DNA of 64,000 bases from contig OY821747.1 of the NCBI GenBank assembly GCA_963682055.1, positions 14,806,258 through 14,870,257 of the forward strand. The letters are read 5' to 3'. Below the pieces are notes generated by a model. That model made no database searches, was not told the DNA's origin, and saw only the letters and a program-made list of their open reading frames with translations. This DNA comes from Primula veris. Lineage: Eukaryota; Streptophyta; Magnoliopsida; Ericales; Primulaceae. Positions 1 to 64,000 of the stretch are shown piece by piece. The number at the start of each line of letters is the position of its first letter. The stretch's first letter is position 1. The position numbers were made by a program, and so were the translations under genes.

Positions 1-2
1 TT

Positions 3-2459
3 CAGCCTGGAGCCATCAGGCTAAATGGAAAATGTCCACTCACTCCTTTGGAGGTAATTTTGAAGTTAAAAATTAATATCTTATTGTTTTATCTAAAATT
101 TATTTTCTTTAAGGTTGATCTACTTTATTCCTTACTATTTTGGATCAAAATTGGGTAATAATACCATTTTAACCTCTTCTTTGAATTTATGAAGCTCCCT
201 CTTTTTTAACTCTTGTTTGTAGTTTAATATAAAGACCACTAACAGTTTTAGCAATCTATCCCTTGTCCACCTCCTGAGTAGTCATTTAGGTTTTGCTATA
301 CCATGTGTGAATTACCAACATATAAGTAATTTCTGTATGAATAATCTTGATAGAGGCATACCATCACTATCTTGAAATTAAGTTTATAAATTTATACCCG
401 GAAAATATAAACTTTGATTCAAGCATGTAACATGATTTTCATTCGTATATTAACTCCTGGCACCAGGTAGGTCTGATGCTCAGAGGAATGGGGTTTGACA
501 AAAGCACTGCTATTTATTTAGCTTCTGGGAAGATATACGACGGAGAGAGAAATATGGTTCCTCTGTTTGAAATGTTCCCCCTTCTGCAAACTAAGGAGAT
601 GTTAGCGTCCCCTGAAGAACTTGCTCCTTATAAGGTTTGAATCCAAAGAGTGTTGCAATCAATGTTTTAAATAGCGTTATCGCTAGCGTAGCGTTTTTTC
701 GAGAGAAACGTTAAAAGCGCAAATAGCGTTGCTACATAGCGCTTTGCGGTGTACTTTGTTTTTGCCTAAGTACATATAAATATAGCATTAAATTCAGAAC
801 ATCTAATAAAAATTAACTAAATATATATAAAAAAGTTGTAACTAATAATAACAAAATAATTGTAGTTGAAATGTCAGAGCATTTACTTTGTTTGCAAGAG
901 GTTTGGGGTTTGATTCTCTTTAGCCTCCAATAATTTCATTAAAATTTTGACAAAAATAAAATAAAAAAATTGGATTGCACCCGCTATAGCGTAAATAGCG
1001 TCCACTATAGCGCGCTATTTACCCTATAGCGTCTCTAGAGCGCGAATTTAGCGCTTTTCCATCCAAATAGCGGTTTATCATAGAAAAACACTATTTCGCG
1101 AACTATAGCGCAATATAGCGCGCTTTTTAAAACAACGGTTGCAATTATTCTTTCTTATATTCTTTTTGAGCTTTCTTTATTGATCTTTTGCCCTACTTTC
1201 AATTTTTTGTTCAGAATTATTCTTCTAGGATGGCTTCTATTGACTACACGGTTTGCCTACATAGTGATGTTTTTGTGACTTCTCAAGGTGGAAATTTCCC
1301 CCAGTTTCTTTTCGGACATAGGAGATACTTATATGGTGGACATGCCCAGACAATTAGGCCTGACAAACGGAGATTAGCATTACTGTTGGATAATCCAAAT
1401 ATTGGGTATGTGTGGTCGTCTTCTCTTTGTTATCTACCTCTACTCAATTTGGTTTTCTCACAAAGAGATGAACTTCAGGTTTTAGGATCAGTTGTTTGAA
1501 TAAGATTAGATAAATATTATAAACTTTACAAAAAAAAAAAATCTATGGCAGGAGGAACTGGTTTAATTAGAGGTCATAAGTAGAAGTGAAACACGAGAAA
1601 AATAAGAAAAATATCTTTTAAAATAATCAATGCTGATCATTGGTTTTGAATCCTTTATCTGGGCGTGTCTTTCAATGTTTTCATTGCACGGTAACTTAGA
1701 CAAGTCATTCAGTACCGCATATGCACAATGACGTTACAATTGACATTTAATGGAATACCCGTTCCACATTTTCTTGGTGAGCTAGATACTATGATCCAGT
1801 GAATTCAAACAAGAATAGTTGTCTTATGTGCCACGCATTCTACTTACGATGGAAAAACGTGTACTTTTTCCTCTGTTTGCCTTGTTTTGTTGCATAGGAA
1901 GAATACTAACCAGTCTATTCCACAAGGGAAAAGTTTTTTAAAACATGTGCGACAGTTTTTACATGAATCTGTACCAAAAAGAATTCTCTGGACTTGCATT
2001 CGCTTGAACAAAATAGTTGGCTGTTGTTGGAATGGGAACATGTGGTTTTTATTCCATCTAAACACTGAAGCATAAATATTTGTCGATTAGAGAGTTCTCA
2101 TAACTCAACCAATTTGTGTTGTAGTTCGGACTAACATTAACCTGGAACTTGGATTATCATCTTGCAACCAAAGGAAGTACAGTAGCATATTCTCCATTTA
2201 ATTATTATAAAATAGCTTACACAGATGAAGATAGCATCATGTACGGTTAAGTTTCTATTTTATTTTAATTTTTTTTCTTTTTATCTAAACTCGTAGGTGG
2301 AAAAGCTTCAGGCGACACATGCTGAATATGCGAGCTCATAGTGATTCCAAGGGATTTGAGCTCAAAAGACCAAATGACTCGATATATTCATTTCCTTGTC
2401 CTGACTGTATGTGTCGGGTTAACAGAACAGAAGTTTCAAAATCATCTTCTTCAACGTGA
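3..2459 (+). CDS. O-fucosyltransferase family protein, 3' part (four exons)
   Basis: This is the C-terminal part of a plant GDP-fucose protein O-fucosyltransferase-like protein (GT106/PF10250 type), a Golgi type II glycosyltransferase. Exons read 3-53, 467-634, 1215-1405 and 2297-2459, each with GT-AG borders and phases that join without a stop. Exon 1 ends in a KCPLTPLE motif, exon 2 begins [10 protein letters not shown] and contains [10 protein letters not shown]. Exon 3 has [12 protein letters not shown] and [19 protein letters not shown], the strongly conserved C-terminal block of this family. Exon 4 gives [12 protein letters not shown] and a Cys-rich CPDCMCR tail before TGA. The 5' part lies outside the window. 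Intron 2 carries a hAT-like insertion; intron 3 (891 bp) holds nothing I recognise. The gene looks intact over the visible part. Some members of this family act on pectin (rhamnosyltransferases), so the exact acceptor is not settled. It converges on the UBP gene. Confidence 0.88.
660..1137. mobile_element. Non-autonomous hAT-like element in O-fucosyltransferase intron 2
   Basis: The 478-bp segment starts CAATGTTTTAAATAGCG and ends with a related inverted end (reverse complement starts CGTTGTTTTAAAAAGCG). It is flanked by a perfect 8-bp direct repeat GTTGCAAT at 652-659 and 1138-1145. That repeat fits the nTnnnnAn target preference of hAT transposons. The ends are packed with short TAGCG/CGCTA motifs in both orientations, a subterminal pattern expected for transposase binding. 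There is no coding capacity. It sits wholly inside an intron, so the mRNA need not be affected. Confidence 0.75.
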
Positions 2460-5440
2460 CGATTAGAAGTATTGTTTGCCTGGTGTTTCTACGTCCCCCA
2501 TGATTTTTTGGGAAAATTATAGTTGCTAACCTCCTTTACTTGTGTGATTGTTTCATTTTCCTTGCAATTTTCTCTTGGTGAGGGGACTATTACAGCTCCC
2601 ATTTTTTTCAGAAGAAACAATGATCTAATTATTTTCCGGGATTGGCCCGAGGGGATATTGCACCTTTGTGTAACTGACAAAAGCCTGGTGGAGAAAAGGG
2701 ATTCTACCCACCGAGTGCAGCAATTTTCTCTCCCTCTCAACATACGCACACCCTCTCACAACAGAGACCTCACTTGAATAGTCGTAGTACCACATCTTAA
2801 GCTGAGAGGGGAGCTCATTCAGAAGTACAGAGAGAGAGTAGATATTCTTCATTCTCATCTTGGTTCAGCTGCTGTATCTAACAAGCTGCTCGATAACACA
2901 TAACAGAGTTCGTGGTTCGGTTTTGCTCTTACATATTTGTGGTTTGTAAAGTTATTTTTAGGTGTACTTGTAAAGTAGATTATAGAGTTGATTTGTATAC
3001 ATTTTTAAACATTAGGGTAGCATGATTGGCAATTGGTTCTTGAGTAGAGGCTGGTTTGTAGTTTGTACTTTACCTTATTCTTTAATTGATTTGATTTTTC
3101 TGAGGGTGTACATGTGCAATTTCGTTTAGGGTTGTGTTTTTCGGAATTTTGGGTCACCAATACTACTTCCCCATTTCTTTAAGTATTTTGGGTCACCAAT
3201 ACTACTTCCCCATTTCTTTAAGTCTCTACCGATGCCATTTACAGTTCCGTAACTATTGATATGCCAGATGGTTGTGATGAGTAACCATCGTTGAAATACT
3301 ACTGGGATTGCATTTTTAATTTGCAGATATTAATCCCTAAATGGTTCCAAATTGATTTTAATTTGCAGTTTAAACAAACCAATTATAGGTTTCAAATTTC
3401 ATTTTTAATACACCCATTAAGGGTTAATTGGAACGAATTTAATTTAATCAAACTTAAGAAAAAATGACAAGGTTTTGCTTTCTAAAATCTGTGAAAATGG
3501 AATATGATGAGCAACGAAAGATTTTAAATATTTTATTCAATTCGAATAAGGAGAATTCTCGAGTTGCCAAATTGAAACGAATTTAATTTGATCAAACTTA
3601 AGAATTTAATTTTATCGTCCAATTGACTTCGAAAATAGCTTAAGTTGCCAAATTACCCTCATGCAACTTTAGATCATAATAAGTTAGTATATTGTACTTC
3701 ATATTATTTTTTTACACTTTCATACACTAATTTTTCTTTCAAATCCAGACTTATTCAATATTATTGGAAATAGTCCTCATAGTTTCAGTCTTTCAGAGTA
3801 TAATTAATTTAATGGGACAAGCTTCAATTGTATTAAAAATTAAAGGAAAATAAAGTATAAAGTTAATTTGTAACACAAAAGGAACTTACACTAGAAAAAA
3901 ATAAACACTTTTAGTTCGTACTTTTGTGTAGGAGAAAACATTCTTTTTCACTTGCTTAATTTATACTCAATTGTATATAAAAAAAGAAATAAAAGTTTTG
4001 GTATATCAATTGTAGCTTTATTTTTCTTTCCCAATTATAATAATGTAGAAGCAAATTTTTTTGACATCTAAATAATTGAATTTTTTCAGTGAGCTATACA
4101 CTATGCTTATAGTATAAATCGACCTTTTTAACTATACAACTTCTACCATATATAATTCTAAGTTTGTGTATCTTGTGTATATTTTTAAATAAGAAATATA
4201 ACTTCTTGCATATTCTTTTTATTTACAATACTAATATTAAATATATAAGACAAAAGTTACTTTACATAACAAATATAAATTAGTTCTAAATTCTATTTAA
4301 TATCGTTGAATAATTCTTATAACATTATTTTGTATATTTTTACGTGATTTATGTATTAAATTGTGAATGAAAAGTAATTTCTTTTCTTGTGACAAGTAAT
4401 ATTAGTAGAGAAATATTTCAATTTTAAAATATATATACCACATATTGGTATTACAATTTCATTTTAACTCTATGAGTTGATTTTAAATATGCTAGTCAGT
4501 TATTGAATTTATAGATTTGGTTTCAAATCTAGAAATTTATATTTATAAAATTTATTGAACCTAATTCAAAAATAACTGATAGCTTAGCATACTAAACCAG
4601 AAAATGAGAAAAGTATAATATACTAAACTAGAATTAAACTTTGTAAACAGCTGAAATGACCAATATACCTCTAATGATAACTGAGAATGTTTAGTCGCGT
4701 CACTTTTTGCCCGTTAAGAGTTGAAGTAACTAAATCAATCTGAAATAAATCTATATACAAAATAAAAAAAATTGGTAGTATGACATACTAAATGGAAAAG
4801 ACATGATTTATAGTTATACACGCTAATGTGCATGACATTGGCAAAATATAACTATTTGCTGCCTATGTAGCTATTTATAAGCTTATAGTACAAATTATTT
4901 ATTGAGACGGTTGTGAAAACTCTAAAGAGTAATTCTGAACATATTGCCCAAGTATTTTTTTTTTTAATTCTTGCTGTACCGATAGAAATCTACAGAAAAA
5001 ATCACATTTTAAAGAAAACAAAGTAAAGGAGTAAGTAGGGTATACAATTTCAGGAACAATATTTGCTGCAAATCTACGAAATTGAGAACAAATCATAAAT
5101 GAATAAATAAGATAAACAAAATTAATTTGTTACAAGACATGGGAATTGACGACTTTCAGCTTACCAAAATGAATGTGCGGAATCCAAATTAAAATACTCC
5201 GTTAGTCCCATTCCCATAACACATTCTACACTATTCTCTCTCTTGATCTCGTTTTATTGTTTACAACAATAAATAATGATGAATTTCCACCATCCACTGT
5301 ACATAGATTTCCAAAACATAACAAGGAGGAAATGGTGAAAATTCCATTAAAACGAGTCTGATAATTAGAAAATATGATCAAGTAAATAATTTCCAAATCT
5401 CTCTTTCTATCTCTCCTCGTCTCTCTCAGCTCAGTTGATG
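2460..5440. other. Intergenic region between two convergent genes
   Basis: AT-rich DNA between the 3' ends of the O-fucosyltransferase gene (+) and the UBP gene (-). It must hold both 3' UTRs. I see no conserved protein in either strand; the short reading frames at 2489-2858 and 4899-5096 have no recognisable domain. A 39-bp tandem duplication is at 3147-3223. Confidence 0.6.
3147..3223. repeat. 39-bp tandem duplication
   Basis: A unit beginning TTTTGGGTCACCAATACTAC occurs at 3147-3185 and again at 3186-3223 without mismatch. The identity of the copies indicates a recent slippage or duplication in the intergenic DNA. Confidence 0.9.
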
Positions 5441-8400
5441 CTACTGGCAATTTAGTCTCTCGTAAAACAGGATATACCCAGTATCCGTATTGCTAGAGAA
5501 CTCCTGTACGGAACCAAATATAGTCTGAACAGCAGATTCGTCAATCATCTCCACATTCTCATCATCAAAATATAACCAATGATTATGGCTTTTTACAAGG
5601 CTTACATAATGTCCATGGTTGGGCCCACTCCCAACATGAACAACTACAGCAAATAGAGAATACTCAGCATCGGTGTCTACCACTGTATTGCTAAGTTTGA
5701 GCTCGAGCGGGAATACAACACGATATGATAATTTCTTGTACCGTCCCATTGATTCTATGTATTTGAAACGTTTAAGATGGATCACGAGGATTTGAGGCGG
5801 CTTCTTTATTTTCATTCTCTTCTGAGCCTCCTGCAAACTACATAAATGATAAATTAAATCTGCGAGCACGAAACATATAATTATAAAAAACGAAACAAGG
5901 ATCTTTACCAAAACACCTTGTAAATTTCATTATTCATCTAAATAGAAAATTCTCAAATTTGTATGTCGATAGCTCACGTGAGCCCCTAAACTATAGTCTA
6001 AGATAATTCTGTTATTTAAAATGATTTCATTCAACAGTTATTTCGTCGATTTGAGGGCTCCAACTATCAAGTGACCATAGTAACAATTTAATGGATTTCG
6101 TGTTAGGACTTAGGATTTATACAGATATACTACTTTTTTTCTCCGCAACAGCTCCAAAAAATTAAGAACTCTAAATACCGAAGCAGAATAGGGGTTTATT
6201 CACTTTCGCACCTTGGTTTCTTCATTTTTTTTTCTGTTTTGTACCTCAGTTTCTTAAATTTTCTTTTTTGTACCCTGGTTCCTACTCTTTTTTCCTTTGT
6301 GTACCTTTGTTTTTTTAATTTTCTTTTTTTCTACCTTGGTTTCTACTTTCTCTTCCTTTTGTACACAAGTTTTAACGGTTGAAAATTGACCGAAAAAGAA
6401 AAAATAAATATAAACCAAGGTAAAAAAAAGGTACAAAAAGGAAAAGAAAAAGTAGAAACCATGGTCCAAAAAAGAAAAATTAAGTAACGAAGTTACAAAA
6501 GGGAAAAAATGAATCAACGATTGTACAAAAAGATATAAAACCCGTGCAATAGACTCTACTCCCCCCTCTCTCTCTTCTGACTGCTGGCATATTGACAGGA
6601 CAGATAATTACAAAAATGACATGTACCTGCAGCACTTGTCACAAAAGAACTTGTCTTCAGCATTAAGTGTCTCAGTGGAACTAAAGTTTTTCAAACAGCT
6701 CGTTAAGGAACTGTTTTGCTCAATATCAACGCTCAAGTCGAAAAAAGTCTCATCTCTTGCAGTTACCGTCTCACATCGTAAGCACCTTGTTTCGTTTGTA
6801 AGTATGCCCTGGAAAAGTAATATCACAATTTTGTATAAAGTGATTGGATCAGCTTGAAGAATTTATCATTGTCCAACTATCATTGTTACAATAATAGCAT
6901 TGGTTTTTGACAGAATAAATATCAAACTTCATAACATTCAGTGCTTTCGTTTTGAAGTTTCATAAGGGTCGATGAATAAAAATCAATAACATGAAAAATT
7001 ACCTGAAAAATTTTGTGCACCCACGTGATAAGAGGCTCAGATTTAATTCCATTGACATTAATACTTGTAGGACCATTTGTAATTTTTTCAGATGAAGATG
7101 AAGTTCCGAGATCACTTTTGGCCGTTTTTGATTCTTTTTCCAATATATCAGCAAGTTCATTCAGCAAGTAGTTCAAAAATTCATGAGCATCCTACACCAA
7201 ATAGTTAGATGATTAGGTTCTCAGGTTGCACGAACAAAAATATAGATCGAGAAAAAGTGAAAGTAAAAGAGATGATCTTACCAACCAATTCTATTTTTAT
7301 AACCCTAGAGAAAGGGAAAAATAAAATACATTGGAGAGAAATGATGTTTACTTACCACAATAATAACTCTTCGCACTAGAAATTAAAAATTAAACCTGAA
7401 GACATTTTGCATATTTTAACTAATGGAATGTAAGATATTTTCCATGTGAATAGAAATGACTTGATCAAAGATCTAGACCTAGAGCTCAGTCTAACATTGT
7501 ACTGCAGCAGATTAGTTTAGTACTTATACTTTATATTGCTTCCTTTTTTGAGATTCTTATGTGTGAGCACACTCCATTTTGTGTTTGGGAAAAACCATAC
7601 GTACCTTTCTTTTGTGAAAAAAAATTGTTTGTCTCTTGATTAATTTGTTGGCTTTTCGAAAATTTAACTATACCTTGATTTATACTTGATGCCTGCCAGT
7701 GTTGATTTCAAAAATATTAAATAGTAGTTCAGTTACTTCAGTATGTGAGTGTATATATACACATATATAAATGTAATTAGTACAGTTTAAATACATACAT
7801 ATATGTATAGGTATATGTATCAATACTATTAGAGCAACCATGTAAGCCTCTTTATAATTCTCTCCATAATTAGCATAAAAGTTACATTTTATTAACTTTT
7901 TGGCTACTCAACTCACACTTCCAAAACAACTGAGCCTCTCTATTATACTTTACTTTATAATTAAAATCACTATTTATTAATTTTTATAATATACTTTTTA
8001 CTTCTTCCTACATTTGGCTGTGTTTCCCTATGCATATTAACACCTTTTTGGTGGACAATTCATTCTGAAGTAATAGATGTGATGGAATAGAAAATAGATA
8101 GCTAGCAAGTCTTGATATGCATAAGTAGCTAGCCAACATGGGCTTTCTATTTTTAACTAGTGGCATTTTGAGCCTGATGGAGCAACAATTTAAACAAGAA
8201 ACATCAAATTTTAGGTAAAGATACACAATAGCTAGGGAGAAGTGCATGCTCTTATAATATACATACATACATATATATATGTTTAAACATGTAAGTATAT
8301 ATGTATATACATATATTTACTATGTATACGTTCATATTTGTTTTGTCCACTTATATAAACTATTTTGTCGACTTACGTTATTTTTAAGCTTTTCGTATAG

Positions 8401-11400
8401 CTCTTGCAAAAAACACTTTGGCTAAGTTGTTGCTTTTAAAATCACTGCTATTGCAAAGTCACCAGCTGGGTTTTTCTAAGGTATTAAGGATGAATGCAGA
8501 CCATAGTGACACTCACTAAGCCTGCAGAAAAATATTTTAACGTTACAAAGAAGATTAAAATTATTTCTACTGTCACGTAATCCTTTCACTCTTTACCATT
8601 TTCTAGTTCCCACGTACCGGAACATGGTACTCTTACGTAGAGCTGCGGCAAAAATGTCCAATTCGGACACCTGGCTCGGTCCTGACCTGAAACCATCCCG
8701 ACCCGAAGTAATCCTGACCCGACTATTTTCGGGTTCGGGATCATGCATAATTTTTATAACCTGTCGGGTACCCGAACCCGACGCGAAACTATTAATAATA
8801 TTTATATATAATTAGATATACACGTTGAATATTTTTTCTTGAAACTTTTGACATAAAAAAAAAAGTCCATCTAATGCAAGTAATTCTCAAATCCAATCTA
8901 GCAAAATATGTATACAAAAAATAATAACAGAACATGTTTATGTAGATTCACTTATAGGCATATGGCTTGTGATAGAAAAACAAACAATTGAATAAGGGAA
9001 ATAGTATCACAACATTTTTTATTTTTATCGAAGTTTAGGGTTTCAAGGTTTGTGCTTTTGTGTATGGAGTTTTCAGCCCATATGTGCAGTTTAAGCAATG
9101 TTAACAATTTCTAACAGTTTTTCTGATAAAACCTGTAGCAACTTTTGGAACTTTCTTCAACTAGTTTGTTGTTTCAAGATGTTTTAAGTAGTATTCCTCG
9201 ATTATTAATTTATTTTTGCTTATTTTGGCAATGTATATAAGTTTGTGCAGCTTCGTAGCGTTTTCTAGTAACTTATTGTAAGTTTGTATGCATTTTCCGT
9301 TGTTTTTTTTCTCATGTGAAGCATGCCGGGAATATCCGATCCCGACCTACCGGCTAACTGAACTATCAGGTATCCGACCCTTTTCGGGTTGGCATCGGGA
9401 ATAAAAATCCAGGTCGTGATTTTAGTTGTGGGTTCTCGAATCCCGAATCGACCCCTACAGACAGTCTCACGTATCAAAAATACTAATTCTAGCAAACAGA
9501 CATTACAAACAGGCAGATTCCTGTTTTCTTTCCCACTTTTTATACAAATTCTCATTCACACTTATTACAAGAAATTGGTATTATTGGGTTTAGATCTCAA
9601 CAGCTTAACCATTAAAAAACATCCTTGCTAATAAGGCAATAACACTAGTTCCTCCTCTATATTAAAGTGGATATTCTTTAGCTTTTAGCGAGTTTTGGTG
9701 TTTGGTGGGTTATTTCTCTTTGGTTCTTCTTTTCCAAGAGAGAATGAGAGGGAGAGGGAGAGATAGGAGAAATAAACAGCAGGAGCCAGGAACAAGACCA
9801 GCACAATGGAAGTGAGTTTCATAGCTTAATTAGCTTCGACCTCCAAATTAGATAATTACAAATTTCAATATATACTATTCCCATTAGTATATGAGATATT
9901 TCTCACTTAAGATAACACACAATAGAGAGGGAGAGAAGGAGAGGTCAAATTGGAAGAGAGAGTAAAAAAGACCAGCAGATCTGGAAATATCTTTGCACAC
10001 ACGCACGCGCATGCACACACATGTATTTATATATGAAATTTAATGTCTAAACTTTCCTTTGCATACCTGGTGCATATAGCTGCGGAAAATCTCGTTTTGC
10101 TTCTTCAATCTTTGCACAAAGCGCTTTGGAGGAATGACACCAGTTTTCTTCTTTTGCGAACTTATCTGGATAGGAACAAAAGATTATCAGATAATAAGGT
10201 ACAAGGATTATCGTCTAAAACTTTTTGAGTAAGTTAGAATGTTAATGACACACAAGTTATTATTTACAGTAAATAAAAAGAAAGAAGAAGAACTGACCAT
10301 ATACTACAACACTGGCTTACAAGCTAACATCCTTTTTACATTCATCTGAGAATCTAAATTCAAGTTTAACAATGACCCCCAAAGTCAAAATATAGAATAA
10401 TCGGCTCACAAATAAAGTGTGGGGCATGTTAAAGCTATATTTGGAATTAGATCCATGTTGAGGTGATGTGGTCTTAACTTAAAGACTCTGATTACCAAAA
10501 TCAAAGTAATGTTGTATATGTTTTATCTATACATGGAGATGATAAAATAGTATCTGGGGACCAATGTTAAGATTTCCTACCTCATAAACTAACTTTTATC
10601 TGGGGATTATTTGTGTAAATGAAAGGGTTATTGGTACAATCGAAGTTAGACAGTAGCCCCATAGATTTATAAACCCATATGGAAAATATAAACATTCTAG
10701 ACAGAAGTAAAAACGATTGAGCACATGAAGTACAGGAAGGAAAGCTCTAATTAAAATAAACAGCAATTAGGAGTCTAATTTCAACGTTCATATAACTTAG
10801 CTCTTTTCATCGCAGAAATGTTATGCTGAATGTATTTAATACAAAGATAGAACAAGGGTCATTTACTCATGACATGGAGTCTTAATTAAGGATTACTATC
10901 ATGCTAACCTAGCATTAGTAAAGATATACCTGAGAAAACAAGTCCGCAAGGCATGTCAAAAGATTTTCTTCTGAATCTACAAGATTTTTGTTATTCGTGT
11001 CGTATTCCAATAGTTCCTCACGGAAAGGGACACAAAAATACAGAGTCTGCAAATACACAAGTAGATGTTATTGTAAAGAATATACTGGAACTTGAAAAGA
11101 ACCTCCTGTCAAACAACAATTGACCACAGCATATTTATTAATCTAATAGCATTTGAAAGATAATGGTCCGAAATACTGATCTCCACATGATATAGCTCTT
11201 CAGTTAAAAACTACACTAAATGTCAAATATTGGCGTATCAAGGGCATTAAAGGCATCTACTTCCAAATAGATTTTGCTTTGGGGAAAGAGGGAAAATCAA
11301 AAGTGGGAAGGCGTGTGTTTTCAGAAAATATTTTGCTATGTGTAGAAATATTTAGGAAGTAATGTTTTATTTCTCATTCATGAAATCCGTATATATACAA

Positions 11401-14400
11401 GCAAATAAGGATCAGATCAGATCCACAAAGTTAAGACTAAAATAAGGTTTAAATGCTTAAGAGATATTTAGAATATCTCTCCTACAAATAAAATCATATC
11501 TTCTAATATCTTCTATACATGAACTCCTAATTTAGTAGTGCCAGCTAACTTTCTAACTGATTTTGTACACTATGTTCTTCCTATTCTCCAGACCGTCAAA
11601 TTTTTCTCTGATGCTAAAGTAATTTGTTTATCCACTGTTATGTGTTTTGGCAAATTTGGACAATCAATGTCCAACGTTAAGTTGCAAACAATATATCAAT
11701 ACACATCAGGTCCTTAACAGCAAGCTAGATAAAAGCCATATCATGGGGTATAAGCCATATCATGGGGTATAATCCATGTCAACAAGATTCGGTTTATGAA
11801 TTTAGTTCATGATGAACTAACTAATTATTCAAACCATAATCAAAATGTATAATAAAAGTATCAAAATCTGTTAGCAAACACAGTCATCTGTGGGGTCTAT
11901 AGGGTAATTAGTCCAATCTATCCCACAAATCCACCGACCAAACAAGGCTTAATTGTTCAGGATATAAAATGTAACCTTTTAGTTTAACAGTTATTGATTG
12001 GAGTGACAGATTCAAATTCTATTGAATCAACGAGGAGAAAAACTTGAACTTCTCCGTGTTGAAGCTCAGCAAATGCAACCTAAAAGACACATTTTGAGAC
12101 TAAAAAACCTATCATTTAACTAACCATTTCGAGGTCAAAAGGAGAATGACGGAGAGGGATAATGAAGTCATTGAACAATTAAAGGTGGGGTTTACGTTGT
12201 GATCAACTTGAACCCTAGGCGACCGTAGTGCAGAGTTGGACAGAAACTGAATGGTTCCCTTTTCACGATACAAATGATAAATCAAGCAGTACAAAGAGCT
12301 GATTTGGGATGGGGAGGCTATGAATCTTCTTATTTATCGATCAGCGACATAATAGCTTATTAATGTTACATCCCTTTTTTCAATTTAACTAACTGATTGG
12401 TCCGCATTTCCTCAGATTGCTAAAGTTGGAAACGAATCAGTTAGACCGACTTCAATAATGTAAGTTCTTCCAGTTGAAATATAATTAGAGGTTTCCTCCC
12501 AAAAACACCACTGGTTAACAATTCACAAGCACAAGACTGGCAAACTCGTAAGTTGCTGTTTATAATTAATGCTGTTACATTCTCCAAAACACCACTGGTT
12601 AACAAAATAAAGATAAAATTAGAAATTGGTTATGCAAATATCCAACATATATGGGAGGAGATTCTATTTTAGTAGCAAAACTCAATAACCTTACAAGCAC
12701 AAGACAGTATCAAGTTTCCTTAATTTTCTCATGTCAATATCAACAATAGAACTGTTCAAAAAACCAGAGAAAGAGTTAATGATACCGGAAGCAACAAACT
12801 GGAATAGAATCAAAAGTAAAACCACACACCATAAGAGAATCAACAACTAACATCCAAAGTGAAACGAACCCATCTATGTTTGTCTTATTCTAGTTTGGTT
12901 TAAGGCAGACATCATCCTAAGGAAATTTTGCTTTTTGTACAAATCGCCGATTGTCAAACATCTAAATCTTAAACAGGCCCACATGTCTAAATCTTGATGA
13001 GTGTCTTGAAACAAGTACAACGATATAAAATTGAAATTAAAATTAAACACCATAACTAGAAAGAGTTTTAACTGAGAACAAGTATAAGTTGGGTCATCAA
13101 TAAATAACACCCACACATCCAGTCTTTAGAAATTAGGATTATAAAACAAAAAAAGTGGGGAATAACAGCATTATCAAAGTTTTGGAGAATGTAAACCCTC
13201 AAGACGTGAGATGAAAATAGAGGACTAACCATGAACAAGAAAACTTAAGAGTGAAACTTAAGATCTACTGTACATTCAACATTATAAACTGTGTTTAATG
13301 CTCAGCGTTGTATTACGCACACTTAGTGTGGGTGTTGGGGCCAAGTTGCACAATTTTCCGGCTACACGTGTAGTTTCCTATTCACAAGTCCGTTGAACCA
13401 TCTAGTATCTACATATTTGGATATTTATTACATACTTCTATTAGTTCTATAAAGGGACCAAGTTGGTGATGAATCATTCTCATAAATTATGTCCCCTTTG
13501 GTAAAAGTGGGTGGATTTAGGGTTATACCTCAAATGGGAGGGATGATATTCTATAGAGTAATGCTATACGTACAGAATAGATTGCACAAACTAATTGTAC
13601 AGAATGAAACAATGGTTGAGATGTAGCCCCGTCATAATTTATTAATTACATCCAACAGTCATTGTCTTACTAACCTATAATACCAAAATGGCCCTCCCAC
13701 ACATCTCTCTCTTCTCTCCTTATCAAAACCTCAATCACCGTAATTCTCATCTCCCATCTGACCACCAAAACACCTCATTTCAAAAAGGTTAGGGAAATAA
13801 TATGTTCAGTTTAGATTCAAATATTTAGTTGTCTGAGTTTTGAATTGAAGTATAAAAAGGAAAATAAGAGGGACTTTGAGTTTGTTTGTTTTTTGATTAA
13901 TAAAAGAGACTTTTAAGATTATTGTGAACTATCAAAAATGAACTAAAAAATCTGATGTGGATTTGATTACACAGTTATACTTCACTGTGTTAATATATAT
14001 CAATCTATTATAATAAGTCAACACAAGTCAAATGAGCCTGCCCAATTTAGCCATTTTTTTCCAAAATTACCCCTATACCTTAATATTAATTACAATAATA
14101 CCATACTCCTATAAAAAATATAAAAAGTAATAAAACTATTTATCACTCTTAACAACCAAAAATTCTTTTAAATCTTAAACTATGTTTTTTTTATTATCCA
14201 CATATTTATATCATAACTATACATATTTTCTATATTTTTATTGCATTACGTGTCCCACACGCAACGCGTGAGACACGATTACTAGTATATATATAGAGAG
14301 AGAGAGATGGGAGAGAATCACAAGATGAGAATACAAAGAACAAATAGGAAGGAATAAAAGAATATTAATTTAAGGACAAAAGTGTAATTATCTCAGTCTG

Positions 14401-15340
14401 TGCGAGTGTATGTGTATAACCTCTATGTGCATATATCATTTCCCTATTCTATATAAATTAAATTTCATCGTATAGGAGAAGTAACACTATGGTAAACCCG
14501 GTCCACTACCCCGAAAAACCCAACACATATTAGGGAATTCAAAAATAACTACCCTAAAATTAATTAAAAGTTTAAACTAAAAAAATTGATTGCTTAGCAC
14601 ACCGTGGACCTGGTTCATATAAGTCTTTATCGTATAGGAAGGGCTCAAACAGCCAAATTTAGAATTATAATGTAATCAAAATACATATCGACCACAGCAG
14701 CAGCCAACCTAATTCTTTCCTTGATTGTAAAATAGTACGAAGATAGACAAAATTTATCTTCTAATCCCATGACAATAAAGTGTAAAATAAACCGGAGCAA
14801 GCTACATACAGTTTTAAATCATATTAGTGTAGGAGTGACTTAGTGTAATTATGTGTGTACATACATACCAATCAATGGCGAAACTAGAATTTATATATGG
14901 GTGGGGGTGAATGAATTATATATATATACTAGTTTGTAATTATAGGGGGTGGGTGCTGAAAATGTATAATTGTCAACTTTTCAGGAAAAATATATAGAAA
15001 AAAATTCAAACTAATATAAGTATGGGGGTGTTGTATGTATACCTAGTTCCTCCCCTTGCCTCAAACAGCCAATTATAATGTAATCAAAATACAATCGACC
15101 TAGTTTTTTCTTGATTAAAAAAAAATAGCAGTATTAAATCTTTAGACCAGGAGTGAGTGACTTAGTGTAATAAGTGAATCTTATCTTTAAGAGTAAGTAA
15201 ATAAAAGAAAAAGAAAAAGAGACCTGCAAGACGCTGTTACAATAGCAGGTGTTACCGAAATTCTCGAAGCCAAAGTAACGCTCTCCTTCTGGAAATTCTT
15301 CTCCCAACGCTTTCTCTAATTTCGAACCCCCTCCTCCCAT
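5441..15340 (-). CDS. UBP3: Ubiquitin carboxyl-terminal hydrolase, UBP3/UBP4 type
   Basis: A cysteine protease of the USP family (C19) that removes ubiquitin from proteins. Six exons on the - strand: 15224-15340, 10930-11046, 10067-10165, 7003-7191, 6627-6808 and 5441-5837. All have GT-AG borders and join in frame to 366 aa plus TAG. The N-terminus [13 protein letters not shown] has a Gly at position 2, a plausible myristoylation site. The Cys box [13 protein letters not shown] places catalytic Cys at about residue 32. The [11 protein letters not shown] block follows at the exon 3/4 junction. Two CxxC pairs (about residues 183/186 and 230/233) form the zinc ribbon. The His box [12 protein letters not shown] has catalytic His at about 311, then WLYFDDENV. 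Sequence and length match Arabidopsis UBP3/UBP4 (about 365-371 aa), known for roles in pollen. All catalytic features are present, so it should be active. Introns 1 and 3 are long (4.2 and 2.9 kb) and full of small transposons. Confidence 0.96.
6210..6530. repeat. Imperfect inverted repeat in UBP intron 5
   Basis: The left arm (about 6210-6365) is pyrimidine-rich with recurring GTACCTnGGTTTCT-like motifs. The right arm (about 6395-6530) is its approximate reverse complement, with AGAAACCATGGTCC and AACCAAGG motifs. The short loop contains AACGGTTGAAAATTGACC. It could fold into a long imperfect hairpin in the pre-mRNA. No target duplication was identified, so MITE status is open. Confidence 0.6.
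8640..9464. mobile_element. Probable non-autonomous DNA transposon in UBP intron 3
   Basis: Both ends are rich in CCCGAACCCGA / TCGGGATTCGGG motifs in opposite orientation. One end reads GACCCCTACAG, i.e. CTGTAGGGGTC inverted, typical of plant hAT-like non-autonomous elements. The flanks TCTTACGTA (8631-8639) and TCTCACGTA (9465-9473) match 8 of 9 and may be the target duplication. The short open frames inside do not resemble any protein. The exact ends are uncertain. Confidence 0.45.
14004..14285 (+). mobile_element. Helitron-like non-autonomous element (copy 1)
   Basis: It begins TCTATTATAATAAG, a Helitron-type 5' end, and ends in CTAG. Just upstream of the end is a GC-rich hairpin around CACGCAACGCGTG, the standard Helitron 3' structure. 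The host bases are A before and T after, as expected for insertion between A and T without target duplication. It has no coding capacity (282 bp). A related copy lies on the other strand at 46147-46399. Confidence 0.65.
14478..14628. mobile_element. Small MITE with 11-bp target duplication
   Basis: A 151-bp segment is bounded by the direct repeat ATCGTATAGGA at 14467-14477 and 14629-14639. Its ends are inverted: AAACCCGGTCCAC on the left against GAACCAGGTCCAC read in reverse on the right. A duplication of 9-11 bp points to a Mutator-like origin. It lies in UBP intron 1. Confidence 0.55.
14643..15180. repeat. Diverged local duplication in UBP intron 1
   Basis: A stretch beginning CTCAAACAGCCAA at about 14644 recurs at about 15060, followed in both by TATAATGTAATCAAAATACA. 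Later in each copy comes GAGTGACTTAGTGTAAT (about 14832 and 15157). The second copy is shorter by internal deletion and abuts the first UBP intron boundary. Between the copies, 14873-15060 resembles a MITE: GCGAAACTAGAATTT on the left, and CTAGTTCCTCCCC (the inverse) on the right. Confidence 0.5.
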
Positions 15341-15345
15341 CCCTA

Positions 15346-15404
<59 letters not shown>

Positions 15405-15600
15405 GTCTATCTCTTCTTTTCTGTCTCTATAACCAGCTGGCGGATCGGAGAGATGATTTCTACTACGGAGATACAAATAAGGAGATACAAACTCATTTAA
15501 TCTCTACTACGCTACTACCTTACCATCCCACCACAATACAATACAATACAATACAATACTTCTTCTAAAATTTTATTGTTAAATGTTAGTCGTATCATCC
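15341..15600 (-). promoter_or_regulatory. UBP upstream/5' UTR region with microsatellites
   Basis: Immediately upstream of the UBP start codon are a pyrimidine tract (15348-15365 on the + strand) and a (TA)n run at about 15366-15393, then a (ACAAT)n run at 15531-15558. The stretch 15411-15540 (from GTCTCTATAACCAGCTGG to CTACCTTACC) is related to repeat copies at 20100-20177 plus 56540-56560 and at 57330-57480. The UBP 5' region is therefore part of a local repeat family. No clear TATA box can be assigned among the TA repeats. Confidence 0.5.
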
Positions 15601-15623
15601 TTTATATTATATATATACATACG

Positions 15624-16761
15624 GGTTAATTCATGTTTTTAATGCACCCAACTATAAACTTATAAACGGTTTGACAATTTATGTACTCGATTACAAAATT
15701 TAATAATTTGTATGCCAAACAAATCACAATCGGTCAATCAATAACTTGACGTCAAATTATCAAACAGAAGTTTGGTCACGAACCTACATGTGACCTATTT
15801 TCGTTACAGCTCAGGGGTATTTTAATCCGTTAATAAAAAAACGTATTCTGCTTATTTTACATTCTATCTGCCTCTCTATATACGATCAAATTTGGGCAAA
15901 AAATAGCCCACTGATTATATCTCACTCACAAATCCCCAAATCTTTCTTTCCTAAATAAATTAGGGTTATTCAAAGTTATCAAGTACAATAAAATATTTAG
16001 CGAACTGCAGAATTGAGATTTAAAGATGAACTGGAAAGTTCATGAATGGATAGACCCTTTAGAATATGGTAAATCAACTTATTTATCAATAACAAGGGAT
16101 TATATTAAACTTAATTAGATAATGATCCACTTTTATTAAATAATAAATGAATTAATGTTAATTATGGTTATTTTTCTTATCAATCTATTATAAACTGAAT
16201 AATCTTTGTTAGGATTTCTTGTTTATTTATTTTTCTGAGTTATTAAATTTGAACAATATTGATAATTAAGGTTTAATCAGTGTTCATTATTTCTTGAGTT
16301 TTTTAATATGGATAATAAAGTTTAATTAGGTATATTTTTTTAAATTGCAGATAACATGCCGGTGTTATTTGCCGAAATAATAAAATACAATATTTAAGGG
16401 CGTCAGTTGTTTACTATGATTTTTGAGGTGGTGTTATGTGCCGAGATAAGAAAATACTGTGTCATTTTACTAAAGTGGCCGTCCAACGAAAGAGTTGATG
16501 TATTATGTTAAATATGTGTGTAAATCGGGGTTATAGTTGCGGATGTGATATAAGAGAAGAAAGAGATGAAGTGGTTTTTGGCGACAAAAATAAGGGCAAA
16601 AGGATAATATACACATTTAAGCTAACTTCTATTTGATAATTTGACGTCAGGTTGTTGATTGATCGATTATGGTTTGTTTGTTATGTAAATTGTTAATTTT
16701 TGTAGTCGAGTATGCAAATTGTTAACGGTCAATAATTTAGTGAAGTAAACATGAATTAACC
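15624..16761. mobile_element. Long-TIR non-autonomous DNA transposon
   Basis: About 145 bp at 15624-15772 recur inverted at 16616-16761. Both arms begin GGTTAATTCATGTTT and share TTGACGTCA followed by AATTATCAAA. Long TIRs are typical of Mutator-like elements. The flanks are TA-rich and do not show an unambiguous target duplication. Inside is a short open stretch starting MNWKVHEWID at 16026 that soon ends; I do not recognise it. Confidence 0.6.
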
Positions 16762-17144
16762 TTTTATATATATTTTAAGTGACACATGTACCTATAAAGT
16801 TTAAAACTCACATTAATTTAATTTTAACAACATTATCTATTCTTTAATTAAAAAAATAATTATTCAATTGATATTAAACTTTTTAGAAGAACATATTTTG
16901 ACTTTATATATCAATCAAGAAAGAAAGGAAAATCCACTAAAATAAGGAAAAGCAAAGAAAAAAACAATCCAATAATAATATGCCCAATGAAGGAAATTAT
17001 GTCCAATGCAGAATAAGGAAAAAGAAAGAAAAAAATTAATCTGCTAAAAATATGCCCATAAATATGAAATATGAAGAATATTACGCCCAAAATATTAATA
17101 GAGAACTTGGGAAAACAAAGGGAAAAAAATCCACTAAAATATCA

Positions 17145-17360
17145 ATAAAGCTATATAGCCAGACATTATAAACAGACTATATACCGAGTGATGACTTGTC
17201 AATAGACATTCCAAAATTAAAAAATAATCTCTCTCAAACAATTAACAAATATACGTCTACTCTCTCTCTTCTTCCAAAACACAATCAATTCCACCGAGGA
17301 TCTAATGCAGAAATATCGCACCAAATTAATTTTTTCCCAATTTGTGATTTATCCTTCCTC
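17145..17360 (+). repeat. Direct repeat flanking FAR1-related fragment, left copy
   Basis: It starts ATAAAGCTATATAGCCAGAC and ends near GTGATTTATCC. The same sequence with a handful of mismatches is at 18775-18990. It contains a CTCTCTCTTCTTCC tract followed by CACAATCAATTCCACCGAGG, which looks like a plant promoter/5' UTR. It lies upstream of the FAR1-related fragment. Confidence 0.85.
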
Positions 17361-18084
17361 ACCCAGCAATGAAAACACCCTAGCTTATTCAATTGGTAAA
17401 GCTGCAGCCCTAACAGATAATCATCTACTTTATTCATTAAACTCTTGTTTTTATTCTAAAGAAACTTGTTTGTTGGCTACAAATCTTGTCACAAATGATT
17501 GATTTCAAGGTGTCGATTGTTATACGGTCTGAATAACTGCTCACTAATGCTATTGAAAAGTTATTAACTTAGCATGCTTGTTTAGATTCTGGGGATATCA
17601 TTACATGTTTCGAAATATTTTAAAAAAAGTTATCCAATTAAAGCGCTTGTTTGGGTGCAGATTTAAAGTTGCAAAGAATATACGTTCCTTTCGTTTAAAG
17701 CTTATAGCTATTTCGGCAAAAAAATCTCCAATTTGCAGTGTTTGACTAAATATACTTCCAACTTCTAAGATGAAAAAAAAAAACAGAGCTCTTAAAATGC
17801 AATGCAGCAGACAAGGCTAGACAAATCAACACTAACCACCATTTGACAAAGTTACATAAATTGTGATTTGTTATTTTTTAACAAAAACGTTTTACTTCTT
17901 TACATATTTTCATAATGTAATCATAAGTTTTCCATTTTTTAAAATTAAAATTACTTCACCGGTTGATTGAGTGTTTGTGTTTGTATAATAGTTGAAAAGA
18001 ATTGGATTATGAACAAACCATTATACTTTTGCTATTATAGTTAATTAGCTTTAGCCATGGTTATATTCTTTTCCAAATGTCATT

Positions 18085-18774
18085 ATGTTAAAACAAATGG
18101 TTCTCCAGGCGTTTACTAAAATCATGGAAGGTTTGGAAATAAGAGAAGATAATGAAGTAAACAATCATAATGTGGCAGAGTTATTGGAGCCAAAAGTTGC
18201 AATGATGTTTGATTTAGAAACTCAAGCCCAAAATTTTTATGCTACTTATGCAAGAGCAAAAGGTTTTGCTGTAACAATTTCTAACTCAAAAAAGAAAGAT
18301 GCAATAAAGTATTGGATACAGTTCGGTTGCCACAAAAATGGATTGCTAAAGAAACTCGTTGATCACTTGGCTAGTCATCCAACAACTAAGACGGATTGTA
18401 AAGCAACAATGAAAATAACACGTCAGTTTGATGACAAATGGAAGGTGACCTCTATCAAATTAGAGCACAACCATGAAATGGACCCGAAAGGGATAAAATA
18501 TTTGAGGTGTTATAGGAATCTTCCAACGCATGTCCAAAGAGAGATTGAGTTAAATTGTGAAGCAGGAATTAAGATAAACAAAACTGTTGATGTATTACAA
18601 TAAATGTCGGGTGAAAATGATGATCAACCATGGATAGAAAAGGATCTCCGAAATCATATGGATAAAGTTAGGCGCAATGCAATCAAAGGGGGGATGCTAG
18701 AGCAATGATTAGTTATTTTCAAAAAATGCAAGCTGACAACAATGATTTTTTCTATTCTATTGATTTTGATGACG
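18085..18774 (+). pseudogene. FAR1/FHY3-related protein fragment (broken)
   Basis: A 172-codon frame encodes the FAR1-type DNA-binding domain, a WRKY-GCM1-class zinc finger related to MULE transposases. The region around AQNFYATYARAKGFAV opens the domain. A Cys in FGCHK, a second Cys in TDCKATM and the HNHEMDP motif supply the C2H2-like ligands. TAA at 18601-18603 interrupts the frame, but coding resemblance continues (QPWIEKDLRNHMDKVRRNA). A one-base shift near 18690 then restores MISYFQKMQADNNDFFYSIDF, the usual linker before the MULE domain. The similarity stops at 18774, exactly where the downstream direct repeat begins. The MULE transposase and SWIM domains are absent. It is most likely a dead FAR1-related gene or transposase remnant. 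Confidence 0.75.
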
Positions 18775-18990
18775 ATAAAGCTATATAGCCAGACATTAGA
18801 AACATACTATATACCCGAGTGATGACCTGTCAATAGACATTCCAAAATTAAAAAACAATCTCTCTCAAACTATTAGCAAATATCTGTCTACTCTCTCTCT
18901 TCTTTCAAAACACAATCAATTCCACCGAGGATCTAATGCAAAAATATCGCACCAAATTAATTTTTTCCCAATTTGTGATTTATCCCTCCT
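18775..18990 (+). repeat. Direct repeat flanking FAR1-related fragment, right copy
   Basis: This is the second copy of the 17145-17360 segment, same orientation, differing by scattered substitutions. Its left border coincides with the break in the FAR1-like coding sequence. Confidence 0.85.
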
Positions 18991-19303
18991 TCCAAAAACT
19001 ACATTGTTAACTAACAATTTTAGTTAACAAGGAAGATAATACCACTATTGTAGATACTTTTATTATATTATTATACTTTAACACACCTTAAACTATAGTC
19101 ATTTTTTTCGTTTTATACCACAAACTATGAAATTTTATTCATGGTACTGTGAACTTTGATTTTTTTTTTTGTTTAATACAATTACGTCAACTCTAACTGT
19201 TTTTTAGATGGAATCCGTGAACGCTTTATCTAACTTTAAACCCCATCCTCCCATATGTAGAAGTTTGAGTCATGTTGTTATAAAATTGTTATGTGTTTTG
19301 TGT
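18991..19303. other. Non-coding stretch; left flank of repeat unit 1
   Basis: No gene seen. The part from about 19262 (GAGTCATGTTGTTATAAAA) is collinear with 57296 onwards (GAGTTGTGTTGTTACAAAA), the second local copy of the repeat. Confidence 0.5.
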
Positions 19304-20084
19304 AGAGTGGAATTTTATACCGAAACGTACTAAACAACCACAATTACCACTCATATTGTACTGTTCATACCGTATTTGCGGTAGTACCGCATATTTGGTA
19401 TGGTAGTACCGTACCGTTCAAGTAAAGTGGTACGGTAACGGTACTTAATTGTGAATACCATGGTAATGTACCATTGTACCGATCATACCGAATATCTATA
19501 ATTAATTAATTATATTATATTTTGTATGTAAGCTTCTATGAAGGCTTAACAAATTGAAAATTTATTTTATTGTGGTTTGTTGAAGGATGTTTTGTCAAAT
19601 GTTATTTGTTTTCAAATTTCATTTTCACATCTTGAATGATTTGATTTTAGCGTTGAGACTTGTAAATGTTTTAACTGTAAAGATTAGAAAATGCATGTTT
19701 TATTCTCAATTTTTTTTTACCGGGACGTATTATATAAATACATACTATCTCAAGCCATTATTTATGAGATGAGTAAAAAATTGCAATGTGTTCTTATTTA
19801 GATACCAATTGATGAGTATAACACGTTTGAGTTTTCATAATGAATTTTTGTTGGTCATAACATATTATTAGTTGTAGAGAGTTTTATTTTACCTTTTTTA
19901 CATGCTATTTTATGTTGGTAATGTACAGTATCATATCATTAACATAACGAATATACAGCATACCAAAAGTGCGGTATGTCGAATGTGCGGTACGGTAATG
20001 GTATGAAGAAAACTCATAGCATACATGTATGGTACGGTAATGGTATGCTTAAAATGCCAATGGTATTATACCAACTTCACCCCT
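19304..20084. mobile_element. hAT-like non-autonomous element with a local empty site
   Basis: The left end AGAGTGGAATTTTATACC and the inverted right end AGGGGTGAAGTTGGTATA form a TIR. The ends are full of GGTACGGTA / TACCGTACC motifs. Flanks TTTTGTGT (19296-19303) and GTTTGTGT (20086-20093) match 7 of 8. The related sequence at 57300-57345 runs through the same point without the insert and with a single TCTTGTGT. No transposase is encoded. Confidence 0.7.
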
Positions 20085-20177
20085 AGTTTGTGTATTTTTT
20101 TTGTCTCTATAACTAGCCGGGGATCGGAGAGGGGCAGAATGATTTCTCTTCTTTATTTGTTTTGTAGAAATATTACT

Positions 20178-21298
20178 TGTTTCACACAAATTTTCGCTTA
20201 GGCTTGAAAATGAAAGAATGAAAATTAATGGTGAACAAAAGAATTTATATTTCAATTTATGCGAGTACAATTCTCTGAATAATTTTCTACAAAACTAGAA
20301 AATAAATAATCATTTGATTATTCCTTCGAACAACTTTTGGTGGCTTGATTGAGTTGTTTTGGGATCGAATGCTTAAATTCTTGAAGAAACACTTGATTTG
20401 AGCTTGATATTGTTTATGATGATCAAATATTGGTTCTCTTGAGTTTGTTTTGTACTTGATTGATGTTCTTCAACTTTAATGAAGATATTTGTTGACTTGA
20501 TCTTGAGAAACTTCGAGTTCGCGGCTTTGAATGCTTCTTGCGGATCGAACAGTGGATTTGCTTGAGTTTCTTGATGAACTTTGTTGAAGATTTTCAAATT
20601 TGTTGAAGGTCTTTGAAGGTTGATCTTGAGAAACGTCTAATTCGCGGCTCTTAATGCTGCTTGCGGATCGAACGATGGATTTGTTTGAGTTTGTTGATGA
20701 ACTTGGTTGAAAATCTTCTAATTTGTTGAAGGTCTTTGAAGATTGATATTGAGAAACGTCTGATTCGCGACCTTTTAATGCTTATTGCGGATCGAACGTA
20801 GGATCTTCTTCGATTTGTTGATAAACTTGATGAAACTTTGAATCTTCTTGGTGATCTTCGAGGATTCGAGACTTGATTTTGTCTTGAATTCTGCAGAGCT
20901 TCTCTCTAAATCTTCTTTGCCTTGAATTTTTGTGTCGAAAATGTGAGGCCTCCCCCTCTATTTATAGTAGTGGCGTGAAATATTTGTAATGGTGCCTCCC
21001 CAAGTTTGATATTTTTACCAAATAGGTAAAAATGTTTTAAAAGCATTACAAAAGAGCATTATATACGAAGTTATTCTTTCATTTGTAATAAATTAATCAC
21101 TTTCGAGAAAAGAAATATTTTATATATTTATTATCCTTTTCTTTTATTTGACAATAAATATGTATTTTTCTTCTATTTTTTCTTTTAGTATACTAATATT
21201 TCCTTCTTTCTTTTAGTTAGAAAATTAGTAATTACTTTTAATTTAATTTAGGACACACGTGTCACATTTTTAGTGGCTGTAAAATTTGAGTATCTACA
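20178..21298 (-). repeat. 3' LTR of element A
   Basis: It begins (on + strand) TGTTTCACACAAATTTTCGC and ends TATCTACA, so on the - strand it is a TG...CA LTR. It matches 55433-56539 throughout with indels and substitutions, including a tandem series of GGATCGAAC and TTGATGAACTTG motifs. Adjacent at 21299-21315 is the purine tract (- strand GAATGGGGCATT) expected just before a 3' LTR. This argues against it being a solo LTR. Confidence 0.85.
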
Positions 21299-22103
21299 AA
21301 TGCCCCATTCGAGACTTGTTTACTTGAATATTTGAAATGAACGAGTCTCGAACATATTATTATTTTATTTTATTTTACTTTTTAGAGAGTTTGGAAACTT
21401 TTGAACTGATATTGAAAAATAAATAAATTACTTAAGCGATTATGAGAAAAATTAAGCTTTTCATTTTTAATTTTTTTGACATAAAATTGAGCTTTTATAC
21501 CGGTGTTAAACAAAATTTTGTTCCGAAACACTCTGCTTTTGGTAATTAAAGAGAATATATCTGATGCACAAAAACTAGGAGGAAATTAAAGAAAATATAT
21601 CTGATACACAAAAACTAATTTTGAGCTTTCCTTGCCACATTAAACTGATTAGCACAAAGATAGCAACTGATTAAAACGGATATTTTTTGATTTTCTCAGC
21701 TTTTGGTGGAAAGAGACGTTATTACTCAAGCCTATAAATAGTAGCTTTCACTAGCTATAAAATTATACCCAAAACAGTATGTGCTTTAATTCTCCTGTAT
21801 TCTTTTATGCAAGTCCGATTCCAGAGTTTTTCTTTTAATTTCCTTTTTGGAGTAGTGTTAAAGCTTGTACTCAACTTACTCTTCTGGTCGAACACCTCAA
21901 CATGTTGGTTTACTTATCCATCACTTTTAGCAAATATATCTCTTTTATTTTTAGAAGCAATTAAGTTGCATGCCATGTCTTTGAAGTAATGTTTAGGCAA
22001 GAACTTGGTTTTTGTTCCGGAAATAGACAACTAGTTTAGACATTAACCATATGTACAAGTGTTTTTTTTTTCCAGTTGGTTCTTATTTGCTTGATGTTTT
22101 AGG
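21299..22103. other. Element A spacer next to the 3' LTR
   Basis: Non-coding. It contains the polypurine tract of element A, a 38-bp imperfect tandem repeat (AGAGAATATATCTGATGCAC and AAGAAAATATATCTGATACAC, about 21549-21625), and a + strand core promoter candidate at 21733. The copia element is inserted at its right end; the target duplication candidate is TTAGG at 22099-22103. Confidence 0.55.
21715..21790 (+). promoter_or_regulatory. Putative promoter of the antisense PMD gene
   Basis: TATAAATA at 21733-21740 is followed about 30 bp later by pyrimidine-A start-site-like sequence (TTTCACTAG). It points away from the 3' LTR, in the direction of the PMD gene, whose first recognisable codons are at 42175. 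With the nested elements removed, the distance is about 1.7 kb, so a 5' UTR intron would be needed; a splice acceptor TCTATAG lies just before 42165. This is inference from position and motif only. Confidence 0.35.
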
Positions 22104-23362
22104 TGATAGAAAATCAGTTTACACAGCGGAAAAAACGTGCCCAGACTCTTAGGTTTAGTATGTATGTATATTATCAAATAAATCATGTTTTACCATATAG
22201 GTTTAGATCATACCGAATAACATCGGGGAATAGATGGCGGCTGTGATGTAACAGATTCGCCTCAACTCTTCTACCTTATTCCTGAACTAGCACATTGCTC
22301 CTTGAAAGAGGGTGGGCTCTTTCTCTCTCTAGGCAATCTCGAAATATAGTTATGAAAACAATTATTCTGCCAAGAAAAAGGGCGTGCTATATGTAGGATA
22401 AGGTAGAGACTTGTAGGCTGATTAGGATAGAGCTCCTTAAAAAGATTTCATGCTATCATATCTCCTTAAAACCCGAGATATACACAATCAATTTAAATCG
22501 TGATTTATTCCACTAAAGATCACGACTGATCTCTCTGCTATAATCCGAATATCCAATTCTTTCCAATTGTCAAACATGTTCATTATCTCTCCACGTAAAG
22601 ATTAACCAGATACTCATTTATTAAATTAAATCACTAACTGATTTCTTATTTAATAAATGTATTATCCCTAAGTCTGTCTACTTAACTTATTTGTCGTGTC
22701 GGATTATAAATCCATCTGCAGGGTTTACATGAACAAAACTTATAACCTTCCTCAAGGGAGTATCATCAATCTCTTATGGGACGTGGATTTCTTTTATTAC
22801 TAATAAACATTGATACGAATAATGCTGCCATCCAACTCATTAAGTTTATTGACTCGTTACGAATATCACTATGTATGAATTAAAATGATAAACACATTCA
22901 TACCCTAAATAGAAATATAGGAATTAAGAGCATAAACAATAAATATGACCACGAGTTATAAATCATTTTGTCTAGTCAGTCACCAAATGATTATTTCGTA
23001 ACAGTCCTGTTTAATACACACAAAGTGCACTAGTAAATGGAGTTGGAATTTATCCGTTTTCTGTAGTCAAGACAGACCTACTAAAACCACATACTACAAC
23101 TCTACTGATGGTTTGTCCATTTCCATCTAAAGTTGTAAACATATAACTTATATTCTATTAGAACCGACAGTCTAATCTTCCGTGTATAAGCTGTACTCTA
23201 CACACTAGACCATCTACTAAATAGAATAATAGACACTTATTTAGTCATTTAAAAAATAATGATAAATAACAATTGTTCATATTATTCTCATTAAATAGAT
23301 CAATTAAAAAATTGTCAAATATAAATCCAAAAACAAGCATGTCTTTTAGTATATTTCTAACA
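22104..23362 (-). repeat. 3' LTR of the copia element
   Basis: 1259 bp. Its 3' portion (23134-23362 on the + strand) is nearly identical to 24426-24659. A purine-rich stretch on the - strand (GTCTATAGTGAGAT) abuts its outer side at 23363-23376, as expected for the polypurine tract. Confidence 0.8.
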
Positions 23363-23488
23363 ATCTCACTATAGACTTAAAGCCATGCTGACATACATCA
23401 CACTCCCATGTTCTCCATATGCCTACTAAAAGTATTCGTCGGAAGACTATTAGTGAATGGATATGCTAGGTTGTTCGCCGATGCAATC

Positions 23489-23725
23489 TTAGTCACCACC
23501 ACATCTCCTCTTTCTATGATCTCTCGTATAACGTGATACTTCCTTTGGGTGCTTAGCCTTCTTGTGTGTTCTAGGTTCCTTCACATTCGAAACCGCCCCA
23601 CTATTATCGTAATAAAGTGTAACAGGCGATTGTGCAGAAGGTACCACACCAAGATCCAAAAGAAAGTTCCGGAGCCACACAACCTCTTTAGCTGCCTCAT
23701 TGACAGCCACATACTCGACTTCCAT
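23489..23725 (-). pseudogene. Copia RNase H remnant
   Basis: The frame opens MEVEYVAVNEAAKEVVWLR and contains PVTLYYDNSGAVSNVKEP, the RNase H block with the metal-binding Asp of Ty1/copia polyproteins (usual form YCDNxxAI). The C-terminal HIDIRYHFIRD-like segment is altered by frame shift. It follows the RT remnant in the correct order and is not functional alone. Confidence 0.8.
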
Positions 23726-23830
23726 AGTTGAATCAGCAATGCAATCTTGCTTGATGCTTCTCTAACTAATGACTCCACCGCCTAATGTGAACACATTTCC
23801 AGAGGTTGATTTTCTGGAATCCATATCTGA

Positions 23831-24430
23831 CTAAAAATCTGAGTCTGTATACCTAGTAGCCACTAGACTATCCGCACCGTAAGCCAACATGTAATCTCTA
23901 GTTATTTTCAGATACTTGATTCTACGTTTCCAATCACGTATAAGTTTGATCCAAAGAATGTGACTGGTTTCTCCCAAATCCTTCATATCGAATTGTCCAG
24001 ATAACCATACTTTGACCGCCGATAATATTCTTACATCATTTCCGATTAGTAGTATATCGTCAACATATAGTATTAAAATCGCATTAACGCCTCCATCATG
24101 CTTCATGTAAACACATGACTCATCATAACTCTGATTAAAATCATAAGACTTAATGGCTTGGTCAAAGTGATTATTGCAAGACCTTGATGTTTGCTTAAGC
24201 CCATAAATGGACCTTTTAAGCTTGCACACTAAATGCTCTTGGTCCTTTGCTATGAATCCATCTGGTTGCACCATATAAATGCATTCCTCAAGACTTCCGT
24301 TAAGGAAAGCTGTATTGACATCCATTTGCCAAATTTCGTAATCGAAATGAGCTGCAATGGACAAGAGAATCTGGATAGACTTTTGCATGGCTACCGGCGA
24401 GAAGGTTTCTTCATAATCGATCCCTAAGAT
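23831..24430 (-). pseudogene. Copia reverse transcriptase remnant
   Basis: The frame starts at the deletion junction with GIDYEETFSPVAM and runs on into QMDVNTAFLNGSLEE and SIYGLKQTSRSCNNHF, ending with the catalytic ILYVDDILLIGND motif. This is a Ty1/copia RT of about 190 aa, cut off at its N-terminal side by the junction with the 5' LTR fragment and followed by stops. It is dead, since integrase and protease are missing. Confidence 0.9.
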
Positions 24431-24659
24431 GTAAACATATAACTTATATTCTATTAGAACCGACAGTCTAATCTTCCGTGTGTAAGCTGTACTCTACACA
24501 TTAGACCATCTACTAAATAGAATAATAGACACTTATTTAGTCATTTAAACAATAATGATAAATAACAACTGCTCATATTATTCTCATTAAATAGATCAAT
24601 TCAAAACATTGTCAAATATAAATTAAAAAACAAGCATGTGTTTTAGTATATTTCTAACA
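24426..24659 (-). repeat. Truncated 5' LTR of the copia element
   Basis: It matches 23134-23362 almost base for base, from GTAAACATATAACTTATATT to TTTCTAACA. The left border at about 24426 is the internal deletion breakpoint. Confidence 0.85.
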
Positions 24660-24664
24660 TTAAG

Positions 24665-25330
24665 ATCGTATTATGAGATTCCTTTTTAGCTAGAATATAG
24701 TCATCTAGACATTATCCCTTTTTTTTAGTATAGGTTTTGGCTGCAAAAATTAATTTCTACATGTTTTAGAGATAGAAAAATTAAACTTAAAGAAGAATTA
24801 GTAGAGTGAAAACTACATAAGCACCTTTTTTTTATTACTCTTCTGCTCGTAGTAAATCAGAAGCATTTTACTTTAGTGAACACAAAAGGTGAGTATTTAC
24901 TAAATTTGAACAACGTTGAGTTTTGTCACAAGCTTTCCTTTTTTTGTGTAGAAAATAAAGTAAATCGCACATTTTGTAACTTATTGAATTTTGTTACCAC
25001 GATAACAAATCTTAGTGATTTTTTCTTAAAAACAAAATGATGCCATTCTCATCAATAGTCTGCACTTTTATGACCAAAATTGATGCCATGTATTCATATA
25101 CTGTATGAAAGTGTAGCTATACAAATGTTAAATTTTCAATGGTTTTAATTGTTGATTTAACCATCACAGTCGTTTGGTAAAAACAAAGTGGAGACTGCAT
25201 AAATTTTGATATTATAGTTTTGTTTTACCTGTTCCTTTATAAAGTCTGTCATTTTATAAAGTATACTATACAAAAACCTAAACCCGCTCTCGACCATGGA
25301 TTTTTTTTAGTGTTTGGATCCCTGGTTCTT
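24665..25330. other. Element A spacer between copia and element B
   Basis: AT-rich, with no coding sequence recognised. It is the continuation of 21299-22098 once the copia element is removed. It ends with the target duplication TTCTT (25326-25330) of element B. Confidence 0.5.
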
Positions 25331-26218
25331 TGTCACGCCCCAAAATCGATAGAACACGGATATCGAGGCATGACCTTTTTAAAACAAAAGAAAATAGAAC
25401 CTGTTGGTACGAAATTAAAAATTTAAAAAGAAAACATTTGCAAGCTAAAGGAACAATTAACGGATAAATAAAAAGTTTGCCAAACGCGGCTACAAGTCAG
25501 GATTTATAAAAGCTAAAAATAACGAACGAATGAATTTGCCCGTAGACTACAACCTCGAAAATGTCTAAGTAAAATGAAAGCAGCATAAAGAAGTCCCGAG
25601 CCCATGTGATGCCTTGCTAAAGCTCATAACGAAAAGCCTCAACCTATAACGTACCTGAACAACAAAATTGTAACGGTGAGTCCCACGCACATAACTAGAC
25701 GGGACGGCACCACAAATACCGTCACTCCATCCCATAGATGCAAGAGCTCACAAATTCTACAACTACTATAATCGACGTATAAAAAAAAATATAATAACAT
25801 TCTATAACGGGATGAATTAAATAAATTAAATAACGTCAACACAAATCTATAACAAACATGGACCTCTCATGCCACCTACCCCAGTCCGTAAGGTAGGTCA
25901 TTCCCTATCCCCTCGGCCGTCTTCTGTCCCCGGAATTAGGAAGAGACAGAGACCATTGCTAACATAAAAGTAGATTTAAAGTGCGCACTTGGACCTCTCA
26001 TGCCACTCGTCCCAGTCCGTAAGACGAGTCATTCCCTATCCCCACGGCCGTCTACTGTCCCCGGAATTAGGAAGAGACAGAGACCATAGCTAACATAAAA
26101 ATAAATATAGTGCACACTAGGACCTCTCATGCCACTCGCCCCAGTCCGTAAGACGAGTCATTCCCTATCCCCACGGCCGTCTTCTGTCACCGGAATTAGG
26201 AAGAGACAGAGACCATTG

Positions 26219-26461
26219 CTAATGTATCAATATCAAGGCCTCGGCCAATAATATTATACTATTCATATAACACAATCTCATACGTATAAATATTAAGGCC
26301 TCGGCCAATAATATTATACTATTCAAATAACACAATCTCATACGTATAAATATTAAGGCCTCGGCCAATAATATTTTACTATTCAAATAACACAATCTCA
26401 TACGTATAAATATTAAGGCCTCGGCCAATAATATTATACTATTCAAATAACACAATCTCAT
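26219..26461 (-). repeat. 60-bp tandem repeat in LTR (4 copies)
   Basis: The unit contains AAGGCCTCGGCCAATAATAT and CACAATCTCATACG; the core AGGCCTCGGCC is near-palindromic. Four copies here and four at 33587-33829, but only two in both LTRs of element C (35436-35556 and 40973-41093). The open frame across it is an artefact of the repeat. Confidence 0.9.
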
Positions 26462-26936
26462 ACGTCACGTAACGTAATGCAACATAATCCAAAAGCATAA
26501 GTGCTAGATTCACAACTAGCCAAACAAGTCTAATCAACATAAAACTCATTCAGGCATTTTAACAAACACCTTGTATACGCAATATAAAACACATCTTTAT
26601 TCAACAATAATTTACCCAATTCTATCAACAACAATAATAATACATAATCAATGCATATAACACGCAACCCATTAATATTATCATTATCATTAATCCGAAA
26701 TCAAAATACTAAATCCACAACTAATCCAAAATCAAAGAAGCGAATTAAAAATATAACAACTAACCCCAATTAACAATTTAAGAACATAATTAATATAAAA
26801 GGCAAAAACCCCCAATTTATACTAAACGTAAAACCTAATCCTAACATACACCCTCGTCTAGTCGCAATGGATAACCCCCGTTACTTTAGCGTGTAGAGGA
26901 GATGATTCCGGTAATAATCCGCTAACGTGGTTTCTC

Positions 26937-27023
26937 TTCTTCTTCTTCTTCTTCTTCTTCTTCTTCTTCTTCTTCTTCTTCTTCTTCTTCTTTTTCTTCT
27001 TCTTCTTCTTCTTCTTCTTCTTC
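26937..27023. repeat. TTC microsatellite
   Basis: About 29 triplets with one interruption. The same position in the partner LTR (34304-34326) has about seven, and element C has five to six GAA units at 35152-35169 and 40685-40705. The expansion therefore postdates insertion of element B. Confidence 0.9.
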
Positions 27024-30000
27024 TCTTTTCTCTCTTTTTCTCTCTTGGCTGATTTTTAGGTTTAAAGAATTGAAAAGTGGGCTGATTTTAGGTTTAGAAA
27101 AACTGTTTTTAGATAGTTTGTGAAAGCGAACTATTTGGTCCCCAAAGTTCTAAAAGCTAACTCTTAATCCAAAAATATTAATATACTACTCAATAATAAC
27201 AAATCTTTAGAAACAAAACTATTGAGTCCTTTTTATTTATAAAATTAGTAACAGGTTTTAAAAATAAAGCTTTTCGGAAGAGTTTCGGTTTTTGGCTAAA
27301 AATTTAGTCGAGTGACCGGTTTTTGGTAAAATTTTGAATAAAACGTTTTTGGATAAATTAAATCATAAATAAAAATTACTTATAAAAATACGGGATGTTA
27401 CAACTAACCCTCCTTAAAAGAATTTCGTCCCGAAATTTCCTTTCTAAACAACTATACCCAGAAATGATAAACTTATATAAACAAAACCGTAAGAATTTAA
27501 ATGTACAATTCGTGTCATAATTTAAGAAATAAAATACACAGGGTTCACAACCCATAACAACTTCACAATCCATAACTGCAGAAAATGACCGTAAGAACAT
27601 AAAATCAAGTAACCGTATGTATACAATATCTAATTGAATAAAAGACAATAAAGTAAGCAAAGATGACATGTTTCTACCTCAACAACTCCACAACGTCTAC
27701 AACACTCAAAATACGGTCCTTCTAGTAAACTAAACTCAAATAAAATAAACTCTCAATCCAGACCCGGGGGTGTCACACGGCTGAATAACATGTGTGGCGG
27801 CACGTGCTAAACAAAGCCTAAATGAAATAATTATTAAACACTCGCTAAATAACTCATTAAATAAGCTCAAATTTCTAGTAAAAGCTTCATTAAATAAAAT
27901 CTCGAAAATTACGTTCATTACAAGAAGTTAATCTCTTACAGCTAAAATAAAGATGTAATCGAAATAGTAATAATAAAATCTTTTTCTTTCTTTTTATGGT
28001 AAAAGCAAAATGATAACATGTATATCTTAGAGTACCAAGCCCTATTGACTTCCTCAATCTCTTTACCGTCGATCTTTTTCTCAGGTGTATAAACCATACG
28101 TGCACTACGTAATTAAGGTCACCACAGCATGACGGCTGAGTCTATTCCTTAAAACGTTCCGGTTAACAAAACTATGTACAATCGCTAAGTTAACCGTTGA
28201 GAACTAAACTCTTTCGTTTAGTTGCCAACGTCACCCCACTTTCCTCTTCCCCTTATTCGGGATTCTCCGTTGGACTTATTCTCATGGTCCCAAATACAAA
28301 TCATAAGCAAATTATAAATTAATAAATTTAGAAACCTTATACAGATACACTTTATATAACCTTTATCTTTATAAGATATAAACTAGTTCTCTTTATACAG
28401 ATCCATTGTATATAAATCACTTCTTCTTTTTCATTCTTTTCTTTCTTTTATTTACTTTGTTTTCGTAACAATATAAAAACAATGTTTCCATATATAATTA
28501 GTACTTGAAAAATAATACCCATGAGCCTGTAAAATATTATCAAAAGTTGCAACGGAATATTTATAATAGCAAGACAAAACCCACTCACCTAATATTAATC
28601 TGAAAGAACAGAAACATTTCTACAACGAATAATCTAGTGCTTAGCTTTCCACTAAACCTTTTCCCTTGCTCAACATAGGACTTTAATTCTCTCATCTTTG
28701 TATACTTTCGTTACATACATATAATTTTAATACAGTAAAGGAGTATAGAATCTAATCAGGGAAATGCTACCTAGATTTCTTTCTTTATTTGCATTGGTGT
28801 ATATATCTATATTAACAAGGAAGAATTCATTACAGGGACGTGTATATGGCATGACAATTGGCTTAGCATTTACAGTACAATTCTATACCAATTTATTACT
28901 TCCGTTTCAATTTCTCATGCAAGGTTACCTCCTTAATAAATTACTAGCAACAGAAACTCTTTGAAGACATGTAACATTATTTCTCCTTAAATATTCCACG
29001 CATAGTAGTTATAGGAATAAATACAAACCTCTCCATATAGAAAACTCAAGATAATATTTACTATTCTTAATTGACATTTACTCTTCAGACAAGGCATCGG
29101 TTTTATATATGAATACAATCAAATCATGTCATTAATCATCTTAGTGAGGCATTCAAAGACCCATAACTTACACCATTATTCCTAATCATACGTTTATACA
29201 ATTCAATATTTCTAACCGAAGTAAATTACATAATTACTAGGCCCAATTCTTACCAGCTAATCCCTAAAAGTACTACCACATATCAATCCATGGTAAATTA
29301 TTTTACCAATTAAATACCTCTAAATCCTTTAAAACTCTATAGCTTTGATAACGTGTAACCGTAAGTTCCTTAAATCACTTAAACAACTAAACATTAGTAT
29401 TCTTACTTATGAAAACAAAATAGTCACATGAGTAATTATTTAGAAGAATAAATATTCAAAATAAAAATTTTAAATTAAAATACGTGATTTTACACTCTCC
29501 ACCACTTAAAGAAGTTTCGTCCCGAAACTTTATTTCTTTAATAACTTGAAAAAAAAAATAATGTTTCTGAATAATATTATATATGCTTTCTTAGACGTGA
29601 TTAAATCAGCTCACATAATTTCTTTAACACAACCGGTCTCCAAAACAGTTACTTGTGTATGCATGTAGCATAAACTATATAAAAGAAGTATAATAAAAGG
29701 TATCTTGGAAACTCATTTGAGATTAAAATTACTAATAATAATATCATCATTATCCTTGTGAAACTTGAAAACTTATGATGGAAAAATACTAATGTAAATT
29801 CCTAAGGTCAAACTTTTACCACTTCCGATCGTTTATTATCTCATTAATTACCAAATTCTATAACTCCCATCAATCATAATTCCAAAACTCTATAACTCCC
29901 ATCAATCATAATTCCAAAACTCTATAACTCCTGTCTACATAATTCTTAGTCCAAATTCTGATTTTAGTCATCATCAATGCTAATAACAAAGTGTACATCA

Positions 30001-31860
30001 TGAAAGCAAAACACATGAGGTAAGCTAATCTTTTAATTGGTAAAAATAAAAAATAAATTTGTTTCTACCATGTTTTTCCTTGAACTGATAATTAACCTCT
30101 GGGATGGTTCAAATTCAAACAACTATTATTGATATTTATACCGTAAGATAACCAAACCTATTCCAAAACTTGTTTCCATATCGTTTTCCGAAACATTTAT
30201 TACTTATACATCTATATCTATTTCATGTGCTTCCGCTGCACGCTCTGATAAATAATAATAATAATGGTGTTAACCGGCCTAACATTGCATTTTGTTTCTA
30301 ATTTATCAAACAATCCAGTTTTAGCATCTAGACCACCACCCAAAAATAATACCAATCTCCCTTTATACCATGTTCTCTTAAACAAAACAATCTTTAATTA
30401 ATAAGAAGCGCAAAACCTAATAATTTATATTTAGTCCCAAAATACCACTCCAAATTCACATGTAATACATGCTCTCAATCAAAGTGCAAGACCTGTTGAA
30501 ACTTTGCAACTAATCCGACCAAAGAGATTTACTCGAAATAACTAGGACAACTATAATGCTAGTTCACTTATTATTTGAACACTTTAAACACAAATTAAAT
30601 CTCAAGTTTGGATCCTAATTATAGCTTAAACATCTTTTACAGTGGTCAAACGAATTGAAAATAACCTAACGTATCATTTCATTGAAACTCTAAGCAAAAG
30701 TCGGCACCGAAAGGTAATCCATGGACAATATTAAATTACAAAAATTAGAAGGAAACTACCATAATCGAGGTTCTCTTATAGCTGTCGAAAACTTCTACTA
30801 AAAAAAAAAAATCCATAAAATAAATAAATATATCCTAGCATGCCCTTTTGTTTGTTAGTTACAATCCGCCGCAATAGTTAACTACATTTTTATTTATATA
30901 TACCAAACTAGTGACTTCATTAACGTACAATCCATTAATAGAAATAATAAGAAAATGTTTTAAAAACTTTGTCTCACCTATAATAGTTTACAAACGCAAA
31001 CATTTTAACTTGTACAGGGGCATGCTACACCAGATATATTTCTTAAGTTTTCAATAGTTAATCTTATAAAAATAAAATCTATTAAAATTCCCTTATATCG
31101 ACCTTGAATTTAGTACATATGAAATTAGCTGTGTGTAATTCCTCTTAAATATGGACACCAAACCAACTCAACTAAATTAAGTCTTACATTATAGTATAGT
31201 CTTACATTATACAATATCAAATGAGATTCTTCATGTAGGGACAATTAACTTAAAACCTAAAATATCTAAGTCCCCGGTTATCATTCTATCGAGTGAAGAA
31301 AAATAGTTGCTAAATGTGAAACATATATATAAAACACTAGCTTACCATCTAACCAAGAAAAAATTTATATTCAATGTCTAAAAGAGTAGAATGATGTTAT
31401 AAGGAAGAAATAAGTGCACAAACGACTTATAAAACTAATGAATTTAGGACACGACCTCACAACACGTAATTAAACATTCATGTTTTCCAACTAATAAAAT
31501 CTAACCAAATCTTTTTTTTTCATTCTAATACATGTATTTATATATATCTATATATTTTATAACATATTATAATGATTTGCAAAGACATCAAATTCCGCTA
31601 ATCATACAATACAACATTCCGCACATTACGTGATAATCAACAAAACATGTAAATCATGATAAAAGCTCGTTTTTCATGGTAATAATTTTATCAAGATTTC
31701 TAAGTTTTATAATTATAGAGCACTGAAATACGAAGCCAACGCTTCAAGCAGAATCAAATTCGGAGTAAAAACGAAGGAGTTACGAGCGTTTGAAGTTTAG
31801 CGAAAAACCGCAAAATTTGCCAGAAAACGACCAATCGTTTTTGACAAAACGAACAGTCAT

Positions 31861-32039
31861 TTTTTGGTCCAGTAGGGTCTGAAAAATTCGACCGATCATT
31901 TTTAAGAAACGACTGATCGTTTTTTGGTCCAGTAGGGTCTGAAAAATTCGACCGATCGTTTTTAAGAAACGACCGATCGTTTTTTGGTCCAGTAGGGTCT
32001 GAAAAATTCGACCGATCGTTTTAAGAAACGACCGATCGT
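31861..32039. repeat. 60-bp tandem repeat with CGATCG palindromes
   Basis: Three units, each opening TTTTTTGGTCCAGTAGGGTC and holding two GACCGATCGTTTT motifs. A degenerate partial unit lies upstream at 31830-31860. It belongs to the leader of element B, close to the priming site. The whole region is missing from element C. Confidence 0.85.
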
Positions 32040-32679
32040 TTTTCTGCAGAAACTTATCGATACAAAAGCGTAAAATTACTCAATACTTGTAAATCCCTTA
32101 CAAGGAACATAGCACGCAACTACATCATTTTAGTCCACAACATTATTACAATCAACATCCATTCGCATAAAATGCTCATTAACACACAAGTTAATAATAT
32201 GAAAACGCACTACGTAAAATCATCAACAACACAATTTTCACACTCTAATAGTACGCTACTACACACGTATGCAAACTTATACCTTATACACATCATATAA
32301 ATCTACACACGCATACAATCAACATAAAAATGCGAGGGATAACCCATCACGATACGTTATCCTAAAGCACCCGAGCGTCCTCGCATACTCTAGAATTCCA
32401 CATCGCTAAGGTATTCCTTCACACATACCGACGAGAGGTCTACCCACTAGTTTGGCGAGCCGGGATCAACGAGCGTCCTCATTGTCCCCAACTTGCCTCA
32501 CATGTGGACTTTACTTTCATCAACTACTACTAAATTATAGCTACATGTCTTAAGCTAAATGCAACCCCCCGTTTTAGAAAAAGTTTGAGGTTTTGGAAAA
32601 AGTTTTTGAAAAAAGATACGATGGATCTTGGTCCAATGGTTACCCATCTTCCCGTCGTCCCAAAGTATACAAGAACCTA

Positions 32680-32697
32680 GTTAGCTCTGATACCAAC
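32680..32697 (-). other. Primer binding site of element B
   Basis: Next to the inner end of the 5' LTR, the - strand reads TTGGTATCAGAGC, the standard plant site complementary to the 3' end of initiator tRNA-Met. This fixes the transcription direction of element B as leftward. Confidence 0.9.
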
Positions 32698-32698
32698 T

Positions 32699-34704
32699 TG
32701 TCACGCCCCAAAATCCATAGAACACGGATATCGAGGCATGACCTTTTTAAATCAAAAGAAAATAGAACCTGTTGGTACGAAATTAAAAATTTAAAAAGAA
32801 AACATTTGCAAGCTAAAGGAACAATTAACGGATAAATAAAAAGTTTGCCAAACGCGGCTACAAGTCAGGATTTATAAAAGCTAAAAATAACGAACGAATG
32901 AATTTGCCCGTAGGCTACAACCTCGAAAATGTCTAAGTAAAATGAAAGCAGCATAAAGAAGTCCCGAGCCCATGTGATGCCTTGCTAAAGCTCCTAACGA
33001 AAAGCCTCAACCTATAACGTACCTGAACAACAAAATTGTAACGGTGAGTCCGACGCACATAACTAGACGGGACGGCACCACAAATACCGTCACTCCATCC
33101 CATAGATGCAAGAGCTCACAAATTCTACAACTACTATAATCGACGTATAAAAAGAAATATAATAACATTCTATAACGGGATGAACTAAATAAATTAAATA
33201 ACGTCAACACAAATCTATAACAAACATGGACCTCTCATGCTACCTACCCCAGTCCGTAAGGTAGGTCATTCCCTATCCCCTCGGCCGTCTTCTGTCCCCG
33301 GAATTAGGAAGAGACAGAGACCATTACTAACATAAAAGTAGATTTAAAGTGCGCACTTGGACCTCTCATGCCACTCGTCCCAGTCCGTAAGACGAGTCAT
33401 TCCCTATCCCCACGGCCGTCTACTGTCCCCGGAATTAGGAAGAGACAGAGACCATAGCTAACATAAAAATAAATATAGTGCACACTAGGACCTCTCATGC
33501 CACTCGCCCCAGTCCGTAAGACGAGTCATTCCCTATCCCCACGGCCGTCTTCTGTCACCGGAATTAGGAAGAGACAGAGACCATTGCTAATGTATCAATA
33601 TCAAGGCCTCGGCCAATAATATTATACTATTCATATAACACAATCTCATACGTATAAATATTAAGGCCTCGGCCAATAATATTATACTATTCAAATAACA
33701 CAATCTCATACGTATAAATATTAAGGCCTCGGCCAATAATATTTTACTATTCAAATAACACAATCTCATACGTATAAATATTAAGGCCTCGGCCAATAAT
33801 ATTATACTATTCAAATAACACAATTTCATACGTCACGTAACGTAATGCAACATAATCCAAAAGCATAAGTGCTAGATTCACAACTAGCCAAACAAGTCTA
33901 ATCAACATAAAACTCATTCAGGCATTTTAACAAACACCTTGTATACGCAATATAAAACACATCTTTATTCAACAATAATTTACCCAATTCTATCAACAAC
34001 AATAATAATACATAATCAATGCATATAACACGCAACCCATTAATATTATCATTATCATTAATCCGAAATCAAAATACTAAATCCACAACTAATCCAAAAT
34101 CAAAGAAGCGAATTAAAAATATAACAACTAACCCCAATTAACAATTTAAGAACATAATTAATATAAAAGGCAAAAACCCCCAATTTATACTAAACGTAAA
34201 ACCTAATCCTAACATACACACTCGTCTAGTCGCAATGGATAACCCCCGTTACCTTAGCGTGTAGAGGAGATGATTCCGGTAATAATCCGCTAACGTGGTT
34301 TCTCTTCTTCTTCTTCTTCTTCTTCTCTTTTCTCTCTTTTTCTGTCTTGGCAGATTTTTAGGTTTAAAGAATTGAAAAGTGGGCTGATTTTAGGTTTAGA
34401 AAAACTGTTTTTAGATAGTTTGTGAAAGCGAACTATTTGGTCCCCAAAGTTCTAAAAGCTAACTCTTAATCCAAAAATATTAATATACTACTCAATAATA
34501 ACAAATCTTTAGAAACAAAACTATTGAGTCCTTTTTATTTATAAAATTAGTAACAGGTTTTAAAAATAAAGCTTTTCGGAAGAGTTTCGGTTTTTGGCTA
34601 AAAATTTAGTCGAGTGACCGGTTTTTGGTAAAATTTTGAATAAAACGTTTTTGGATAAATTAAATCATAAATAAAAATTACTTATAAAAATACGGGATGT
34701 TACA
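32699..34704 (-). repeat. 5' LTR of element B
   Basis: 2006 bp, differing from the 3' LTR by only a few substitutions and by the shorter TTC tract. Outer flank TTCTT. Confidence 0.9.
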
Positions 34705-34767
34705 TTCTTCATGGAAATTGTTTGATTTTGATTTAAACAAGGTTTGGGTCGTCTCTTCGGAGTAGTT

Positions 34768-36451
34768 TGTAACATCCCGTATTTTTATAAGTAATTTTTA
34801 TTTATGTTTTAATTTATCCAAAAACGTTTTATTCAAAATTTTACCAAAAACCGGTCACTCGACTAATTTTTAGCCAAAAACCGAAACTCTTCTGAAAAAC
34901 TTTATTTTAAAAAACCTGTTACTAATTTTACTAATAAAAAGGACCCAATAGATTTGTTTCTAAAAATTTGTTATTATTGAGTAGTTTATTAATATTTTTG
35001 ATTAAAAGTTAGCTTTTAGAACTTTGGAGACCAAATAGTTCGCTTCCACAAACTATCAAAAAACAGTTTTTCTAAACCTAAAAATCAGCCCACTTTCATT
35101 CTTTAAACCTAAAAACAAGAGAGAAAAAGAGAGAAAAGAGAGAAAAGAGAAGAAGAAGAAGAAGAAGAGAAACCACGTTAGCGGATTATCACCGGAATCA
35201 TCTCCTCTACACGCTAAGGTAACGGGGGTTATCCATTGCGACTAGACGAGGGTGTATGTTAGGATTAGGTTTTACGTTTAGTATAAATTGGGGGTTTTTG
35301 CCTTTTATATTAATTATGTTCTTAATTTGTTAATTGGGGTTTAGTTGTTATATTTTTAATTCACTTATTTAATTTTGGATTAGTTGTGAATCTAGCACCT
35401 ATGCTTTTGGATTATGTTGTATTACGTTACGTGACGTATGAGATTGTGTTATTTGAATAGTATAACATTATTGGCCGAGGCCTTAATATTGATATGTATG
35501 AGATTGTGTTATATGAATAGTATAATATTATTGGCCGAGGCCTTAATATTGATACATTAGCAATGGTCTCTGTCTCTTCCTAATTCCGGGGACAGAAGAC
35601 GGCCGTAGGGATAGGGAATGACTCGTCTTACGGACTGGGGCGAGTGGCATGAGAGGTCCTAGTGTGCACTATATTTATTTTTATGTTAGCTATGGTCTCT
35701 GTCTCTTCCTAATTCCGGGGACAGTAGACGGCCGTGGGGATAGGGAATGACTCGTCTTACGGACTGGGACGAGTGGCATGAGAGGTCCAAGTGCGCACTT
35801 TAAATCTACTTTTATGTTAGCAATGGTCTCTGTCTCTTCCTAATTCCGGGGACAGAAGACGGCCGAGGGGATAGGGAATGACCTACCTTACGGACTGGGG
35901 TAGGAGGCATGAGAGGTCCATGTTTGTTATAGATTTGTGTTGACGTTATTTAATTTATTTAATTCATCCCGTTATAGAATGTTATTATATTTCTTTTTAT
36001 ACGTCGATTATTGTAGTTGTAGAATTTGTGAGCTCTTGCGTTTATGGGATGGAGTGACGGTATTTGTGGTGCCGTCCCGTCTAGTTACGTGCGTGGGACT
36101 CACCGTTACAATTTTGTATTTCAGGTACCAATTAGGTTGGCATGTTTGGATAAGAGCTGTTGCATTGCAACATCATGGGCTTGGGGCTTCCGTTTTCCTT
36201 TCATTTTTATTATATTTTGAGGTTGTAGCCTATGGGCAAATTATTCGTTTAGTATTCTCTTTTTTTTTGTGTGTCAAAACCATTTTGCTTGTAGCCGCAT
36301 TTGGCAACATTTTTATTTAATTGTCAATTGTTCTTTCAGCTCGTATTTATTTCTTTGAAAAAATTTTAAATTCGTACCAACAGGTTTTATTTTCTTTTGT
36401 TTTAAAAAGGTCATGCCTCGATGTCCGTTTTTAGGATTTTGGGGCGTGACA
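34768..36451 (+). repeat. 5' LTR of element C
   Basis: 1684 bp. Two copies of the 60-bp repeat and three of the roughly 125-bp repeat. Faces the 5' LTR of element B across 63 bp. Confidence 0.9.
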
Positions 36452-39400
36452 CCGGGGACTTAGATATTTTAGGTTTTAAGTTAATTGTCCCTACATGAAG
36501 AATCTCATTTGATATTGTATAATGTAAGACTATACTATAATGTAAGACTTAATTTAGTTGAGTTGGTTTGGTGTCCATATTTAAGAGGAATTACACACAG
36601 CTAATTTCATATGTACTAAATTCAAGGTTGATATAAGGGAATTTTAATAGATTTTATTTTTATAAGATTAACTATTGAAAACTTAAGAAATATATCTGGT
36701 GTAGCATGCCCCTGTACAAGTTAAAATGTTTGCGTTTGTAAACTATTATAGGTGAGACAAAGTTTTTTTTTAAACATTTTCTTATTATTTCTATTAATGG
36801 ATTGTACGTTAATGAAGTCACTGGTTTGGTATATATAAATAAAAAATGTAGTTAACTATTGCGGCGGTTTGTAACTAACAAACAAAAGGGCATGATAGGA
36901 TATATTTATTTATTTTATGGATTTTTTTTTTAGTAGAAGTTTTCGACAGCTATAAGAGAACCTCGATTATGGTAGTTTCCTTCTAATTTTTGTAATTTAA
37001 TACTGTCCATGGATTACCTTTCGGTGCCGACTTTTGCTTAGAGTTTAAATGAAATGATACGTTAGGTTATTTTCAATTCGTTTGACAACTGTAAAAGATG
37101 TTTAAGCTATAATTAGGATCCAAACTTGAGATTTAATTTGTGTTTAAAGTTTCAAATAATAAGTGAACTAGCATTATAGTTGTCCTAGTTATTTCGAGTA
37201 AATCTCTTTGGTCGGATTAGTTGCAAAGTTTCAACAGGTCTTGCACTTTGATTGAGAGCATGTATTACATGTGAATTTGGAGTGGTATTTTGGGACTAAA
37301 TATAAATTATTAGGTTTTGCGCTTCTTATTAATTAAAGATTGTTTTGTTTAAGAGAACATGGTATAAAGGGAGATTGATATTATTTTTGGGTGGTGGTCT
37401 AGATGCTAAAACTAGATTGTTTGATAAATTAGAAACAAAATGCAATGTTAGGCCGGTTAGCACCATTATTATTATTATTTTATCAGAGCGTGCAGCGGAA
37501 GCACATGAAATAGATATAGATGTATAAGTAATAAATGTTTCGGAAAACGATATGGAAACAAGTTTTGGAATAGGTTTGGTTATCTTACGGTATAAATATC
37601 AATAATAGTTGTTTGAATTTGAACCATCCCAGAGGTTAATTATCAGTTCAAGGAAAAACATGGTAGGAACAAATTTATTTTTATGTTTTTACCAATTAAA
37701 AGATTAGCTTACCTCATGTGTTTTGCTTTCATGATGTACACTTTGTTATTAGCATTCATGATGACTAAAATCAGAATTTGGACTAAGAATTATGTAGACA
37801 GGAGTTATAGAGTTTTGGAATTATGATTGATGGGAGTTATAGAATTTGGTAATTAATGAGATAATAAACGATCGGAAGTGGTAAAAGTTTGACCTTAGGA
37901 ATTTACGTTAGTATTTTTCCATCATAAGTTTTCAAGTTTCACAAGGATAATGATGATATTATTAATAGTAATTTTAATCTCAAATGAGTTTCCAAGATAC
38001 CTTTTATTATACTTCTTTTATATAGTTTATGCTACATGCACACACAAGTAACTGTTTTGGAGACCGGTTGGTTAAAGAAATTATGTGAGCTGATTTAATC
38101 ACGTCTAAGAAAGCATATATAATATTATTCAGAAACATTATCTTTTTTTTCTCAAGATATTAAAGAAATAAAGTTTCGGGACGAAACTTCTTTAAGTGGT
38201 GTAGAGTGTAAAATCACGTATTTTAATTTAAAAATTTTATTTTGAATATTTATTCTTCTAAATAATTACTCATGTGACTATTTTGTTTTCATAAGTAAGA
38301 ATACTAATGTTTAGTTGTTTAAGTGATTTAAGGAACTTACGGTTACACGTTATCAAAGCTATAGAGTTTTAAAGGATTTAGAGGTATTTAATTGGTAAAA
38401 TAATTTACCATGGATTGATACGTGGTAGTACTCTTAGGGATTAGCTGGTAAGAATTGGGCCTAGTAATTATGTAATTTACTTCGGTTAGAAATATTGAAT
38501 TGAATAAACGTATGATTAGGAATAATGGTGTAAGTTATAGGTCCTTGAATGCCTCACTAAGATGATTAATGACATGATTTGATTGTATTCATATATAAAA
38601 CCGATGCCTTGTCTGAAGGGTAAATGTCAATTAAGAATAGTAAATATTATCTTGAGTTTTCTATAACGAGAGGTTTGTATTTATTCCTATAACTACTATG
38701 CGTGGAATATTTAAGGAGAAATAATGTTACATGTATTCAAAGAGTTTCTGTTGCTAGCAATTTATTAAGGAGGTAACCTTGCATGAGAAATTGAAACGGA
38801 AGTAATAAATTGGTATAGAATTGTAGTATAAATGCTAAGGCAATTGTCATGCCATATACACGTCCCTATAATGAATTATTCCTTGTTAATATAGATATAT
38901 ACACCAGTGCAAATAAAGAAAGAAAGCTAGGTAACATTTCCCTGATTAGATTTTATACTACTTTACTGTATTAAAATTATATGTATGTAACGAAAGTATA
39001 CAAAGATGAGAGAATTAAAGTCCTATGTTGAGCAACGGAAAAGGTTTAGTGGAAAGCTAAGCACTAGATTATTCGTTGTAGAAATGTTTATGTTCTTTCA
39101 GATTAATATTAGGTGAGTGGGTTTTGTCTTGCTATTATAAATATTCCGTTGCAACTTTTTATAATATTTTACAGGCTCATGGGTATTATTTTTCAAGTAC
39201 TAATTATATATGGAAACATTGTTTTTATATTGTTACGAAAACATAGTAAATAAAAGAAAGAAAAGAATGAAAAAGAAGAAGTGATTTATATACAATGGAT
39301 CTGTATAAAGAGAACTAGTTTATATCTTATAAAGATAAAGGTTATATAAAGTGTATCTGTATAGGTTTCTAAATTTATTAATTTATGATTTGCTTATGAT

Positions 39401-40301
39401 TTGTATTTGGGACCACGAGAATAAGTCCAACGGAGAATCCCGAATAAGGGGAAGAGGAAAGTGGGGTGACGTTGGCAACTAAACGAAAGAGTTTAGTTCT
39501 CAACGGTTAACTTAGCGATTGTACGTAGTTTTGTTAACCGGAACGTTTTAAGGAATAGACTCAGCCGTCATGTTGTGGTGACCTTAATTACGTAGTGTAC
39601 GTATGGTTTATACACCTGAGAAAAAGATCGACGGTAAAGAGATTGAGGAAGTCAATAGGGCTTGGTACTCTAAGATATACATGTTATCATTTTGCTTTTA
39701 CCATAAAAAGAAAGAAAAAGATTTTATTATTACTATTGCGATTACTTTTTTATTTTAGTTGTAAGAGATTAACTTCTTGTAATGAACGTAATTTTCGAGA
39801 TTTTATTTAATGAAGCTTTTGCTAGAAATTTGAGCTTATTTAATGAGTTATTTAGCGAGTGTTTAATAATTATTTCATTTAGGCTTTGTTTAGCACGTGC
39901 CGCCACACATGTTATTCAGCCGTGTGACACACCCGTGTCTGGGTTGAGAGTTTATTTTATTTGAGTTTAGGTTACTAGAAGGACTGTATTTTGAGTGTTG
40001 TAGACGTTGTGGAGTTGTTGAGGTAGAAACATGTCATCTTTGCTTACTTTATTGTCTTTTATTCAATTAGATATTGTATACAGATGGTTACTTGATTTGA
40101 TGTTCTTACATGTTGGTCATTTTCTGCAGTTATGGATTGTGAAGTTGTTATGGGTTGTGAACCCTGCGTATTTTATTTTATTTTTATTATGACACGAATT
40201 GAGCGTTTAAATTCTTATGGTCTTATTGTACGTTTATCATTTCTGGGTATAGTTGTTTAGAGAGGAAATTTCGGGACGAAATTCTTTTAAGGAGGGTTAG
40301 T

Positions 40302-41988
40302 TGTAACATCCCGTATTTTTATAAGTAATTTTTATTTATGTTTTAATTTATCCAAAAACGTTTTATTCAAAATTTTACCAAAAACCGGTCACTCGACTAA
40401 TTTTTAGCCAAAAACCGAAACTCTTCTGAAAAACTTTATTTTAAAAAACCTGTTACTAATTTTACTAATAAAAAGGACCCAATAGATTTGTTTCTAAAAA
40501 TTTGTTATTATTGAGTAGTTTATTAATATTTTTGATTAAAAGTTAGCTTTTAGAACTTTGGAGACCAAATAGTTCGCTTCCACAAACTATCAAAAAACAG
40601 TTTTTCTAAACCTAAAAATCAGCCCACTTTCATTCTTTAAACCTAAAAACAAGAGAGAAAAAGAGATAAAAGAGAGAAAAGAGAAGAAGAAGAAGAAGAA
40701 GAAGAGAAACCACGTTAGCGGATTATCACCGGAATCATCTCCTCTACACGCTAAGGTAACGGGGGTTATCCATTGCGACTAGACGAGGGTGTATGTTAGG
40801 ATTAGGTTTTACGTTTAGTATAAATTGGGGGTTTTTGCCTTTTATATTAATTATGTTCTTAATTTGTTAATTGGGGTTTAGTTGTTATATTTTTAATTCA
40901 CTTATTTAATTTTGGATTAGTTGTGAATCTAGCACCTATGCTTTTGGATTATGTTGTATTACGTTACGTGACGTATGAGATTGTGTTATTTGAATAGTAT
41001 AACATTATTGGCCGAGGCCTTAATATTGATATGTATGAGATTGTGTTATATGAATAGTATAATATTATTGGCCGAGGCCTTAATATTGATACATTAGCAA
41101 TGGTCTCTGTCTCTTCCTAATTCCGGGGACAGAAGACGGCCGTAGGGATAGGGAATGACTCGTCTTACGGACTGGGGCGAGTGGCATGAGAGGTCCTAGT
41201 GTGCACTATATTTATTTTTATGTTAGCTATGGTCTCTGTCTCTTCCTAATTCCGGGGACAGTAGACGGCCGTGGGGATAGGGAATGACTCGTCTTACGGA
41301 CTGGGACGAGTGGCATGAGAGGTCCAAGTGCGCACTTTAAATCTACTTTTATGTTAGCAATGGTCTCTGTCTCTTTCTAATTCCGGGGACAGAAGACGGC
41401 CGAGGGGATAGGGAATGACCTACCTTACGGACTGGGGTAGGAGGCATGAGAGGTCCATGTTTGTTATAGATTTGTGTTGACGTTATTTAATTTATTTAAT
41501 TCATCCCGTTATAGAATGTTATTATATTTCTTTTTATACGTCGATTATTGTAGTTGTAGAATTTGTGAGCTCTTGCGTTTATGGGATGGAGTGACGGTAT
41601 TTGTGGTGCCGTCCCGTCTAGTTACGTGCGTGGGATTCACCGTTACAATTTTGTATTTCAGGTACCAATTAGGTTGGCATGTTTGGATAAGAGCTGTTGC
41701 ATTGCAACATCATGGGCTTGGGGCTTCCGTTTTCCTTTCATTTTTATTATATTTTGAGGTTGTAGCCTATGGGCAAATTATTCGTTTAGTATTCTCTTTT
41801 TTTTTGTGTGTCAAAACCATTTTGCTTGTAGCCGCATTTGGCAACATTTTTATTTAATTGTCAATTGTTCTTTCAGCTCGTATTTATTTCTTTGAAAAAA
41901 TTTTAAATTCGTACCAACAGGTTCTATTTTCTTTTGTTTTAAAAAGGTCATGCCTCGATGTCCGTTTTTAGGATTTTGGGGCGTGACA
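40302..41988 (+). repeat. 3' LTR of element C
   Basis: 1687 bp; differs from its partner by a few substitutions and an extra GAA triplet or so. Preceded by the polypurine tract GGAGGGTTAG. Confidence 0.9.
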
Positions 41989-42174
41989 TAGTTGCTGGCT
42001 CGGTTTCGACCCTCAAGGGCCTGTGATTAAGATTGTCTCTTCGGAGTCCTTGCTGGCACGGTTCCTTTCAATGGGTCCTTGTAATTGTTCTGTACCTGTT
42101 TCATTTGTATTAGCTAATTCATCATGTTTTCCTTTACATGACCCTCCTTTTTTGTCTATAGAGTTGGTAACATC

Positions 42175-43548
42175 ATGGTGAAATTTGAGATAGCCAACAA
42201 CAAGGATGACAAGAAGTTGGTTATTACATCACATGGAAAAATGACCTCGCCCATCATTTCTCGCCCATTGACCGGGAGGCATGCTCTGCCTCGGCTTCCC
42301 TTGGATAATATTCCGAAAATCAGGAATTGGACATGCAAAGACCATAACGCTAATGAGAATTTCATATTATCACCTACTGCAACATTTGACGATAAATGCT
42401 CGTTCAACACCCTCGGACGAAGGATCATTTCTTTGGAGACGAAATGGGTACTACCATAAACATCTTTGGCAAATTCCGTTATGTGCCTAAGTACTGGGAG
42501 TTGGATGAGGACATTCTTGGATGAAAATGTGTTGCGCTATGTGATTTTCTTCTTTACGATGCTGTATTTGCGTCGCTGTTTACTTACGACAAGGACGTTA
42601 ACATATTTCGGGCCTTTTGCGAAACTTGGTGCCCAGAATCAAACACTCTTCAGACTTGTGTGGGGGAAGTGTCACCGACCCCTTGGGATTTGAACCTGAT
42701 CGGCGGTCTACCAATTGCCGGAGTGATCTATGATGAAGTTGTTCCTTATTCCGATGAACTAAAAACAAAAGATAAAGTCGACACCGATGTCATACCGCCT
42801 TGTTGTAAATATTTATTCTATGCATTTCATATCCTCAGTAATAATGATAAGATTTCTTTGAGTGATTGGGTATTATACTAGTTTAAAGGGAATTTAAAGC
42901 ATGTAAAGCATGTAAAGCCTCAGTTTCAGGTTTCAAATAAGGTCACTTGTCCTACCTACATTGGGAATCCTAATGGTGTTATCAACACGGTTGAGGGTTG
43001 GTCCTTAGAGACAAGGGCTGTTTTTGAGAAGCTTGGTGTACCAAGTCATTTGTACATGGAGGTATATCTTGCGGCATTCGTATCCTCTGGGATCTGCTTG
43101 TTTGTTTTTTCCTGATGGTTCCAATGTTCATATCCGTCCGACAACATTTAAACCCGCAAGCTTGATGGTGATCGGTGATAAAGTTGGTCTCGCACTCCCA
43201 GTTTTGGCAACATTATACAAATGATTGAATGTTATTTTGAATTCAGCAACTCCGGGTTCGTCAAAGGAATGTTTTCCCATGCATTATCTTTCGAGATGGT
43301 TGGCACAATATTTCAGTACACATTACCCTGTACCTCACATTCGTAGTGGTCCAATGATGGCTCGATTTTTGGGTCAAGGAGGGACAAGGCTCTATACTGA
43401 CAAGGGTGCTCGGGAATTGATTCATTATGGATATTCTATTTCTTGGAACGCCACCTCATTTGTAAAAAGTCATCAACAGACACTAGCTCCGTTTTATAAG
43501 GAAAAATTAGTGGATATTGATCGATGGGGGTGTTTCATTAGCATTTGA
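42175..43548 (+). pseudogene. Plant mobile domain (PMD) protein, antisense gene of element A, N-terminal part
   Basis: The start ATG at 42175 opens MVKFEIANNKDDKKL. The plant mobile domain (PF10536, 'aminotransferase-like') follows in three frames: LGRRIISLETKW; then a shifted segment with VPKYWELDEDILG, VGEVSPTPWDLNLIGGLPIAG and YDEVVPYSDE; then LGVPSHLYMEVYLAAFVSS; then FPMHYLSRWLAQYF near 43280. Stops interrupt it near 42523, 42879 and 43222. PMD proteins (MAIN/MAIL in Arabidopsis) act in gene silencing and genome stability; the domain is also common in plant transposable elements. The gene runs opposite to pol of element A and sits between integrase and the 3' LTR. It is decayed and unlikely to make a full protein. 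Confidence 0.75.
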
Positions 43549-44700
43549 CCATGCATGTTAAGCTTACGATGGGATGATCGATTTATCTTAGAGTAGTATA
43601 ACCCATGTCGGTTCAGTAGACAGTTTGGGTTTTCTCAAACAACGACAATTGAGCTTGGAGGAGCTGGTGTTCGTTCTTCAAGTCTTGAAAAGGGATTCTA
43701 GTTTTGGCTTTATAGTATTCATGAGTATCCTGACTCAAAGGCAATTGTCCCTCTTCTATCTGAAAAACTTAAAGCAAACGTGACCCGAAGGTTTAGGGAA
43801 TGGTGGGTAGAAGTTCATGGGTATTATTTGATTGATGGGAGAGAAACAATTATCGCTAGTACTCGAAATGTTGTTGGTGACCCTAATATATCTTCTCATC
43901 CTGACGTTGATATACTACAAATATCTGAGGCGTCTTCTAGTGCCACAATAGTTCTTGTGAATCCTAAACGACCTGAGAAACGTTGTTCTTCTTCTGTTTA
44001 TAATCTGGAAAATAGTCGAAGCGATAGTGAGCATCATCATTGTTGTCAAAAAAGGAGAACTGTTATCTCTGCTGATGTGAATCTCAATCCCCAAGATGAA
44101 GACGCGCCAAAGGGAACATCACTGTCGGAGGTATTCGGTTTAAACTCTTTCCTTATCATTACTTTGACTGTAGTAATTTGAGTAGAGTATTATGATGAAA
44201 CCCTTAGTTTGCTGCATATATACATTTTTTTTATGATTGTTGGTCGCTTTTTTTGTGTGAAAAGAACATGGTAGGTTATGCACCTAGAATGGATTTGGCC
44301 ACATTCTCTATTCATTTTATAATACCTATCTATACCATGCTTTTGCTTCCCTCCTATTTTTTAGAGAAAATTCGTAGCATTGCAAGTGTTTTAACACTCT
44401 GTAATGTAATTGCTACTAATACTCCATAGTGGTTTAACAAAACTAAAACAGAGGTCGTGCAATAAAACATGTTACTGTATTTTCTTTGTTTTGCTCAACC
44501 CTTTGCGTAAGAATTCTGAACATGGTCTTGGTCTTTGCGAAGTTAGTCGATAGAAACTCCTTCCAATTTATCGATTCCTTTCTCTCTCCTCTTTGTTTTA
44601 TCATTATTTTTTTTGTTTGTAAAAATTTCAGTTGGAAGATCGACTTGTTGAAGGTAATTCTGGTGAGGGAAATCTAAATTACCAAGTACAAAATGTGTTG
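43549..44700 (+). pseudogene. PMD gene, middle part
   Basis: Open segments continue the gene: LSEKLKANVTRRFREWWVEV then HGYYLIDGRETIIASTRNVV around 43760-43880, followed by a low-complexity polar stretch (CQKRRTVISADVNLNPQDEDAP) to 44131. A splice donor-like GAGGTATTC follows at about 44129. Between 44182 and 44640 the DNA is intron-like. Another short exon-like piece (LEDRLVEGNSGEGNLNYQ) is near 44635-44720. No known domain is visible in this part. Confidence 0.5.
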
Positions 44701-44734
44701 GAGAAAAGATTAACTTCGAAGGTCTTCGTAAAAC

Positions 44735-45080
44735 TCCTTTCTTTTGACGGTTTTTTTTATAAGCACATATATTTGCACTTTCTGATACATGCTATTTTAT
44801 TCTTTTAAGCAGGAATCTCAAGTTTTCGAAGATAATGTTGGTGATGGAGATCTTAATCGCCTTGCTAAAGATATGTTCAAAAAGAGATTATTCTCGGAGG
44901 TACCCCTTTCTTTTGACGGTTATTTATTTATTTATTACGCACATATATTTGCACTTTCTGATACATGCTATTTTATTCTTTTTAGCAGGAACCTCAAGGT
45001 TTCGAAGATAATGTTGGTGATGGAGATTTTAATCACCTTGCTAAGGATATGCTCGAAAAGAGATTATTCTCGGAGGTAAT
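44735..45080 (+). repeat. Tandemly duplicated exon of the PMD gene
   Basis: A 176-bp unit is repeated: exon-like parts at 44812-44900 and 44988-45076, each between an intron with CTTTCTTTTGACGGTT ... TTTTATTCTTTTTAGCAG and a GAGGTA donor. Each encodes about 30 residues of the form VFEDNVGDGDLNRLAKDM. The reading frame is kept in both, so the duplication once lengthened the protein. The similar peptide at 44640-44720 may be an older third copy. Confidence 0.75.
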
Positions 45081-45186
45081 TGATAAAACCTGTTATTTTG
45101 TTGAATACTTCCCTTTTTGATTACCCTTCTTAAGAATATGTTTTCTTCTTGATTCCTCTTGCTAATACCGTTGTATAATTATTTCA

Positions 45187-45971
45187 GCCAGAACATGAAC
45201 TTCACAAAGAAGGCACTGGCAACAATGATAATGAGTTGGAAAGACTATCGTTTGGCGAGAGCATGGCCTACATGTCCTGGTTGCTTGGAGAATGCTCTGG
45301 TTTCCCTCAGATGCTAGAAGAGGTTTCTAAATTGTGCGCGGAGGTTCCAAAAAGGCAGGTTCTTTCTTCAACCTCATAGTTCAGAACTGCTGATGATGTT
45401 GCAACTTGTTAGAATTACTATCTTAAGTCATTGTGGGCAAAACTTGAGGAGAAGCTTTTGGGTTGTAGCTTGCAGCAGCTTAGTTTGCTCAAAGTCAAAG
45501 AGGAGGTCTCCAATATCTTAAAGGGAATGGCTATTGTTCCGAACCTTAACTTGTCCTTTTTTGAAGAATAAAGTTTCAGAGCTATTTGACAAAGCTTACG
45601 AATATGATCAGCAGTGCTTACTGTCTTTGGAAAATAAGTCGGAGGGGTCTCAAAAATTGGTTATTGAAGAGAAAAGTAAACTGATCGAAGTTATGGATTC
45701 TGATCAAGTAAAATTCCACTGTTGTTACCTGGATCTTGCCACTATTGTTACCCTGATCGATGAGTTGAAAGCAAGGTACAAGGAGAAGAAATCGTTGTTG
45801 AGTGAGGAGAAGAACAAAGTATCAAAATTGCGAGCTGATGTTGATTCACTTAATGAAGAGATTACTACGCTTAAGGCCCAGGAAAATGAAGCTGAAGATC
45901 GATTGGGAGAGTTTTCGAGGTTCTTAGAGCATGCTCGTGGAGAGATCATAAGCTACAAGTTGTTTTCTTAA
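45187..45971 (+). pseudogene. PMD gene, C-terminal coiled-coil part
   Basis: An exon at about 45187-45358 encodes ESMAYMSWLLGECSGFPQML and ends at a CAG/GT donor. After an in-frame break, 45534-45971 encodes a strongly charged helix: VSELFDKAYEYDQQCLLSLE, then YKEKKSLLSEEKNKVSKLRA, then DVDSLNEEITTLKAQENEAE. Its heptad spacing of Leu/Val fits a coiled coil. PMD-bearing genes of plant retroelements often end in such a region, so I assign it to the same gene. A further possible exon lies at 46731-47033. Confidence 0.5.
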
Positions 45972-46146
45972 TTTTTTTACGTTCTGGCAGATTTATGTGC
46001 CTTGTTTTTTTTTTTTTTAGTAGCATCTCATGTAGGTTTGTCCTAATTTCCGAATAATGTCTCTTTTTTATTTTGAATAAGACTTTGCCAATTTCGTTTA
46101 TCTACTGCAGTTATTTTCATTTTTATATAGCTCGGTTCTTTATACA

Positions 46147-46399
46147 TTAGTAAAAGTTACCCATACGTTGCGTGTGAGACGCGTAATGACATAATATTCA
46201 GATTTTGTATCATTTATTGTAGTTATGTAGGTTAAAACGAATTGTTAATTAATTTAGGCTACATCCGTAATTATGAAAATATAGTGAGGACAAATTGTTA
46301 ATAAATTGGTAATTATTAAAACATAGTGAGGGTATTTTTGGAAAAATTGGGGCAAAATTGGACAGTCTCATTTCTGTTGTGTTGGCTTATTATAATAGA
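46147..46399 (-). mobile_element. Helitron-like non-autonomous element (copy 2)
   Basis: On the - strand it begins TCTATTATAATAAGCCAACA and ends CTAA before T. A hairpin-forming GCGTCTCACACGCAACG precedes the end. Beginning, AT-rich middle and 3' hairpin match copy 1 at 14004-14285. It lies in the spacer of element A, inside or behind the PMD gene. Confidence 0.6.
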
Positions 46400-46542
46400 A
46401 TGATTTCGTCGACTTCATGCACTCTATTACACCAGCACACCAAGTTTTTTTTTTAATATTCGCCATAGTCACCGATAACTTGATCTGGTCTTTTACTTAG
46501 TCTCTCTTAGCCTTTGCATTTTTTCCTTCTTACCCCCCTTTT

Positions 46543-46660
46543 TCGAAGGTCAGTTCCTTTTGTTTTATGATGGTCAAATGCAATATATTATTAGTCTGCT
46601 GTTGTTTCGAAGGTCAGTTCCTTTTGTTTTATGATGGTCAAATGCAATATATTATCTATT
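46543..46660 (+). repeat. 65-bp tandem duplication
   Basis: A unit from TTCGAAGGTCAGTTCCTTTT to TGCAATATATTAT appears at 46543 and again at 46608 with no visible difference, separated by a few bases. It lies in the element A spacer. Confidence 0.8.
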
Positions 46661-46730
46661 CTTGTTCAGCGGCATCGAGACATCAATTTATCATAGAGGC
46701 GGATATGGAGCTTTGCTGAATAATTAATCA

Positions 46731-47033
46731 GTGACTCCTTTTTTTGAGTCATTGCGGTTTGGTGCCAAACGAAGGTTAAACAGTTTGTCCTCTAGATTCA
46801 CTGCTGGTTTGGTAGAAGCATACAACGAAGGAAAACCTGCTGACATGTCCGTTGCTTTGAGTTTGTTTGGGATAAAAAAACTAGTATATGCTGGACTTTT
46901 GCCAGTGAGAATAGCTTCTTGGTGCCTTGACTTAGTCTTTTGTCACTGCCATGTAATTCTCAGCTTGTATATTTTTTTTTGCATTGTTTTTGTTCCATCT
47001 TTATCTTCAGTGTATTTATCCAGAGAAGCTTGA
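46731..47033 (+). pseudogene. Possible last exon of the PMD gene
   Basis: A 100-codon frame begins TPFFESLRFGAKRRLNSLSS, then FTAGLVEAYNEGKPADMSVA. The first half has protein-like composition; the second half (CLDLVFCHCHVILSLYIFF) looks like translated non-coding DNA. I do not recognise a domain. Its position downstream of the coiled-coil part on the same strand is the only reason to link it to the PMD gene. Confidence 0.3.
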
Positions 47034-48060
47034 TCCACACTTATAAAGAAAAACATGTTGAACTATGAACATGAGGCTAAACGTGTAGCAAAGCTTGAAG
47101 TCACAGTACTCGTAGCATTCTCAAGTTTTCATGTTACAGTTCAAATGATAAATCGGACTCCTAAGAGCTGTTGTTTAGTCAAAAAAATCTGAAGATTGGT
47201 TTTATTCTTGGCGATAGTGTACTAGCTTGAGCAACAGAGTATGATTACATGTCCTGGTCCGGTTCGAAGTGATCAAGGCAAGATAAAATTCCGCTGGAGA
47301 CTCACTTGTTTGTCCTCTTTAATGGCGATGTTCAAACACATTCGATGAAAATCTTGAATCTAACGATGGCGGAAACAAGTCTGATTATTTTATTCTTGTG
47401 CGCGAAGAAGTTCGGTCTCCTCTGCTCAGAAATTTCCAATTAGATTGTAAACCGCGAAGTAATCAGTCTTCAAAATCTACCTTTGCAGCAGCAAAGAACT
47501 TTTTTCATCCCTTTTAATGGATTTGGATTCGTGAAATGTGTAAATGATATGACCATTTACGAGAATTTATACATAATCTTTCCTTTAAGCTGGCAATAAC
47601 TTGTTGAAACTCCCTTTTTTTTAAGCTTATGTTAGGCTAATAAAAACATTGTTGGTTCACTTTTTATATTGGATGTTCGTGATACACAACTTATATTATT
47701 AGTTACCCCAATTTTGATGTTTTTTTAATAAATAAAACGATATTTTCGCGATTTATTGACCATATTTGGATTACTAAAACAACTTCTTTCCTTAATTGGA
47801 ATATTCTTGCTTCGATATAGTGTTTTAATATTTCGTAGTTTTGCTATTGAGAAAACAAAGTAATTTTTTTTGCATGACTGATCTCAAAAAAAAACTTAAA
47901 GATGCCTACGTACCCGTGAGTGATCAATCCAAACGTAGTTCAAATATTTTATTTTGTTTTTGGTGGTATGACTGATCTCAAAGAAAACTTCAAGATGCCT
48001 ATGTACCCCGTGAGGGATGAAGCCAAACGTAGTTAAGTTGGGTGCCTTTCACAATTTATA
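47034..48060. other. Element A spacer beyond integrase
   Basis: No gene seen. Two copies of a roughly 66-bp segment (47875-47940 and 47969-48034), each running from TGACTGATCTCAAA through GATGCCTA and GTACCC to AACGTAGTT, lie just downstream of integrase. On the - strand this AACTACGTTTGG...GTACGTAGGCATC motif is common near the pol end of Tat-type elements. Confidence 0.45.
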
Positions 48061-48099
48061 CTCGTGTGGGTAAAGAGTAACATGCAGTTTATACTCGTG

Positions 48100-49190
48100 C
48101 GTCATGGAGTTTTCTTCGTCTTCTTATAAGGGTAATATCACTTCAAAAATTTCTCGTTGATGGGGCCAATTTTTAAACCATTTTTAACGCTCAACTTGTA
48201 TGCACCGTTAGAGTAGAATTCGATTACTTTGTGCAGTCCATCCCATTTGGAGACAAATTTATTTCACGTGCGACGTGTTGTGATGATGGGTCTTATTACT
48301 GCAAGTACTAAATCCCCTTTTTGAAAAGACCTTTGCTTAACCTTTTTGTTGAAGGCCTTTGACATTCGTGCTTGATAGCATTCCAAGCGTTGTTAAGCTT
48401 CAAGTCACTTTTTGTGAAGTGCATCAAGTTCTTCCAATTAAAGGCGAGCGTTATCTTCAAGAGTTAGTCCTTCTTATATAGCTATTCAGAGTGATGGTAT
48501 TTGATTTTCCAAAGGAAGAACATCTTCTACCCCATAAACGAGTGCATATGGAGTGGCTTGAGTTACGCTCGATATGTTGTCTGATATGCCCACAGAGCTT
48601 ATTTGATCCTTTCGTGTCAATCACTTTTGGATTTAGCCACCACCTTCTTCAAAAAATTCCCATGCGTCTTGTTAAAAGGTTCGGCAAGTCCATTAGCTGG
48701 TGCATTGTACATTGAAGAATTATGTTGTTTAAAACCAAATTTCTTGCACAAGTTGGTCATCACCCTATTGTAAAAAGGCATCCCATTGTCATTGATGATA
48801 TAGCGTGGTATTCCATATCTGAATATGATATTACTTTTGATTAAATCCACCACAGTTTCTTTATTTACGGCTTTCAAAGGTACCGCCTCAGCCCACTTTG
48901 AAAAGTAATCAGTGGCTGCAAGTATGTAAAGATGACCTCCGCAAGACTTAGGAAGAGGGACAATTACATCGAGTCCCCATTCTTCGAATGGTCAAGAGGC
49001 GATTGTAGGGTGCAATGGTTCAGACGGTTGATGTAGAAGTTTTGCATGGAACTGACAAGCTTGACACCTTTTGACATATTCTAAATAGTCTTTAACCATG
49101 GTGGGCCAGTAATATCCCATTCCTTTGATTCGAAAGTGGAGATTTGGACCAGATTGATGAGCCCCACAAATACCGGAATGCACTTCTTTC
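48100..49190 (-). pseudogene. Integrase of element A (broken)
   Basis: On the - strand the HHCC zinc domain comes first (49183-48992: CGAHQSGPNLHFRIKGMGYY, then CQACQFHAKLL). After a frame break comes the catalytic core (48877-48617) with INDNGMPFYNRVM (second catalytic Asp) and NGLAEPFNKTHGNFLKK (catalytic Glu). A C-terminal part with TTRRTWNKFVSKWDGLH-like sequence extends to about 48110. Stops and frameshifts separate the pieces. It would have joined element DNA to the chromosome. It is inactive now. Confidence 0.85.
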
Positions 49191-49222
49191 GTTGCTTGTC
49201 TTGATTCTTCCTCATCTTAGCA

Positions 49223-49880
49223 TCATAGAAACAGTCCTTGAAAAGATCGACGGTAAAGAGTGCTTTTGAAGAAAATGAACTTTGTTGAGCGGCGTCTCAC
49301 ATCTATCTTCTTATGATGATTATCCGGCAATTTACCATGTTCTAAGTAATCGATGATGAGTTGACTCCGATCTTCCCTTTCTATTTCAATGACAGAAATA
49401 GCTGTGACTTTTTTCACATCATCTTTAGCGCTTTCATCCTCTGGAGGTATTATTCACCACTCACATATTAGGATTTTCACTTGTTCCTCTGGGAGGGCTA
49501 GATTTGATGCCAATTTTTCCAAAGCATCTTCTTGTTTGTTTTCTTTTCTTGGCACATGCTCTAAGTTAACATCTTCGATCCTTGTGATAAGTTTTGCAGT
49601 GTAGTCATGGTATAGTAATAACTCTTCTTTCTTTACTTTATATTCTTCTAATACTTGGCTTATAATTAGTTGAGAATCCCCATATACTCTCATATGTTGA
49701 TATTTTTATTCAAAAGCCATTTCAAGTCCTCAGATAAGGGCATGGTATTCTGCCATGTTGTTCGAGCAATTTTGAGTTAGGGAGAAAGTATAAGACAACA
49801 CATCTCCTTAAGGGCTAATGAATACTACACCAGCACCTACCCCCCACAATGAGAGCCTCCATCAAAATACATTGTATAGG
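49223..49880 (-). pseudogene. Second RNase H (archaeal-type, aRH) of element A
   Basis: After the first RNase H, a second RNase H-like domain is visible on the - strand. A degraded FDGGS...NMAEYHALI start lies at about 49880-49720. It is followed by the frame 49693-49454 with VYGDSQLIISQVLEEY and HVPRKENKQEDALEKLASNL. These are the hallmark motifs of the additional RNase H found in Tat-lineage Ty3/gypsy elements. A linker to integrase (ERSQLIIDYLEHGKLP, 49417-49223) follows. The presence of two RNase H domains is the main support for the lineage call. Confidence 0.8.
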
Positions 49881-49889
49881 ATGGTCTGC

Positions 49890-50165
49890 TAAGAAGTTTG
49901 GTGGCCTTTTGAGGAACATAGACTATATCAAATTCTTGAAATGTAGTGCCCATCTTGCTAGCCTATCTGACCATACTGGTTTTGACATGACATATTTGAC
50001 CGGGTTAGCTTTCGAAATCAAACTAATTGTATGAGCTTGAAAATAATGTCATAGTGTGTTGATTGCAAACACCAAAGCGAGGCACATTTTCTCAATTGGT
50101 GTATAATTCACTTCACATGGTGTCATTATCCTGCTTAAATAATAAAGGCCATTCTCTTTTCCATG
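49890..50165 (-). pseudogene. First RNase H of element A (degraded)
   Basis: Read on the - strand with frame jumps, this stretch shows NYTPIEKMCLALVFAI, SLISKANPVKYVMSKPV and RLARWALHF. These are the usual RNase H motifs of Ty3/gypsy pol that follow RT. It directly continues the RT part and precedes the second RNase H. Stops make it inactive. Confidence 0.7.
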
Positions 50166-51497
50166 TTAATTTTCTTGAGCTAATAAACCTCCGATAGAGC
50201 GCTCTTGCACCGCCAGATATAAAATTAATGGTCTTCCGAGAGTAGGCGTAGCTAAAATAGGTGGCTTAGTCAAGTATGACTTAATAACTTTGAATGCGTT
50301 ATCACAAGCTTCGTCCCATTCAAACGGTGTTCCATTCTTTATAATGCGACTGAATAGTTGACAATGTCCCGACGGATTTGAAATGAATCTCCGTAGATAG
50401 GCTAGTTTTTTCTGTAAGCTTCTAAGTTCATGGATATTCTTTGGTGGTTGCATTTTTACAATAACTTCGATCTTAGATTTGTCAATTTCAATTCCTCAAT
50501 GGCGGACGATGAACCCAAGGAACTTTCCTGATATGACTCTGAAAGCGCACTTAAGTGGATTCATTTTTAGTTGATATATCCGAAGTCTCTCAAATCCCAA
50601 TTCAAGGTCTTCAAGATGCTCGTTTATTTTATTTGTTTTGACAACGATATCATCAACATAGCACTCAACATTCTTATGAAGCATATCATCAAACATCATT
50701 TGCATTGCACGTTAATAGGTGGCCCTTGCATTCTTTAGTCCAAATGGCATATCTTCGTAGCAATAAATTCCCTTTGGCGTGTGAAAAGCTATCATCTCTT
50801 CTTCTTGTGGAGCCATACGAATTTGGTTGTAACCCGACGATCCATCCATGAATGACAAAACTTCATATCCAGTTGTTGAGTCTATCACGAGTTCAGGTAT
50901 CGGGAGTGGGAATTCGTCTTTTGGGCATGCATTATTAAGATATGGAAATCCAACACAAACTCGAATCTGCCCATTTTTCTTCTTGACAGGATCTATACTT
51001 GAGATCCATGTTGGATATTTGACATCTCTAATGAAACTTGCCTCAATTAGCTTATTAACCTCTTTCTCAATTTGTTGGACTAGTTCTGGGCGAAACCTTC
51101 GTTGACATTACTTGATCAGTCGTGAGCCATGTTTTACGGCGAGGTGGTGAACTGTTATCTTAGGATCAAGCCCAGGCATTTACTGGTAACTCCATGCAAA
51201 AAAATCTTTGTATCTCATGAGAAGTTTTACGTAAGCTTCTTGTTCTTCAGGGTTCAACAAAGCGCTCAAATATATCGGTCTTGGTTCATTGAGTGTTCCA
51301 AGATTACCCTCTTTTAATTCATCGACGGTAGACTTGATACCTTCTTCAAATTCTAGTGGTGCTTCATCTACATCTTCTATGATCCAGTCCTTATCTTCTT
51401 TTTCCGTAATATAATACGAACTAATGGTTTTCGCCTCTTTTGGATGATCATAACAAATGCTTGTGACTTTTGTAGTACTATCCTTTTTTCCAGCCAC
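50166..51497 (-). pseudogene. Reverse transcriptase of element A (broken)
   Basis: On the - strand: the linker with RPIYLSALLNPEEQEAYVKL (51497-51180), then the palm motifs around 50880-50715 (LSFMDGSSGYNQIRMA, MPFGLKNARATY). The catalytic VECYVDDIVVKTNK is in 50705-50496, and thumb/connection sequence with AYLRRFISNPSGHCQLF is in 50453-50166. Order and motifs are those of a Ty3/gypsy RT. At least three frame breaks separate these segments, so there is no working enzyme. Confidence 0.9.
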
Positions 51498-52366
51498 AAT
51501 TTTTTGTGTATCTTTATCTTTATTTGTTTTTAAACTTTCTATTGCAGATGGTGTAGAGATCGAGAGACTTCCAAGTCTCTACTGAGAGTTCTTCTTTTTG
51601 TATGATGCCCCCTAATGTTGGCGAACATACTTATGCCTGGGTGTTAACCTTTGAAACACTGATACTTGAAAGTTACTTGTTTTCCTTAATCGTTCATGTA
51701 CCGATTTACGTGCAATAGACAACCTATCAAACACGGATGGATGCCTTCTGGGTCCCAAACGATCAAAGACTTATGAATTCACTTTTGTTATGGGAACATC
51801 TTCTTCGAATGTTGTGTAGCAGTTTCTTGACTTCTTTATGACTATGCGGGGTGGTAACGGTGATTCAAAGCCCATCCCTTCATGAGATTCTTTTACGCGA
51901 GATCCCTTTTTCTTGAGCAAGTGTTGAGTCTGATTCAATCCATGCAATTTTTCCCCAGTTACATCAGGCACCAATTGTCCAGGAGTGCATGTCTTTTTTT
52001 AAACTATAGCCAACATTTGCAAGCATCTTGTAAGCATTAGGATCGAAACCTTCACCCGTTCTCACCCTTGGCAGGTCTTCGTGTTCTTTTAAGGGTTCGT
52101 GTACTGGTCTGACAAATCCTTTTAACACTGAGAGTTGCTTGAACTTAGTGATTGGAAAGGTTAGATCATCAATTTGGGTGTCGTCATTCTTCGAGAGACT
52201 CGATCCGTACGAAACAATAGGAGTTTTCTTGGAAACAATCTTATTTGAAGACGTAGGCAGTGCTACAAGCTCTAATCCTTTTTCCTTTGTATTGTTTGAG
52301 TAGAATTTCGCATCTGCATAGTAGACTCCACTCCGCTGAACGGTTTGTAATCTGCTACAACTTTCT

Positions 52367-52684
52367 TTACCATATTACCTTAACAATATTTGAAGTATTG
52401 TGAATAGTGGATGGGATGACCTTATTTTTGTGAATCCAACGTCGCCCGAGAAACATGTTATAAGAAGTCTTAGCATTGAGTACATGAAACAATACAGATG
52501 AAGTTAACTCTCTAATTAACAGTTCTAGATGAATCGTTCCAATTGCGTGTTGTCCGTCTTGATTGAATCCTTGAATCATTAAACGACTATGAGAGAGTTG
52601 ATCCATAGGAATGCCAAGATCATTCATTGTTCGAAGTGGTAAGATATTGATAGCTGACCCACCATCTATGAGGCATTGAATCAA
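52367..52684 (-). pseudogene. Aspartic protease of element A
   Basis: The frame contains CLIDGGSAINILPLRTMNDL with the catalytic Asp (form DGGS rather than the common DTGA, as usual in Tat-type elements). It continues to YNMFLGRRWIHKNKVIPST, the conserved C-terminal strand (LGRxWL). It lies between the gag tail and RT. The flanking region is interrupted by stops. Confidence 0.85.
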
Positions 52685-52991
52685 ATAGCAAGTCTTTTTC
52701 AGAGAAATTGACAGTCGTCATGTTTGTTGATTAATTTACTTCTTCAGATTTAGTGGGTGTCTGTGAGAGTATAGCAGAATCGTCTTCCTTTTCTTCAGGG
52801 AGCTCTTCAATACTTGCAACATTACATGAGACAACATACCAGTCATTCTCATATTCTTCTTCAGATTATCTATCATTTATACATCATTCACATTCACAAA
52901 CATCCTAGAAGAAATGACTATCATCATCTTTGAACTTGTAGATAGGATTTCCTCGATAGTAGTAGGTGATTGGAATCTCCATGCTCGATAT

Positions 52992-53840
52992 TTATGGAGA
53001 GGATTCTTCAATCACTCGTTCTTTGTAACGTAGAACGTAGTAGTCCCCATCAGCCTCCTTAAGCAGCCCAACTTGTTTATTGCCGGCCACGTATCTTTCT
53101 TTAAGAACTAGTTGGCATTCTTGACTGAAATCTTTGCAAGGTGTAGACGAATGTGGATGATGGTAAATTTCTTGTGTCCTAGAGTATTTAGTAAAGTAGT
53201 CAAACATCCCAGATGGTTCTCCAAGTAGTCCGACTTCTAGATCTCCGGCTTCATATTTTTCTCTAAGTATTTGTTGAGTTGATTTCCTTTTGTGTTTCTT
53301 TTTATTTCCTTTTGGTCTTTCTTCGTCGTTACAGAACTCTTTCCATTGATCTTCCAAGCAATCTTTGCAATCGCATACGTTAAAGAAACAATGTCCGTTT
53401 TCACTGAATTTGTAGCTCGAATTATCTTTATTATGTGAGATAGTTGAAGTACTTTCCAAGTTTAGAGACACGATTGTATTATCATTCTTCTTGAGTGATT
53501 TGTTATCGCTTTTCATAGTTTCTTGTATGATGGTCTCATTATTTTGATGCACGTTTGTAAAAGGAAACTCAATGACCCCAACTTTAACTGGTGGGAAGGA
53601 ACCAAATTGGATAGACACGGTGAAATCTTCGCGTGTGCCTTCAATTGGAAGGTTGTCCATGATACTAGCATAATGAGCATTTGTTGTTTCTTCCTCTTCC
53701 AAGGAAATCTTGCCTTGGCTGGCCAATAGAATAATTTTCTCCTTCAATATGAAACATTGTTGAGTCGGATGACTAACAAGATGATGATATTTATAGTAAT
53801 TCACATCCTCTACTTTGTCGACCTCTTCTGGACGTTTCAT
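52992..53840 (-). pseudogene. Gag-pol linker with zinc-finger-like motif (element A)
   Basis: A 282-codon frame. Near the start, YYKYHHLVSHPTQQCFILKE resembles the CxYHx(n)HxxxxC zinc-knuckle variant of Tat/Ogre gag, with the first Cys lost to Tyr. The rest is polar and includes a Cys-rich piece (NVCDCKDCLEDQWKEFC) and two related repeats (LREKYEAGDLEVGLLGEPSG and LKERYVAGNKQVGLLKEADG). I know no function for the rest. Confidence 0.65.
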
Positions 53841-54243
53841 CTATGGTAGTTCAATGATTTTAAGGTCAAGAAGTTTATCGAGCATTCAAGGAACTTCAGC
53901 ATCGGGAAATGGATACTGCTTTTCTTGCATTTCCTTTAAAGTAAGTATTCTCTTTTCATTCCACTGGTTTTGGGTTTTATCACCTTGAGTTTTATTCATA
54001 GGTGTTTTGATCTTAAATTGTAGAGTTGACTTTGATTGTCTTGCAAACTTGAAGAATGATTCCTTTTTATTAGTGTTTGGATGAGACTCGACCCACTTCT
54101 TGTTTCGCTATATACTTGGATACCATCGAAATTGGAAAGGTTTGATCACCGCATGAAGAAATGTCGAGTTCCATGTCATGAGTCTGACTTGCCAGGTCTC
54201 CAAAAGTCTTTGGCTTTATTCCTTGACGAATGTATCTGAGGCC

Positions 54244-55359
54244 CTAATGCATGCCTTGGATGCAAATTTTGATGCATGATGATTCACAGAACTTATCCTT
54301 GCAGCTTAGGCTCAACCCTCTCCATCTGTTGATATAATCGATGACCGGTTCATCTTTCCATTGACGGGTGTTGGTGAGCTCAATCATGCTTACCGTACGT
54401 CGGGTGCTGTAGAAGCAGTTGAGAAATTCGTGTTCTAGTTGCTCCCAACTATCAATTGTTCCTGGTTCTAGGTCACAATAACAATCGAAGGCATTATCTT
54501 TCAATGTATGAACAAATTGTTTCACAATGAGGTCGCATTTAGTCCCAGCGTTGCTACATGTTTCCACAAAGTGGGCTATGTGTTGCTTTGGATTTTGTTT
54601 TCCATCAAACTGTTGAAACCTGGGCGGCTGATAGTCAATAGGCATCTTTAATTTCTCAATCCTTCGAGTATAAGGCTTGACGTAGCCAAAGGAAGAAGGT
54701 GTTATTTCTTCATATCTACCCTTAACTATACCAAGTATGAGGTTTTTTAACTGATCAATGGGAAATGATCCATCTGAGCGCGGTTCGATAGTTTCTTTCT
54801 TCTCTTGATGTAAGCTTGAGGATTCCGCCTCTTCTTTCATATTTTCTTTATTAGCAGCAGCCTCACTTGGTGTTCCAATCTTCTCTATCATTTTCATCAT
54901 CATTGCAAATTGGTGGTCACAGTCATTAGTAGTCTGCACAATAGTTTCAACAGTCTTTGAGATGATGCTAAGTTGCTCTTCTAACGCCATAGCATTCATA
55001 GTCAAAACTGTCATAATTGTTGAATTAGTGTAAGAAAATCGTGGTATATTTAGTGGAGAGTCTGAATTTGTACTATTGTCCACCAATCCTTCTTTTAGTT
55101 TTGCTGCTAAGAAGGAATCATCGATGTCAGGTCTTTCACGAGATATTTCTATATCTACCTTAACTTTTGATAGCTCTTCGACTTCATCGCTCCATAGGAA
55201 GCGAGTATTTCCTTTCTTGTAAGAATCCATTGTTTGACTTGATGATTGAGGAGCAACAGATTTGTTACGAGTGATTCGAGGGGCATTTGTTGTTGATGTT
55301 TTCTTGGAATGGATCGAAGAATCTTCAACTTCCTTGAAGATATCTTTCTTTGGAGCCAT
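54244..55359 (-). pseudogene. Gag of element A
   Basis: The start ATG at 55359 (MAPKKDIFKEVEDSS) follows the LTR and priming site by about 70 bp. The C-terminal half matches the retrotransposon gag domain (PF03732): YQPPRFQQFDGKQNPKQHIA, CDLEPGTIDSWEQLEHEFLN, and TRQWKDEPVIDYINRWRGL. The frame ends at 54244 just after CIKICIQGMH; gag-like sequence goes on below with stops (near 54230-53850). It would have formed the virus-like particle. The N-terminal part is polar and low in complexity. Confidence 0.88.
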
Positions 55360-55409
55360 CGATGTTTTTTTTAGAAACTTACGAAAAGAGGAGATGAAAG
55401 GTAGAGAAG

Positions 55410-55427
55410 GTCCCACCGGGTGTGCCA
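55410..55427 (-). other. Primer binding site of element A
   Basis: Five bases inside the 5' LTR the - strand reads TGGCACACCCGGTGGGAC. It starts with the TGG expected to pair with a tRNA CCA end. I cannot assign the tRNA from memory, but it is not initiator tRNA-Met. Confidence 0.55.
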
Positions 55428-55432
55428 AAATT

Positions 55433-56539
55433 TGTTTCACACAAATTTTCACAAAGGCTTGAAAATAAAATACATGAAAATTAATGGTGAACAAATGAAT
55501 TTATATTTCAATTTATGCGAGTACAATACTCTGAATAATTTTCTACAAAGGTAGAAAACAAATAATCCTTTGATTCTTCCTTCCAACAACTTTTGGTGGC
55601 TTGATTGACTTGTTTTGGGATCGAATACTTGAATTCTTGAAGAAACGCTTGATGTGAGCTTAATATTGTTTATGTTGATTATCTTGAGTTTGTTTTGTAC
55701 TTGATTGATGTTCTTCAACTTTAATGAAGATATTTGTTGACTTGATCTTGAGAAACGTCGAGTTCTCATCTTTTAATGCTTCTTGCAGATCGAACAGTGG
55801 ACTTGCTTGAGTTTCTTGATGAACTTGGTTGAAGATCTTCAAATTTTTTGAAGGTCTTTCAAGGTTGATCTTGAGAAACATCGCGGCTCTTAATGCTCCT
55901 TGTAGATCGAACAGTGGATTTGTTTGAGTTTGTTGATGAACTTGGTTGAAGATCTTCGAATTTTTTGAAGGACTTTGAAGATTGATCTTGAGAAATGTCG
56001 GATTCGCGGCCTTTAATGCTTCTTGCGGATCGAACGTAGGATCTTCTTCGATTTGTTGATGAAGTTGATGAAACTTCAAATCTTCTTGCTGATCTTCGAG
56101 GATTCGAGGCTTGATTTTGGCTTGAATTTTTCAGAGATTCTATCAAAGTCTACTTTGCCTTGAATTTTTGTGTCGAAAATGTGAGGCCTCCCCCTCTATT
56201 TATAGTAGTCGGGATGAAATATTTACAACGGTGCCTACCCAAGCTTGACATTTTTACCAAACAGTGCCATGAACAAATAAGTGCATTTAAACAAACACAA
56301 ATGCTTTGGAAGGATTATAAAAGAGCATTATATATTAAGTTACTCTTTCATTTGTAATAAATTAATCACTTTCGAGAAAAGAAATATTTTATATTTTATA
56401 TATTTATTATCTTTTTCTTTTATGTAACAATAAATATATATTTTTCTTCTCTTTTTGTTAGAAAATTAGTAATTAGTTTTAATTTAATTTAGAACATACG
56501 TGTCATATTTTTATTGGGTGTAAAATTTGTGTGTCTACA
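55433..56539 (-). repeat. 5' LTR of element A
   Basis: 1107 bp, TGTTTCACAC ... TGTCTACA on the + strand. The 5' half (in + orientation 55600-56110) is built of imperfect repeats with GGATCGAAC and TTGATGAACTTG. The open frames at 55449-56146 are read through these repeats and are not taken as genes. On the - strand TATAAATA (56195-56202) is a candidate TATA box for the element transcript. Confidence 0.85.
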
Positions 56540-56715
56540 CTACTCTACCTTACCTATGTTTTTTTGTTTTTTTATTTTAGGGTAAACGATCTTATATATA
56601 ATAATAAATGAGGCAGAAGCCCCCTAGGGAGTGCTCCGAACAAAGAACTAGGAAAAAAATAAAATGGGATTAGTCACTATTTGTTCTTTTAGTTGTTTTT
56701 AAATACTAGTTACTA
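56540..56715. other. Right flank of element A (repeat unit 1 continued)
   Basis: Begins CTACTCTACCTTACC, collinear with the end of the unit at 57455-57475 (CTACCTACCTTACC). It then holds about 110 bp (56565-56680) that are absent from the 57.5-kb copy, and resumes with TGTTCTTTTAGTTG and AAATACTAGTTA. No gene. Confidence 0.55.
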
Positions 56716-57031
56716 CTCCCCTGACCCTTTTTAAGTGTCCACTATTTCTTATTGGGCTGTATCAAAATAAGTGTCTAATTTTTCAATTTGGTAATTAAAA
56801 AGTAACAAACTTACTATTTTACCCTTTAAATAATATTAAAATAAAAAAGAGAACATAAAAGGAAATAAACATAATAATGTGACAGATTTACCATTCATGA
56901 AATATTTCATCAACATAAATAAATTTAGTTATGCTTTTAATAAGGGCAATATAAGTAGTTTATATATCAAATTTTTAACTCTTAAAAAGTCGTAATTTTC
57001 AAGGGGGACACTTAAAAAGAGACGGAGGAAG
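56716..57031. mobile_element. Stowaway-like MITE
   Basis: Left end CTCCCCTGACCCTTTTTAAG and inverted right end CTTCCTCCGTCTCTTTTTAAG-type sequence form the TIR typical of Stowaway (CTCCCTCCGT family). TA dinucleotides at 56714-56715 and 57032-57033 are the target duplication. The related sequence at 57500-57510 (GGTTACCAGATTTTAATTTG) is an uninterrupted copy of the site. No coding capacity. Confidence 0.75.
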
Positions 57032-57033
57032 TA

Positions 57034-57545
57034 TATTTTAATTTGGTCCGGGTAGTGGAAAAAAATGCTCCACAGTTCTAATGTGCAATTTTGGCTAAAA
57101 AAATTTCCACAAAGTAAACTGGTTTTTAATTTTTGAAATTTGAAATTTCGAAATTGCAAAAATTATGTAGTTGGACGCAAAACATATATTAACTTGCGAC
57201 AGAGTGAGTATATATATGACCGGTTTTTATGCTTCTTGGACCCTGAATTATTGTTGTTTTCTCGATCAGTACCTTGAATTATTATTTTTATTATTGAGTT
57301 GTGTTGTTACAAAACTGTTGCGTGTCTTGTGTATTTTTGTCTCTATAACTAGATGGGCAATCAGAGGGGCTATAACTAAAAGGAGGGAGGCATGATGATT
57401 TCTCTTATTTATTTGTTCAACTAGTAGAAATAAGAAGATACAAACCAATTTAATCTCTACCTACCTTACCTTTGTTCTTTTGTTTTGAAATACTGGTTAC
57501 CAGATTTTAATTTGGTCCCGATAATGAAAAAATATCCGTCTATTA
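57034..57545. repeat. Repeat unit 2, uninterrupted copy
   Basis: Holds, in order, sequence collinear with the flanks of the hAT-like element (57296-57345), of element A (57345-57475) and of the Stowaway-like MITE (57480-57530). It includes GTCTCTATAACTAGATGG, which relates it to the UBP upstream region. It is non-coding as far as I can see. Confidence 0.65.
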
Positions 57546-57839
57546 TTAGTTTGCTAGACGGTTTAACATGTAACAAAATTTAGATATTTATATGTAAAGA
57601 AGGGTATTTGTCTTTACTAACGAGTTTAACAAATATTCTTAGTAATATATAATGCGTTTTACGTTATTAATGAGTATATTTATTGAATTGATATAGTTTG
57701 CTAGACGGTTTAACATGTAACCAAATTTATATATTCATATGTAAAGAAGTGTATTTGTCTTTACTAACGAGCTTAACAAATATTCTTAGTAATATATAAT
57801 GAGTTTTACGTTATTAATGAGTATATTTATTGAATTGAT
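57546..57839. repeat. 147-bp tandem duplication
   Basis: The unit with AGTTTGCTAGACGGTTTAAC and TCTTTACTAACGAG appears at 57546-57692 and 57693-57839 with about eight differences. Non-coding. Confidence 0.9.
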
Positions 57840-57950
57840 AAAAACCTCTTTAAAATAATAAATTATTAACTTATCGATTAATTAATATCTCTCTAAATTA
57901 ATGAATTTTCATGGTCCAAACAATATTAATTTATAGAGGTTTTACTACAA
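57837..57950. mobile_element. Emigrant-like MITE (pogo family)
   Basis: The inverted ends TGATAAAAACCTCTTTAAA and TAGTAAAACCTCTATAAA resemble the Emigrant TIR and the ends of the pogo-like element at 58507-61277. At about 110 bp it is a short non-autonomous relative that the transposase of that element might once have moved. Confidence 0.6.
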
Positions 57951-58506
57951 TAAAGTGATTCCCTATGTGATTTAGCTTTTGAAATTTGTTATTTCACCAT
58001 TGCAATAAGTAAAAATTGTATAGCTGAACTCAAAACACATGTTCACTCTGTCCCTAAACAAATTTACTTTACGAAAATACATGCAACTTTTACTATCAAA
58101 ATTTCCGAAATAAAAAATTAAAAATTCTATCATATAGCTCCAACCATGAACTTTGCGATTAACTTTTGAAAATATTTTTTTGGGCAATCTAGATATGAAA
58201 AAATTATCGGTCAAAATTGTACGTATTTTTGTAGATGACATTTGTTTAGAGACTTCTGATTATTAAATTGCGGCAGAGTGAGTATATGACTAGCAATATT
58301 GGTCATTTAAGGTTACCTTTTAGAAGGAAAGGAAATATATATGGAATTACGAAACCAATAATAGACTATAAAAAAAAATGAACAATTGACTAATGATGAA
58401 CGAGGCCAGGTCATAAGGGGGTGTAGATGGTTCCATGATTCCAACTGAAACGAAATCACATCCGTTTCGGAAAAGTTTTGACAGCCCGGAGTCATTTATA
58501 TTGGTA
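57951..58506. other. Non-coding stretch left of the pogo-like element
   Basis: No gene. A segment near 58266 (TTGCGGCAGAGTGAGTATAT) repeats one at 57194, showing that the local duplication extends here. Ends in TA (58505-58506), the target site of the pogo-like element. Confidence 0.5.
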
Positions 58507-58771
58507 CACTAGAAACCCTATAAATTAATATTCATGGGACCACCAAAATTTATTAATTAAAAAAATTATTAATTAATCGATAAATTAATAATTAATAATT
58601 TATATATTAATTAATATTTTATTAATTTATAATGAAATAATCAATTTACAAACACCTTTCAAACTTTCACTTAATTATTGTACAATGCATGTATGTATAT
58701 CAAATGAATGGCCCAATTTGGTTGAGAAATCTCTCACTCTCTATATATATATATATCACTCTCTCTCTAAA

Positions 58772-59083
58772 ATGGCGAAGAGACTGATACCTTGCCTAAA
58801 CCGGGTTTTGGTTGAGAAAATCATTCCACCTACCAAAACCGCTAGCGGGATCTTGCTCCCCGAGAAAACCGCCAAGCTGAACTCAGGTAAAATTGTAGCT
58901 GTTGGTCCTGTGATTCATGATAAAAATGGAAATAAGATTCCTGTAAGTTTGAAGGAAGGTGACACGGTTCTCTTAACTGAGTATGATGGAAGTGAAGTTA
59001 AGCTTGGCGATAAAGAGTATCATCTTTACCTCGATGAAGACATTCTGGGAACTCTGCATGAATTAGACTATTCTCGTTGCTGA
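58772..59083 (+). CDS. CPN10: 10-kDa chaperonin (CPN10/GroES family), inside a transposon
   Basis: A 103-aa GroES-family co-chaperonin. In mitochondria such proteins cap the CPN60 ring during protein folding. The start MAKRLIPCLNRVLVEKI is the standard plant CPN10 start; the frame is open for 29 more codons upstream, but those are not family-like. The mobile loop that binds CPN60 is present (PPTKTASGILLPEKTAKLNS), as are GKIVAVGP, LKEGDTVLL, and the C-terminal YHLYLDEDILGTLHE. Plant homologues usually end there at about 97-98 aa; here LDYSRC is added. There is no intron and no stop, which suggests a processed (retro)copy or strong loss of introns. The 5' side has a (TA)n and a CT-rich leader. 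It lies between the left TIR and the transposase of a pogo-like element. Some usual Gly/Pro positions are changed (LLTEYDGS). Expression is unknown. Confidence 0.9.
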   Translation: MAKRLIPCLNRVLVEKIIPPTKTASGILLPEKTAKLNSGKIVAVGPVIHDKNGNKIPVSLKEGDTVLLTEYDGSEVKLGDKEYHLYLDEDILGTLHELDYSRC

Positions 59084-59435
59084 ATATCGAGAAATACTTC
59101 ATGGATCTTGGTTGAGTTTTAACTTAGTGCCTACTACAGTCGTGTGATCTCAATTGAATAATGAACTGTGGTGAAGCTTTTATTGTTGGAATATTATCCT
59201 AGAAGTAAGAAACCCCGAGATTTTCTCATTTGAATATTATGTCTTTGTGACCGACCGCCTTGCAATTCATCTTGTGTTCATTTGCCTGTTGAATGACCCA
59301 ATTTGAAAGCACCCTTCAATCTCCCACCTTATTATGCTTCTTGTGTTCAATGTATCACTTTATGGATATTAAAAAATATTTTCTATATAAATACAAGATC
59401 AAAATATGCTAACACAAACAAATCATACACACAAC
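59084..59435 (+). promoter_or_regulatory. Spacer between CPN10 and transposase, with transposase promoter
   Basis: Contains the 3' part of the CPN10 transcript and, at 59382-59391, TATATAAATA followed by the transposase start 45 bp later. A segment at 59306-59336 (GCACCCTTCAATCTCCCACC) is similar to 58651-58680 (CACCTTTCAAACTTTCAC), upstream of CPN10, so the chaperonin segment may be bounded by a short direct repeat. Confidence 0.4.
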
Positions 59436-60837
59436 ATGGCGTCCCATCTTAAAGGTGTGAAAAAAACAACAATGACCGACGAGATTCGAAGAGTATTATG
59501 CAAGCACAACAAGCATAATCCAAGTCTCACTCAAAAGCAATTGCAAGAATGGGTTCTTAGTAACTATGGTTTGCAGGTGAGTAAATGGACAGTATCGAAT
59601 ACAGTTAAGCGGTCTTCAGAGTATCTTTCACTTGCTCCCGAAAGAGGTGATGTTAAGCGACACAAACCGGCAAAATTTCCTGACCTAGAAAAATCTCTCT
59701 ATGAATGGATTCTTCAATATCAAGAACATGTGAATATGACAGGTGAACTAATCATCGAGAAGGCAAAAAAGTTCATGAAAGATATGTATCATGTGGATAC
59801 TCCATACTTTACTTTTTCTATTGGTTGGCTTGGAAAGTTCAAAACAAGATATGGAATTAAAAAAATTCGGCGTTTCGCAGAGAGTGGATCAGTTGAAATG
59901 GAGGGCATGGAGCACAAATTAAAAATCATAAGAGACAGAGTGGATCAGTTTGAAATGAAAGACATCTTTAATATGGATGAAACAGGTTTGTTTTTTTATT
60001 TTTTTATTATTTTTTATTTTGTACTTTAGTGATGTAATTATTTACATGTTTTGATCTTAAACAGCTTTGTTTTTTAGACTTCAACCGGATCATTCCCTTG
60101 CAACAATGCAACTTGAAGGAAAAAAACAAGACAAGGAAAGACTAACTGTTGTTATTTGCTGTAATGAGAACGGTTCAGAGAAAATTCCTTTATGGATTAT
60201 TGGGAAATATGCTAAACCAATGTGCTTCAAGAATGTAAACTTGAACAGTTTGAACTGTGAGTATCGTGCTAACAAACGAGCTTGGATGACTGGGGTGTTA
60301 TTTGAAGAATATGTTTGCCAACTTGATAAAAAAATGGTTGGAAGAAAAATTCTCTTGATTGTGGATAATTTTCCAGCTCATCCAAAAATTATTGAAGGAT
60401 TGCGAAATGTTGAATTATTTTTTTTGCCACCAAACACAACTTCAAAAATTCAACCTTGTGATGCGGGGATTATACGAGCTTTTAAGATTCATTATCGTCG
60501 TCGATTTTATAGAAGTCTTTTGGAGGGTTATGAATTAGGGGTTCCAAATCCAGCAAAAATAAATGTGTTAGATGCAATGAATCTTGCAATTTTAGCATGG
60601 ATTATGGATGTTCATGCAAATACAATTGCGAACTGCTTTCGTCATTGTAAACTTCGATCAACAGATAACATGGCTTTTGAGAACTCCGATGAACAGGTAG
60701 GTGGTGAAAGCACTCAAGAACTCCGAAATTTGATCGAAGAGTTGGGTTATCACAATGCAATGGATGTCGAAAATGTCCTGAACCAACCAGAAGAAAATGT
60801 AGTTGCACAGGTTTTGACTGATGAAGAAATTTTGTGA
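59436..60837 (+). pseudogene. Pogo/Tigger-like transposase (DDE_1, CENP-B type), late frameshift
   Basis: Two exons, 59436-59985 and 60065-60837, joined by a 79-bp GT-AG intron, give about 440 aa. I prefer ATG 59436 (ACAACATGG context) to the in-frame 59406. The N-terminal half has the CENP-B-type helix-turn-helix pair (LTQKQLQEWVLSNYGLQVSK and YFTFSIGWLGKFKTRYGIKK). The catalytic triad is DDD: Asp in FNMDET at the exon junction, Asp in ILLIVDNFPAH, Asp in TTSKIQPCDAGIIRAFK. TGA at 60835 ends this frame, but family-like sequence goes on in another frame to 61076 (MKPPSRNEAIKAAITLNNFL, YEKTTPEVLTMIRKIRNEIQ). A 1- or 2-base indel at about 60833 therefore truncates the acidic C-terminal tail. 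The catalytic core is complete, so activity cannot be excluded. Confidence 0.88.
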
Positions 60838-61281
60838 GCGTTATTGGAACTGATAAAGATGATGGAGATGATGATGAAAGTTCTACCATGAAGCCCCCTT
60901 CACGAAACGAAGCTATTAAAGCGGCAATCACATTGAATAATTTCTTGTTGAGCTATGAGAAAACAACACCAGAAGTTCTTACAATGATAAGGAAAATTAG
61001 AAACGAGATTCAAGGTGAAATTGATTTCAACAAAAAACAAAAGACAATTGAGTCATTTTCCAAGAAATCTTCATAAATCATTCATGTAATATGTAGTATA
61101 TAAGGAATTATTAATTTATATTTTATATGGGGTCTATAGAAATTATCAAAAATATATTATCTTATAATTTTAGTGAATTATTAATTTAGCACCCTATCCC
61201 CGAGTCGGGACCGGCCAAAAATATTATCTTAGAGAGTTTATTAAATAATCGAGTATTAATTTATTGAGTTTCTACTGTATA

Positions 61282-62030
61282 TTGATCATCATCATCATCA
61301 AACTACGCATTTATTACAAAAAATTAGGTTCGACTATATAAAACCATGTGAGAAATCATTCGTTTTCGCAATAATGAATTTTCCTCCGTCATACGTGTCT
61401 ATCCAATCTTTTTTGTTCATCGATTTGTCTTATACTCAAGTCATTATGAATAACTTGCATCCAAAATTTTAACGTTTATCTTCAATCGGAGCCATACTTA
61501 ACCTTGACCGAATATTCTCATTCCTAATCTTATCTTTCCTATTCTTACCACACATACATCTCAACATCTGCATCTCTGCTACACCCGTTTTATTTTCATC
61601 CACTTTTTTTAATCGTCCAACACTCACTACCATATAATAAATCTAGTCTTATAGATGTTTATAGAATTTACCTTTAACCCTTAAGAGCATATTACGATCA
61701 CATAAAAAACCTAACGCGTTTATCCACCTCATCCATCCTGGTTGGATTCTATGGTTAACATCACTTCCTATTCTAGTACTGTTTTGAATTATTGACCCAA
61801 AATAACGAAACCCTATCACTTTTTGGTACTACATCACCACCTAACTTAACGAATTACCGGTTAAAAAGCCACCGTTGTTGCATTTTTTCGCATTGTAGCC
61901 ATTTTTGACTAACTTTAAACCGTCTCTGCAGTTTGTTTTAGGACATTTATCACATACATACAGAAAACTAGCTCTTCTTCTTCGAGCATATCCACTTTTA
62001 CCACTATACGCCTTTTCTTGTAGTTACTTC
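61282..62030 (-). mobile_element. RTE-type LINE, degraded 3' part
   Basis: Read on the - strand with frame jumps, the stretch shows LYGSECWTIKK, then VAEMQMLRCMCGKNRKDK, and NENIRSRLSMAPIEDK, the C-terminal reverse transcriptase motifs of plant RTE LINEs. The 3' end is a TTGATGATGATGATGAT tail at 61282-61298, typical of RTE elements. The 5' part is missing and stops are frequent, so it is dead. The pogo-like element's right TIR ends 4 bp from the tail. Confidence 0.7.
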
Positions 62031-62407
62031 TTCCTCACTTCTTTAGCCTTGAACTGAATTATAGTACTAACATCCTTAGGGAGCAAACATCGTATGCACA
62101 TCGAAAACACCAATAACCGACCATCTATATGTATGTTTTCTGGACCATCTGCCATTAGAACTAAAGAGAAAATAGAAACAAATACATTAGTTTTTTTTTT
62201 TTTTAATATTTACATATACTACTACTACTTCCTTCCCCCAACTAAAATCAACATTGCCCACAATGTTTTACCAATTATACAGTTTGGGTAACGACATATC
62301 TTCATACAAAAACACGAGTACTACTTTTCTTTCTAGTGTCTGAAGGTAAATGTACATAGTATAAATAGTAGATGGATATACCAGGATCATAAATGCTAGA
62401 TAAATTA
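62031..62407. other. Stretch without recognised feature
   Basis: AT-rich, with a T-tract at 62190-62204. The short frame at 62094-62291 has no recognisable motif. It may be spacer downstream of the Athila-like pol. Confidence 0.5.
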
Positions 62408-62700
62408 TTAATTTTTGTAAATTGGATCATCCAAACGTTCTGTTGTATCTTCATTTTTAGGATAAGTGAAAAATGGTTTTAATCGTTGGCCATTAACAGC
62501 GAATTTGTTTCCATTTTTTGGATTTTCAATTTCTACCGTACCATAAGGAAATACTTTTCTTACAATATAAGGACCGCTCCACTTTGTTCTAAGTTTACCA
62601 GGAAACAAATGAATTCTTGAGTTGTAAAGTAAAACTTTGTCTAATGGCTGAAATTCTTTGCAGAGAATTGATTTATCGTGAAATAATTTTTGACGTGCTT
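62408..62700 (-). pseudogene. Integrase C-terminal part of Athila-like element
   Basis: The frame 62608-62408 has FPGKLRTKWSGPYIVRKVFP and VNGQRLKPFF, the integrase C-terminal domain shape of Athila-type elements. It ends with TAA at 62408. It is in a different frame from the integrase core, with the shift near 62700. No chromodomain is present. Confidence 0.8.
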
Positions 62701-63231
62701 TTTCAGTTTTGAATTCTGGTAAGCATCATTTCTTATTTCTTCTAATTCGTTTAATTGTAGATAACGTAGGTTTTCTGCATCATGTTTTTCAAAATTTAGA
62801 TTTTTAATTGCCCATAATGTTTTATGCTCTAATTCTACAAGAAGATGACATACTTTTCCAAATACTAAACGATAAGGAGACATACCTAAAATTGTTTTGT
62901 ATGATGTACGATATGCCCAAAGTGTATCTTGTAGTCGATTAGACCAATCTTTCTTATCAGAATTTACTGTTTTTTCTAGAATTCGTTTTATCTCTCTGTT
63001 TGCTAATTTAGTTTGTCCATTTGTTTGAGGGTGGTAAGTTGTGGCAATTTTATGAGTAACACCATATTTTATTAAAATCCTTTCAAGCATTCGATTGCAA
63101 AATTGTGTGCCATTATCACTAATTAAAGCTTTTGGAAATCCAAATCGATAAATAATATTTTCCTTTAAAAAGTTTACTACAGTTTTGGCATCAACATTTT
63201 TACAAGCAATTACTTCTACCCACTTACTCAC
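62641..63231 (-). pseudogene. Integrase catalytic core of Athila-like element
   Basis: The frame begins MSKWVEVIACKNVDAKTVVN just after the first catalytic Asp position. It holds ALISDNGTQFCNRM (second Asp), TTYHPQTNGQTKLANREIKR (catalytic Glu), and DTLWAYRTSYKTILGMSPYR. This is a Ty3/gypsy integrase. The frameshift near its C-terminus and stops before 63231 inactivate it. Gene order RNase H, integrase on the - strand agrees with the piece at 63370-63966. Confidence 0.88.
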
Positions 63232-63369
63232 ATAATTAGCAGCAACAAGTATGTAAAGATTAGCTAAAGAATTAGGAAAAATGTCCCATAAAATCTATAC
63301 CCCAACAATAAAAAAATTCAATAATTAAAATTAGTGTTAAAGGCATCATATGTCTTCTAGTCATTCCTT

Positions 63370-63966
63370 CTAACTTTTGGCATTTACCACAACCTTTGCA
63401 AAATTCATAAGTGTCTTTAAACATTGACGGCCAGTAAAATCCACTTTGTAATTTTTTTTTTCCGTAGTTTTGTCACCACATGCTTCACTATGACAAAATC
63501 TAATGATACTATCAAATTCACTATATGGCACACATTTGTTATAAATTTGGTCAGCGCAATATTTAAAAATAGTGATCATCCCAATAAAACCTTTTAACTT
63601 CATGCAAGAATTTTCTACGATCTTGTGCAACGGAATGTGGAGGTAGTGTGTTTGTGACAAGAAAATTTGATCACAAAAAGTGTGTGCTATTGATTTTCCA
63701 TTATCTCTAAAATCATAAGTGAGTCTAGATAGATGGTCGGCAACTAAATTTTCTACCCCTTTTTTATCTTTTACTGATACATTAAATTCTTGTAACAAAA
63801 GTATCCAACATAATAGTCTAGGCTTTGCATCTGACTTTGACATAAGGTATTTAAGAGAAACATGGTCTATAAAGACCACTACTAAAGACCCTACAAAATA
63901 TGAGCGAAATTTGTTTAAGGCAAATACTACTGCTAGCATTTCTTTTTCTGTTGTTGAATAATTCAT
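63370..63966 (-). pseudogene. RNase H and integrase zinc region of Athila-like element
   Basis: The frame opens MNYSTTEKEMLAVVFALNKF and includes SLKYLMSKSDAKPRLLCWIL and ENLVADHLSRL, the RNase H end of Ty3/gypsy pol in its Athila form. It then passes into the integrase N-terminal part (FDSIIRFCHSEACG). The reverse transcriptase should lie to the right of the window; sequence to 64000 continues the RNase H. The element is partial here and its LTRs are not in the window. Confidence 0.85.
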
Positions 63967-64000
63967 TTGGGTATAGTCAAGAGTTTTACTTGCATAGGAA

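Follow-up and report, generated by a model that had tools for sequence, protein, structure and literature searches.

The window analyzed here, a 64,000-nucleotide stretch of the Primula veris genome (C8:14806258-14870257), holds a pogo-type DNA transposon in which an intron-free copy of the host chaperonin gene CPN10 lies beside the transposase of the element. The history that we consider very probable begins with the duplication of a locus on C8 that carried an empty element, continues with retroposition of CPN10 into the copy at 9.37 Mb and transposition of the loaded element to the window, and ends with a passenger gene evolving free of constraint. Read in this way, the genome preserves an unusually complete record of two steps, from mRNA to transposon and from transposon to new locus, in which the parent gene, the empty target, the likely first recipient, and the moved copy all persist together.

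The element spans 58507-61277 of the window. Its 24-bp terminal inverted repeats (TIRs), at 58507-58530 on the plus strand and 61254-61277 on the minus strand, agree at 21 of 24 positions, and the dinucleotide TA stands outside each of them (58505-58506 and 61278-61279) as the target-site duplication (TSD). Between the TIRs, all on the plus strand, subterminal and leader sequence (58531-58704) is followed by the left copy of a 16-bp site (58705-58720), the 569-bp CPN10 copy (58721-59289), the right copy of the site (59290-59305), the remaining transposase leader (59306-59435), and a transposase gene in two exons. The CPN10 frame of 103 codons plus stop (58772-59083, with the stop at 59081-59083) matches Pfam Cpn10 over 58772-59080 at 9.9e-24. 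A preliminary description of this DNA had placed a CPN10 frame and a pogo transposase within a single TIR pair bordered by TA, and this outline holds. The window contains four matches, at three or fewer mismatches, to a 19-base motif from the end of a small neighboring element, as against a mean of 0.15 after shuffling, and two of the four are the pogo ends.

The transposase frames contain the Pfam domains HTH_ABP1_N, HTH_Tnp_Tc5, and DDE_1. Exon 1 (59436-59985) encodes the two DNA-binding motifs and the first catalytic aspartate, and exon 2 (60065-60837) encodes DDE_1; they are parted by a predicted 79-bp GT..AG intron (59986-60064), at whose aligned positions GT..AG is found in 10 of the 14 aligned copies. 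The catalytic triad of the spliced frame, D181, D284, and D316, with residues chosen by motif and not by alignment to Lemi1, has a final spacing of 31 (DD31D). Among named proteins, the transposase is most similar to plant CENP-B homolog protein 2-like proteins. Its identity is 91% to a protein of Tanacetum coccineum and 88% to one of Bidens hawaiensis. The marks given for Lemi elements are HTH_Tnp_Tc5 alone or together with HTH_ABP1_N, a DDE_1 domain, a DD29-42D triad, a TA TSD, and TIRs of at most 40 bp (PMC7386202, in its accessible part). All of these are present here, and by domains, triad, TSD, and TIRs we assign the element to the Lemi type, the plant branch of pogo; the earlier designation as pogo/Tigger-like therefore stands for pogo, with Lemi a better name than Tigger. 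The spliced frame ends after 440 residues, next to a 1-nt deletion that lies just before the out-of-frame remainder of the C-terminal coding sequence (60838-61076). When the exons of the window copy are mapped onto the 14 aligned copies, the frame meets a premature stop in every one, with first stops from residue 7 to residue 513; the window copy stops at 440, and one copy (L025) reads to 513 of 521. These counts, like the alignment and the tree discussed below, cover 14 of 19 copies, with two copies that could not be closed (L027 and L030) and three with large internal deletions (L033-L035) left out. Movement of the window copy could have relied on its own transposase, truncated at the C terminus, or on one acting in trans.

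Other repeats are found in the vicinity and elsewhere in the window. A small element of about 110 bp at 57837-57948 contains an inverted match to the pogo left end (57853-57944; 92 nt, 82%) and has ends at 57842-57942 that we take to be Emigrant-like; it is possibly a MITE of the same family. Adjoining the pogo insertion, a repeat at 58043-58253 with 44-nt inverted ends is probably an abundant MITE, with 1438 first-look candidates in the genome, of which 40 were scored. In the region 25330-41970, long direct repeats (99-100% identical) recur about 5.5 and 7.3-7.4 kb apart, alongside long inverted arms (83-100%), and tandem units of 60 bp and about 130 bp lie inside. The segments 20218-21298 and 55474-56539, about 35.25 kb apart and 88-93% identical in pieces, are possibly LTRs or a duplicated element, and minus-strand frames at 62408-63472 resemble, by eye, a Gypsy-type integrase region.

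That the CPN10 sequence is an insertion into a preexisting element follows from the empty copies of the same family. The whole element was compared with the 436.5-Mb assembly containing the window and gave at least 131 matches; as 40 of 704 first-look candidates were scored, copy numbers for the element are lower bounds, whereas in both genome searches with CPN10 all 10 of 10 candidates were scored. Many of these matches are split into two, covering positions 1-214 and 784-2771 of the query, with an overlap of 16 bp in the genome. Sequence was retrieved for 17 CPN10-free loci and for the single additional locus that contains CPN10. Both ends could be closed in 15 of the 17 CPN10-free loci, with a few end bases extrapolated, the exceptions being L027 and L030. 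In all 15 closed copies the 16-bp site is single, and in the window it is present twice, in copies that differ at one base (15/16 identical), around the 569 bp. The 569 bp are therefore an insert flanked by a 16-bp target duplication. Some of the 15 (e.g., L024, L025, L026, and L034) represent a form of the element in which the roughly 110 bp preceding the 16-bp site are different. The leader also contains a diverged direct repeat, 58640-58704 against 59290-59375, whose score of 53 was reached in none of 2000 shuffles; two wider comparisons of these stretches likewise gave 0 of 2000, and three others were weaker (7, 99, and 1222 of 2000). Such a repeat may be real and is probably older than the CPN10 insertion. 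An explanation of these stretches as a tandem repeat split by the insert was superseded, since the genome copies make the 16-bp duplication decisive.

The source of the insert is a gene on C10. The native CPN10 gene starts at C10:31610779 and has three exons separated by predicted GT..AG introns of 3,630 and 364 bp. Similarity between the insert and this gene takes in all three exons, starting about 47 bp ahead of the ATG and ending 218 bp beyond the parental stop, so that the matched flanks would correspond to untranslated regions, and both introns are precisely gone, at 58876/58877 and 59016/59017. Over 552 aligned bases there are 17 substitutions (3.1%) and a few small indels. A diverged paralogue with widely separated exons is present at C9:10529638-10533509, with 78% identity to the retrocopy over 125 bases around exon 1. 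With an intron-bearing gene on C10 and a paralogue on C9, we rejected the view that the CPN10 of the window is itself the native gene; comparison with the native locus, proposed in the preliminary description, thus finds that locus elsewhere. As the copy is intron-free and its C10 source is not, it is concluded that CPN10 reached the pogo element by retroposition and not by DNA capture. The exact loss of the parental introns and the target duplication, single in 15 of 15 closed empty copies, are what is expected of a processed retrocopy.

The enzyme that inserted the copy would presumably have been LINE-like, with both of the L1 marks, a poly(A) tail and the target motif, missing. A 3' poly(A) tract was sought at the end of the insert and is absent, with GCCTGT ending the insert in both CPN10-bearing copies. 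The TT/AAAA target was likewise sought at the nick position of the 15 empty sites and is absent there, the position reading CAAA/TGAA in 12, AAAA/TGAA in 2, and CAAA/TAAA in 1. At the 5' junction, about four bases (GTTG) have no explanation. It is therefore conceivable, if the less favored reading, that a CPN10 cDNA served as filler at a staggered double-strand break and was not placed by the target-primed reverse transcription of a LINE; this would alter a single step within the favored history, and its probability is not to be counted on top of the others. The lack of a tail, the GTTG bases, and the lack of a TTAAAA-like target would all suit such an event. Against it, the 16-bp duplication is clean and the copy is long, and both features are usual for LINE-like retroposition. 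Moreover, tail-less L1 retrocopies are mentioned in the accessible text of PMC4838847, although the target motif is present in those.

Retroposition by a LINE-like enzyme, our preferred reading, was followed by movement of the loaded element. Across the genome, the junction between the retrocopy and the right copy of its target duplication occurs at exactly two sites at no more than one mismatch, one in the window and one at C8:9371203. The latter lies within an element at C8:9370757-9373185 (9.37 Mb), the one further CPN10-bearing copy found in the genome. TA stands at its ends, as in the window copy; it lacks element positions 85-419, which are replaced by three bases, and it therefore has only the 3' part of CPN10. 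Of the 356 bases compared in this part, both copies depart from the parent at 10, the window copy alone at 2, and the 9.37 Mb copy alone at 1; some of the 10 may be changes that occurred in the parent. The two elements also have 22 derived element bases in common. Their 300-bp flanks do not align (scores of 24 and 19, compared with 568 and 554 for a true-duplicate control). Since the passenger changes are shared and the flanks are different, the loaded element has moved. A second loaded copy at a different site also supports the original proposal that a pogo-type element contains CPN10 as well as its own transposase gene.

The likely order of these events can be read from a segmental duplication on C8. 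The regions C8:9367681-9382663 and C8:9464651 onward, about 97 kb apart, are 94-97% identical and contain the pogo element with and without CPN10, respectively. The match, close to 95% in the flanks on either side, covers about 3 kb upstream of the element and, within the sequence retrieved, no less than 9.6 kb downstream of it, and the two elements occupy the same TA; the one at 9.47 Mb is empty. The 1-nt deletion in the transposase is found in the window, 9.37 Mb, and 9.47 Mb copies and is absent from the other 11 of the 14 aligned copies. Divergence is 4.6% (91/1972) between the duplicated elements, 3.1% (17/552) between retrocopy and parent, a value with a wide error and a partly constrained parent, and 2.2% (43/1977) between the window and 9.37 Mb copies. 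Dated with a plant substitution rate of 7e-9 per site per year, the three divergences would correspond roughly to 3.3, 2.2, and 1.6 million years, and their order fits a sequence of duplication, retroposition, and transposition. It can accordingly be hypothesized that a Lemi-type element was present at a C8 locus, whose duplication would have yielded the 9.37 and 9.47 Mb copies; that spliced CPN10 mRNA from C10 was then reverse-transcribed into the leader of the 9.37 Mb copy, with duplication of 16 bp; and that the enlarged element later transposed to a TA at 14.86 Mb, in the window. The internal deletion at 9.37 Mb might then be the scar of an abortive gap repair after excision.

The element tree fits this order less comfortably. 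It is nearly star-shaped, with the window and 9.37 Mb copies as sisters (support 1.00) and the 9.47 Mb copy grouped with L023 (0.86). Derived bases common to all three C8 copies number only 3; a further 2 are confined to the window and 9.47 Mb copies, and 35 are private to the 9.47 Mb copy. The star-like shape, the placement with L023, and the small number of shared derived bases would tell against the proposed order. They could be taken to mean that the window element was the first recipient and that CPN10 reached the 9.37 Mb copy from there, through gene conversion or through gap repair with the window element as template, given that the window and 9.37 Mb copies are closer (2.2%) than the 9.37 and 9.47 Mb paralogues (4.6%), that the tree leaves the 9.47 Mb copy apart from this pair, and that conversion would leave the 9.47 Mb copy empty as well. 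We regard this course of events as unlikely, as descent of the window copy from the 9.37 Mb copy would yield the same distances, and the 1-nt deletion shared by the three and absent from 11 others puts the window copy in the lineage of that locus. An empty version of the window insertion site was sought with both flanks, which are repeat-rich, and no other match reached the insertion edge. Movement from 9.37 Mb to the window appears the better account of direction.

The two remaining alternatives fare worse. In the preliminary description the CPN10 gene was viewed as captured, by comparison with MULEs, CACTA elements, and Helitrons. Pack-MULEs and Pack-CACTAs are thought to take up genes via gap repair or template switching, and a TIR transposon with host sequence next to its own transposase fits such a DNA-level capture of genomic CPN10. 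This route is nevertheless highly improbable in the present case: the insert lacks both introns (3,630 and 364 bp) exactly, similarity reaches no further than about 47 bp ahead of the ATG on one side and 218 bp beyond the parental stop on the other, and a 16-bp duplication borders the insert. The view of capture therefore gives way to that of a spliced RNA copy entering an existing element. We also rejected, as having next to no chance of being correct, an origin of the left TIR from a separate, unrelated MITE that would leave CPN10 beside and not inside the pogo element, an idea that the Emigrant-like ends nearby (57842-57942) might invite, because all 15 closed empty copies have a left end of the same kind joined to this transposase, at a similar distance from it once the insert is excluded and with no CPN10 in between, and because at 9.37 Mb, a different site, CPN10 is again enclosed by these two ends.

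With the loaded element moved from one site to another, the state of its passenger is of interest. The preliminary description had called the frame intact and suggested that it might be under selection or recently captured. An open frame of 103 codons is indeed present; it exceeds the 97 residues of the parent because the parental TGA stop reads TTA in the window (59063-59065), and this stop is retained in the 9.37 Mb copy. Compared with the parent there are 5 nonsynonymous and 2 synonymous changes (NG86 dN 0.0228, dS 0.0299), for a dN/dS of 0.76 by NG86, 0.64 by YN00, and 1.68 by LWL85, and seven changes give low power; selection was undetected in this comparison. The changes G47V, P69T, G72D, and R87L fall in columns at least 95% conserved among the 120 homologues listed of 1199. 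The parent has no such change at the 57 columns of this kind, and four are found in 2 of the 120 homologues, which also define the columns and are thereby favored. Both copies have P69T, G72D, and R87L, which are therefore older than the move; the 9.37 Mb copy lacks the region for the remaining changes. S8C may instead be a change in the parent, as C is common at this position in other plants and is present in the C9 paralogue by DNA alignment. Overall, with four conserved columns hit and the stop lost, the changes look like drift, and the passenger, which would have evolved as if unconstrained, is probably decaying. Recency is thus what remains of the earlier suggestion, and neither selection nor capture. 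Expression of CPN10 from the element leader, giving a variant co-chaperonin, has in our view only a slim chance of being real.

In relation to known systems, the element resembles the Lemi elements of PMC7386202 in its combination of HTH_ABP1_N and HTH_Tnp_Tc5, its DDE_1 domain, DD31D triad, TA TSD, short TIRs, and length of about 2.2 kb when empty. It differs in the 569-bp host retrocopy within its leader; the main text of that paper contains the string "captur" 0 times. TIR transposons that carry genes are a familiar feature of plant genomes, and the Pack-TYPE elements, which include rice Pack-Mariner, similarly move host coding sequence and, in the latter case, have a TA TSD (PMC8903248). 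In contrast, Pack-TYPE elements are defined as nonautonomous, with no transposase match, whereas here a 440-codon transposase frame lies in the element and the host sequence arrived via RNA.

Among animals, the Pack-TIRs include an ARF6 retrogene almost wholly inside MER20 (PMC8277862), which is similar in that a retrogene is associated with a DNA transposon. Recurrent retroposition was left open by its authors in the accessible text; in the present case the parent, the target duplication, the empty site, and the copy at a second site are all in hand. As described in the accessible parts of the two papers, the rice and maize pipeline files elements with transposase matches as autonomous (PMC8903248) and the animal pipeline drops intronless copies of multiexon parents (PMC8277862), and consequently, by our reading, a case such as this one escapes both. 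Dicot retrocopies with L1-like marks are also known (PMC4838847), and they are similar to the CPN10 copy in intron loss and in the size of their target duplications (13 and 15 bp among those described). They differ, as far as that text describes them, since the copy here has neither poly(A) nor TTAAAA and its target is a transposon that later moved the retrocopy. Among the literature matches listed, from a search that mostly excluded subscription papers, none described a host retrocopy inside a pogo element.

What may be new, then, is that a DNA transposon was loaded through RNA and then transposed. As landing sites for retroposed mRNAs, DNA transposons could gain whole intron-free host frames and then spread them. 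This offers a cut-and-paste element a route to a full host frame without DNA capture, and a new function for that frame is not implied.
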